A stretch of DNA of 38,329 bases. It comes from a virus. Of the stretch, positions 1 through 38,329 are shown one piece after another. Every line of letters starts with the position of its first letter. The stretch's first letter is position 1. The notes beneath the pieces were generated by a model. The model saw only the letters and a list, made by a program, of their open reading frames with translations, ran no database searches and was not told where the DNA came from. Both the position numbers and the translations under genes were made by a program. The DNA is taken from positions 1 through 38,329 of the IMG/VR virus record IMGVR_UViG_3300009610_000056, one strand, 5' to 3'.

Positions 1-1
1 C

Positions 2-385
2 CGGTCGTTCGCTGCCGGTGTCGGGCAGGCCGCTGGGCAGGGCGCGGCGCTTGCGAAGGCTCCAACGTACAGTGTCGGCCTCGCCAGCGGGGCTGGTACG
101 GCCACCGCCGCAGGGCGAGCCACGGCGGCCTCGGTTGGCCAAGCGGCAGGCGTCGGCATCGCGACCGGTGGCTCCTTCAGGTTGGTGGTTGCCTCTAGTA
201 TCGGTCAGGCCGCTGGCATCGGTCAGGCCGCCGCTGTCAGCAGGACGGTTATTGCCAGCGGCATCACGGATATCTTCCTTGAGGGTTTGGTCGATCCGAA
301 GGAAGAGCTACAAGGTAACGTCAATGTACCGGCAGGTTTGCTCGGCAATGTAAGCGGCACCATCAACCTTGAGGGCACGCGGTGA
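2..385 (+). CDS. Gly/Ala-repeat protein, 3' end only
   Basis: An open frame runs without a stop from the left edge to a TGA at 383-385, so only the last 127 residues are present. The first two thirds are a low-complexity Gly/Ala repeat built on V/I-G-Q-A-A-G units (for example SVGQAAGVGIA, SIGQAAGIGQAA). The last 45 residues are ordinary sequence (DIFLEGLVDPKEELQGNVNV, then NVSGTINLEGTR). The stop overlaps the GTG start of the next gene (GTGA), as in the rest of the operon. Gly/Ala repeats of this pattern occur in phage structural or fibre-like proteins, but I do not recognise the family and assign no function. The first ATG-type start inside the window (182) is not the real start, because the repeat continues upstream of it. 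Confidence 0.65.
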   Translation, partial: RSFAAGVGQAAGQGAALAKAPTYSVGLASGAGTATAAGRATAASVGQAAGVGIATGGSFRLVVASSIGQAAGIGQAAAVSRTVIASGITDIFLEGLVDPKEELQGNVNVPAGLLGNVSGTINLEGTR

Positions 386-729
386 GCAAGCGCAATCAGA
401 ACTTCGATATGTATATCGGTGAAAGCAAGGTGGTTTTCATCGCGCTCACCAATGCAGACGGCACGCCGTTCAATCCGGCTGGCGCGACGATGGAATGGTG
501 GTTGTCGCGGACTGTACATTCGGAAAAAACCATCAGGAAGACGCTTAGTTCGGGTCTCGCGATATCGCCGGGCGGTGTGAATATCATTCTTGAGTCGGAG
601 GATACCTACGACCTCAAGCCTGAAATTTGGTACCACGAACTAAAGATCACCATGCCAAGCGGGCTGTCGGTTGCGACGGTCGGCGCGGTGCATCTGCGGC
701 CCGCGCTGGATATGCGGGTGACTCCGTAA
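382..729 (+). CDS. Small beta-rich phage protein, paralogue of the 31615-31959 gene
   Basis: The product is 115 residues, starting at GTG 382 and overlapping the upstream stop by four bases. The sequence alternates hydrophobic strands (KVVFIALTNADGTPFNPAGA, TMEWWLSRT, GVNIILE, YHELKITMPSG, ATVGAVHLRP) and looks all-beta. The order 'strand, N/AGTPxN, G-x-T-M-E-W/M' is also seen in the 114-residue product at 31615-31959, so the two are probably paralogues. The fold resembles small N-terminal beta domains of phage baseplate or receptor proteins (BppU-like), but this is recognised by pattern only. Its stop overlaps the start of the giant gene (TAATG), so the two are likely translated together. 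Its exact role is unknown. Confidence 0.7.
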   Translation: MSKRNQNFDMYIGESKVVFIALTNADGTPFNPAGATMEWWLSRTVHSEKTIRKTLSSGLAISPGGVNIILESEDTYDLKPEIWYHELKITMPSGLSVATVGAVHLRPALDMRVTP

Positions 730-3700
730 TGCTTGAGGTCACCCCCAAGGAGTTTTTGGAAGGTCTCAGGGAGAAGCACACCCCCGGCGGCCATGAGCAC
801 GATCAGCAGAGTCACGCTGGCGGTGGCGGTGGCGGCGATAAGGATGAAGGCAGTAGGGATAGCGGCGACAGGGACAAGCCCAAATCCGACTACGGCCTGA
901 GGCCGGGCGATGCTGCGAAGTTCAGGGGGCTTAAGGCCGAGTGGGCGCAGATCAATAACAAACTGCTGGAGCACATCGATAAGCCCGACAGTCCCCAAGC
1001 GCAGGCGCTGTCGCGTGAGTTGGAATCCACCGTGCAGGCGATGCAGAAGCTGCGTGCTGATCCGGGCACGCCTGCCGGGATCGGGTTGCCGGGTGGCCCG
1101 CGCGACGTGGTCATTATCGGCGCAGGCCCCGGAGGGTTGGCCGCCAGCATCAATAGTGCTGCGGAGGGCTTGGATACGTTGGTGATCGAAGCCAATGCCG
1201 TGCCGGGAGGGCAGGCAAAGTTTTCGTCGCGCATCGAGAACTTCCCCGGCTTTCCGGTCGGCATTACCGGCGAGCGATTGACGCAGAATATGTTTACGCA
1301 AGCGCAACGGTTGGGGGCCGAGGCCCAGCTAGGCGTTCGCGTTACGGGGATGACTCACGATGCGAGCACGGGGCTAAAGCATCTCACGCTGTCCAATGGC
1401 CAGACGATTGAAAGCCGTACAGTCATCATGGCTGGCGGTCTTGAATTTCGCCGTGTGCCGTTCCCCGGCTCTGATGGACCGGGCGTTATTGTTGGCGACG
1501 GCAAGGCGCTCGCAGAGGCAGGCAAAGGCGGCACTGTCTGTGTGGTCGGTGGCTCCAACGGGGCGGCGCAGGCGGCACTCGGTGCCGCGCAAAATTGCGA
1601 TCATGTTTATGTGCTGGCACGCTCTCCTATCGTTGGGAGCATGAGCGATTATCAAATCGAGGCACTGCGTAGCAATCCCAAGATCACGGTGATCGAGAGC
1701 GACACCATCTCCAAGCTTTGGCGCGATGAGCAGGGCAATCCCCAGAGGCTCGAAACGGCCAATGGCCAGAGCTTTCCGGTGAAGGCGGTTGGACAATTTC
1801 TAGGAAGCGTGCCGGAAACGAAGTGGTTGCCTGCGGAGATCATGCGCGACAAGGGCGGCAGGCTCCAGACCGATTCAAAAACCCTAGAGACAGGGATTCC
1901 GGGTGTCTACGCGATAGGTGACGTTCGGGCAGGGGCAATCGGGCGCGTCGGTATTTCTGTCGGTGAGGGCCAGTTGGCGCTGCGGGAAGCAAACGTCCAT
2001 TTGGAGTCGCTGCGGAAAAAGGTTGAGGGTGAGAGCGCTACCAAGGCGTACACCCCTCCACCCATTTCAACCTTAATTGCCGATCTCTTTACGCTGGATC
2101 GTGACGAGCCTTGGTTCGGTCAGACCGTTGAAGGCGTAAAGCCGCCAGAGCCGAAGAAGGCAAAATCTTTAGACGAGGTGTTCAAGCACACCCCCGGCGG
2201 CCACGAACATGATCAGTTGAGTCACGGCAGGGGCGGTGACGGCGGCGGCGATAGCGACAGCGGCAAGGGCGACCATCCCGGCAAGGGCTACACGGCGGCG
2301 GCCTACGTCAAGAACGGCGTGATCCACACCAAGAGCGTCTACGACGCCCAGCGTGCGTTGCATGAAGATCGCAAGGTCCAGCTTGACCAGCCGCGTAAGG
2401 TGTCGGTGCTGATACAAAAGCTCGGTGAAGTCAGCAAGAGGATGATCGAGAAGGGCGAGAAAGCGCCCGTGTTCAATCTATGCAACGTCGGCGTCAAGGG
2501 CACCAACTTGTTCTGCGCCGACACCAAGGGCATCCCACGCGTGGAGATGCCGCAGCTTGATGAGCAACAGACCAAGGACTTCCAGAAGTACCTTAAGTCC
2601 GAGGGCTACAAGATCAGCAAGGAAAAGCAGTTCGCTTCGCACCTTCGTGCCACGCAGAACGAATTGAACGGCGGCAAGGTCGCGCACGGCGCGGAAAAGA
2701 TCAAAGAGAACGGTGGCAAGGTTAAGTCGATCATCGTCTCGGATGACGACTACATCCTCGACGGCCATCATGCTTGGGCGGCCAAGCTCGGTCTCGACGC
2801 CGCAGATAACAAGCTTGAGAACGACACCAAGATGCACGTCGTTCGCGTCGATATCAAAATCACCAAGCTGCTGGAAGAGGCCGACAAGTTCACGGGTGGC
2901 AAGGGCCGCAAGGGCGTGGATGAGTCCGCCAAGTCTTTCAATATCGGTGAGGTGTTCCGCGACTGGGATGAGAGCGAGCATCCCCGCGATGAGGATGGCA
3001 AGTTCGGTTTCGGCGGCGGTGGCGGCGATAGCAGCGAGCGGCCCGGCTACGAGTTCGTTTCACCCAACGTTGGCGAGCTTAAATTTGACGGTGCAGTGAA
3101 GGAGCTAGGCAGCGCCCGGCAAGGCGTCCTGAACGACGCGACGAAAGATATCAACGAGCAGCTAGACATTACAGCCACGCACTTTGACGTTGTTGGCGCA
3201 TGGAAGGATGGTGCTGAAAACTCAACAATGGCGGTTACTAGGGACTCTGACTGGGAGAAAATGAAGCTCAGCGTGTCGATGCGGGGCTGGGTGGCGGACC
3301 AGAAGTCGGTGTTGATTTTCCAAGAGAATGACGAGCACGATAGCGTGCTGGCACATTTCGAGGCACAAGGAAACTTGACAGAAATCCACGCCAACTTGCT
3401 TGCGGATGGTATAGAAAACCATACATTAGTACCGACTGCCACTGGTGCGACCGTCTACGTTGCGGACCTTGAGAACAACCAGTCAGAGGCAATCAAACAG
3501 GCGGCATTGCGTTATGGCGAAGACAACAAAATCGATGTCTACTTCGGGCGCGGCGAGTTCGTTGGAGCGCCTTATGACTTCCAAGGCTCAGACCGGGAAG
3601 CGCGAGACGCCGCGCGAGAGATATACGAAGCTAATATCGAACGATCCCCAGTTCCGGGCAGCAAAGAAATCTGGCAAGGGGTTCATGATCGGTGGGGTAA

Positions 3701-6389
3701 AGCCCTCGCGGAATCCGACACCTCGCTAGCTTCCCGGACGATCTTCGTCCGCCCCAATTTCCTCAGAGCGTTCAAGGCCCTCACCGAAGCGCTGGCTGGC
3801 GGTGTGCAGATCGTTGCCTATGAGGGCGAGCACATCCCCGGCACCGAACTGATCGACCTTTCCGAATGGGAAGATCGCAGGATAGTTCACCGGGCCGAAC
3901 CGAAAACGCTCTACGTCAACCGTCCGCTGGTTAACGCCAGCGAGGTCATCGACTGGGCGAAAAGCCAAGGCTTCGAGAAAACTATCACTGCCGACGACAT
4001 GCACGTCACGGTAGCCTTTAGCCGTGCGCCGGTCGATTGGGATGAAGTGAGAGACAACACTTCAACGATCACCATTGAGCCGGGCGGCAAGCGCAGCGTT
4101 GAGCGACTGGGTGAGGATGGCGAAGCGGTCGTGCTGCGGTTTGAGTCGCAGGCTCTGACTGATCGGTGGCAACAGATTGTCGATGCCGGTGCATCGTGGG
4201 ACTACGAGGACTACAAGCCGCACGTCACCATTTCGTTTGACGCTCCAGACATCGATGTTGACTCCATCGAGCCGTATGCCGGTGAACTGGTGTTCGGTCC
4301 TGAGATTTTTGCTGAGTTAAAGGAGGACTGGAAAGACACCATCACCGAGAAGCATACGCCCGGCGGGCATGAACACGACCAGCAAAGTCACGCCGGTAGC
4401 GGCGGCGGCAGCGAGAAGGATGATGAAGGTAGGGGCGAAGGTGAGGGCAAGACACCAGAGCCTTCAGCGGAAGCGATGGCTGTCGGCGGCGACGAATGGA
4501 ATAAGCAGACCGCAGAGCGGCTTGAAAAGGAATACGTCGAAGCAGAACCGGCGCTGAAAAAGATCGTGAGCGATGCGCTTAATAAGGACGCTCAGGTCGA
4601 AGAGCCGCCCGAAGCCCCAGACCCAGACAGCGCTCCGTTCGTGCCGGATGAATGGGCGTCGATGAGCGAAGATCAGCAGGAATATGTATTCACGGATTGG
4701 AAGGCGCACACCCAAGACTCGTACTATCAAAGCGAGGTCGAAAGCTGGCAGGAGAATAGCGCGACCGACGATGCTGGTAATCAATTGGAGTATGAGTTCG
4801 GTCAGGGCGAAAACACCGAATGGGCTGAGAGCGCCATCTCGGATTTCATAGATGACAACGAGGGAATCCCGTTCACTAAGGAGCAGTTGTTTGCCGCGCT
4901 ACTCGTTACCTACGAGGGCAGCGGATACAACGACTTTCATAAAGGGCTGGAGATTTCCTTCGATGACAGCAAACTAAAGCCCGAAGGGTTTGATGACGCA
5001 CCGACGCTTCCGGGGATCGAGCCGCAAAAGCCAGAAGATTTTTTGACGAAGGAAATGCGCGAGGGGCTGACCAAGGAACTGAGTAAGGCTTTCGCCAAGG
5101 AAGGCGAGAGTGTGCTGGATAAGTTGGAGCCGCCAGACTACCTCAACGAGTCGGTTGCCGAATATCAGGAGCAGTCGTGGAGCGAGATGAGCGACAAAGA
5201 GAAGTTCGCTTTTGCCGAAGCCCATAGCGATGTGATCAAGAATTTGCAGCAGGAGTACGACGACTATTTCGGAGATAAGCCGGGCACTGGTGCGACTGGT
5301 ACGTTTTATATGCCGAACAAACTTGATCCAATGCAGGAAGGAAACAGTTCTTCGGATTACACCGCGACCCAGAAGGTCGCTCGGTATCTATCGGTTGAAC
5401 GGGCCGCGCAAGTCATGGTGGAGCGCGGAGCGTATGACAGCGTGGAGAAGGCCCGTGGCGATGCCACGCGGATGGATAACATGCTGTGGAACGGCTGGAA
5501 GGGATCGTCCACCAGTATAGAGGGCCAGTTGTTGCAGAGGGCGACGGCTGATGAACTCGGCGGCAGATTAAATCCGGCAATGGTTACCCTCAATCCGACG
5601 GGCGTTCCCGGTTATGCGCCGAACGCCGCGCCCGGTAAAGCCTACGACGCCGTCAAAGCCTATGTGCGTGGCAAGTGGGAAACCTCGCAGTTCATGCTGA
5701 AGAAGGCCGGTCTTGAAACCGTCGAGGTTTATCGGGCGATCAACATCCCGGACTCGGTGAAGCCAACCATTACGAACATTATACCTGAGCCTGACACTGG
5801 CGGGATTGCGCCGGGGGCTGCGGTCAGAACGGTCAAGACGTTCGACACGATAGCGGAGGCTGAGAGGTACACAGAAGATCAGGCCGCCAAATACGGGAAG
5901 GACTATTCTGGTTTTGTTGATAAGTTTCACAACGTCTATCAAGCGCACAGCACCAACAATTTTCCAGATCGGGAAAAAGCAGAAGCCTTCGTTCAGAAGT
6001 ACACGACTGATCCAAACAACCCGGAGCAGCATCGCGAAACGGTTGGTACTCCACCGGAGGACTTGGGCGGTGGCTACACACACATGACGCATTTTGAGCG
6101 GCTTCCCGATATGCACATTGACCGCAACGGGGCGGCGTCAGCGACGACAAACCGGACGGTCGCCAATGCTTGGGATGGCAACGCCGGTCGCGTTGTGTTG
6201 CGGGCGTCGGTGCCTCGCACCGCTGTCGTCTCGGTGCCAGCCTACGGCATCAACGTGCAGGGTGAGCATGAGGTTGTGATCGCTGGCACGGCATGGAAGG
6301 GTTGGGATGCTTGGGCTGGCACCGCACCTGAGTTCGACAGGATCAAGATCGGTCATCAGGTCGTCGGTGACCCGCGAGCGGAGGCGTGA
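729..6389 (+). CDS. Giant multidomain effector protein: TrxR-like, ParB-like, Acb1-like 2H phosphoesterase, ADP-ribosyltransferase
   Basis: 1886 residues. The start at ATG 729 is chosen because it overlaps the preceding stop (TAATG); a longer in-frame start at 627 lies inside the previous gene. Order: His/Gly tag (16-29); NAD(P)/FAD oxidoreductase of thioredoxin-reductase type (about 124-432) with GAGPGG at 131-136, GGSNGAA at 274-280 and GD 397-398, but no CxxC; second tag (486-499); ParB-like domain with YILDGHH at about 675-681; DWDESEHPRDEDGKFG tag from 745; unassigned region (760-1000); 2H phosphoesterase (about 1058-1201) with HVT at 1092 and 1165, matching Acb1-type anti-CBASS domains; third tag (1208-1221); acidic helical region; C-terminal ART with R1669, S1804 and E1846-H-E1848. 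It precedes a second ART gene and the capsid protease gene. Packaging in the head and ejection are inferred. Each enzyme's substrate is unproven. Confidence 0.85.
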   Translation: MLEVTPKEFLEGLREKHTPGGHEHDQQSHAGGGGGGDKDEGSRDSGDRDKPKSDYGLRPGDAAKFRGLKAEWAQINNKLLEHIDKPDSPQAQALSRELESTVQAMQKLRADPGTPAGIGLPGGPRDVVIIGAGPGGLAASINSAAEGLDTLVIEANAVPGGQAKFSSRIENFPGFPVGITGERLTQNMFTQAQRLGAEAQLGVRVTGMTHDASTGLKHLTLSNGQTIESRTVIMAGGLEFRRVPFPGSDGPGVIVGDGKALAEAGKGGTVCVVGGSNGAAQAALGAAQNCDHVYVLARSPIVGSMSDYQIEALRSNPKITVIESDTISKLWRDEQGNPQRLETANGQSFPVKAVGQFLGSVPETKWLPAEIMRDKGGRLQTDSKTLETGIPGVYAIGDVRAGAIGRVGISVGEGQLALREANVHLESLRKKVEGESATKAYTPPPISTLIADLFTLDRDEPWFGQTVEGVKPPEPKKAKSLDEVFKHTPGGHEHDQLSHGRGGDGGGDSDSGKGDHPGKGYTAAAYVKNGVIHTKSVYDAQRALHEDRKVQLDQPRKVSVLIQKLGEVSKRMIEKGEKAPVFNLCNVGVKGTNLFCADTKGIPRVEMPQLDEQQTKDFQKYLKSEGYKISKEKQFASHLRATQNELNGGKVAHGAEKIKENGGKVKSIIVSDDDYILDGHHAWAAKLGLDAADNKLENDTKMHVVRVDIKITKLLEEADKFTGGKGRKGVDESAKSFNIGEVFRDWDESEHPRDEDGKFGFGGGGGDSSERPGYEFVSPNVGELKFDGAVKELGSARQGVLNDATKDINEQLDITATHFDVVGAWKDGAENSTMAVTRDSDWEKMKLSVSMRGWVADQKSVLIFQENDEHDSVLAHFEAQGNLTEIHANLLADGIENHTLVPTATGATVYVADLENNQSEAIKQAALRYGEDNKIDVYFGRGEFVGAPYDFQGSDREARDAAREIYEANIERSPVPGSKEIWQGVHDRWGKALAESDTSLASRTIFVRPNFLRAFKALTEALAGGVQIVAYEGEHIPGTELIDLSEWEDRRIVHRAEPKTLYVNRPLVNASEVIDWAKSQGFEKTITADDMHVTVAFSRAPVDWDEVRDNTSTITIEPGGKRSVERLGEDGEAVVLRFESQALTDRWQQIVDAGASWDYEDYKPHVTISFDAPDIDVDSIEPYAGELVFGPEIFAELKEDWKDTITEKHTPGGHEHDQQSHAGSGGGSEKDDEGRGEGEGKTPEPSAEAMAVGGDEWNKQTAERLEKEYVEAEPALKKIVSDALNKDAQVEEPPEAPDPDSAPFVPDEWASMSEDQQEYVFTDWKAHTQDSYYQSEVESWQENSATDDAGNQLEYEFGQGENTEWAESAISDFIDDNEGIPFTKEQLFAALLVTYEGSGYNDFHKGLEISFDDSKLKPEGFDDAPTLPGIEPQKPEDFLTKEMREGLTKELSKAFAKEGESVLDKLEPPDYLNESVAEYQEQSWSEMSDKEKFAFAEAHSDVIKNLQQEYDDYFGDKPGTGATGTFYMPNKLDPMQEGNSSSDYTATQKVARYLSVERAAQVMVERGAYDSVEKARGDATRMDNMLWNGWKGSSTSIEGQLLQRATADELGGRLNPAMVTLNPTGVPGYAPNAAPGKAYDAVKAYVRGKWETSQFMLKKAGLETVEVYRAINIPDSVKPTITNIIPEPDTGGIAPGAAVRTVKTFDTIAEAERYTEDQAAKYGKDYSGFVDKFHNVYQAHSTNNFPDREKAEAFVQKYTTDPNNPEQHRETVGTPPEDLGGGYTHMTHFERLPDMHIDRNGAASATTNRTVANAWDGNAGRVVLRASVPRTAVVSVPAYGINVQGEHEVVIAGTAWKGWDAWAGTAPEFDRIKIGHQVVGDPRAEA
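774..815 (+). repeat. Linker-tag repeat, copy 1
   Basis: This is the first copy of a 42-bp coding repeat for a 14-residue tag, KHTPGGHEHDQQSH, followed by a Gly-rich run. It lies near the N-terminus of the giant protein, before the flavoprotein module. Copies 2 and 3 differ by silent changes and one Q-to-L change. Confidence 0.9.
2184..2225 (+). repeat. Linker-tag repeat, copy 2
   Basis: This is the second copy of the His/Gly tag (HTPGGHEHDQLSH), again followed by a Gly/Asp run. It separates the flavoprotein module from the ParB-like module of the giant protein. Confidence 0.9.
4350..4391 (+). repeat. Linker-tag repeat, copy 3
   Basis: This is the third copy (HTPGGHEHDQQSH, then AGSGGGSE). 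It lies directly after the 2H phosphoesterase module and before the acidic region and ART module. Its codons differ from copies 1 and 2 at several third positions, so the protein sequence rather than the DNA appears to be conserved. Confidence 0.9.
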
Positions 6390-7249
6390 TGGCGATATAC
6401 AAGATCGACATTCTCGCCAAAGAGATCAAAGAGGAATTGCCCCATTGGCTTGACCCAAGCCAGAAGGATGACAAGGACTCGCCACAGCGTCAGGCGATCC
6501 GGGACAAGCACCGCGCCCGGTGGCTGGCTGAGCGAGACGCTAAGCGGGAAAAGAAATACTGGGCTTGGCTGATCGTGCGGGCCGACGCTCTCGGCCTGCG
6601 GCTTCGTGACAATCCGTCAGTGACGGACATCGCAGAGGCCGAACGGTTTCTCGGGATCAAGGACTGGGATGAGTCGAAGCATCCGCGCGATGACCGTGGT
6701 CGGTTCGGTTCGGGCGGTGGCGGCGCTGAAGAGGACGGTTCCGGTGCGGGCGTCAGCGAAGAAGGCGTGGACAAGTACGGCCTGAGCGCCAAGGATCGCG
6801 CACAGGTCTACGACTGGATGGGCAGCGGGTACCGGGAAATGCGTAGCGACCCGGCGTTCGGGAACGTAGTGGAAAAGATGCCGAAAGTTACCGGCCAGTT
6901 CTGGCGCGGCACGCGGATGACGCAGGAAACATTTACGCAGTACCAGACTGGCGTCGGCAGGGTTACCAAGCTGGAAAAGTTTTCCTCATCGAGTTCGAGG
7001 ATAGAGGACGCCAAGGAATTTATGGGCGGGTCGAGGCACGAGGATACCCATAAGGCGGTTCCTGTGCTTTTTGCTTTCAGGGGTTCTGGCCATAAAATAC
7101 CGAAACCGCTCGCTGAGGTCGCCGGGTCAGGCGATGAAAACGAGGTCATCCTTAAGATGGGAAAAACGTTCAAGATCGAGGATGTGAAGCCGGTGAAGGA
7201 CGACGAGTACGGCGAGTATTACCAGATCACGATGGCAGAAGCAGCATGA
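6389..7249 (+). CDS. ADP-ribosyltransferase-fold phage protein with HPRD linker
   Basis: 286 residues. ATG 6389 overlaps the giant gene's TGA (TGATG) and follows a GCGGAGGC ribosome site. Residues 1-90 are helical and charged. Residues 92-106 carry the tag DWDESKHPRDDRGRFG and a Gly-rich linker, the same tag type as at residue 745 of the upstream protein. The C-terminal half has the three marks of R-S-E ADP-ribosyltransferases: R173 in FWRGT, a serine run at 199-203 followed by a short helix, and E250-N-E252. Enzymes of this class transfer ADP-ribose from NAD to a protein side chain; an ExE pair usually means arginine targets. It could be delivered with the virion like T4 Alt or made after infection, and the target is unknown. 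Confidence 0.8.
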   Translation: MAIYKIDILAKEIKEELPHWLDPSQKDDKDSPQRQAIRDKHRARWLAERDAKREKKYWAWLIVRADALGLRLRDNPSVTDIAEAERFLGIKDWDESKHPRDDRGRFGSGGGGAEEDGSGAGVSEEGVDKYGLSAKDRAQVYDWMGSGYREMRSDPAFGNVVEKMPKVTGQFWRGTRMTQETFTQYQTGVGRVTKLEKFSSSSSRIEDAKEFMGGSRHEDTHKAVPVLFAFRGSGHKIPKPLAEVAGSGDENEVILKMGKTFKIEDVKPVKDDEYGEYYQITMAEAA

Positions 7250-7605
7250 ACAAAAGACTTTACGACGACGACATGGAGTGGATGTCGTTCGTTGATGAGG
7301 AGCCTCCAGTTCAGGAGAAGGGCGTTAAGCCCAAGGCGGACGAGAAGCCCGCAGAGAAGAAGGTCGAGGACAAAGGAGAAGCCCCGATGCCCTACTCCGC
7401 AATCGAAAAGCAGCGTATCTTGCTTCAGGCCAAGCGGGCGCTCGGTAAGCTGACCAAGCTGAAGAGCAGCGCCAGCGACAAGCGCATCTTCATCGATCAG
7501 TGCGTGGACTCGATGACCTCAAGCGGCGAGGCCGAGGATGAGGATGAGGCGAGGGATGTGTGCCTTTTATTGTGGGAAGAAGGCGAGGAGTACGCCGACT
7601 ATTAG
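7246..7605 (+). CDS. Small acidic head-region protein with helical Cys motif
   Basis: 119 residues, coupled to the upstream gene by an ATGA overlap. Residues 1-45 are rich in Lys, Glu and Pro and probably disordered. The rest is helical. The C-terminal part (FIDQCVDSM, ARDVCLLLWEE) has the pattern F-x2-C, about 20 residues, A-x-x-V-C-x3-W. The same helical-hairpin pattern begins the next protein (FVSACISARQ, AAACYAVWREK), so the two genes share a small module that is common at the N-termini of phage prohead proteases. The gene lies 12 bases upstream of the protease-capsid gene. It may act in head assembly, but no function is recognised. Confidence 0.7.
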   Translation: MNKRLYDDDMEWMSFVDEEPPVQEKGVKPKADEKPAEKKVEDKGEAPMPYSAIEKQRILLQAKRALGKLTKLKSSASDKRIFIDQCVDSMTSSGEAEDEDEARDVCLLLWEEGEEYADY

Positions 7606-7617
7606 GGGATTAGAGCC

Positions 7618-9753
7618 ATGCCAAGCCCATCAGAATATGAGAACGAGAGCGATTTCGTCTCCGCTTGCATCTCGGCGCGGCAGCACGAAAACCCCGATGA
7701 GGATACTGAACAGAGCGCCGCAGCGTGCTATGCAGTATGGCGTGAGAAGGGGGCCAAGCCCGTGATCCGTAAAACGCATGAGACCCTTGCCGTCGAGAAC
7801 ATGGAGTTCGTCCTGTCGGACGCGACGGTTGATCGGTACGGCGATAGTGTGGATTCGGGTGGCTGGGTCTTGAACGATTTCAAGAAGAACCCCATCGCGT
7901 TGTTCAACCACAACCCGGACTTCCCTATCGGTCGCTGGAAAGATATTAGCGTTCGCAACGGCGCGCTGCGCGGCCATCTTCAGTTGGCACCGAAGGGAAC
8001 GAGTCCGAGGATCGATGAGATCAGGGCGCTGGTCGATGCCGGTATCCTGTGCGCGACCAGCGTCGGCTTCCTTCCGTTAGAGGTCAGCCCGCGCACCAAT
8101 AAGTCAGGCAACGGAAATTTGTATTCCAAGCAAGTGCTGGTCGAGACCAGTCTGGTCGCGGTGCCAGCCAACCCCAATGCCCTAGCGATTGCGAAGTCGC
8201 TCAGGGTTTCCGGCGGAACGATGGAACTGGTCTTCGCCAAGCAAGGCGTCATGGGATCGGTGACAAAGTCTCACGGGTCAAACGGCAAGCCAGCCGAAAA
8301 CGGGACTACTCATAAAAGGACCATGACCATGGTTCCTATCAGTAAACGTATCGAAGAAACCGAGCAGCGGATCGTCAAGTATCAGGATGAACTCGACACG
8401 CACATGGCGACCGTGGACGACTCGAACCCCACGGAAGAGGCGCTGACCATCACCAAGGAACTGACCGAGAAGATCGAGAAGCAGCAGGCGTCCCTCGAAA
8501 GCCTTAAGAACGTCGAGGTGAGGCTTGCGACTGCGACGGTCAGGGCGAACATTGATACGAAGGCCAGCGGCAATGGCACCGGGACCGCCATGGTCGTTCA
8601 CAACGCTCGCCCGTTTGCGTACCCGGCCAAGAAGATCAGCCCGCTCGATCACCTCTGGCGCGGTGTGACCGTCGCGCTGAAGCACCACGATATGAAGAGT
8701 CAGCAGTCCATCTTTGACGTGCTGCGCTCGACCTATGGTGAGAACGAGTACAGTGAGCAGACAAGGGCGGTGATGGCCAACTTGGTCACGAAGGCGGCGG
8801 CGATTCCTGCCGACACCGTGACGACAGGTTGGGCCGTTGAACTGGTGCAGACTGTCATCGGGGACTTCATCGCGGCGCTGATGCCGCTGTCGATCTACCC
8901 GAAGCTTGCTGCCAAGGGAGGTTCGTTCACCTTTGGCCGCAACGGCACCATCTCGCTGCCTTCCCGCAACACGACGGCCACTGTTGGTGGAGCCTTCTTC
9001 CTTCAGGGTGCCGCGATTCCGGTGAAGCAGGGTGCGTTCACTGCGATCACTCTCACCCCCAAGAAGATGGGTGTGATCACCACGCTGACCCGCGAGATCA
9101 CTGAACACTCGACGCCCTCCATCGAGGGCATCGTGCGGCAGGCGATCTTGGAGGATACCGCTCTGGCGATTGATACCATATTGGTTGATGCCAACGCGGC
9201 GACGACCATCCGGCCCGCCGGTCTGAAGAACGGTGCGACGGTTGTCACGCCGACTGCTGGTGCCGGTATCACTGCGTTGATCGGTGATTTGAGGGGCCTC
9301 ACATCTTCTCTGATCACTGCCTCGAAGGGCAACCTTCGTGCTCCGGTCTGGATCATGAACCCCGGCGATGCGCTTGCGGCTCAGTTGACGCAGGCGGCTG
9401 CTGGCGGCGACTTCCCGTTCATGGACGACATCACGAATGGCACTTTGATGGGCTATCCGGTGATCACGTCCACGACGATTGCTCCGGACTCCATGATCCT
9501 CATGGATGCCGCCGACTTCATCAGCGCGACCGGCGATACGCCGCGCTTTGATGTCAGCGATCAGGCTGTTCTCCACATGGAGGACAGCAACCCGCAGCAA
9601 ATCTCCACGGTCGGTACCCCGGCCACGGTTGCTGCGCCGGTTCGTTCGCTGTGGCAGACCGACACCATCGGTATCCGCATGATCATGGATATCAACTGGG
9701 CCATGCGTCGGACTGGGATGGTTCACACCGTCACAACGATGACTTGGAACTAG
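7618..9753 (+). CDS. HK97-type prohead protease fused to major capsid protein
   Basis: 711 residues. Residues 1-45 form a small helical Cys motif. Residues 50-215 match HK97-family prohead proteases (NMEFVLSDATVDRYGDSVDS, LFNHNPDFPIGRW, CATSVGFLP, LVAVPANPNALA), with likely catalytic H98 and S148. Residues 238-340 contain a charged coiled coil of the type that serves as the scaffold (delta) region. From about 345 the sequence is an HK97-fold capsid protein (LMPLSIYPKLAAKGG, LPSRNTTATVGGAFF, PVWIMNPGDALA). In most phages protease and capsid are separate genes; here the frame is continuous. The protease should cut itself and the scaffold away during maturation. A strong ribosome site inside the frame suggests that capsid protein is also made alone. 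Confidence 0.93.
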   Translation: MPSPSEYENESDFVSACISARQHENPDEDTEQSAAACYAVWREKGAKPVIRKTHETLAVENMEFVLSDATVDRYGDSVDSGGWVLNDFKKNPIALFNHNPDFPIGRWKDISVRNGALRGHLQLAPKGTSPRIDEIRALVDAGILCATSVGFLPLEVSPRTNKSGNGNLYSKQVLVETSLVAVPANPNALAIAKSLRVSGGTMELVFAKQGVMGSVTKSHGSNGKPAENGTTHKRTMTMVPISKRIEETEQRIVKYQDELDTHMATVDDSNPTEEALTITKELTEKIEKQQASLESLKNVEVRLATATVRANIDTKASGNGTGTAMVVHNARPFAYPAKKISPLDHLWRGVTVALKHHDMKSQQSIFDVLRSTYGENEYSEQTRAVMANLVTKAAAIPADTVTTGWAVELVQTVIGDFIAALMPLSIYPKLAAKGGSFTFGRNGTISLPSRNTTATVGGAFFLQGAAIPVKQGAFTAITLTPKKMGVITTLTREITEHSTPSIEGIVRQAILEDTALAIDTILVDANAATTIRPAGLKNGATVVTPTAGAGITALIGDLRGLTSSLITASKGNLRAPVWIMNPGDALAAQLTQAAAGGDFPFMDDITNGTLMGYPVITSTTIAPDSMILMDAADFISATGDTPRFDVSDQAVLHMEDSNPQQISTVGTPATVAAPVRSLWQTDTIGIRMIMDINWAMRRTGMVHTVTTMTWN
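8314..8331 (+). promoter_or_regulatory. Internal ribosome binding site and ATG for capsid-only product
   Basis: AAAAGGA (8314-8320) lies eight bases before an in-frame ATG (8329) at residue 238 of the protease-capsid fusion; another ATG lies at 8323. The position is between the protease domain and the scaffold coiled coil. Starting there would give a 474-residue protein, a usual size for an HK97-type capsid precursor. This could supply the excess of capsid over protease that assembly needs. Seen: the site. Inferred: its use. Confidence 0.6.
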
Positions 9754-9763
9754 GGATGAAGGC

Positions 9764-9791
9764 GGGGGCGCGTTGGTTTGTTCGCGCCCCC
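9764..9791 (+). other. Strong stem-loop after the capsid gene
   Basis: A perfect 9-bp G+C stem (GGGGGCGCG with CGCGCCCCC) encloses a 10-base loop in the 60-base gap between the capsid gene and the decoration gene. No T-run follows, so it is not a classical terminator. It could be an attenuator or an mRNA 3'-end stabiliser that keeps capsid message high. Confidence 0.6.
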
Positions 9792-9813
9792 GAACTTCTT
9801 GAAAGGAAACGCC

Positions 9814-10308
9814 ATGCCTCCAGTGAAGCCCACGGCGCTTAGGCCAAAAACACCGCAGCCGCGTGTTGGAGAGAACGTGCAGGTAAAGCCGACACCGACG
9901 CAGGAAGAAACGGACCTTGCCGCGGCTGGCGTTTATATCGAGCGGCATGAATGGGACGGCTCGCCGCTTCAGAACGTCCACGGCACCAAGCCGGATTTGC
10001 CAGAGGTGCCGCCCGGCACGTTGCCGCCGCCTACGGTCGCGCCGGTTCTCAATTCGCTCACTCCGAACAGTGCTGTGGTCGGCAGCAATGATGTGACCAT
10101 GACCGTGAACGGCACAGGCTTTACGTCCAACAGCGTGATCGTGTGGAACGGCGGCGATGAGCCAACCACGTTCGTTTCGGCTACGCAGGTTTCGACGCTT
10201 GTGAAGCCGTCAACGGCAAGCGGCGCTTTCTCGGTGCCAATTACCGTCCGCAACGGCGACAAGATCAGCAACACGCTGACGTTCCAGTTCACGGAAGTGG
10301 CGAAGTAA
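9814..10308 (+). CDS. Ig-like (IPT/TIG) head decoration protein, putative
   Basis: 164 residues. ATG 9814 is chosen over the upstream GTG-type start because GAAAGGA lies just before it. Residues 1-75 are Pro-rich and contain KPTPTQEETDLAAAG and HEWDGSPLQ, which recur in the next protein. Residues 78-162 look like a single IPT/TIG Ig-like domain (LNSLTPNSAVVGSNDVTMTV, GTGFTSNSVIVWNG, VPITVRNGDKISNT). Ig-like domains next to a capsid gene are typical of surface decoration proteins that bind the shell and may attach weakly to host surface sugars. The shared N-terminal tag could be the capsid-binding part, which is an inference. Confidence 0.75.
   Translation: MPPVKPTALRPKTPQPRVGENVQVKPTPTQEETDLAAAGVYIERHEWDGSPLQNVHGTKPDLPEVPPGTLPPPTVAPVLNSLTPNSAVVGSNDVTMTVNGTGFTSNSVIVWNGGDEPTTFVSATQVSTLVKPSTASGAFSVPITVRNGDKISNTLTFQFTEVAK
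9885..9923 (+). repeat. 39-bp direct repeat, copy 1
   Basis: This exact 39-bp repeat lies in the decoration gene and encodes KPTPTQEETDLAA. Its second copy is at 10534-10572 in the next gene, in the same reading phase. Identity at every third position suggests a recent duplication or gene conversion. Confidence 0.9.
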
Positions 10309-10339
10309 AAGGAAACTTAAACCCGAAGAGGAGATCGTT

Positions 10340-10762
10340 ATGGCTGACGTAGTACCAACCGCGCACCCGTTGGGCGGAATGACTGAAGCGCAGCGTCAGG
10401 CGGCGCTTGAGGCGAACAAGAACGCGAGGGAGGCCCGCGAGAAGAAGGCTAAGGAAGCCGAGGCCGACGTGAAGGCTTTCCGGCAGGAGCGGGAGAGGAC
10501 CAACGCCGAAGCGATGGAGCGGCAAAACAAGACAAAGCCGACACCGACGCAGGAAGAAACGGACCTTGCCGCTGTTGGCAAGCTGACCGAGGAGCATGAG
10601 TGGGACGGTTCGCCGCCGCAGGGCGTGAACCACGAGGATGCGGTCGCCGCCGCGAAGTCCTACAAGCAGCCGGAAGACTCGGCCTATATCGGCGCGAAGC
10701 AGATCGAGGCAGGCAAGGGCGCTCAGTACAAGACGCGCTCAGCGACTCCAGCGAAGCCCTAA
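10340..10762 (+). CDS. Helical protein sharing the decoration-protein tag
   Basis: 140 residues, with an AGAGGAGA ribosome site before ATG 10340. Residues 12-65 are a highly charged Ala/Glu/Lys helix, probably a coiled coil (AQRQAALEANKNAREAREKK). Residues 66-92 repeat the tag KPTPTQEETDLAAVG and HEWDGSPPQ from the preceding protein. The C-terminus is short and polar. The stop overlaps the portal start (TAATG). It lies between decoration and portal genes, so a minor head protein is likely, perhaps one that docks through the shared tag. No known family is recognised. Confidence 0.7.
   Translation: MADVVPTAHPLGGMTEAQRQAALEANKNAREAREKKAKEAEADVKAFRQERERTNAEAMERQNKTKPTPTQEETDLAAVGKLTEEHEWDGSPPQGVNHEDAVAAAKSYKQPEDSAYIGAKQIEAGKGAQYKTRSATPAKP
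10534..10572 (+). repeat. 39-bp direct repeat, copy 2
   Basis: This second exact copy of the 39-bp repeat at 9885-9923 encodes the same KPTPTQEETDLAA segment, followed in both proteins by a diverged spacer and then HEWDGSP. Confidence 0.9.
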
Positions 10763-12177
10763 TGGCCAACTGGCTCGCCAAGATTGCCAGTCCGTTTATC
10801 GGCAAAGCCACGGAGGGTCAGCCTAAACCCGGCCCGTGGCTGTTGCCGGTGACGGGCGGCTGGCTTCCTGCGGATGTCGGCAGCAACTGGAATTGGTGGC
10901 AGCTTGGGTACGACGCTGAGAGTTATTCGCCGTCGGCGCTGGTCGAGGCTTGCGTATCGGCCTACTCGCAGACGGTGGCGATGTGCCCCGGCGACCACTG
11001 GCTGTCTACCGGCGACGGTGGACGTGAGCGGATCACGACCTCGGCGCTTTGCCGCATCCTGCGGAAGCCGAATGAATACCAGAGCATTTCGGATTTCCTG
11101 CTCAACGCGGTGCGGTGGCTTTACCTGAACGGCAACGCCTACGCGCTGTGCGAGCGCAACAGCCGGTACGAAGTCAGTGCCCTGCACTTGATGGACTCAC
11201 GCGCATCCGCGCCCATGGTGTCTGTGACCGGCGACGTGTTCTACCAGCTTAGCGGGAACGTGGTGACCGACAGGTTGATCGGTGATCAGCTTATTGTCCC
11301 AGCCCGTGACGTGCTGCACATCAAGTTGCAGACCAGCCGCTACGATATCCTGAAGGGCGAGAGTCCGCTGTGCGCGGTGGCTCGCGACATCGCGCTGACC
11401 GACAGCATGGTCGCGCAGCAATACAAGTTCTATTCCAATCAGGCCCGGCCCGGCGTCACGCTCTCGACCGACATGGTGCTGACCAAGGAGCAAGTTGAAC
11501 TGGTCAGGCAACGCTGGGACGAGCAGTCGAAGGGGCTTGGTGCCGGTGGCACGCCCATCCTGACCCAAGGGTTGAAGCCGGTTGCGATCCCTCAGCAGAA
11601 CGCAGAAGAGATGCAACTCGCCAACGTGCTGAAGCTGGCTGATCAGCGTATCGCCTTGGCGTTCCGTATCCCGTTGCAAATCCTAGGGTTGGGCGGCGGT
11701 TCCGGTGCGGCGACCGAAGAACTGATGCGGGCATGGATTGCGTCGGGCCTTGGCTTCTGTCTCAACCACATCGAGGAGTCCATTGGGTTGTTCTTCGGCC
11801 TCAAGGGACAGCCCGACGAGTACGTCGAGTTCGATACAAGGGCGCTGCTGCGGTCGGCTTTCGTGCAGCGCGTCGAGGGTTACACGCGCGGCGTTCAGGG
11901 TGGTATCTTCTCACCGAACGAAGCGCGAGCGGAATTTGAAATGCCGGAAGTTGAAGCCGGTGACGAACCCCGTGTCCAGCAGCAAGTTGTGCCGCTCAGT
12001 GCGGCGAATGCAATACCAGCGGCACCTCCAGCGCCCCCAGCGCCGTCGTCGCCGCCAGCGGCTGCTTCGGAGGAGGAGGCCCCGAAACCAGAATCGAAGG
12101 GCGTGACAGATGCCGATGAACTTGAACGCATCCGGCGATCTTTCTTCGCTTCCCAAGCCAGTAACCTCTCCATTTGA
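10762..12177 (+). CDS. Portal protein, HK97 family
   Basis: 471 residues. ATG 10762 overlaps the previous stop; a longer frame from 10600 runs inside that gene and is rejected. The sequence follows the HK97/phage-portal family: ALVEACVSAYSQTVAMCPG near the N-terminus, LLNAVRWLYLNGNAYALCER, DVLHIKLQ, ARDIALTDSMVAQQYKFYSN, and FRIPLQILGLGGGSGAATEE. The portal is the dodecameric ring at one head vertex through which DNA enters and leaves. The C-terminal 60 residues are a Pro/Ala-rich tail and a short charged helix. In most HK97-type phages the portal gene lies upstream of protease and capsid; here it is downstream, with no terminase in view. Confidence 0.93.
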   Translation: MANWLAKIASPFIGKATEGQPKPGPWLLPVTGGWLPADVGSNWNWWQLGYDAESYSPSALVEACVSAYSQTVAMCPGDHWLSTGDGGRERITTSALCRILRKPNEYQSISDFLLNAVRWLYLNGNAYALCERNSRYEVSALHLMDSRASAPMVSVTGDVFYQLSGNVVTDRLIGDQLIVPARDVLHIKLQTSRYDILKGESPLCAVARDIALTDSMVAQQYKFYSNQARPGVTLSTDMVLTKEQVELVRQRWDEQSKGLGAGGTPILTQGLKPVAIPQQNAEEMQLANVLKLADQRIALAFRIPLQILGLGGGSGAATEELMRAWIASGLGFCLNHIEESIGLFFGLKGQPDEYVEFDTRALLRSAFVQRVEGYTRGVQGGIFSPNEARAEFEMPEVEAGDEPRVQQQVVPLSAANAIPAAPPAPPAPSSPPAAASEEEAPKPESKGVTDADELERIRRSFFASQASNLSI

Positions 12178-13507
12178 GATGCTCGCTGCTGAGTTAGGTG
12201 CGGTCGCCGGTCGCATCGAACGGGAAGCGCACCTAAAGATCAACAACGCAATCACCGAGGCGAAGAACCAGCACATGGCGCTGGAGCTTCGCTTTGTCAG
12301 AATGGAAGAGATGCTGACCGGTGTGCAAAAGGAGTTGCGGGAGAAGCTTGCAACGCTGAAGGATGGCAAAGATGGACATGACGGTAAGGATGGGGCACCG
12401 GGCAAGGACGGCCAAGACGGAGTCGCCGGGCCGCGTGGTGAACCGGGGGCACCGGGAAAAGACGGAGCAGATGGCAGGAACGGCATCGATGGCAAGGCAG
12501 GGCCAGCCGGTGCGCGAGGGGCCATTGGCCTACAAGGTCTCCGGGGCCTTGAGGGGACGCCCGGCAAAAACGGCATCAACGGTGCGCCGGGCCTGAACGG
12601 CCAGCGCGGCGAACGTGGTGAGCGTGGTGAACGCGGTGCGCCGGGCATTGTCGGCAAGGACGGTGCTCCCGGCCTCAAGGGTGATAAGGGCGACACCGGC
12701 TTGCCCGGCATGATCGGTGAGCGCGGCCCGCCCGGCATCAACGGCAAGGACGGTTCGCCGGGCATTGTCGGTAAGGATGGCGCTCGCGGCGAGAAGGGTG
12801 AGCGCGGCGAAGCAGGCCCGCCCGGCATGGTCGGCAGGGACGGTGCGCCGGGCGCTCGCGGCGAGATGGGGCTTCAGGGCCTGCGCGGCATGAAGGGCGA
12901 TTCCGGCATCGACGGTTCTCCCGGCAGGGATGGCGTGATTGGGCCACGCGGCGAGCGTGGTGAGAAGGGCTTCGACGGGACACCCGGAAGGCTACCAAAG
13001 GTCAGGGCGTGGAAGGACGGCGTCTCCTATGACGGTGACGTGGTTACCTATGACGGCGGTCTGTACCAAGCGATGCAGGACACTTCGCGTGCGCCGAACG
13101 TCGGCTCGGACTGGGTCTGCCTCGCACGCTCCGGGTTGCCCGGCAAGGATGGCGTCGATGGCCGGTCGCTGACGATCAAGGGCACCTACAGCGACATGGT
13201 CGCGGACTACAAATACCTCGACGTGGTGACGGTCGATCACACTTGGCACGTCGCGCTGAAGGACAAGCCCGGTGCCTGTCCCGGCCCGGACTGGAAGGCT
13301 GGCCCCGGTATCGGCAGGACCGGCAAGCCCGGTGAGCGCGGTGAGAAGGGTGAGCGCGGCAAGGATGGACCGGCTGGTTTGGAGATCGTCGGCTGGGATG
13401 TTGACCGGAGAAGCTACATCCTTGCTCCCGTCATGAGCGATGGCAGTCGTGGGCCGCCGTGCTCGGTGCGTGATCTGTTTGATCAGTTTCAAATGGAGAT
13501 ACGCTGA
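12110..13507 (+). CDS. Collagen-like fibre protein with two small carbohydrate-binding-like modules
   Basis: 465 residues, starting at ATG 12110 (or 12116) inside the portal gene's end, a 68-base overlap. Residues 20-80 are a helical, probably coiled-coil region that could trimerise the chain. Residues about 84-293 are nearly uninterrupted Gly-X-Y triplets (GKDGHDGKDGAPGKDG and on). Two short aromatic modules follow: YDGDVVTYDGGLYQAMQDTS, which resembles small chitin-binding (CBM5/12-like) modules, and a related TYSDMVADYKYLDVV segment. A second short collagen run and a 40-residue tail end the protein. Its position between portal and connector genes suggests a head or neck fibre rather than a tail fibre. 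This is inferred from position only. Confidence 0.85.
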   Translation: MPMNLNASGDLSSLPKPVTSPFEMLAAELGAVAGRIEREAHLKINNAITEAKNQHMALELRFVRMEEMLTGVQKELREKLATLKDGKDGHDGKDGAPGKDGQDGVAGPRGEPGAPGKDGADGRNGIDGKAGPAGARGAIGLQGLRGLEGTPGKNGINGAPGLNGQRGERGERGERGAPGIVGKDGAPGLKGDKGDTGLPGMIGERGPPGINGKDGSPGIVGKDGARGEKGERGEAGPPGMVGRDGAPGARGEMGLQGLRGMKGDSGIDGSPGRDGVIGPRGERGEKGFDGTPGRLPKVRAWKDGVSYDGDVVTYDGGLYQAMQDTSRAPNVGSDWVCLARSGLPGKDGVDGRSLTIKGTYSDMVADYKYLDVVTVDHTWHVALKDKPGACPGPDWKAGPGIGRTGKPGERGEKGERGKDGPAGLEIVGWDVDRRSYILAPVMSDGSRGPPCSVRDLFDQFQMEIR

Positions 13508-14133
13508 TGCACACGGTGATCAACGTCATCAAACCGGCGACTGAACTCTCGCTGATCACCTTGTTCGAGGCGAAGAACTCACTCGGCCTGACTGATGAAA
13601 AGAGCGACGACCTGATCAAGTTCATCGTGGTCAGGGCGTCGGATGAGATCGCCCGCTACTGCAACCGGGTGCTGGCGCAGGAGACAGTTGAAGAAACCTT
13701 CTACGGCATGGAAGGCCACGGCAAGCTGTTTCTGGAGCGCTACCCGGTCAAGGAAATCCTCAGCGTCAACGGGGCACCGTTCGCCCCGGCGGATTACCAG
13801 CTTGACAAGCTGTCGGGGAAATTGCTCGGCGTCGGCGGCGGCTATTTCTCCGAGGCGACCACCGTCACCTATACCGGCGGATACGAACTGCCGTTCGAGT
13901 CGCCGCCCGCGCTGCGGCAGGCGTCGATCCTCGCGGTGCGCGAAGCCTACTACGCCTCGATCCGTGGTGACTCCACCATCCGCATGGTCGGTCACAAGGA
14001 AAGCCGGGTGATCTATTTCGATCCCAACGCAGCGCTGAAGTCGTCAGCCGGATCGAGCAGCGGCGGCGGTGGGTCGGCAGCGACACGTTCGATGAAAGCA
14101 TTACTGGAGCGTTTCACCCGCATGGAGATTTGA
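13507..14133 (+). CDS. Head-tail connector, gp6-like
   Basis: 208 residues, coupled to the previous gene by TGATG. The N-terminal half is the helical pattern of HK97 gp6-like connectors (LITLFEAKNSLGLTDEKSDD, FIVVRASDEIARYCNRVLAQ), followed by the beta segment with ERYPVKEILSVNG and TYTGGYELP and a final helix. Such proteins form the first ring below the portal. The C-terminus has a Ser/Gly linker and a short helix (MKALLERFTRMEI). The genomic position just after the portal and fibre genes agrees. Confidence 0.85.
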   Translation: MHTVINVIKPATELSLITLFEAKNSLGLTDEKSDDLIKFIVVRASDEIARYCNRVLAQETVEETFYGMEGHGKLFLERYPVKEILSVNGAPFAPADYQLDKLSGKLLGVGGGYFSEATTVTYTGGYELPFESPPALRQASILAVREAYYASIRGDSTIRMVGHKESRVIYFDPNAALKSSAGSSSGGGGSAATRSMKALLERFTRMEI

Positions 14134-14759
14134 TGCCGTTCAGCATCCAGTTTGCGGCGGGGGTGATCGACAAGCTGCTGGAGGGCAGGGAAGATTTATT
14201 GGGGGACGTGCTTCTCAAGAAACTTGAGGGCATGGGCGAAGACCTGATTATGGATTTTGTCGGCGGCCCCCTGAGTAGCTCTCAGCGCGTTACGAAGGCG
14301 ATTGATACCGGCGGGGAAAGCGAGTTCGACAAGGCCCGCAACAAGTTCATCAGCGGGTTTAAGCCAGCCCAGCTTCCCTACTCCGGGATGCTCCGCAAGA
14401 TCGGCAGGGCGTTCGGTGGCAAGGGTCGGGGTGGAGCAAAACGGTCTAGGCACGGCGCAAAACCCGGCACTTGGCAGGCCAGCAGTTGGGCGGCTTCCCG
14501 TGAGGACTGGCTCGATCAGCAATGGCAGCACGACTGGCGTTCACAGCCGCGCGACGTTCGCGGGCGCTGGATACCCGGACGGCTCGAATACATCGCAGAG
14601 CAATTGAAGTACCGGGGCAAGCGCAGGGCTGGTCGCCTGACGTTGAGAAGGCGTAAGCTGCGGAAGATGAGGAAGATCGCGACTCGCCGGATGCTGCGCG
14701 ATCTGATGAAGGCTCCAAAGAAGAGGCGGCGGAAGAACCCAACCGGGGACGCGATCTAA
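14133..14759 (+). CDS. Basic head-tail region protein with QPRD linker motif
   Basis: 208 residues from ATG 14133 (TGATG overlap with the connector); the TTG at 14130 is less likely. The N-terminal half is helical and neutral (SIQFAAGVIDKLLEGREDLL). The C-terminal half is very basic, ending in a dense Arg/Lys segment (LRRRKLRKMRKIATRRMLRD) that could bind DNA or the head interior. Residues 134-148 read DWRSQPRDVRGRWIPG. This is the same linker pattern (D-W-x-x-x-x-P-R-D-x-x-G-R-F/W) as in the two ART-carrying proteins at 745 and 92. The position is that of head-closure or gp10-type proteins, but I do not recognise the family. Confidence 0.65.
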   Translation: MPFSIQFAAGVIDKLLEGREDLLGDVLLKKLEGMGEDLIMDFVGGPLSSSQRVTKAIDTGGESEFDKARNKFISGFKPAQLPYSGMLRKIGRAFGGKGRGGAKRSRHGAKPGTWQASSWAASREDWLDQQWQHDWRSQPRDVRGRWIPGRLEYIAEQLKYRGKRRAGRLTLRRRKLRKMRKIATRRMLRDLMKAPKKRRRKNPTGDAI

Positions 14760-14760
14760 A

Positions 14761-15114
14761 ATGGCCATCAACTATTCACAGATGGTGTACGTTTACGCGC
14801 AGAACACGTTCAGCCGTCCGGTGACGTTCACACCGCAGGGTGGCGGTGCGCCGTTCGAGGGGCGCGGCATCATGGACACGGACCCCATCGACGTGATGGC
14901 GGAAGACGGATCGGTGATCTCGGAGACGCGGGTTGTTCTCGACATCCGCGATGACGAATACACGGTGCTGCCGAAGCAGGGCGACCGGGTCGATGTCGGC
15001 GGCGATCCTTCCGGGATACCGGCGAGGGGGCCGTTCGTCATCGTGGACAGCGATCCAAACGGCGGCGGCGAAACCACATTGACGCTTAGGCACATCGTAG
15101 AGAGCAAGCCGTGA
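14761..15114 (+). CDS. Head-tail joining protein, putative
   Basis: 117 residues, beginning one base after the previous stop. The sequence is beta-rich (RPVTFTPQGGGAPFEGRGIM, DGSVISETRVVLDIRDDEYT, LPKQGDRVDVGG, PFVIVDSDPNGGGETTLTLR) and resembles small head-completion proteins of the lambda gpFII type, which join the connector to the tail. Size and position fit. The stop overlaps the GTG of the next gene. Family assignment is by pattern and neighbourhood only. Confidence 0.7.
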   Translation: MAINYSQMVYVYAQNTFSRPVTFTPQGGGAPFEGRGIMDTDPIDVMAEDGSVISETRVVLDIRDDEYTVLPKQGDRVDVGGDPSGIPARGPFVIVDSDPNGGGETTLTLRHIVESKP

Positions 15115-15773
15115 TAATCGGCGGCAAGGGCATCAGCGGTGGCAAGGGCAAGGCGACCGCTATTTCCTTGACGCCTACTGCCAGCACGGAGGCCATCATT
15201 GTGCGCGACAAGATCGTCGCCCGCATGAAAGCGATGCGGTTCTTTTCGGGGTTCAATTTCAGCACGGATAAATCGAGGACCATCGAGACCGCCAGCATCC
15301 CGTTCGTCGGTGTCTATTTCATCAATGAAGACCTCACCCCGGATGGCGATCCTAACCACGGTGAGGTTCGGTTTCGCTCGATGGCGATGTACGGCGTTTC
15401 TGTTATCGTGCAGAACAATAACGCTCCAGCCGCCGAGTACACGCTCGATCAAGCGTGGAACGTCCTGACGGTCGGTCTCTTTACCGATACAACGCTCTAC
15501 AATTGGAAGAATGTCGGGAAGCCGGGCGAGGTGGCGATCCAAGCGTTCACGCGCGGCAACCGCTCGCATCAGTTCGGCAATGCCGGTGCCGATAATGCGA
15601 CACCGGTTGCCGAAATGCGCTTCACACTGACATGCGATCTCGGCACCCTTTACTACGAGCCGAATATCGAAGACGAGTTCAGGACGATGCACGTCGAAAC
15701 GCGGTATCCGGCAGGTAGCGACCCTGCCGAGATTCGGCAAACAGTCGTAGAGTACGATCTCCCTCAGAATTAG
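15111..15773 (+). CDS. Tail terminator / completion protein, putative
   Basis: 220 residues, GTG start overlapping the previous stop (GTGATAA). Its centre alternates strands and helices (TEAIIVRDKIVARMKAM, ASIPFVGVYFINEDLTPDGD, GEVRFRSMAMYGVSVIVQNN, EMRFTLTCDLGTLYYE). The order 'variable ends, IPFVGVYF, GEVRFR, VSVIVQNN' fits proteins that cap the tail tube before head joining. It lies directly upstream of the DUF2635 and sheath genes, where Mu has gp37. The first 25 residues are Gly/Lys-rich. The function is inferred from position and fold pattern. Confidence 0.65.
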   Translation: MIIGGKGISGGKGKATAISLTPTASTEAIIVRDKIVARMKAMRFFSGFNFSTDKSRTIETASIPFVGVYFINEDLTPDGDPNHGEVRFRSMAMYGVSVIVQNNNAPAAEYTLDQAWNVLTVGLFTDTTLYNWKNVGKPGEVAIQAFTRGNRSHQFGNAGADNATPVAEMRFTLTCDLGTLYYEPNIEDEFRTMHVETRYPAGSDPAEIRQTVVEYDLPQN

Positions 15774-15777
15774 AAGG

Positions 15778-16044
15778 ATGATGAAAATGAAAGTCTGGCC
15801 GAGAAGCGAAGGTATCCGCAGGGTGTTGCGTCATGCAAATGGCGTTGGTTTTCAGGATGAAGGGCCAGCCGATTGGCCCGATGATCCGTTCACCCGTCGC
15901 ACCATGCTCGATGGTGACGTGACGGCGGAAGACCCCGGCGCTGGCGCTCAATCTGCTCAAGCCCCAGAAGCGCCGCCCGCGTCCGCCCCGGAAGCGCCGC
16001 CGCCTGAGGAGCAGACCGCCAAGAAGGGCCGGTCGAGGGAGTAG
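15778..16044 (+). CDS. DUF2635 (Mu gp38)-like protein
   Basis: 88 residues, with AGAAGG before ATG 15778; a second ATG at 15781 is possible. Residues 4-52 have the DUF2635 layout: a short strand MKVWPRSEG, then GPADWPDDPFTRRTMLDGDV, ending in the typical 'R-R-x-x-x-x-G-D-V' strand. In Mu-like phages this small protein always precedes the sheath gene, as it does here apart from the inserted endonuclease gene. The C-terminal 35 residues are a Pro/Ala-rich tail not needed for the family. Its role in tail assembly is not well known. Confidence 0.75.
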   Translation: MMKMKVWPRSEGIRRVLRHANGVGFQDEGPADWPDDPFTRRTMLDGDVTAEDPGAGAQSAQAPEAPPASAPEAPPPEEQTAKKGRSRE

Positions 16045-16046
16045 TC

Positions 16047-16634
16047 GTGGCTGAGTGGGTTGTCTATTGGCTGCATGACGCCTACTGCATCTGCTTGCAG
16101 CAGCACGGCTATGTCGGCATCAGCGGCGCTTGGACGACAAGACTAGCGAAGCATCAACGCAACAAGCGCTTTCCGCCTAACTTCGAGTGGTCGATCATCT
16201 TCACCGGCACGAAGGCCGAGTGCTTGGCGATGGAGCATACGCTGCGACCGGTGCCGGGCGTCGGTTGGAATCAGGCGCAGGGCGGGAAGCCGGTTGTTGA
16301 GTTCACCTTGGAGGTGCGGGCGCGGATGAGTGCGGCGGCGCTGAAGCGGCGAACACCAGAGCAGAGAGCGGCTGAGTCGGCTGCTGCACAAGAGGCGAGG
16401 CGGTCTGGCGCGTGGAATGAGAAGTTGCGTAAGGCAAGCATGGGGCAAGTTCATAGTGAAGCGTCACGGCGTAAGCATAGCGCATCAACAATTGGTGTGC
16501 CGAAGTCTGAGGCACATCGTGCAGCGATGAGTGCCGCAGCAAAGATGCGCTACACGAAAGCAGGCGAGCGTGAAAGAATGAGTGAAGCTGTCAAAGCGGG
16601 CAAGGCTCGCATCAATCTCATGAAGGAGAAATGA
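16047..16634 (+). CDS. GIY-YIG homing endonuclease with NUMOD-type repeats
   Basis: 195 residues, GTG start two bases after the previous stop. Residues 5-80 fit a GIY-YIG nuclease: VVY (5-7) and YVG (22-24) replace the name motifs, R32 and H36 follow, a helix carries E63, and GWNQAQGG ends the domain. Residues 95-190 hold repeated short helices with S-E-A-x-R-R-K/A-x-S-A elements (SEASRRKHSAS, SEAHRAAMSAA), typical of NUMOD3-type DNA-binding segments. The gene splits the usual gp38-sheath pair and is more A+T-rich in its second half than its neighbours, so it is a selfish insert. Its end supplies the sheath ribosome site (AAGGAGAA) and overlaps the sheath start (ATGA). Confidence 0.85.
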   Translation: MAEWVVYWLHDAYCICLQQHGYVGISGAWTTRLAKHQRNKRFPPNFEWSIIFTGTKAECLAMEHTLRPVPGVGWNQAQGGKPVVEFTLEVRARMSAAALKRRTPEQRAAESAAAQEARRSGAWNEKLRKASMGQVHSEASRRKHSASTIGVPKSEAHRAAMSAAAKMRYTKAGERERMSEAVKAGKARINLMKEK

Positions 16635-18220
16635 AAATGCCTATCTCGTTTTCCAGCATTCCACAAAATTGGCGCATGCCCTTATACTGGGTGGAGGTTG
16701 ATCCATCCAAGGCTGGCTTCCCGACGTTTCCCGGTCGCTCTATGTTGATCGGAACCATGAACCCGGCTGGCGCGACTGGAGGGTCTGCCGCATCCTTGGT
16801 CCCGGTGCCGGTGGCTTCGCAGGCACAGGCGGATGCCTACTTCGGTCCCGGCTCGATGCTTGCCTGTATGTTCCGCACCTACTTCGCCAACAACTGGGCG
16901 AACGAGGTTTGGGGCCTGCCTTATCCAGATGTGACCGGCAGCGCCACTGTCAGAACAATCACGATTGGAGGGACGACAGCAACCAGCGCTGGCACTGTCG
17001 ATCTCTATATCGCCGGGCAGATTGTGCAGACTTATGTTGCGGCGGGGGCTACGGCTGCTGCCATCGCAACAAGCATTGCGGCTGAGGTTAACAAGATCAA
17101 GAGTCTGCCGGTCACGGCATCGGCGGCGACCAACATCGTTACCCTGACTACCAAGTTCAAGGGCACCGTCAGCAACGAGGTCATCGTTACAGATAATTAC
17201 TACGGCACGGTCGGCGGTGAGATGTTGCCTACTGGCATTACACTGACTTACCCCGCACCGACGCTCGGTACTGGCGATCCGACGCATCAGAATCACCTCG
17301 ATGCAATCTTGGCGCTTGGCGAATCGTCCGTCGATTGGGTCTGTTTGCCGTTCACTGATCCGACATCGCTGACTGACTGGGAGGCCGAGTTCGGTTTCTC
17401 GGACACGGGACGGTGGGGATTTATCCGCCAGCACTACGGGCAGTTGTTTAGTGCAAGGCGTGGGACATCAGCCACTCTCTGCGAGTGGAGTGATCCGGCT
17501 ATTCCATCAAGCGATGTTCGCAACAGTCCTCATTTGTCGGTGCTGGGGATCGAGGGGCCTACCGCAGTTCCCGGTACTATCGGGAGTCCGACGCCAGCCT
17601 ACGAGTGGGCGGCGGCGTACACCGGCAAGGCGGCACGCGCCCTGCTCAACGATCCGGCGCGTCCGTTGCAGACGTTGTCACTGGATGGCTGTTTGCCTGC
17701 GAAGGGAAACGAGCGTTTCCTGTTGTCGCAGTTGAATCAGCAAGCCTACGCGGGCATAGCCACGCAGCGCACGATGACCACGGTCCCGGTGATCATGCGG
17801 GAAACCACGACGTACACCAAGAACCTGTATGGCAACACCGACGACGCCTACGAGCTTGTCACCACGATGGCGACGTTGACGAAGCTTCTCCGCAACCAGC
17901 GGCACGCGATCACCAGCAAGTATCCGAGGCACAAGCTGGCTGACGACGGCACCCGGTTCGGTGCCGGTCAGGCTATTGTGACGCCGAAGATCATCAAGGC
18001 TGAGCTTGTCGCGCAGTACCGGATCGATGAGTTCGTCGGTCTGGTGGAGAACGGCAAGGCGTTCAAGGAGAACCTTATCGTGGAGCGCGATCCGAACGAT
18101 CCGAACCGGATTAACGTCTTGTACCCGCCTGATCTGGTGAACGGACTCCGCATCTTCGCCGTGCTGGCGCAGTTCAGGCTCCAGTACAATCGTGGGATTG
18201 ATACGGAGATCGCCGCTTAG
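16631..18220 (+). CDS. Contractile tail sheath protein (Mu gpL-like)
   Basis: 529 residues, starting at ATG 16631 or 16637 after AAGGAGAA. The beginning (PISFSSIPQNWRMPLYWVEV) and end (NGLRIFAVLAQFRLQYNRGI) are the family's conserved ends. Between them lie an inserted Ser/Thr/Ala-rich beta domain (about 100-185, GTVDLYIAGQIVQTYVAAGA) and the conserved core (GRWGFIRQHYGQLFSARRGT, LLNDPARPLQTLSLDGCLPA). The sheath polymer contracts to drive the tube through the host envelope. Its presence shows that this is a myovirus with a Mu-type tail. Confidence 0.95.
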   Translation: MKMPISFSSIPQNWRMPLYWVEVDPSKAGFPTFPGRSMLIGTMNPAGATGGSAASLVPVPVASQAQADAYFGPGSMLACMFRTYFANNWANEVWGLPYPDVTGSATVRTITIGGTTATSAGTVDLYIAGQIVQTYVAAGATAAAIATSIAAEVNKIKSLPVTASAATNIVTLTTKFKGTVSNEVIVTDNYYGTVGGEMLPTGITLTYPAPTLGTGDPTHQNHLDAILALGESSVDWVCLPFTDPTSLTDWEAEFGFSDTGRWGFIRQHYGQLFSARRGTSATLCEWSDPAIPSSDVRNSPHLSVLGIEGPTAVPGTIGSPTPAYEWAAAYTGKAARALLNDPARPLQTLSLDGCLPAKGNERFLLSQLNQQAYAGIATQRTMTTVPVIMRETTTYTKNLYGNTDDAYELVTTMATLTKLLRNQRHAITSKYPRHKLADDGTRFGAGQAIVTPKIIKAELVAQYRIDEFVGLVENGKAFKENLIVERDPNDPNRINVLYPPDLVNGLRIFAVLAQFRLQYNRGIDTEIAA

Positions 18221-18259
18221 TTTTGCGTCGTCGTAAATTTGTAGCAACAGGAGAGCGCA

Positions 18260-18622
18260 ATGGCGCAACGCATAGCTGGAATTGCCTTCCTCAAGGTGGA
18301 TGCCAATCAGTATCCGCTTCGGGGCAACTTCACGGTCACGCCGTCTGTGATCGAACGCGCTGGCATCGCCGGTCAGGATTACATCCACGGCTACAGCGAG
18401 CTTCCGCGTGTGCCTTCCATTGAAGGCGACGTGTCAACAGCGGTCGGACTCGCCATTGAGGACTTCGAGGCTCAGGTCAACGTCACGGTCACAGCCGAAC
18501 TGGCGAACGGTTCGACCTATGTGTTGCGTGAGGGCTGGTGCGTCTCGGCCCTTGCCATCAACGCCCGCGACGGCATGGTCCGTGTCAAGTGGGAAGGCGT
18601 AAGCTGCGATGAGTTGATGTAG
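18260..18622 (+). CDS. Tail tube protein (Mu gpM-like)
   Basis: 120 residues, with AGGAGAG before ATG 18260. The sequence is the standard Mu-type tube protein: AGIAFLKVDANQYPLRGNFT, then GQDYIHGYSELPRVPSIEGD and the C-terminal GMVRVKWEGVSCDELM. The tube is the inner pipe of the contractile tail through which DNA passes. It lies directly after the sheath gene, as in Mu. Confidence 0.92.
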   Translation: MAQRIAGIAFLKVDANQYPLRGNFTVTPSVIERAGIAGQDYIHGYSELPRVPSIEGDVSTAVGLAIEDFEAQVNVTVTAELANGSTYVLREGWCVSALAINARDGMVRVKWEGVSCDELM

Positions 18623-18632
18623 CGGAGGGTCA

Positions 18633-18983
18633 ATGGCTGACGAACCTAAGGCCGACGCCACGGCTGAGACCAAGCAGGCCAACGGCGCGGCGACCGCCGA
18701 TATTGTGATCACGTTGCGTAAGCCGGTAATGGCACACGGCGACGAGATCAAAGAACTGCGTTTCCGTGAGCCGACGGCTGGCGACATCGAGAAGTGTGGT
18801 AACCCGGTTAGCCTCGATTTCAATTCCGGGGACACCCCGAAGATGTCGTTCGACACCAAGGCTATGTCTGCGATGATGTCAACGCTGGCTGCGGTGCCGC
18901 CATCGACCATCAGGCAGATGAACCCCCGTGACTGGAATAACGCGGCGTGGAACCTCGCAAGTTTTTTCATGCCGGACCTGTAG
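18633..18983 (+). CDS. Tail assembly chaperone, short form (Mu gp41-like)
   Basis: 116 residues, with GGAGGG before ATG 18633. After a charged leader, VITLRKPVMAHGDEIKELRF and REPTAGDIEKCG match gp41-type tail assembly chaperones (L-x-x-P-x-x-x-x-G-x-x-x-x-x-L-x-x-R-x-P-x-x-G-D). These coat the tape-measure protein while the tube forms. A perfect slippery heptamer near the end of this frame leads into a -1 frame extension, so this is the shorter and more abundant of two products. Confidence 0.88.
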   Translation: MADEPKADATAETKQANGAATADIVITLRKPVMAHGDEIKELRFREPTAGDIEKCGNPVSLDFNSGDTPKMSFDTKAMSAMMSTLAAVPPSTIRQMNPRDWNNAAWNLASFFMPDL

Positions 18984-19138
18984 AGGGGGTGATCCTTGAT
19001 TGCTACAGGCTGGCGAAATATTACGGTCGGCCCCCTGATGAATTTTTGACGTTGCCGCTTTCCAAAGTTAACCGTCACATGATGTGGACCGCGAAGCTCA
19101 TCGAGATGTCGCGAGAGCAGGAAGACGATGGCGGTTGA
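18633..19138 (+). CDS. Tail assembly chaperone, -1 frameshift product
   Basis: Ribosomes that slip one base back at 18962-18968 read 112 codons of the first frame and then continue with CAT at 18968 (HAGPVEGVILDCYRLAKYYG, then PPDEFLTLPLSKVNRHMMWT) to the TGA at 19136-19138, about 168 residues in all. The extension has no ribosome site or suitable start of its own and ends inside the tape-measure gene start. This two-product arrangement upstream of the tape measure is conserved in long-tailed phages, including Mu. Seen: the heptamer, the open -1 frame and the position. Not seen: the efficiency of the shift. Confidence 0.85.
18962..18968 (+). promoter_or_regulatory. -1 ribosomal frameshift site TTTTTTC
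   Basis: The heptamer T-TTT-TTC is in the correct phase for the first frame (codons AGT TTT TTC) and fits the X-XXY-YYZ rule. It lies 15 bases before the stop of the short form. No clear pseudoknot was worked out downstream. Confidence 0.88.
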
Positions 19139-20879
19139 TAAACGCATCGAACTCGAACTGGTGATCCGGGACACGGTCTCGCTCACGCTGAAGACCGTTG
19201 CCGACAATCTGGAGAAAATAAACAAGTCGGTTGGCAAGGTTGCTGGCGAAGGCGCTGGCAGCGAAGGCGCTGGCGAGACGTTCAAGAAAATAAAGGAAAG
19301 CACCGAAGGCATACGCAAGCTGTCGGAGGAGGGGGCGCAAGAAGCCACGGCACATGCCGAGAGAATACTGCCATTGGTTGCAAGGCTGTCTGGACCGGCT
19401 GGCAGGTTCGCTTTCGTGTTTGCTGCAACGGCGTTTGTAATGGATGCTGTCACCGGAGAGGTGAAAAAAAGTGTTGCGTTAAAGGCGCTGGTCGAGGACA
19501 CGGGGTTTCCGCAGCATTTTATTGACGTATTGCGACAGGCCCAGAAGAAACTGGGCATCGAAGACGGGGAGGCGGAAGAAAACATAAGGCGGGTCGGCAA
19601 CGCGATGAGCGAAATGGCCTTTGGCAAGGGCAGTTTGCTGGCCAAGGAACTGGATAGGATCGGGGAAGGCAATCTTGCAAAAACGATGGAGAATTTCGCC
19701 ATCGGTGGTGATCGCCAAGCCGGGACCATGGCGGCGATCAACCGCGTCACCGAACTCAACAAGGTTGCTGCTGCTGGTGGTCCCGACGCTCAGGAAGCCG
19801 CAAGGCAGGCGATAAGGATCGCGGATGCGTTGAAGATGCGGCCATCTTTCTTCAAGGATTTAACCGAGACGTTGAAAACCGTTCACCCATCCCAGCAAAT
19901 GGCGATTAAGGAAGTGAAGAGTTATTTCGCGGGCTACTGGGATTTCTGGACGGTGGTGGGCAATATATTCACAACGGTGAAGATGGGCGCGGTCGTGACG
20001 GCGAACCGGTACTTGGGTGTCGCTTCAGCGCTTATTGATGCTCACACCATGGTCATAGACCCACGCGCCCGTGAGGCTCGTGGACTCCCGCCGCTCACCG
20101 CAGCGGAGATCGAGGATTTCAAGAAGAGGAACGAAAACACGCTCGAACTCATGAAAGAAATACTGAGCATATTTCAGGGTGCTCAAAATAAGGAGTCCAT
20201 CGAGAAGCGCTGGGTCGGCGGATCGGTGCTGCCGGGGCGCTCGTACATGGTCGGTGAGAAGGGACCGGAAATGTTGTTTTCATCCGGCGGCTCGCAGATT
20301 ATCGGCGCTAGCGGTCCTGAGGTGATCAGGGCTGGCGAGAGCGGCAATATTGATACTTCGTCATTCGAGCGCTTCCGACGCCCACTGGGCGATGGCGGCA
20401 CTTCGTCCTTCAATGAGCGCTTCGGCTTTTGGCCGCAGTTTCGGCATACCCCAGAGGGGTATGTGGCGCAACCGCGTGAGCGGTTCGGTGGCGGCACCCC
20501 TGAGGAAAACTGGGAGGCTCTGAACAAAGCTCTGACCGGCGATTGGGGGGTTGGAGTCGGAATACCTGAGGGGCGAACCGATGATGTGACTGATCCAGAA
20601 AGGCCGTCGATCTTCGATCTTCGGATGAAAGAGCAGGAGTTTGAGGGACAGCAGAGAATATTTCCGCCTTCAGCGGAATTTGAGCCGCCATTTGGGCCGG
20701 AGACTGGTCATCGGATCAGTTCCCGCACCATGCTCGACAGAGAACTCGGTGGCGGCGGCGGATCGCTCGGCGCACAGATTATTTTCAATAACGTACCGGA
20801 AGGTGTCGAGACCAACGCCGAGGGCGAAGGCTTCGATAACTTCACGGTCAATAAGACCCGGCAGCTTGGGGCCATCTAA
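19128..20879 (+). CDS. Tape-measure-like protein 1
   Basis: 583 residues, ATG 19128 within the end of the frameshift product. The N-terminus (KRIELELVIRDTVSLTLKTV) is a paralogue of the next protein's N-terminus (KQVDIEVVLRDTASQTLRSI). A hydrophobic, Ala/Phe-rich segment at 85-110 (RFAFVFAATAFVMDAVTGEV) and a helical middle follow, then RSYMVGEKGPEMLF at about 370-383. This is the G-E-x-G-P-E motif common in tape measures. The last 200 residues are Gly/Pro-rich and poorly ordered. At 583 residues it is short for a tape measure; with the next protein the total would be close to usual lengths. It is assigned by position, motif and helix content. Confidence 0.75.
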   Translation: MAVDKRIELELVIRDTVSLTLKTVADNLEKINKSVGKVAGEGAGSEGAGETFKKIKESTEGIRKLSEEGAQEATAHAERILPLVARLSGPAGRFAFVFAATAFVMDAVTGEVKKSVALKALVEDTGFPQHFIDVLRQAQKKLGIEDGEAEENIRRVGNAMSEMAFGKGSLLAKELDRIGEGNLAKTMENFAIGGDRQAGTMAAINRVTELNKVAAAGGPDAQEAARQAIRIADALKMRPSFFKDLTETLKTVHPSQQMAIKEVKSYFAGYWDFWTVVGNIFTTVKMGAVVTANRYLGVASALIDAHTMVIDPRAREARGLPPLTAAEIEDFKKRNENTLELMKEILSIFQGAQNKESIEKRWVGGSVLPGRSYMVGEKGPEMLFSSGGSQIIGASGPEVIRAGESGNIDTSSFERFRRPLGDGGTSSFNERFGFWPQFRHTPEGYVAQPRERFGGGTPEENWEALNKALTGDWGVGVGIPEGRTDDVTDPERPSIFDLRMKEQEFEGQQRIFPPSAEFEPPFGPETGHRISSRTMLDRELGGGGGSLGAQIIFNNVPEGVETNAEGEGFDNFTVNKTRQLGAI

Positions 20880-23314
20880 TGGCTGACGACGACAAACAGG
20901 TCGATATCGAAGTCGTACTGCGGGACACCGCCTCGCAAACGCTGCGGAGCATCAGTCGCGAGATCGACAACATCAGCCGCAAGCTTACCGAGACCGGACG
21001 CAAGGGCTCTGACGCTCTTGGAAGAATAAGGGAAAAGGGAAGCGAGGCGGGCGTTGGTAGCGGTAAGGCAGGCGAGGGGGTCGATAAGTTCACCAAGTCC
21101 ATTACCGGACTGACCAACGCCTTGAAGGGGCCGCTCGGTCTCGCTGCTGCCTTTCTCGCTGTCGGCAAGTCGTTGTCGAGCTTTGCTCAGCAGCGCGTTG
21201 AGTTGTCGTTGCTGACGGCGGACATTGGTCTCACGACTGCAAAGATCGGAGAGTTGAAGCAACTCCTTTCAAGGAAGGGTGTCTCGGAAGAAGCGACCAA
21301 GCAGTTCATCACCAACATTGGCGGTCAGCTTCAAGATTTGCGAACGCGCGATGTCCACTCCGATTTCTGGCGTCGGATGGCGCTCTATGACGACCCCAAG
21401 CTCGGCGCTGGCTTACTGAGGTCAGTCAGGGAAGGCAACATCGATCAAGCGTTTGAACTGCTTATCGCCCATGTGCAGGAACTGAACGCCTTAGGCGAAA
21501 AGGGAAGGTCGCGTTCCGAATATTTTACCAAGTATGTGCTCGGCCAAGCCCCGTCACAGTTCACGGACTGGGAGGAATATCGCAGACAGTTAATCAAGAC
21601 CACCTCGCTCACTGAAGCCGAGGCGAAAAAGTGGAGGAAAGAAGAGGCTGACCTTGAGCACAGGGCGGAAGAAATCGGAAGGAGGGCCGCCAACTTCCTC
21701 ATCACGCAAACCAACAAGCTCAGCGATCACGTCAGAACTCGTTTGCAGACTCCCCGTGGCCTTGATGCGCTCTTTAACCCGACTATCGGCACTGGTGCTG
21801 GCACTGGCGCTGCGACACCCGGACCCCCCGGCGCTGGTGCTGACCCGACTCCCGGCCCCGGCACTGCCTCGCCCGGTACGACCGAACCCGGTTTGCGGAT
21901 TACGGTGCCGCCGCGTGGTCGCGGTGGTGGTGGCGGCGGGGGCGGCCAGAGCAGCCTTCCATTGAATATGCAGTTGGCATCCGCGCCGACACCGAAGGTG
22001 TTCGCTGATGCGTTCAAGGACGTGGGTGAGACGGAGAAGGAGACCAACCAGACGCTGATCAGCATCCGCGATATTTTGACTGATATGACCGGCGGCAACA
22101 AAAACTTGGTAGCGAGCCTTGGTGATTCTCCCACAAGTAGGAGCGGTCAGACTACTGGCGACCCAACTACTGGCGGTCCAACTACCGGCGGTCCAACTAC
22201 CGGCGGCGGTGCGCCGGGTGGTGGCCTCACCGATAAATCCGGCAAGGGGGTCGATCCTGTTACGGTGGGCCGACTACAAGAATTTGCGGCGCGTGGCGAT
22301 ACGGTCGGGATGCGGAGGCTGATGACTGCCAATGGATATCGGGTGGATAGCGCGTGGTGCGGCGATGTCACCCGTGTACTGGTAGGCGGGTCAGGTTTCC
22401 CGGTGCCGAAGGGGTACCCCATCGCATCGCAATGGCGAACCATAGGCGAGAGCATCCCCGGCGCTGGCATCAACGAGCCGGGCCGGTCGTTTGGCAGTCT
22501 GACCGCGACCAAGACCAACGTGCGGATCGGATCGACCGGAAGCCATGTTATGACCGTGGTGCCCGGCACCTACGATCCTAAGACCAACAGCGCGATCATC
22601 ATCGATACTGGCGGCAGGCGGCGGCGCAGCCTGAGCGGCTTCGATGTTCGCTGGGCTGGTAAGGAGGCTGAACAGCGGGCGGCAGCAGCGCGAGCGGGTC
22701 AGCCAAATGCTCCAATTGTCGTGCCCGGCGGGCCGCAGGGAACGCCGGTTCCCAGCTACGTCACCCCGAACCGTGATGCGGTGCCGGGTGGTACGCCACA
22801 GTCGGCGCGACCGGCGGGCGGGAGGACCGTTCGCGCATCGTGGTTCAATGACCGGGTCACGGCGTCTGGGAAGCCAGCATCCGTCCCCGGCATTGCGTTG
22901 CCAAGCCGGTCAACGCTGGGGCAGTGGTTCTATGTGCGCGACGAAAACACCGGGAAGGAGATTCTGACTCAGCAGACTGATGTTGGCCCGGCGAAGTGGA
23001 CGAAGCGCGGCATCGATATCAATGCGCCGTTGGCGAAGGAGTTCGGCTATCCTTCGATGAAGTCGTTCCCGACCGACACGAATTTCTCGTATCGGCCAGC
23101 CCTCGATAGAGCCAACAGTAGAGGCGGCGGCCCTCAGTCATCTCGCCGCGATGGCAACGTCAAGGCGAGCGTGGACTTCGGCGCGATGCAAAGGGTGAAG
23201 GAGGCTGGCGAGATTTTCCTTCCACTTAGGACAGCGGGTTTCTCTCAAGGGTCGTCCGTGCATCGCAACGCGGTGCTCCCCGGCAGTTCTGATTACACCA
23301 GATGGACCGCCTAA
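20879..23314 (+). CDS. Tape-measure-like protein 2 with cysteine-peptidase-like and double-psi barrel domains
   Basis: 811 residues, coupled by TAATG. Residues 1-300 are helical, starting with the paralogous VDIEVVLRDTASQTL motif, and include a hydrophobic segment (LKGPLGLAAAFLAVGKSLSS). A Pro/Gly/Thr-rich linker contains repeated TTGGP units. Residues about 480-600 look like an NlpC/P60-type cysteine peptidase: C494 in WCGDVTRVL, H556 in GSHVMTVVPG, then IIIDTGG. Residues about 650-745 form a double-psi beta barrel (RASWFNDRVTASG, TDVGPAKWTKRGID with D701 and D713, FPTDTNFSYR), a fold that cuts or binds peptidoglycan. The protein probably helps the tail breach the cell wall. Which of the two genes sets tail length cannot be told from sequence alone. 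Confidence 0.8.
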   Translation: MADDDKQVDIEVVLRDTASQTLRSISREIDNISRKLTETGRKGSDALGRIREKGSEAGVGSGKAGEGVDKFTKSITGLTNALKGPLGLAAAFLAVGKSLSSFAQQRVELSLLTADIGLTTAKIGELKQLLSRKGVSEEATKQFITNIGGQLQDLRTRDVHSDFWRRMALYDDPKLGAGLLRSVREGNIDQAFELLIAHVQELNALGEKGRSRSEYFTKYVLGQAPSQFTDWEEYRRQLIKTTSLTEAEAKKWRKEEADLEHRAEEIGRRAANFLITQTNKLSDHVRTRLQTPRGLDALFNPTIGTGAGTGAATPGPPGAGADPTPGPGTASPGTTEPGLRITVPPRGRGGGGGGGGQSSLPLNMQLASAPTPKVFADAFKDVGETEKETNQTLISIRDILTDMTGGNKNLVASLGDSPTSRSGQTTGDPTTGGPTTGGPTTGGGAPGGGLTDKSGKGVDPVTVGRLQEFAARGDTVGMRRLMTANGYRVDSAWCGDVTRVLVGGSGFPVPKGYPIASQWRTIGESIPGAGINEPGRSFGSLTATKTNVRIGSTGSHVMTVVPGTYDPKTNSAIIIDTGGRRRRSLSGFDVRWAGKEAEQRAAAARAGQPNAPIVVPGGPQGTPVPSYVTPNRDAVPGGTPQSARPAGGRTVRASWFNDRVTASGKPASVPGIALPSRSTLGQWFYVRDENTGKEILTQQTDVGPAKWTKRGIDINAPLAKEFGYPSMKSFPTDTNFSYRPALDRANSRGGGPQSSRRDGNVKASVDFGAMQRVKEAGEIFLPLRTAGFSQGSSVHRNAVLPGSSDYTRWTA

Positions 23315-23315
23315 G

Positions 23316-24563
23316 ATGGCTGATGATGTTGTCGAGCTACCAGAGGTCACTGTCAAGGGAACGACACAAGCAGAGGTGCCGCTTCCACGTCCTAATCCAC
23401 TGCGGGCCTTTGGGTACAGCAGCGATAATCTGTCATGCGTCCTCGAAATCAACGGCCAGCTTTACCGGGACTGGGAAACCGTGTCGGTGAAGGTGCAAAT
23501 GATCGAGACCCCTCATCGCATTTTTCGCTTTACTTGTTCCGAAGGAATGCCGCTAGTCAAGAATTACGCGGCGCTGCGTATCCGGCCCGGCGATATTTGT
23601 CTGGTTAGGCTTGCCGGTATCCCTGTCGTTTATGGCTATGTGTCGTCGCGGCAAGTGTTCTACGACGCCCACCGGCATCACATTGAAATTCAAGGCAGCG
23701 GCAAGACCGAGAACCTTCAGCATGCCGGGGTCGCCTCCAAAACGATGGAGTGGAAGAACGTCACTTACGAACAGTTCGCCCGCTCCCTGTTGAAGCCGGT
23801 GCTTCCGAAGATGAATTTTATTGTTAGGGGCGGGCAGCTACCGCAGATTAAATTTCCTCGCATTTCTATCCCGCACGGCATGTCGATTATGGAGGCGCTG
23901 GAGTTGCCGCTGCGGGCTTTGGGGAACGTCAAGTTCGGCAGCACCCCTATGGGCGATCTGGTCGCGAACGTCGGCCTGCCCTCAGGCGAGGGGGACGTTG
24001 TGGTTGAAGGTAAGAACATTATCGAGGGCCGCGAGATCATCTTCAACTCGCACATGGCTGACAAGGTGATCACGTCCGGTCAACGTCCCGGCAACAACAC
24101 GTCGAGCGGCCCTGATGCCGCTCAGATAAAGGTTAATAAGTTGATCGAAGGCTTGAATATGTATCGGCCACAGATCATTCCGCTTGAGACTCCAGCCTTC
24201 ACCGAGAACCATCTCAAGGGTCGTGGAAACATGGAGCACGACACTATGGCGAACGATCAAGTCACGGTGTTCGCGACGGTGCATGGCTGGCTGAAGCCAA
24301 GCGGTGGGCTGTGGGAGGAAAACCAGCCTGTCCGTGTTATCTCACCGATGCTGATCATGGATGGATCGGAAAAATTAACGTCCAAGTCAGTGACGTTCAC
24401 GCAGGACAACGCACATGGTAGCCGCACTGTTCTGGAGTTGATGAACGACACGGCGATGCGTGCGGGCGTTCCGGCTGACCCAAGATCAGCAGCAGCAGCA
24501 GCCGCCGCCGCCAGCACCGGCACCGATTTTTTACCAGCGGCTAATCCACCAACGGATATTTGA
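23316..24563 (+). CDS. Baseplate hub protein (Mu gpP/gp44-like)
   Basis: 415 residues, starting one base after the previous stop. The sequence follows the gp27/gpP hub fold: LSCVLEINGQLYRDWETVSV, then CSEGMPLVKNYAALRIRPGD, and GSGKTENLQHAGVAS with a helix that follows. The later part (VVVEGKNIIEGREIIFNSHM, PVRVISPMLIMDG) closes the second barrel. The hub trimer connects the tube to the spike. The C-terminal 30 residues are Ala-rich and disordered. The gene lies just before the gp45-type spike, as in Mu. Confidence 0.88.
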   Translation: MADDVVELPEVTVKGTTQAEVPLPRPNPLRAFGYSSDNLSCVLEINGQLYRDWETVSVKVQMIETPHRIFRFTCSEGMPLVKNYAALRIRPGDICLVRLAGIPVVYGYVSSRQVFYDAHRHHIEIQGSGKTENLQHAGVASKTMEWKNVTYEQFARSLLKPVLPKMNFIVRGGQLPQIKFPRISIPHGMSIMEALELPLRALGNVKFGSTPMGDLVANVGLPSGEGDVVVEGKNIIEGREIIFNSHMADKVITSGQRPGNNTSSGPDAAQIKVNKLIEGLNMYRPQIIPLETPAFTENHLKGRGNMEHDTMANDQVTVFATVHGWLKPSGGLWEENQPVRVISPMLIMDGSEKLTSKSVTFTQDNAHGSRTVLELMNDTAMRAGVPADPRSAAAAAAAASTGTDFLPAANPPTDI

Positions 24564-24570
24564 GGGAAAA

Positions 24571-25536
24571 ATGGCGATCCGAACGACATTGTCTCAAGTG
24601 GCGCGGCAGGCGCAGATGTCGATGTCGCGGGCGACCATCCGCGAGTTCGATGACGACCATCTGATGCAAGAGGTGAAGCAGGCGGATGTCTATTACAGCG
24701 AGACGCCGTCCGACTTCGAACGCTGGCAGATGGTTGGCATGACATCCTTTCCGCTGAAGCAGGAGGAGGAAGAGAAGAAAAAGCCGACCGAGAAAAAGAA
24801 GGAAGAGGTCACGCCGGAAAGGAACATGACTGGTGAGGTTGACTTCAACGACGACCAGCCGAAGGGAGCAGCCGCCGAAGCCGTCATGCTCTATCTCAAC
24901 GGCCAGCGTTCGCATCCGGTTGGCATTGTCGATGACCGGCGGGTGCGGCCATATGGCATGAGCGAGGGTGAGGGCGCTCACTACGCGCCGGATGGTTCAG
25001 AGCAGATGGTGCTGTTCAAGGAGAACGGGACTTATGTGGTCTCGCTCGACGGTCCTAGTGTCAAGGATAAGAAGAACAACAAGACTCGGTTCGCTTCTCT
25101 GCGTCACGTCACCAAGAAAATGCAAACCCACAAGATCGAGAAGAAGGAGTCCAACGGACAGTCCTCTGGACCGGCGGCGGCAACCCGTGCCGGTGAAACG
25201 TCCGGCGGCCAGCAGAAAGAAAAGTACAAGCACGAGGGCGACTCGGTGAACACCGAGGTTCGCGTCACGAAAGAGCGCATCGAGCTTCGGACTGGCGACA
25301 AGATGGTTGGCCACTACGACAAGGGTAGCAACACTTGGGAGCTTTACGAGAGCGGCGGCACGTTTCGGGTGATCATTAAGGGCGATAAGATCGTTTGTCA
25401 GAACGGGGGCACCAGCAAATCGATGGTGGTGGACAACAGCCACGTTCATATGAAGTTTGGGGCTTACGCGATCTTTGTCGATGAAGGCGGGTGCTGGTCA
25501 ACGGTGCCGATCCTGACCAAAGCGGACCCGACATAA
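24571..25536 (+). CDS. Baseplate spike protein (Mu gp45-like)
   Basis: 321 residues. ATG 24571 is chosen because TGAGGGA precedes it and the family's start (MAIRTTLSQVARQAQMSMSR) begins here; the longer frame from 24460 reads through the end of the hub gene. Conserved blocks include SDFERWQMVGMTSFPLKQ and AVMLYLNGQRSHPVGIVDDR. The chain then turns into strand-rich repeats ending in DGGCWSTV-like beta-helix tip sequence (HVHMKFGAYAIFVDEG). A 60-residue Lys/Glu-rich insert (EEEEKKKPTEKKKEE) lies between the first blocks, which is unusual. The spike pierces the outer membrane. Confidence 0.88.
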   Translation: MAIRTTLSQVARQAQMSMSRATIREFDDDHLMQEVKQADVYYSETPSDFERWQMVGMTSFPLKQEEEEKKKPTEKKKEEVTPERNMTGEVDFNDDQPKGAAAEAVMLYLNGQRSHPVGIVDDRRVRPYGMSEGEGAHYAPDGSEQMVLFKENGTYVVSLDGPSVKDKKNNKTRFASLRHVTKKMQTHKIEKKESNGQSSGPAAATRAGETSGGQQKEKYKHEGDSVNTEVRVTKERIELRTGDKMVGHYDKGSNTWELYESGGTFRVIIKGDKIVCQNGGTSKSMVVDNSHVHMKFGAYAIFVDEGGCWSTVPILTKADPT

Positions 25537-25537
25537 A

Positions 25538-26062
25538 ATGGCAACCATCCGAGAGGTAGCCCCCGCACCATGGCGGATGAGGTTGGTCCCGGCTTCGTTT
25601 GCCAGTGTGCGGTTTCATGTCGAGCAGCAAGCCCGCAGCGGCGGCCAGCGCACTGTGCTGCACGAATATCCAAAGCGTGACGAACCCTTTGCAGAGGCAA
25701 TGGGCCGCCACGCTTATCGTTATCAGATGACCGGCTACCTGATCGGGCCGAACTACCACTTGACCAAGCGGGCCTTGGTGAAGGCTCTGGAGGGCGAAGG
25801 CGGTACGCTGATCGACCCGTATCTGGCAGAGCCACGGAAGTTCATTTGCGAGCGATTCTCGGTGACCGAGACACGCGAACGTGGTGGCTACTGCACATTC
25901 GAGATGGCGTTTGTCGAGCTTGGCAGTTCCGGCAATACGGTGCAGCAGACAGACAGCAAGGCTCAGACAGAAAACAAGGCGGTGGAAACGGAGAAGGACG
26001 CAGCCGTCGTTGTCGATACGCCACCAAAACCCGACACCAAACTCCGCACGGATGAAATATGA
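25538..26062 (+). CDS. DNA-circulation protein N-terminal domain (Mu gpN/gp43, N part)
   Basis: 174 residues, starting one base after the spike stop. Residues 4-130 match the DNA_circ_N family: APWRMRLVPASFASVRFHVE, then HEYPKRDEPFAEAMGRHAYR, GYLIGPNYHLTKRALVKALE, and GTLIDPYLAEPRKFICERFS. In Mu this domain is the N-terminus of gpN, a baseplate ring protein despite the family name. Here the protein stops after a polar Lys/Thr tail, and the C-terminal part is made by the next gene. The gene follows the spike gene; in Mu it precedes the hub gene. Confidence 0.87.
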   Translation: MATIREVAPAPWRMRLVPASFASVRFHVEQQARSGGQRTVLHEYPKRDEPFAEAMGRHAYRYQMTGYLIGPNYHLTKRALVKALEGEGGTLIDPYLAEPRKFICERFSVTETRERGGYCTFEMAFVELGSSGNTVQQTDSKAQTENKAVETEKDAAVVVDTPPKPDTKLRTDEI

Positions 26063-26730
26063 TTCAGTCAGAGCGCGGTGAAGCTAAAGCCATCTCAGCG
26101 CGGATTATGACTCAGTTGATCACCTTTCCGTTGTCGGCGTCGGGTCAGGCTGGCGCTGATCTGCGGGGAGCTATGGGCCGGTACATGGCCAACTTCAACG
26201 ACCTGATCGATCAACGGGTGCTTGGCTTGGCGCTTCTTGATTGTTTCAGGACTGCCTTCTTGGCTGGTGCCACGCTGGACTCGATGGACAACGTGCGGAC
26301 GACGATGTCTACGGAAGCGCCGGTTTATTCGTTGGGGCGCAACGTCGTGAACGCGGCGATTATCTTTTCGTTTGCCCAACAGTCGAAGATCATCACCGCC
26401 ATGGAGTTCAAAAGTCAGAGCGATGTTGATGCTGTCATCGACCGGATGGCTTTGGTTGTTGAGGACATTAAGCTGGATATGGCGGACTTTTTCGTTGTCT
26501 CCGACAACAGGAATTTCGTCGCGCTGGCGGCTCTCATGATCCAGCATCTGGCGGCCACGCGGCGTGTCCTGCCTCGCATCGTGAACTACCAGTTCCCGAT
26601 CAACTATCCGGCGCTGACGATGTCGAACCGCATCTATGCGGACCCGTCCCGCAGCGAGGAACTGATCGCAGAGAACGACACCGTGCATCCGGCCTTCATG
26701 CAGCGAAACGTCGTGGCCCTGAGCGTGTGA
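26059..26730 (+). CDS. DNA-circulation protein C-terminal part (Mu gpN/gp43, C part)
   Basis: 223 residues, coupled by ATGA to the N-part gene. It is helical, and its end (YQFPINYPALTMSNRIYADP, then SRSEELIAENDTVHPAFMQR) follows the C-terminal pattern of gpN-type proteins (a helix, then Y-x-D-x-S-R-A/S-x-E-L-I-A-x-N-x-x-x-H-P-x-F). The two products together give a complete gpN. The break falls in the variable middle, with a proper stop and start, so this looks like a stable gene split rather than a frameshift error. It could also be read as an old gene fission. Confidence 0.75.
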   Translation: MIQSERGEAKAISARIMTQLITFPLSASGQAGADLRGAMGRYMANFNDLIDQRVLGLALLDCFRTAFLAGATLDSMDNVRTTMSTEAPVYSLGRNVVNAAIIFSFAQQSKIITAMEFKSQSDVDAVIDRMALVVEDIKLDMADFFVVSDNRNFVALAALMIQHLAATRRVLPRIVNYQFPINYPALTMSNRIYADPSRSEELIAENDTVHPAFMQRNVVALSV

Positions 26731-26731
26731 T

Positions 26732-27268
26732 ATGGCAGAGATCAGGGTCATCAACATCAGGGATACTGACGGGACCGGCCCGGACCTTGAAGGCAACATC
26801 GTGAGCCTTCACGCCATCTGGATGGACTGGCTGCTGAAGCCTGACAACACGCTCGATGAAACCGAGGAACTGGTCAACGTCGTCAAAGTCGCGCTGCTGA
26901 CTCATGCCTTGGTCGAACCGGACGATATCTTGCCGGACCCGGACAGCACAGACCGGCGCGGCTGGTGGGGCGACATGGATGCCGAGACGATCTGGGATGG
27001 CTGGCCGATAGGAGCTAAGATATGGCTGCTGAGCCGGGCCAAGATCACGCCAGCAGAAGCAAGAGAAGGCTCCACGCTGGTAAGGGCCGAGGAGTATTGC
27101 CGGATCGCGCTCCAGCCGATGATCGACAGGCGTATGTGCCGCAGCATTGAAGTCGAGGCAACAAGAGGCAGCACCGAGAGGATCAACGTCTCGGTGCGAA
27201 TTTATCGGGGGCCGCTTCCGCAGATCGAGTTGCGCTTCCACGACTTGTGGGAAGAAATCAGGATTTAA
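26732..27268 (+). CDS. Baseplate wedge protein (Mu gp46-like)
   Basis: 178 residues, starting one base after the previous stop. The centre carries the gp46/GP46-family hallmark DRRGWWGDMD, followed by GAKIWLLSRAKITPA and a helix-strand end (RINVSVRIYRGPLPQIELRF). This is the small outer-sheath-initiator-like baseplate protein (T4 gp25 analogue). It is followed by the gp47-type wedge gene as in Mu. Confidence 0.88.
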   Translation: MAEIRVINIRDTDGTGPDLEGNIVSLHAIWMDWLLKPDNTLDETEELVNVVKVALLTHALVEPDDILPDPDSTDRRGWWGDMDAETIWDGWPIGAKIWLLSRAKITPAEAREGSTLVRAEEYCRIALQPMIDRRMCRSIEVEATRGSTERINVSVRIYRGPLPQIELRFHDLWEEIRI

Positions 27269-27272
27269 CCCA

Positions 27273-28376
27273 ATGCCATGGTCAACTCCCTCGCTGCGTT
27301 CGGTTCGCGAAACGGTTCGGGGTGAGATCACCACGAGCTTGGGTCGCGCATCGTTCGTCAGCAATAGCGTGCTGCGTGTCATGGCCGATGCCATGGCGGC
27401 GCTGGCTCATCTGACCCTGCGCTACATTGACTGGCTGGCACTTCAATTAATGCCGGACACCGCCGAGAGGGAGTGGCTCGACCGGCACGGCGACATCTGG
27501 CTGGTCAACGCCGATGACACCACGGGCCGTAAGCTGGGAGCGCTTGCTTCGGGTCAAGCGACGGTGACGGGCGTCGATGGGATCGCGGTCCCCGTCTCGT
27601 CCCGCCTGACCAGCAGCGATGACTTGCAGTACGAAACGACGGTCGAGGTCTTGGTGACTCCAACCGGAGTCCCTGTCCCGGTTCGTGCTCTCAGTTATGG
27701 GCGTGACGGCAACCGTTTCCCCGGCGATGGGCTGCAATTTGTAGAAGCCATCAGCGGCGTTGACGGGCAAGCAGTGGTCATCGTGGTCGATGGTGGAGCC
27801 AATGCGGAAACCGACGATCAGTTGCGCCGACGCATCCTGCAACGCATCCGCAATCCGCCCATGGGCGGTTCGGCGGAAGACTATGTCCGGTGGGCGTTGG
27901 CGTGCCCCGGCGTAGACCGCGCGTGGGCCGAGGCGGAACAGGGGCCAGGCACCATCACGGTGCGGTTTCTGATGGACCCGGAAGACCCGGCCTATGAAGA
28001 AAGCAAGGGCTGGCCGACATCGGAAGACATAGAAGAGGTCAAGGTTTACATCGACAAGATGCGTCCGGTCACCGTCATGGACTGCTATGTGTTCGCTCCG
28101 ATCCAGCAGTACCTCAGCATCACAATTGCTGATCTCGTTACAGTCCCGGATACCGTAGCCGCGAGAACCGCCGCGAAGACCGAGATTGAAGCCAGCGTCG
28201 AGCGCATGCTGTTCGCCAACGCTGCACCGGGGCAAACGATCTATGCGGCGTGGATCAGCAACGCCATCCTGAATGCGCCCAGCGTCCAGTCGTTTGAGCT
28301 TGTGACCACGGATGACTTTGTCATGGAGTCAGTCGGTCACATGGCAGTCCTAGAAACGATACTCTACGATGAGTAA
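27273..28376 (+). CDS. Baseplate J-family wedge protein (Mu gp47-like)
   Basis: 367 residues. ATG 27273 is used; the longer frame from 27147 lies in the gp46 gene. Baseplate-J blocks are clear: WLDRHGDIWLVNADDTTGRK, ASGQATVTGVDGIAVPVSSR, ETDDQLRRRILQRIRNPPMG and GSAEDYVRWALACPGVDRAW. The end has the conserved helix and strand (GQTIYAAWISNAI). The protein forms the baseplate wedge core (T4 gp6 analogue). The stop overlaps the gp48 start by eight bases. Confidence 0.92.
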   Translation: MPWSTPSLRSVRETVRGEITTSLGRASFVSNSVLRVMADAMAALAHLTLRYIDWLALQLMPDTAEREWLDRHGDIWLVNADDTTGRKLGALASGQATVTGVDGIAVPVSSRLTSSDDLQYETTVEVLVTPTGVPVPVRALSYGRDGNRFPGDGLQFVEAISGVDGQAVVIVVDGGANAETDDQLRRRILQRIRNPPMGGSAEDYVRWALACPGVDRAWAEAEQGPGTITVRFLMDPEDPAYEESKGWPTSEDIEEVKVYIDKMRPVTVMDCYVFAPIQQYLSITIADLVTVPDTVAARTAAKTEIEASVERMLFANAAPGQTIYAAWISNAILNAPSVQSFELVTTDDFVMESVGHMAVLETILYDE

Positions 28377-29928
28377 CGACCGGCACGTTCGCAGGAGCGG
28401 GTCGGATTATCAGCACGCCTTCATGGCGCTGCTGCCGCAGGGCGAGGCATGGCCGCGCCAACCGGGAACGCTGCTGTACAAAGTCTGTGCCGGGCTTTGC
28501 GAATACTGGGGGGTTGTCGATAGGCGGGCCGCCGACTTGCTGGAGCAAGAGAGCGATCCGCGTATCACGCTTGAACTGTTACCGGATTGGGAACGCAACT
28601 GGGGCCTGCCTGATCCTTGCTACGAAGCACCGCAGACCATTGGCGAACGTCAGCAGGCACTGGTCACGCGGATGACACTGCTCGGCGCTCAGTCGCGCGA
28701 GTTCTTTATCGGGGTTGCCGCCAGTCTTGGCTACACGATCACGATCACCGAGTACCGGGTGTGGGTCGTCGGGATGGATCGCTGCGGCGACAGCAGAACC
28801 GATAAAGATTTTGCGCCTGATCCCATGGTCAATGAGTGGGGTCAGCCAATCATGAACGCGAAGGGGGATAAGGTTTATGACCCCGACGTAGACGGCGAAC
28901 TATCCGGCTGGCCGCAGTACGGGCTTGGCCCTCCATCCAACCGTTTCTATTGGACCGTTCATGTCGGATCACTCGGCCTGATTTGGTTCCGGGTTGGCGC
29001 AGGCGGCGGACAAACCGGCGTCGATCCTCATTTGCGTATTAAAATTGCCGAAGATTTGGCGTGCCTGCTCAACCGCTGGAAGCCAGCGCACACCGAGATC
29101 ATCTTCGATTACTCAGATGTCTCGCCGCCAGAGATCGATGCGGTGTTGAATCCGGTCCCGGAGAACTCCGCACTCGGCACCGTGGTCGGGACGTTCTCCA
29201 CCGTGAACAAGTTCACCGGCACGCCGGTTTACACTCTGACCAATAACGCGGGCGGTAGGTTCGCGATCACTGGCAACGATCTGACCGTTGCTGGTGCGCT
29301 CGACTTTGAGGCCGGTGCTTCATACGGGATCGCGGTGACGGTCAGCGGCGTCGATCCGGTGGTTACGGACATGCCCAAGGTATACACCGTCACGGTAACG
29401 AACGTCGCTGAGCCGGTATGGGTGACGACGTTTACCGCGACCTTTGTTGGCGACAGCCCCGATGTCTTGAACGGCGTCAATAACAGACAGTCATTGGTGG
29501 CCGGACTCTTCAGTGAAAGCGGGACCAAGTTCAGGCTGACGCTGCAATCCGGCAGCGGCGCTGAGGGTATGCGGGTCGATAGCATGTATGCCGGTCATGC
29601 GGCGTCTGGCGCGGTTCAAAACTTCGACGGCACTCAGGTTCAGATTACGGTCGGCGGGTTGTCGGCGTTCACCGTCCCGGCGAACTCCAGCGTCGTCACC
29701 GATCCAATCGACTATGCTTTCGACAAGACAAAGAACTTCTTGATAGCTTGGCACTGTGACAGCGCGGCCAATGACGTAGTGCGCTACAATGATGCCATGA
29801 GCGGCGCGGAGCGGTGGTGGAAAACGTCTGCCAGCGAGGCGTCGGCCACCACCGTCACCGGCTACTTTAATCGCTCCAGCCTTCACTACTTCATCGGCAA
29901 GATCGAGGTCTGGACGTTAAAACTCTAG
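28369..29928 (+). CDS. Mu gp48-like wedge protein fused to Ig/cadherin-like and C-terminal beta domains
   Basis: 519 residues, coupled to gp47. Residues 1-245 are a Mu gp48 / DUF2313 protein: SDYQHAFMALLPQGEAWPRQ, ERNWGLPDPC, TIGERQQALVTRMTLLGAQS, and CLLNRWKPAHTEIIFDYS. A usual gp48 ends here. Residues 250-345 are a cadherin-like repeat (DAVLNPVPENSALGTVVGTF, then DFEAGASYGIAVTVSG). Residues 350-519 are another all-beta domain (TTFTATFVGDSPDVLNGVNN, ending RSSLHYFIGKIEVWTLKL). The extension would project receptor-binding or fibre-anchoring domains from the baseplate wedge. Confidence 0.87.
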   Translation: MSNDRHVRRSGSDYQHAFMALLPQGEAWPRQPGTLLYKVCAGLCEYWGVVDRRAADLLEQESDPRITLELLPDWERNWGLPDPCYEAPQTIGERQQALVTRMTLLGAQSREFFIGVAASLGYTITITEYRVWVVGMDRCGDSRTDKDFAPDPMVNEWGQPIMNAKGDKVYDPDVDGELSGWPQYGLGPPSNRFYWTVHVGSLGLIWFRVGAGGGQTGVDPHLRIKIAEDLACLLNRWKPAHTEIIFDYSDVSPPEIDAVLNPVPENSALGTVVGTFSTVNKFTGTPVYTLTNNAGGRFAITGNDLTVAGALDFEAGASYGIAVTVSGVDPVVTDMPKVYTVTVTNVAEPVWVTTFTATFVGDSPDVLNGVNNRQSLVAGLFSESGTKFRLTLQSGSGAEGMRVDSMYAGHAASGAVQNFDGTQVQITVGGLSAFTVPANSSVVTDPIDYAFDKTKNFLIAWHCDSAANDVVRYNDAMSGAERWWKTSASEASATTVTGYFNRSSLHYFIGKIEVWTLKL

Positions 29929-29945
29929 TCAAATGGGAGGCTCCA

Positions 29946-30983
29946 ATTCGTTATAACCAGCCCTTCGGAATTTCCGACCCAGACGCTGCCTACATCAACG
30001 GCAATCCGGCGACCGGGACGATGGGGTCGATCCCGCCCGCGTCGTCGGTTGAGTATGACCAGCGCGAGATTGTTGCTGTCATCAAGTATGCCTACGACAA
30101 AGGTCTGATCGACTTTAACAACGTGGCGTGCGCCGCGCCAAGCAATAGCGACTTGACGCAATTGCTGAAGGCGATCTTCGGCATGACCAACAAGAACAAG
30201 TTGCAGGCCGACGTGATCATCTACACCAACGCTGGGGTGACTGGCGACGATTTGACCGGCGACGGCACGGCGGCGAAGCCATACAAGACCATTCAGAAGG
30301 CAATCAACACGGCGCAGGCGGTGATCGACGTTAACCGGCAGCACAAGATCACATTCAAAAACACGGGCACCTTTACGCAGCCAACCTATTTATCCGGTGC
30401 ATTCGCCGGTCAGGCCGGGATGGGGTCAATCGTCTTCGACAACACGGCGGCGACGTTCGAAACCCTCCATGGTTCGTGCTTCAGCATCTATCTTGGCGCA
30501 TCCTGTATGATAAAGGGCGGCACCTACGCGGCGTCGTGGGACGGCGTGGGGTCCAGCCAAGGCATCGGCATCAACTGCGGCGGGTTTGGCGGCGTCAACA
30601 TTGATGGAGTGACCTTCGGTGTCTGTGCGTCGGCGCACATCTGGTCCGAAGGCAACGTACAGGTCAACACACCGTACACGATTGCTGGCAGTTCGCCGTA
30701 TCACTGGATGATTATGCCACCGGGCGGCGTGTGGTTTTCGTCAGGCCCCGGTGCGCCCTTGCCGTCAATCAACGTCGTCGGCAACCCCGGCTTCACGGTA
30801 TTTGCCCGCGTTCATGGCGGCGAACTCCGCATGAGTGCCCCGATCACGGGCACGGCAACAGGTCAGAGATACAACATCACCGGCTTCGGCGTCATCGGCA
30901 GCGGCGGCGGCGGTCCCAATAAATTCCCCGGAACCGTCGCAGGCACTATCGCCACCAACACCGGCAACGGCGAATACATATAA
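29946..30983 (+). CDS. Tail spike / fibre protein with beta-helix-like body, unusual start
   Basis: The first ATG in frame is 30021, but the same frame is open and coding-like upstream: NQPFGISDPDAAYINGNPAT before GTMGSIPPASSVEYDQREIV is typical phage-fibre N-terminal sequence. No ATG, GTG or TTG lies in that part. GGGAGG at 29935-29940 is five bases before an in-frame ATT at 29946, so ATT may be the start, giving 345 residues. The body (DDLTGDGTAAKPYKTIQKAI, GGTYAASWDG, GFGGVNIDGVTFG) looks like a right-handed beta-helix spike. It lies between the gp48 gene and a DUF4376-like gene. A sequencing error near 29946-29955 could instead have removed an ATG-led frame. Confidence 0.75.
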   Translation: MRYNQPFGISDPDAAYINGNPATGTMGSIPPASSVEYDQREIVAVIKYAYDKGLIDFNNVACAAPSNSDLTQLLKAIFGMTNKNKLQADVIIYTNAGVTGDDLTGDGTAAKPYKTIQKAINTAQAVIDVNRQHKITFKNTGTFTQPTYLSGAFAGQAGMGSIVFDNTAATFETLHGSCFSIYLGASCMIKGGTYAASWDGVGSSQGIGINCGGFGGVNIDGVTFGVCASAHIWSEGNVQVNTPYTIAGSSPYHWMIMPPGGVWFSSGPGAPLPSINVVGNPGFTVFARVHGGELRMSAPITGTATGQRYNITGFGVIGSGGGGPNKFPGTVAGTIATNTGNGEYI

Positions 30984-30996
30984 AGGAAAACCGTCA

Positions 30997-31602
30997 ATGG
31001 ACCCACTTTTCGTTCCACAGACTTGGTATTGGCTGGCCGACGACGGGCGTGTGTTCTCTGGCCCGCTGGAGCAGGTCGTCTCGACATCCGATCAAGGTTA
31101 TGTTGATTGGATTGCGCTGGGGCGGTATCCGACAGAGTGGCCGCGCGAAATCGACGGCACGCAGACCAATGCGATGATGCAGACGGTGCTAGCACCGTTC
31201 GGCATGTTCGCTCACCTGTCTTACTACAGCGTCAGCGTGCGAGACCGTGTCATCAACGGCGGCATAACTGTTGGTGGATTGCCGTTTGCGACTGACCCGA
31301 TAACGGTGATGTCGCTGAACTCGGCCTACATCTACACGATTGATAAGCAACTCAATGAGTTCTCGTGGAAGCTGCCGGATGGCACCTTTATCACGCTGGA
31401 CACAGACCAGATTAAGTTGTTGCAGAATGCCGTATCGGAGTTGGGGCAGGACTGCTTCAACACTGAAGCTACGCTGCTTGAGGGGATGGATGCTGGCACC
31501 GTCACCACGCGGGAGCAGGTCGATGCCGCATACGCCGCCATCCCGGTTACGTTTCCTGCTGGGGGCGCGATGACATTTAATGTCAGGCGCAAAGCAAAGT
31601 AA
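30997..31602 (+). CDS. Tail fibre-associated DUF4376-like protein
   Basis: 201 residues. ATG 30997 is preceded by AAAGGAAAA; the longer frame from 30835 reads out of phase through the spike gene. The C-terminal half (GGLPFATDPITVMSLNSAYI, then FSWKLPDGTFITLDTDQIKL) follows the DUF4376 pattern found at the ends of phage tail-fibre and fibre-assembly proteins. The N-terminal part is small, aromatic and beta-rich (WYWLADDGRVFSGPLEQVVS). It probably works with the adjacent spike, either as a chaperone or as a fibre part. Confidence 0.7.
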   Translation: MDPLFVPQTWYWLADDGRVFSGPLEQVVSTSDQGYVDWIALGRYPTEWPREIDGTQTNAMMQTVLAPFGMFAHLSYYSVSVRDRVINGGITVGGLPFATDPITVMSLNSAYIYTIDKQLNEFSWKLPDGTFITLDTDQIKLLQNAVSELGQDCFNTEATLLEGMDAGTVTTREQVDAAYAAIPVTFPAGGAMTFNVRRKAK

Positions 31603-31614
31603 GAGGACTGCAAT

Positions 31615-31959
31615 ATGTCCATCGTCAACATCACTGTCACCAATGACTCCGATTTCTATCGGACGTTCATCTGGAAGACAGTTGCTGGAGTGCCGATCAA
31701 CCTGACCGGCGGCACGATGGAAATGATGTTGCGGCGACGTGCGGAGGACATCACAGCGTTGATGCGCCTTGCCACCGACACCGGAGAGATCGTGCTGGTC
31801 AATCCAACGGCTGGTGCGTTCACCGTGCGGATTACTCAAGAGGCGCTTGAACGCCTTGGGCTAGGCGAGTTCGAGCATTCCAACATTTTTACACAGGGCG
31901 ATTCCAAAATCCGCATCTGGTCAGGCAGCTTCATTAACAATGCTGGACCGACGCGATGA
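31615..31959 (+). CDS. Small beta-rich phage protein, paralogue of the 382-729 gene
   Basis: 114 residues, with AAGAGGA before ATG 31615. Strands NITVTNDSDFYRTFIWKTVA, then GVPINLTGGTMEMMLRRRAE, and GAFTVRITQEALERLG follow the same plan as the product of 382-729. The family resembles small beta domains of phage baseplate and receptor proteins (BppU-like). It lies among receptor-binding genes and overlaps the collagen-like gene (ATGA). Role unknown; it may be an adaptor or assembly partner for fibre parts. Confidence 0.7.
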   Translation: MSIVNITVTNDSDFYRTFIWKTVAGVPINLTGGTMEMMLRRRAEDITALMRLATDTGEIVLVNPTAGAFTVRITQEALERLGLGEFEHSNIFTQGDSKIRIWSGSFINNAGPTR

Positions 31960-32204
31960 GCGATGTGACGGTCACACCGTTTGACTCTATTGAGGTCAGC
32001 GGCACCGATCAGGATAACGATACCGTTGTCGTGCTGTCGGATTTTATCCCAGCAGTGGGGCCACCGGGGCCAACGGGGCCGACTGGAGCAACAGGAGCGA
32101 CGGGGGCGACCGGGCCGCCCGGCCCTTGGACGCAAATTACGCAGGCGTCGTATGACGCGCTATCGCCACCCAACCCCAGCACCCTCTATGTAATTGTAGG
32201 TTAG
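31956..32204 (+). CDS. Short collagen-like protein with phage C-terminal tag
   Basis: 82 residues. The N-terminus is a small beta strand region (TVTPFDSIEVSGTDQDNDTV). A collagen stretch of eight or so Gly-X-Y triplets follows ([20 protein letters not shown]), and the end reads WTQITQASYDALSPPNPSTL then YVIVG. That Y-D-A-L-x-x-x-x-x-x-T-L-Y-V-I/V tag is common at the ends of collagen-like phage fibre proteins. It is probably a short fibre or linker part of the receptor-binding apparatus. Confidence 0.72.
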   Translation: MSDVTVTPFDSIEVSGTDQDNDTVVVLSDFIPAVGPPGPTGPTGATGATGATGPPGPWTQITQASYDALSPPNPSTLYVIVG

Positions 32205-32209
32205 GTGCA

Positions 32210-32977
32210 ATGGCGCTCCTCAACGAAGCAGACGCGATCTACCTCGGCGGCGCGGCGGTTGATGCGGTCTACGCTGGTGCGGAAAAGGTGTGGCCCCCGT
32301 TCGTGCCGACAATCATTGCCGGTCTTGATATTTGGCTCGATGCCTCGCGGGTTGGGCTTGCCGATAATACGCTGATGACAGAGTGGCCGAACAGCGGTTC
32401 GGGCTTGGACCCAAGCATCGTTGACGCTGGCACCGGCCCCTATATGAAAACCAACATTCTCAATGGATTGCCGGTTGTCCAGTTTCACGCAGGCGGCGGG
32501 CGGGTGCGCGGGCGGCGGGCAGTCTCAAGCCCAACTTACACTGTGATCTATGTTGTTCGACGGCGAGGCCCAAACCTTGGGCGGGCATTCTCTTCGATCT
32601 ATCCGGCTGGCAATAACTATGTCCTTGGCTTCCACGCCAACAATCAGGACTGGATGTATGACAACGGGAACGTGAACTCCGGTGCGGCTTGGGGATCGTG
32701 GCCCGGCCCGTGGAAGATGTACGGGGCAGACGCGCAAGGTCCGCTCGGCGGATCGTATCAGCCACGGTTTTTCTTGAACGGTGTTCTGATTGGTACGCAT
32801 ACGGCTGGCACTGGGCTAGGCTTCAAAGATTTGTATGCGCTGTCCGGGTATGAAGACGCTACAGCGGGTGAAACGATGGACTGCGATATCGCTGAACTGC
32901 TGATCTACGACACCAAGCTGTCCGATGCCAACCGCATCCTGTGTGAAGAATACCTCCGCGCAAAGTGGGGCATCTAA
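32210..32977 (+). CDS. LamG/concanavalin-like receptor-binding protein
   Basis: 255 residues, ATG 32210 five bases after the previous stop. A short N-terminal adaptor ([20 protein letters not shown]) precedes a jelly-roll domain: [51 protein letters not shown] and the last helix [18 protein letters not shown]. This layout is that of LamG-like phage proteins that bind sugars. The adaptor sequence 'Y-x-G-x-x-V-x-x-V-Y-x-G-x-x-x-V-W' is typical of phage tail proteins. It is likely a virion-surface protein. Confidence 0.78.
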
Positions 32978-32979
32978 TC

Positions 32980-34599
32980 ATGCCGGTCGAAGTCATCACG
33001 CTGGAAAGCGAGGTCGTCGTCATCGAGGCTCCAGATCAGGGGCCGCCCGGCGTGCAGGGGCCTATCGGCCCGCCCGGCCCTGAAGGGCCAGAGGGACCAG
33101 AGGGGCCAGAGGGACCGATAGGGCCTTCCGGTGGCCCAGTCGGCCCAGCGGGTCCGACAGGGCCACAAGGTATTCCCGGACCAACCGGCCCGACTGGCTC
33201 GACAGGACCGCAGGGTTCAATCGGCCCACAAGGTCCAGCGGGTCCGACAGGGCCGCAAGGCATCATCGAAGAAGCGCCGATTAACGGCACGGCCTACGGG
33301 CGCAAGGACGGTGCATGGGCCACAGTCGCCGCTGCTACCGCCTCAACGCTACCGTTTGTACCAGCCGGTGACGTTGCAGCGACCAACGTGCAGGCGGCGA
33401 TTGTTGAATTGGATACAGAGAAGGTCGCCAAGACTGGCGGCACCATGACTGGTGCGCTGACCATTCCTAATGGCACGGTCGGTGCGCCCTCGATCAACTT
33501 TGCCAGCGGTCTTGCTTACGGACTGTACTACGCAGGCTCAGCGGTTGGTGTTTCGGTTGGTGGTGCAAACAAGTTCACATTTGGTGCCGCGACTAACATT
33601 TCCGCAGTTGCTTTGACTGTTCCAGTTGGCACAACAGCGTCACCGAGCATAAACTTTAGCGGTGAAACCACGAGTGGCATTTCCCGCAATAGTGCTGGCG
33701 TTGTTTCTATGTCGGTGCTTGGCAATGAGATATTGAACTGGTCCGCAACGGCGGTCACCTCGACCAAACCAATCGTCCTGCCAGCCGATCCGGCCTCCGC
33801 GCTGCACGCCGCCACCAAGCAATACGCCGATCTAAAATTGCCGCTGACAGGCGGCACCCTCACGGGCGGGTTGACCCTGTCGGGTAGCGGGTTGGCAGTC
33901 GGCACCAATATGACTGTGGGCACCTCGATAGTGGCAGGCGGCAGGGTTCAATCCGGCGAGGTTGGTGGCGTCTTTGCAAATCCAACCACTTTTTTTGGCT
34001 TCAACGGTGACGGCACCAGCCGGAATTTTTATTTCAACAACGGCGCACAATTTCTTTACAACACAGGAAGCGCCGATCTCGTATGGTACGCCAATCCATA
34101 CACAGTGATGACGTGGCGATATTCCGACTACTCCATTATTATTGGGGGAAACGGCTATAAGCCGGGCGGCGGTGTTTGGGCCGATGCGTCTGATGCGCGC
34201 ATCAAGAATGTCGAGGGCGATTACACGCGCGGGCTGACTGAGATCGCGCAACTGCGCCCGGTTACTTATACGTTCAAGGGCAACGACACGTCCGTCCAAC
34301 CCGATCACATTATGACCGGCATTGCGGAGGATGACGCCAAGAAAACCAAGGAAGCCGTTGTCGTCCCCTACCCAAACAGCCCGCACAAGATGCCCGCAGA
34401 TAACGCCACCAAATACACCGGGCTGGTCGCTCAGGAGGTTGAGGCCGTCATCCCGGAAATGGTGACGAAGCGAGCCGCCTACATTGACGGAGTCGCGGTG
34501 ACCGATCTTCGTGACTTAGATACTTCGTCGCTGATCTTCGCGCTGGTGAATGCCGTTAAGGAATTGAAGGCGCGTGTCGAGGCACTGGAAACCCAATGA
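32980..34599 (+). CDS. Collagen-like tail fibre with S74 intramolecular chaperone
   Basis: 539 residues from ATG 32980; the GTG at 32965 lies in the previous gene. Residues 1-22 are a strand-rich leader, and residues 23-95 are collagen-like ([20 protein letters not shown] and [20 protein letters not shown]). The middle (about 110-390) is Ser/Thr/Gly-rich with repeated fibre-type motifs ([18 protein letters not shown]). Residues 402-539 are an S74 peptidase chaperone: DASDARIKN with likely nucleophile S404, [14 protein letters not shown], and the C-terminal coiled helix [20 protein letters not shown]74 domains cut themselves off once the trimer has folded. Confidence 0.9.
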
Positions 34600-34832
34600 C
34601 CTGTCGCGCCTGCGAGGAACGCCGCCGCTACTTGGCGGCGCTGTACAAGAAGGTTCTTAACCGAGGAGGAGACGATGCAAGACGAAGCTCAGCAGAATCC
34701 GACGCCCGGCAACCAGCCGGGACAGCCGGGACAGCCGGGACAGCCGACGCCGCAACCAGCGCCGGGGCCGGGACCGGGACAGCCGGGACAGCCGGGACAG
34801 CCGGGGCCGGGACCGTCGCCCGGAGGCGGTGA
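34596..34832 (+). CDS. Small Cys/Arg-rich protein, overlaps another frame
   Basis: 78 residues, coupled to the fibre gene by ATGA. The first 35 residues ([20 protein letters not shown]) look like a genuine small phage protein with a C-x-x-C pair. The last 40 residues are only TAG/AGT repeats, which are the out-of-frame reading of the Gly-Gln-Pro repeat in the overlapping frame at 34675. So either the N-terminal part is functional and the tail is passenger sequence, or the two frames are joined by a frameshift. Function unknown. Confidence 0.5.
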
Positions 34833-34839
34833 CAGGTAA
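34675..34839 (+). CDS. Gly-Gln-Pro repeat micro-protein
   Basis: 54 residues, not reported as a long frame because it is short. ATG 34675 follows GAGGAGGAG, one of the strongest ribosome sites in the window. After [13 protein letters not shown] the chain is repeated [10 protein letters not shown] and [10 protein letters not shown], ending PGGGDR. The run is collagen-like (Gly every third residue) but too short for a stable helix. It overlaps the Cys/Arg-rich frame by 158 bases in another phase. It sits just before the terminator hairpin. Confidence 0.55.
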   Translation: MQDEAQQNPTPGNQPGQPGQPGQPTPQPAPGPGPGQPGQPGQPGPGPSPGGGDR

Positions 34840-34848
34840 AACCACATG

Positions 34849-34877
34849 AAAGGGCGGGCTGAGAGGCCCGCCTTTTT
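34849..34877 (+). terminator. Rho-independent terminator
   Basis: The stem GGCGGGC (34853-34859) pairs with GCCCGCC (34866-34872) around a six-base loop and is followed by TTTTT. Four A/G bases before the stem pair in part with the T-run. It separates the fibre genes from the lysis genes. Confidence 0.85.
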
Positions 34878-34894
34878 CCGTTTGGGGGTGCGAC

Positions 34895-35176
34895 GTGGTA
34901 GATGAAGTGAGGTCGTGGCTCAAGGAAAACCAGACCTTGGTGTTCTTCCTGTTGGCCCAGATCGTCGCGCTGTGCGCGGCTGGCGCAACCATGCTCACCT
35001 ACATGGTTAAGCTCGAAAACCGAGTCTACACGATGGAGCATCGTGGTGCGGAGTACACCGTCGCTCGGATGGACGAGATGAAGCAGCGCATCACGGTGTT
35101 GGAGCAGCAGATCAGAAGGAACGAAAACTCGATAGAGAGGATCGTTGATAGGCTGACACGCGATGTTGGCAAATAA
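34895..35176 (+). CDS. One-TM coiled-coil lysis-region protein
   Basis: 93 residues from GTG 34895. A short charged start (VDEVRSWLKENQ) is followed by one membrane segment (TLVFFLLAQIVALCAAGATM, about 14-36), then a charged helix with heptad spacing (MDEMKQRITVLEQQIRRNEN). This layout (N-in TM, then an outward coiled coil) fits an inner-membrane spanin-like protein or a small holin partner. No lipobox gene partner is visible beside it. It is the first gene after the terminator, so a promoter should lie in the 17 bases after the hairpin or upstream, but none is obvious. Confidence 0.65.
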   Translation: MVDEVRSWLKENQTLVFFLLAQIVALCAAGATMLTYMVKLENRVYTMEHRGAEYTVARMDEMKQRITVLEQQIRRNENSIERIVDRLTRDVGK

Positions 35177-35186
35177 GGAGGCTGCA

Positions 35187-35426
35187 ATGGCCGGGCCAAT
35201 GGAAGAGGCTGGGAAGGTCGCCACCGGATTCATCGACGCGCTGGCGCGTGAGCCGCTGGCGCTGGCGCTGTCAGTCATCTGCTTCGCGCTGATCGTGTTC
35301 ATGTTTTTTCAGAACGACAGCTTTAACGACCAGCGCAAAGCGAATGTACAACTGTTCGTGACGATGCAATCCGAAGTTCAAAAACTCCTGAGCCAGTGCA
35401 TCGTGCCCGTGCCGACACAAAGATAA
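35187..35426 (+). CDS. Small one-TM protein, holin candidate
   Basis: 79 residues. ATG 35187 is chosen because AAGGAGG precedes it; the ATG at 35163 lies in the previous gene. Residues 19-42 (REPLALALSVICFALIVFMF) are a strong membrane helix after an amphipathic start. The rest is a polar helix ending in CIVPVPTQR. Size, single TM and position directly before the endolysin gene fit a class III-type holin or a related lysis protein. There is no sequence match to a named holin. Confidence 0.65.
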   Translation: MAGPMEEAGKVATGFIDALAREPLALALSVICFALIVFMFFQNDSFNDQRKANVQLFVTMQSEVQKLLSQCIVPVPTQR

Positions 35427-35427
35427 C

Positions 35428-35443
35428 GTACAGGTGTCTGTAC
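35428..35443 (+). promoter_or_regulatory. Perfect inverted repeat before the endolysin gene
   Basis: GTACAG-GTGT-CTGTAC is a perfect 6-bp inverted repeat ending two bases before ATG 35445. No ribosome site is visible there. It may be an mRNA hairpin that limits endolysin translation, or a protein-binding operator. Confidence 0.5.
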
Positions 35444-35444
35444 T

Positions 35445-36539
35445 ATGATAATGAACATACGCGGCAAGGTCAGTTGGTTCGGCGGCCCTGAGGATACCGG
35501 TGTGTCGCCGGATGAGGGGCTTGCGTTCATCTACGATGTCGAGATGGCCCCGCACTTGTTCCTACCGTCGCAGCCTCCGGGCACCACCGGGTTGGCGCGT
35601 CGGCTCGACCCGGACGGATACTACATCGCCTGCCGATGGGACTACGCGCTCTACCCCAAGCCATCATTGCTGCAACACGCGGCGCTGGTGCGGTCGCTCA
35701 GGACTGGCAAGGAGTTCATGGCTCATCCGGCTGACTGGGGTCCGCACGTTGATACCGAGCGGGTGGCGGATATCTCGCCCGGCCTGATGGAAGCGCTGGG
35801 CATCGAGACTGATGATGAAGTCGAGGTGATCTATCCCTACGGAGATGCGGTACAGGAGCAACCGACCATGCCATACCCAAGCATCGTTATATCGTCGGGC
35901 CACGGCCTCAAGGTGCGCGGCGCACATGGCGTTCTGGACGAAGTCGATGAGGCGAGGTTGGTTGTCGATCAACTCGGCATCGAATTGGAGCGGCGCGGAG
36001 TCAAGGTGGATACGTTCCATGACAACACCTCGACCAGCCAGAACCAGAACCTGAACACCATCGTCAACTACCACAACTCACGGGACCGCGATCTCGACGT
36101 GTCGGTCCACTTCAATGCCTACGAGCAAGTCTCGAAGCCGATGGGGACGGAGGTCTTGTATGTGACCCAGACGGCGCTGGCCGCCGATGTCTCCACCGCC
36201 ATTGCCGATTGTGGATTCATTGATCGCGGCGCGAAGAAGCGGACGGACCTCTTCTTCCTCAACAACACCAACAAGCCTGCGATCTTGATCGAGGTCTGTT
36301 TCGTGGATAGCGAAGCCGATGCGGACATCTACGGCGAGCAGTTCAACGCGATCTGTTCAGCGATAGCCGACGTGCTGGGCGGGTCTCTGGAGGAGGTGGA
36401 GGAGTTGCCGCCGCCGGTCGAGACGAGGCCGCCGATCCAGATTCACCCGCCGGTCCCGGCTGGGCGCATCGACATTCAGATCAGCGGCGACGTGAACGTG
36501 ACCATCAACGGGATTCTGGTGTGGCCTGAGGTCGAATGA
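35445..36539 (+). CDS. Endolysin: double-psi barrel plus N-acetylmuramoyl-L-alanine amidase (Amidase_3)
   Basis: 364 residues, starting at ATG 35445 or 35451. Residues 1-130 form a double-psi beta barrel (GKVSWFGGPEDTGVSPDEGL, ADWGPHVDTERVADISPG with D97 and D109), the same D-x-G-P spacing as in tape-measure protein 2. Residues 145-318 are Amidase_3, a zinc enzyme that cuts the amide between MurNAc and the stem peptide. Zinc ligands H153 (SSGHG), E169 (DEAR) and H222 (VHFNA) and catalytic E283 (ILIEVCF) are all present. The C-terminus is a Pro-rich linker and a short strand pair (DIQISGDVNVTINGILVWPE). There is no signal peptide, so export needs the holin. Confidence 0.9.
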   Translation: MIMNIRGKVSWFGGPEDTGVSPDEGLAFIYDVEMAPHLFLPSQPPGTTGLARRLDPDGYYIACRWDYALYPKPSLLQHAALVRSLRTGKEFMAHPADWGPHVDTERVADISPGLMEALGIETDDEVEVIYPYGDAVQEQPTMPYPSIVISSGHGLKVRGAHGVLDEVDEARLVVDQLGIELERRGVKVDTFHDNTSTSQNQNLNTIVNYHNSRDRDLDVSVHFNAYEQVSKPMGTEVLYVTQTALAADVSTAIADCGFIDRGAKKRTDLFFLNNTNKPAILIEVCFVDSEADADIYGEQFNAICSAIADVLGGSLEEVEELPPPVETRPPIQIHPPVPAGRIDIQISGDVNVTINGILVWPEVE

Positions 36540-36748
36540 CCGAGAACGAACTTCTCGAAGAGGCGCTCGATGCCGCTGTCGCCAGACACTTCGGCACGCT
36601 GTTCGAGGTGCTGATGGTGGGTGGGGATGCACGAGCTATGGACCGGTTTGAGAATGGCCTGAAAAAACTGAGGGCTAAGCGGGCCGAGGTTCTCGCTTTG
36701 GTAAAGTGTACAGAAACCTCTACGCCTGTGGAGCCTGAATCTTCTTGA
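36536..36748 (+). CDS. Small helical protein at the end of the lysis operon
   Basis: 70 residues, coupled to the endolysin by ATGA. It is helical and charged (NELLEEALDAAVARHFGTLF, RFENGLKKLRAKRAEVLALV) with a polar end. The C-terminal 29 bases overlap the minus-strand gene at 36720. I do not recognise it; its position makes a lysis or late regulatory role possible. Confidence 0.6.
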   Translation: MTENELLEEALDAAVARHFGTLFEVLMVGGDARAMDRFENGLKKLRAKRAEVLALVKCTETSTPVEPESS

Positions 36749-36902
36749 GCCGCTCGATCTCTTCCCGCAGTTCACGCTCGATAGCAACGCCCTGCGATGC
36801 AATCTCTTGCCAGCGCTTCACCTCTATTTGCAGCCGTATGATCTCTGCGTTCTTCTCTGCCACCGAGTCCCAAAGCATCTGGGTATCGTCTGTCGCGCTC
36901 AT
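36720..36902 (-). CDS. Small coiled-coil protein
   Basis: 60 residues on the minus strand. The chain is one long charged helix (AEKNAEIIRLQIEVKRWQEI, then RELREEIERLKKIQ) with heptad-like leucines, so a coiled-coil dimer is likely. Its start overlaps the stop of the upstream minus gene (ATGA), so the two are coupled. Function unknown. Confidence 0.6.
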   Translation of the reverse strand: MSATDDTQMLWDSVAEKNAEIIRLQIEVKRWQEIASQGVAIERELREEIERLKKIQAPQA

Positions 36903-37126
36903 GCGGGTTCAAAGTTATCAGCGAAGTATTGCGCCGCGACCAGCCACTGATCGTCGTGGTTCTTCGGATTGCGTGCGATCATGTCGCCAGCCTTGGGTGA
37001 CCCCATGCCTCTGTCGGCCACCGACACGCTGACATCGGTCATGTTGTAGCCTTCGACCCACGGTGTCATCTCTGCGATCTGCGTGCGCCGGTATTGTTTG
37101 AACTCGCTCATCTCCTGCATCTCCAT
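36899..37126 (-). CDS. Conserved small phage protein (MSEFKQYRRTQIAEM type)
   Basis: 75 residues. The start at 37126 is chosen because GAGGAGG lies six bases upstream; a longer frame to 37168 lacks this. The sequence MSEFKQYRRTQIAEMTPWVE, then VSVSVADRGMGSPKAGDMIA and RNPKNHDDQWLVAAQYFADN, is a compact small protein seen widely in phages and used in similar non-structural modules. Its role is not known. It is coupled to the coiled-coil gene downstream on the same strand. Confidence 0.75.
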   Translation of the reverse strand: MEMQEMSEFKQYRRTQIAEMTPWVEGYNMTDVSVSVADRGMGSPKAGDMIARNPKNHDDQWLVAAQYFADNFEPA

Positions 37127-37566
37127 GACTTGCCTCCTCTGGTAATGATCCTTCCACGGCCCCGGCAAATGTCGGGGCCTTTTGTTTCTCGGTGGTCCGC
37201 CTTGGCAGAGGCCGCCAGCTTCAGCGGCGGTGGCCTCTCAGGTGCCGCAGCAACCCTCTCTTGCTGCTTGACCGGTGGCATAGGCAGTTGCAGGAAGCCG
37301 TCGATCTCTGGCAGCGCCGGGTTCGACTCCACCACTGGCACAACGAACGGCAGAGTCCGCACCGGTCTCGATAGCAACACGTCCCGTGTCGGCACCGCGT
37401 TCCACCGATCAGCAAACGCTGGCGACAGCGCAGGAGGGCCGCGACTGGTGGCGAACGAGAACAACACGGCCATCAACGCTGCCGCGCCCACCGCAAAGTG
37501 AAGGTGGCTACCCCTGACGTAGAACAACTCAAGCGCCCACCTTCCGCCTGAACTCAACGCAAGCAT
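37108..37566 (-). CDS. One-TM protein with basic Cys-containing C-terminus
   Basis: 152 residues. The start at 37566 is preferred over 37617 because GAAGGA lies eight bases upstream and the overlap with the upstream gene is smaller. One membrane helix (FAVGAAALMAVLFSFAT, about 22-38) is followed by a Pro-rich extracytoplasmic part (about 45-125). The end reads DICRGRGRIITRGGKSWRCR, a short basic motif with two cysteines that could form a disulfide or bind metal. The strong rightward terminator hairpin lies inside its coding sequence. Function unknown; a membrane or wall-associated role is possible. Confidence 0.6.
   Translation of the reverse strand: MLALSSGGRWALELFYVRGSHLHFAVGAAALMAVLFSFATSRGPPALSPAFADRWNAVPTRDVLLSRPVRTLPFVVPVVESNPALPEIDGFLQLPMPPVKQQERVAAAPERPPPLKLAASAKADHRETKGPDICRGRGRIITRGGKSWRCRR
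37158..37187 (+). terminator. Rightward terminator within minus-strand genes
   Basis: GGCCCCGGC (37158-37166) pairs with GTCGGGGCC (37171-37179) around a four-base loop, followed on the + strand by TTTTGTTT. Only the + direction has the T-run. It would stop late transcripts that pass the lysis genes and run into the convergent minus genes. Confidence 0.75.
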
Positions 37567-37930
37567 CTCGGATGTCCTTCGATAATTGCGTGGCTTCCTC
37601 GATCTGGAGATGGACAAGCTTGCCCTTCTCGCGGATCGCAGCGGCGGCCTCGGATACCAGCTTCATGGCTTCGTCGGCCTCGCGCATCGCAGTCTCCAGC
37701 TTGGCGATGCGGTCCTTGATTTCATCTCCCATGGTTTCGACGCCCTTTGCGGCGGCTTCATACTGAACCAACACGGCCTCGGCTGACAGCCGCCCGACAT
37801 CGTTCTCGCCAACATGCTCGACGGCCTGTCCGATCTGCTGGCGCTTGAGCGCGTCTTGCACTTCCGCTTCCAGCGTGTCGAGGCTCACCGGCCTCCTGCG
37901 CGGCATCGGATTGATAATAGCGTCAGTCAT
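37529..37930 (-). CDS. Coiled-coil protein, unknown function
   Basis: 133 residues on the minus strand; GGGAGG precedes the start at 37930. After a basic N-terminus (NPMPRRRPVSLDTLEAEVQD) the protein is a long charged helix (VETMGDEIKDRIAKLETAMR, then EADEAMKLVSEAAAAIREKG) with coiled-coil spacing. The stop lies in the next gene downstream. The family is not recognised; it may be a structural or regulatory helper in a small-gene module. Confidence 0.65.
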   Translation of the reverse strand: MTDAIINPMPRRRPVSLDTLEAEVQDALKRQQIGQAVEHVGENDVGRLSAEAVLVQYEAAAKGVETMGDEIKDRIAKLETAMREADEAMKLVSEAAAAIREKGKLVHLQIEEATQLSKDIRDACVEFRRKVGA

Positions 37931-37942
37931 GTAACCTCCCTT

Positions 37943-38323
37943 TTATGCGAATCCCATGATCCGCTTACGCAACGTGTAGGTCTTCGGCTTCTCACCGCCA
38001 GCAACACGCAGGCGACGGGCCGCGTTGACCTGTGCGCGACGGGCCGAGGTGTTCGCTGGCAGCTTGGCGACCTTGCGGGCAATGAACTTCAGCGTGAATG
38101 GCTTGACGATGGAAACGTATTCCTCGCCAGCCTTCGCGGCCTTCTTGCGGTCCTTCTCTTCCTTGTCGAACTTGATCAGGTTGGCCTTGCCGATCTTCGG
38201 CATGTCAGCGATGTAGCGATAACCCTGCCAGTGGAACGTCGCGTGACCGGCATCGACGCGGCAGTGATGGTTGGCTGCGCCGCTCATGTTGCGAAGTGTG
38301 CGCTCCATCGCAACCTTGATCAT
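37943..38323 (-). CDS. Basic phage protein, may be cut at right edge
   Basis: 126 residues if it starts at the ATG at 38321-38323; the frame stays open to the window edge, so the start may lie outside. The N-terminal part (MSGAANHHCRVDAGHATFHW, then QGYRYIADMPKIGKANLIKF) has several His/Cys and a small beta segment. The rest is Lys/Arg-rich helix (KKAAKAGEEYVSIVKPFTLK), so nucleic-acid binding is possible. A similar layout occurs in small phage proteins of unknown role. It is the first gene of the minus-strand cluster seen here. Confidence 0.6.
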   Translation of the reverse strand: MIKVAMERTLRNMSGAANHHCRVDAGHATFHWQGYRYIADMPKIGKANLIKFDKEEKDRKKAAKAGEEYVSIVKPFTLKFIARKVAKLPANTSARRAQVNAARRLRVAGGEKPKTYTLRKRIMGFA

Positions 38324-38329
38324 GCAACG

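Follow-up and report, generated by a model that had tools for sequence, protein, structure and literature searches.

Fusion of the prohead protease to the capsid protein is already known. ORF003 of PAJU2 is annotated in its sequence record as a 'prohead protease fused capsid protein', and for MD8 the protease, scaffold and capsid functions have been described in one gene (PMC8508860). These genes, of the PHROG 617 type, combine an S78-like protease, a scaffold-like helical region and an HK97-fold capsid in one ORF, as does the gene analysed here. They have been published, however, as a single product or as an autocatalytic polyprotein, with no mention of an internal start or of hairpins in the papers found. 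HK97 has the same order, protease then scaffold-capsid, but its gp4 and gp5 are not fused; they are adjacent separate genes, similarly to the split relatives considered below.

The nearest precedent is lambda nu3 inside C, where the record places nu3 (5132–5737) within C (4418–5737). There too, an in-frame gene is nested in a protease gene and yields extra copies of the C-terminal part, with a shared stop codon. The nested product of lambda, on the other hand, is the scaffold only, the capsid protein E being separate, whereas that of the window (the whole 38,329-nucleotide stretch of viral DNA analysed here, IMG/VR record IMGVR_UViG_3300009610_000056) comprises scaffold and capsid. Because the nested product includes an HK97 capsid domain, the window gene is a variant of the lambda-type (C/Nu3) nested head genes and not a member. 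Herpesvirus UL26/UL26.5 similarly combines a protease-scaffold fusion with an abundant free C-terminal part, but a transcript of its own supplies the short form, and the capsid is a separate protein. Neither an internal capsid start in fusions of this kind nor the hairpin pair described below was reported in the open-access literature that we searched; these two features thus seem to be undescribed, although subscription papers, including the original PAJU2 report, were outside the scope of the search and priority is uncertain.

The fused gene and its probable internal start codon

The features of the head gene, of which the initial annotation had singled out the single frame and the ribosome-binding site between the domains, are as follows.

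7618–9753, plus strand: fused prohead protease, scaffold domain and HK97-type major capsid protein; ORF of 711 aa without internal stop
7882–8190, plus strand: Peptidase_S78 protease domain (aa 89–191; Pfam)
8314–8320, plus strand: Shine-Dalgarno (SD)-like AAAAGGA, 8 nt before ATG 8329
8329–8331, plus strand: internal ATG (M238), conserved start codon of the putative free capsid protein, from comparison with relatives
8329–9753, plus strand: nested CDS of the putative free scaffold-capsid protein, 474 aa; a separate gene in split relatives
8935–9558, plus strand: HK97-type capsid domain, Phage_capsid (aa 440–647; Pfam)

Both of these points are borne out. The S78-type protease and the HK97-fold capsid domain share a single unbroken frame, which is what defines the PHROG 617/PAJU2 fusion, and the match to phrog_617 (aa 62–710, E 5e-86) extends over both protease and capsid parts of the 711-aa protein. 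AAAAGGA and ATG 8329 do lie between the protease and scaffold domains, at the boundary of linker and scaffold. AlphaFold modelled the fusion poorly as a whole (mean pLDDT 40), which ruled out a fold search; within the model, a low-confidence linker (aa 208–239) is followed by long predicted helices (241–265 and 273–315, pLDDT about 80), a layout consistent with M238 opening a scaffold-like domain, as far as such a model can be trusted.

We consider the best explanation to be that two products would be made in one frame, the full-length fusion (711 aa) and a free capsid protein (474 aa), and give this reading a probability of roughly 0.87; expression has not been shown. Initiation at 7618 would produce the protease-scaffold-capsid fusion, and a second ribosome entry at AAAAGGA and ATG 8329 would produce the free scaffold-capsid protein that forms most of the shell, with the capsid part of the fusion molecules bringing their protease into the procapsid. 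In the absence of expression data, production of the two proteins in this phage is an inference, and so are their ratio (many capsids, few proteases) and the role of the fusion in protease delivery, the last two from established HK97-type assembly.

In the window sequence alone, the internal site is modest. Two in-frame ATGs follow AAAAGGA, at 8323 (M236) and 8329 (M238). The first, at a distance of only 2 nt from the SD, lacks conservation, one relative (L031) having ATA there, and 8329 is thus the relevant codon. The SD duplex energy is −5.5 kcal/mol at 8329, and the protease ATG reaches −6.4; among the 50 in-frame ATG, GTG or TTG codons of the ORF, 7 score as well as 8329 or better. This is weak evidence, and the case for a functional site depends on the relatives.

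The surroundings of the gene were also inspected. Just upstream of the head genes (627–6389) lies an unusual giant fusion, an ORF of 1920 aa with a pyridine nucleotide-disulphide oxidoreductase domain, an Acb1 anti-CBASS domain (aa 1093–1237, E 5.5e-44) and further unknown parts. The portal gene (10600–12177) is downstream of the capsid gene, and tail sheath and baseplate wedge proteins, encoded at 16631–18220 and 28369–29928, indicate a contractile-tail phage.

Fused and split relatives

Scans of IMG/VR and GTDB genomes yielded 94 usable capsid genes of the same family (family 1), the GTDB members being from Bradyrhizobium, Sphingomonas, Ensifer, Devosia and Lichenifustis. A scan of genome contigs with the single window protein as query found no relatives; an alignment-based scan of such contigs found 20 loci in Alphaproteobacteria. 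The sequences are mostly metagenomic contigs, and states recur in independent samples (L007/L008, L009/L010). In all 94 homologs the aligned codon is a start codon, ATG in 93 and GTG in one (L106), and M238 is invariant in alignment A1 within an otherwise variable linker. A script made part of the choice of start codons around the expected position; A1 and the split genes are independent of it.

The ribosome-binding site is supported in the same way. Among 79 distinct fused genes, the mean SD energy is −7.0 kcal/mol at the internal start as against −2.1 (sd 0.73) for codons separated from it by more than two positions. For 29 representatives below 65% identity, the mean of −4.8 compares with −3.7 for synonymous recodings, and only 1 of 1000 recodings was as low. 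Not every gene contributes: 7 of these 29 fail to beat their own control codons, and some fused relatives have a weak or no recognisable SD (L087 and L091 at 0; L049, L093 and L099 at about −0.5).

The fusion itself also appears to be maintained, which would mean that both products matter. The linker frame is open in 79/79 distinct fused genes, the other two frames in 40 and 46, and local frame slips around the downstream hairpin H2 (L044, L105, L058–L066) are compensated so that the overall frame is restored; an open frame with compensated slips argues that the fusion is kept alongside the internal start. As a caveat, a random stretch of 40 codons in GC-rich DNA is open with a probability of 0.35, and the fused genes had been selected for openness.

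Ten family-1 relatives have separate protease and capsid genes and can be regarded as natural experiments. In each, the capsid gene begins at the codon aligned with M238, and in two of them (L005, L007) an in-frame stop lies only 4–6 codons upstream, so close that hardly any alternative start is possible. In the tree, these split relatives form three clades nested among 84 fused sequences, which requires at least three changes. The parsimonious reading is that a pre-existing, working internal start would have let the fusion break several times.

A second, distant family, about 26–28% identical to the window protein, includes PAJU2, coliphage JLK-2012, Salmonella phage SP-016 and Rhizobium phage RHph_X2_26, all four of which carry an SD and an internal ATG at the corresponding boundary (PAJU2 M197 with AGGAGG, JLK-2012 M193, SP-016 M190, RHph_X2_26 M200). 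Over 59 distinct fused genes, the SD energy averages −8.8 at the internal start and −2.3 elsewhere, and for 28 representatives none of 1000 recodings was as low. The starts in these representatives are ATG in 26, GTG in one and TTG in one; replacement of Met only by codons able to initiate is what selection for initiation predicts. Splits occur here as well, in 8 members compared with 59 fused ones (at least four changes in the tree), and in three of them (L170, L173, L174) the stop lies 3–12 nt before the capsid start.

Some individual relatives show further features of this region. A terminator-like hairpin with a T run occurs inside the open fused frame, about 20–45 nt before the internal start, in L172 and L160, and between the protease and capsid genes in L161, L183 and L195. 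In Stenotrophomonas phage SOVA965 (L136, 2132–3537), where the protease is separate, the capsid annotation consists of two overlapping CDS, each named 'major capsid protein', which suggests a frameshift or a sequence error.

Comparison within both families thus shows that the internal start is conserved, that its ribosome-binding site is selected and that relatives start a separate capsid gene there, all of this at the level of sequence. A conserved internal start and ribosome-binding site at a domain boundary are the mark of a nested head gene, and the window gene bears it. The internal start for a free capsid protein that the initial annotation had put forward is accordingly supported, without expression data, by start codons in 94/94 homologs, SD enrichment and split relatives, and its suggestion to compare the site among fused relatives was met in family 1 and in every fused member scored of the second family.

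Two other explanations have to be weighed against these data. Only the full-length fusion might be translated, as a capsid polyprotein from which the protease cuts itself off. This has been proposed for PAJU2, whose protein (P85500), according to the Nocturne116 paper (PMC8306868), has been entered as a capsid polyprotein with proposed autocatalytic cleavage, and the MD8 paper treats the whole as a single gene product without mentioning an internal start (PMC8508860). The protease domain also keeps catalytic-type residues, His98 and the SVGF motif (S148) being invariant across the aligned fused relatives. Such a scheme, on the other hand, leaves unexplained a conserved start codon with GTG and TTG variants, a selected SD and splits that begin exactly there, and it would place a protease on every capsid subunit. 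We regard it as improbable as the sole mode of expression; autocatalytic cleavage may be additional to the internal start. It is also conceivable that the start merely survives from a time when the ancestral capsid gene stood alone, that the fusion is recent and that it alone is now in use, and the start shared with split relatives would fit this. The fused state, however, is the widespread one with the splits nested within it (84 fused and 10 split with three changes; 59 and 8 with four), and a leftover would not persist across families at 26–80% identity, which makes this explanation very improbable.

A hairpin pair upstream of the internal start

The region between the protease domain and the internal start contains two short hairpins, which the initial annotation had not pointed out.

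8236–8247, plus strand: hairpin H1, GCC-AAGCAA-GGC, six-base loop, about 93 nt upstream of the internal ATG
8284–8295, plus strand: hairpin H2, GGC-AAGCCA-GCC, six-base loop, about 45 nt upstream of the internal ATG

H2 is present in 31/31 representatives of the window gene's part of family 1 (below 65% identity, splits included) as against 0.8% of control stretches. Where it is coding, its codons are fixed as GGC, NNG and GCC (43/43 GGC, 43/43 GCC and 42/42 G, for which codon usage would predict 25.9, 14.2 and 24.6, respectively), and in split relatives it is non-coding and stands in a varying frame relative to the capsid start. The peptide that it encodes, G-[EK]-[HPQS]-A, was considered as a conserved protease cleavage site and rejected as the main cause, since the DNA is kept where it is non-coding or frame-shifted and third codon bases are fixed.

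H1 was located by its protein motif, independently of pairing, and its arms are complementary in 50/50 fused genes (GCC/GGC in 27, GGC/GCC in 21, GTC/GAC and GCC/GGT in one each). The switch between Ala..Gly and Gly..Ala has occurred at least five times, each time altering two amino acids with pairing kept. The covariation score of 0.364 compares with 0.096 in shuffles, of which 0/500 were as high; paired cells are at 100%, and sliding abolishes the signal. In family 2 and the MKTIAEQI group, hairpins with the loop GCGNNN occupy the same place. Of the GGCG anchors, 46 of 52 in the junction have all four positions paired, compared with 33 of 977 in the capsid ORF; stems include GCCG/CGGC, CCCG/CGGG, GTCG/CGAC, GCTG/CAGC, ACCG/CGGT and TCCG/CGGA. 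As judged from these alignments, H1 and H2 are shown to be constrained at the level of nucleic-acid pairing.

The two loops also match within each phage: across 29 representatives with both hairpins, the mean distance is 1.17 compared with 2.28 (sd 0.17), and 9 pairs are identical where 1.4 are expected, a trend also seen in family 2 (5 against 1.7, p 0.01). The permutation corrects only in part for shared ancestry, and matching loops could also arise by local duplication or by gene conversion. Matched loops would also be expected of take-off and landing sites in programmed bypassing or frameshifting that joins protease and capsid. The fused genes, however, have no stop or frame change between H1 and H2, and in the splits a jump to the repeat still hits a stop before the capsid ATG (L005, L006) or lands out of frame (L010); bypassing of the T4 gene 60 type, in which the jump restores the frame around a stop, is thus not met, and we find this explanation scarcely credible.

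No excess of hairpin copies was found outside the junction and none elsewhere in the window, and a dispersed repeat was rejected on these grounds. New IMG/VR matches to the double-hairpin pattern all lie at a protease-capsid junction except two (L129, L131), which have no capsid nearby; the 12-mer by itself occurs frequently in GC-rich bacterial genomes and is not diagnostic. Rfam 15 gave no gathering-threshold match in the window and elsewhere only weak matches far below the gathering score, and hexaloop hairpins are absent before HK97 gp5, lambda nu3 and E, and D3 orf6.

Copy number varies at some junctions. Three or four copies (GEHA/AEHG codons) instead of two are found around L126 5727–5777 and L130 52–102. 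In seven splits (L005, L006, L010, L043, L045, L007, L011), a short insert upstream of the capsid gene contains the stop codon of the protease and has extra hairpin copies on either side, as if cassettes had entered at the hairpins.

What the hairpins do is a matter of hypothesis. We place them in the leader of the capsid gene as nucleic-acid elements; action as RNA and a role in capsid translation are inferred, in that H1 and H2 in the mRNA might tune initiation at the internal start or bind a phage protein. A more specific proposal, which we offer only tentatively, is a new regulatory RNA element whose hexaloops are read by a co-evolving phage-encoded protein (possibly capsid or protease), setting internal initiation and the protease-to-capsid ratio. 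Alternatively, and likewise compatible with the dual start, the hairpins could act not as RNA structures but as operators in the DNA, serving for instance an internal promoter or a repressor. Symmetric half-sites would co-change as well, and there are no transcript data. H1 and H2, on the other hand, often swap arms within one phage (GCC-loop-GGC and GGC-loop-GCC) around the same asymmetric loop, whose third base is always G, an arrangement that a DNA dimer site could hardly tolerate. We thus view operators as rather unlikely.

Capsid dosage and annotation

The hairpin pair represents a strong pairing signal within a coding region, in which changes in pairing force changes in amino acids, and it lies at a junction that needs dosage control. 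Databases list genes of this kind as single capsid or protease proteins, and the N-terminus of the capsid protein is thus probably misannotated across a large group. Furthermore, the literature that we found offers no explanation of how phages with the fused gene escape having a protease for each capsid subunit; the conserved nested start would provide the answer.

Follow-up and report, generated by a model that had tools for sequence, protein, structure and literature searches.

The window analysed here, meaning the whole 38,329-nucleotide stretch of a viral contig (IMGVR_UViG_3300009610_000056), carries two adjacent genes that we call T1 (19128..20879, + strand, 583 aa) and T2 (20879..23314, + strand, 811 aa). 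These tandem genes, which the initial annotation had placed at 19128-23314, are both intact, start with ATG and meet at a TAATG junction. Since both T1 and T2 appear to be complete tape measure proteins (TMPs), each with a helical tape, a linker or cargo and a C-terminal tail, the tandem is explained by duplication and specialisation and not by a split gene, a conclusion that the data below support. We tentatively favour a reading in which T1 and T2 are complete paralogous TMPs that belong to one operon and serve the same contractile tail, where their helical halves would set tail length, most likely as a mixed bundle, with T1 providing an ordinary hub tail and T2 a changed tail together with an NlpC/P60-like peptidase that would be ejected. 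Together with many relatives, this soil phage pair suggests that a tail ruler may consist of two different proteins.

The operon that holds T1 and T2 encodes a contractile tail of the Mu/SfV type and is related to those of Bradyrhizobium prophages. Near them are a tail sheath gene (phrog_165, E 4e-149 in a profile search), a tube gene (phrog_185) and baseplate genes that comprise a Mu gpP/gp44-like hub and gp45-, circularisation-protein- and J-like genes. Because the window sheath shares 53-56% identity with six Bradyrhizobium prophage loci (37-41% with Mu and SfV), the host of the phage is likely to be a Bradyrhizobium-like bacterium. Upstream of T1 lies the short form of a gpE/gp41-like tail assembly chaperone of the Phage_TAC_7 family (18633..18983, + strand; PF10109, E 3.9e-13; phrog_166), with a putative -1 frame extension (18947..19138, + strand) that overlaps the chaperone and stops within the start of T1; a slippery T TTT TTC can be read in frame at 18962-18968. 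Of 84 chaperone ORFs (near-copies counted), 82 contain such an X XXY YYZ heptamer in frame, and the two that lack it (L034 and L055) are truncated at the locus end. Downstream of T2, the Mu gpP/gp44-like baseplate hub (23316..24563, + strand; PF21683, E 6.7e-11; phrog_177, E 1.4e-38) is the likely partner of the TMP C-termini. T1 and T2 are thus placed as TMP genes are, between chaperone and hub, and behind a chaperone with a slippery site and a -1 frame ORF, the frameshift itself being putative.

A shared N-terminal pattern had been described for the two genes, and it is found at residues 8-21 of T1 (ELELVIRDTVSLTL) and residues 9-22 of T2 (DIEVVLRDTASQTL). The similarity around it is well above that of shuffled sequences: Smith-Waterman alignment of T1 with T2 yields a score of 140, against a mean of 46.8 (sd 6.0, maximum 72) over 300 shuffles, and the first 60 residues alone score 83 (maximum 50 over 1000 shuffles), while residues 61-300 score 67, which was matched by 1 of 1000 shuffles. 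Past residue 300, the score between T1 and T2 (52) is within chance (129 of 1000 shuffles). A BLASTP comparison of the T1 of locus L001, which is identical to that of the window, with a small database of window proteins gave an E value of 8.8e-9 over 277 columns. Chance similarity of the N-termini, an alternative raised together with the pattern itself, is ruled out by these shuffle controls. The homology spans roughly 250 N-terminal residues, and the common tape module, as delimited by BLASTP and Smith-Waterman, covers residues 4-266 of T1 (19137..19925, + strand) and residues 5-252 of T2 (20891..21634, + strand). Since the two window modules have diverged to 26% identity, most of the evolutionary evidence below rests on relatives.

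Structure prediction, which had been proposed as a check, gives mostly helical N-terminal regions in both proteins at low to moderate confidence. The two AF2 models, weak overall (mean pLDDT 53.6 for T1 and 51.6 for T2), have the same layout: long helices come first, followed by a compact helical part (about residues 111-250, with block pLDDT values of up to 91 in T1), a long helix and mostly unstructured C-terminal regions, to which the peptidase-like domain of T2 is the exception; the mostly helical stretches stop at different residues, 357 in T1 and 289 in T2. Long, mostly helical tape regions of this kind are expected of TMPs. In profile searches, T2 matches phrog_2276, annotated as tail length tape measure protein (E 2.5e-8), directly. 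The best TMP profile match of T1 itself is weak (phrog_3779, E 0.21), and T1 is linked to the TMP families through its homology to T2 and through one of its orthologues (L003_1, L015_1 and L016_1), the last of which matches phrog_2276 with an E value of 1.4e-8. Neither protein matched a Pfam TMP family, and tblastn against cultured phages returned no match for T1 or T2, nor for two TMPs from relatives (L023_1 and L096_2).

T1 contains the motif GEKGPE once, at residues 376-381 (20253..20270, + strand), in agreement with the initial annotation, which had assigned G-E-x-G-P-E to the first gene. The motif is not specific to first genes, as in L016 and L010 the second gene contains GERGPE; the stretch flanking it matches phrog_30701, a family of unknown function (E 1.1e-5). 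No enzyme is recognised in T1, for which Foldseek against viral models gave no match at E 0.001 or better, the best (E 2.9e-3) being to a 'phage tail lysozyme domain' protein. T1 closes with a C-terminal tail (20766..20876, + strand) that keeps the canonical loop as NNVPEGV, and T2 closes with a tail (23153..23311, + strand) that has changed from the canonical NxPxG loop; both tails are recognisable across the family, that of T2 in diverged form.

T2 was also said to carry wall-active domains, a description that is supported for one domain out of two. This is an NlpC/P60-like domain at about residues 452-605 (22232..22693, + strand), with a conserved Cys494, His556 and Asp576 triad and borderline fold similarity; none of the searches made supported a putative second domain at about residues 648-745 (22820..23113, + strand), DPBB/RlpA-like by eye. 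All 15 aligned rows that have the NlpC/P60-like domain keep Cys494 and His556, and 14 keep Asp576. VIA-align superposes the T2 model on Tse1 with a borderline Z of 8.0 (101 residues, 3.2 Å) and residues 467-597 on NlpC/P60 and CHAP enzymes with Z values of 5.9-7.2, also borderline. Foldseek gave no match to the T2 model at E 0.001 or better (all were at 0.3 or worse), and residues 452-605 matched no Pfam model at E values up to 1 and no NCBIfam model at values up to 0.05, so we call the domain 'NlpC/P60-like' and do not file it as a family member. This Cys-His-Asp domain would be a likely muralytic cargo of T2. For residues 648-745, there was no match in Pfam, NCBIfam, phages or PDB sequences (best E 0.82), one identical partial copy was found among viral contigs, and nearly the whole stretch is predicted with pLDDT below 50.

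The same 452-605 domain is common to L004, L008, L010 and L011 and also occurs in further pairs, on either the first TMP or the second, and its place may be taken by other cargo. Peptidase M23 replaces the T2-type cargo in L015_2 and L016_2; L015_1 has a glucosaminidase by Pfam match, to which a part of L015_2 is 57% identical; and phage lysozymes and VanY, as well as sub-threshold CHAP and M15 matches, occur elsewhere in the family. Many family members had no enzyme match at all.

The initial annotation had left room for a split tape measure, in which one ancestral tape gene was divided into consecutive pieces that work end to end. The two ORFs adjoin and overlap, as such a history would leave them, but the same N-terminal module opens both genes and a C-terminal tail closes both, which rules the split out. 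Complete single TMPs of relatives, moreover, measure 666-1022 aa (24 ORFs, near-copies counted) and are therefore the size of one window member and not of the 1394 aa sum of 583 and 811 aa, which further argues against a split gene. We consider this origin to have next to no probability.

To place the pair among its relatives, we used a sheath search, from which the best 80 viral loci of a longer list were taken along with 9 genome loci. Excluding the window, 45 resolved loci had a long sheath match; 25 of these have a pair of adjacent TMP ORFs and 20 a single one; the 25/45 count includes near-copies by sheath (L028, L037, L057 and L086), and because the loci were chosen by likeness to the window sheath these values are not population frequencies. 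The sheath tree needs 7 changes between paired and single states. A pair is also carried by the genome of Bradyrhizobium sp. SRL28 (L096), in whose genus 15 of 265 genomes have such a sheath. A further 17 stretches from that genus yielded 1 pair (L135), 12 single TMPs, an unassigned large ORF in the TMP place (L151) and three unresolved cases (L137, L141 and L145), so that the pair is a minority state in sequenced Bradyrhizobium genomes. All nine cultured phages examined (SfV, PPF1, phiKM1, phiAP1, Mu, RR1-A, IPK, PBb001 and martha 12B12; 9 of 82 matched records with a related sheath) have one large gene in the TMP place, IPK being judged by its ORFs. In RR1-A, a 555-bp ORF lies ahead of the large gene. 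Among the matches listed in our literature search, which covered open-licence PMC papers, no earlier description of paralogous tandem TMP genes was found.

The C-terminal tails of paired TMPs appear to be divided between the two members. The canonical loop (NAPxGT/NVPxGV) was scored with one regular expression, written after the tails had been viewed, over the last 110 residues. By this measure it is present in 26 of 31 single TMPs and in 6 of 419 other 110-residue windows. In 16 complete pairs, it is found in exactly one member in 12 cases, in both members in none and in neither in 4 (L035, L046, L082 and L135), counts in which pairs from the same clade are not independent. By eye, L035_1 has NNVPPGV, with a methionine that falls outside the pattern. 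It is T1 that keeps the canonical loop in the window, and the gene position that does so varies between lineages.

Both members also appear to be under constraint. Over first 300-codon stretches, dN was lower than dS in 10 of 11 comparisons, for both members, with several dS values near saturation and that for L027_2/L035_2 not computable. For L023 and L026, dN and dS were 0.07 and 0.73 in the first genes and 0.06 and 0.49 in the second; for the window and L003, they were 0.49 and 1.54 in the first and 0.28 and 1.17 in the second. The junctions between paired TMP genes are tight: of 29 listed pairs, all but L072 (at -43 nt) fall in the range from -20 to +7 nt, and 13 have exactly a 1-nt overlap, where near-copies are included, the start is taken as the first start codon in frame and TMP-pair junctions only are counted. 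The earlier proposal of a duplicated and then specialised tape measure is supported by the common tape module, by C-terminal halves that are unlike, by a dN lower than dS for each gene and by an arrangement that recurs in many relatives.

A tree of N-terminal modules (82 rows, a quick method, SH-aLRT support values given in brackets) sheds light on how such pairs arose. At several separate points of the tree, the two members from a single locus, or from a single close clade, are neighbours: in L074 (100), L046 (97), L082 (95), L023/26/40 (98) and the L017-to-L038 group (99), as well as in L079 (89), next to which comes the single-TMP locus L059, and in L010 (93, with a long-branch warning). 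The window holds an older pair, in which T1 groups with L003_1, L015_1 and L016_1 (99) and T2 with the second genes of those loci (92). The placement of L067/L096 and L081 is less clear.

The cysteine peptidase cargo is on the first gene in the L017-type group and on the second in L023/26/40. At these seven loci (4 + 3), the two tapes of a pair share 49-65% identity over 300 residues in their tape halves, as compared with 29-36% between the two groups, and the C-terminal halves within one locus have little similarity, yet between groups C-terminal halves with the same cargo are 53-65% (alpha) or 33-40% (beta) identical. With test groups named by cargo after the N-module tree had been seen, a tree that unites the alpha-cargo tapes is rejected (lnL worse by 222, with a p-AU of 5e-85), and one that unites the beta-cargo tapes has a p-AU of 1.5e-4. 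In the two groups, respectively, a first tape is 60-65% and 49-61% identical to the second tape of its own phage, 55-64% and 53-61% identical to second tapes from other phages, and 64-74% and 69-89% identical to first tapes at other loci. The idea that each phage homogenises its two tapes finds no support here, as first and second tapes of the same phage are not more alike than those of different phages, and this removes one argument for contact between the tapes. The simplest account of these sequences would be that each group began with one duplication and that the two cargo types were fused on in opposite order; that single-TMP L031 branches just outside the L017-type pairs (100/99) fits such a base-of-group duplication. 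The pattern in the two groups would fit repeated duplication with traded cargo. As a test of side-by-side packing, tape lengths were also compared within loci (17 pairs) and between loci (579/581 pairs) in bands of identity, and within-locus length differences were smaller at 30-40% identity, a band with 3 pairs only, and not at 50-70%.

These data bear on several alternatives to two co-assembled tapes. One member could be the sole length ruler and the other an accessory ejected protein in or below the lumen, such as a lysin of the tail tip whose packaging domain derives from a tape. That T2 has a peptidase-like domain and T1 no recognised enzyme, that a canonical C-terminal tail is present in at most one member, that the tape halves of the window pair have diverged and that tapes are not matched within a phage would all suit this explanation. 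It has more difficulty with the 49-65% identity of tape halves over 300 residues at seven loci and with dN below dS in both members, from which both tapes appear constrained, and with a canonical-tail gene whose position differs by lineage; we judge it possible and rather unlikely. A population of mixed particles, each tail taking either T1 or T2 and so a different wall enzyme, is clearly less probable: both genes are complete TMPs by anatomy and the C-terminal halves are unlike within pairs, but the tight junctions favour co-synthesis, and a member that has given up the canonical C-terminal tail may no longer anchor alone. Least probable of these, and in our view very unlikely, is a duplicate that is neutral or in decay, or else an artefact of assembly. 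Most relatives are indeed metagenomic contigs, and in L001, whose T1 is identical to that of the window, the T2 reading frame, compared with that of the window, is interrupted; pairs nevertheless occur in many contigs and in two bacterial genomes of the genus (those of L096, Bradyrhizobium sp. SRL28, and L135), with dN below dS in both members.

If T1 and T2 are indeed both tapes of one tail, assembly may proceed as follows. Both proteins would bind the same chaperone, and the tube would polymerise round a lumenal T1/T2 bundle, its length being set by the N-terminal helical halves, most probably lying side by side. Against such packing stand the unequal ends of the modelled helices in T1 and T2 and the fact that tapes are not matched within a phage. 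The T1 C-terminal tail would serve as the ordinary hub tail; on infection both proteins would be ejected, and the NlpC/P60-like peptidase of T2 would open the peptidoglycan. We infer, then, coupled translation of the two genes, their co-assembly and incorporation into the virion, contact between C-terminal tail and hub, and enzymatic activity of T2. In one contractile system, a full-length TMP forms a coiled-coil trimer with its C-termini on the spike and its N-termini at the collar, and the same paper also describes TMP bundles that can be trimers and mentions six-fold features suggested for Pam3 (PMC11329794), which makes a mixed bundle physically plausible. A more specific proposal, which we hold to be conceivable and somewhat doubtful, is that two paralogous tapes build the ruler together as a hetero-oligomer (such as 3+3 round a threefold hub, or a mixed trimer), in which one class keeps the hub-docking C-terminal tail and the other is non-equivalent, so that each virion would deliver two cargoes; the paired state would have arisen several times, with cargo traded in either gene order.

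TMPs are usually treated as the product of one gene that forms one homo-oligomer. A two-gene tape, if recurrent, would open to genetics both the stoichiometry of the tape and its fit to a threefold hub, along with the way in which the tasks of measuring and of wall cutting are divided; for annotation, it implies that two adjacent large ORFs past the chaperone may both be tapes. Earlier reports touch on related themes: repeat-unit duplications inside one TMP are the subject of PMC3271669, and the 'two tape measure proteins' of the SuMu paper are, in its available text, database homologues of peptides, with no gene pair stated there.

The window shares with Mu (gp42) and SfV (orf14) the operon order of sheath, tube, chaperone, TMP, hub and baseplate, and differs from them in having two TMP paralogues where they have one TMP gene, and in the circularisation-protein gene, which comes right after the TMP in Mu/SfV and after gp45 in the window. 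The T2 domain superposes on NlpC/P60, CHAP and Tse1-like cysteine peptidases over residues 467-597 (Z 5.9-8.0, borderline) with Cys-His-Asp conserved, and differs from these enzymes in matching no Pfam or NCBIfam model. Tape measures with wall enzymes are known, including phiCbK gp95, whose CHAP domain is proposed to act post-ejection (PMC3556154), and TM4 and phiIPLA35 are also named as having TMPs with built-in wall hydrolases; T2 is like phiCbK gp95-type TMPs in bearing a peptidoglycan enzyme on a tape, but in the latter, as described, the enzyme is on the sole tape, whereas in the window it is on one of two, with cargo that varies between relatives. In ICP1, the TMP locus likewise has more than one ORF (PMC9040626); there, a single tape gene is divided by an HNH endonuclease gene, a probable intron, unlike the two full paralogues of the window, each with both ends. 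A parallel in layout is the diffocin TMP CD1366, which like the window proteins combines a helical tape with a compact short-helix segment, this lumenal domain being predicted, and has its C-terminus at the spike (PMC11329794); CD1366 is a homotrimer encoded by a single gene, in contrast to the two genes of the window.

The sheath protein and the tape measure protein (TMP) pair of L040, one of the related loci recovered by the sheath search, group differently, the former clustering with the L017-type phages and the latter with L023 and L026, so both genes of a TMP pair may be transferred together from one phage to another. Comparison of sequences also suggests that cargo could have been copied within one locus: in the TMP pair of a further relative, L015 (first gene at 4060-5799, second at 5803-8286), the glucosaminidase-matching stretch of the first protein has a counterpart in the second that is 57% identical. 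In L001, whose first TMP is identical to that of the window, the frame of the second TMP gene is interrupted at 4767-6007, yielding two ORFs that are each 100% identical to the corresponding part of the window protein; this break reflects either a sequencing error or a real frameshift.

Directly 5' of the window's sheath gene lies a small + strand ORF (16047-16634) that resembles a GIY-YIG homing endonuclease by eye only; a Pfam search of it returned zero matches, and L002, another related locus, carries a shorter variant of 187 aa. The head and neck section of the operon includes a 465-aa collagen-repeat protein (12110-13507, +; PF01391, E 4.4e-38), and collagen-like stretches were seen by eye in two later ORFs (31956-32204 and 32965-34599). 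An endolysin-like protein (35445-36539, +) combines an Amidase_3 domain (PF01520, E 9.6e-22, aa 147-309) with an additional N-terminal region that has no Pfam match.

A single 711-aa ORF (7618-9753, +) matches both prohead protease (S78) and Phage_capsid in Pfam. Located 5' of this capsid gene, a 1920-aa multidomain ORF (627-6389, +) contains repeated KHTPGGHEHDQxSH segments, a pyridine-nucleotide-disulphide oxidoreductase domain (PF07992, aa 160-447, E 6.9e-31) and an anti-CBASS Acb1 domain (PF23474, aa 1093-1237, E 5.5e-44), and its product is possibly packaged, with the Acb1 domain as an anti-defence enzyme within it.
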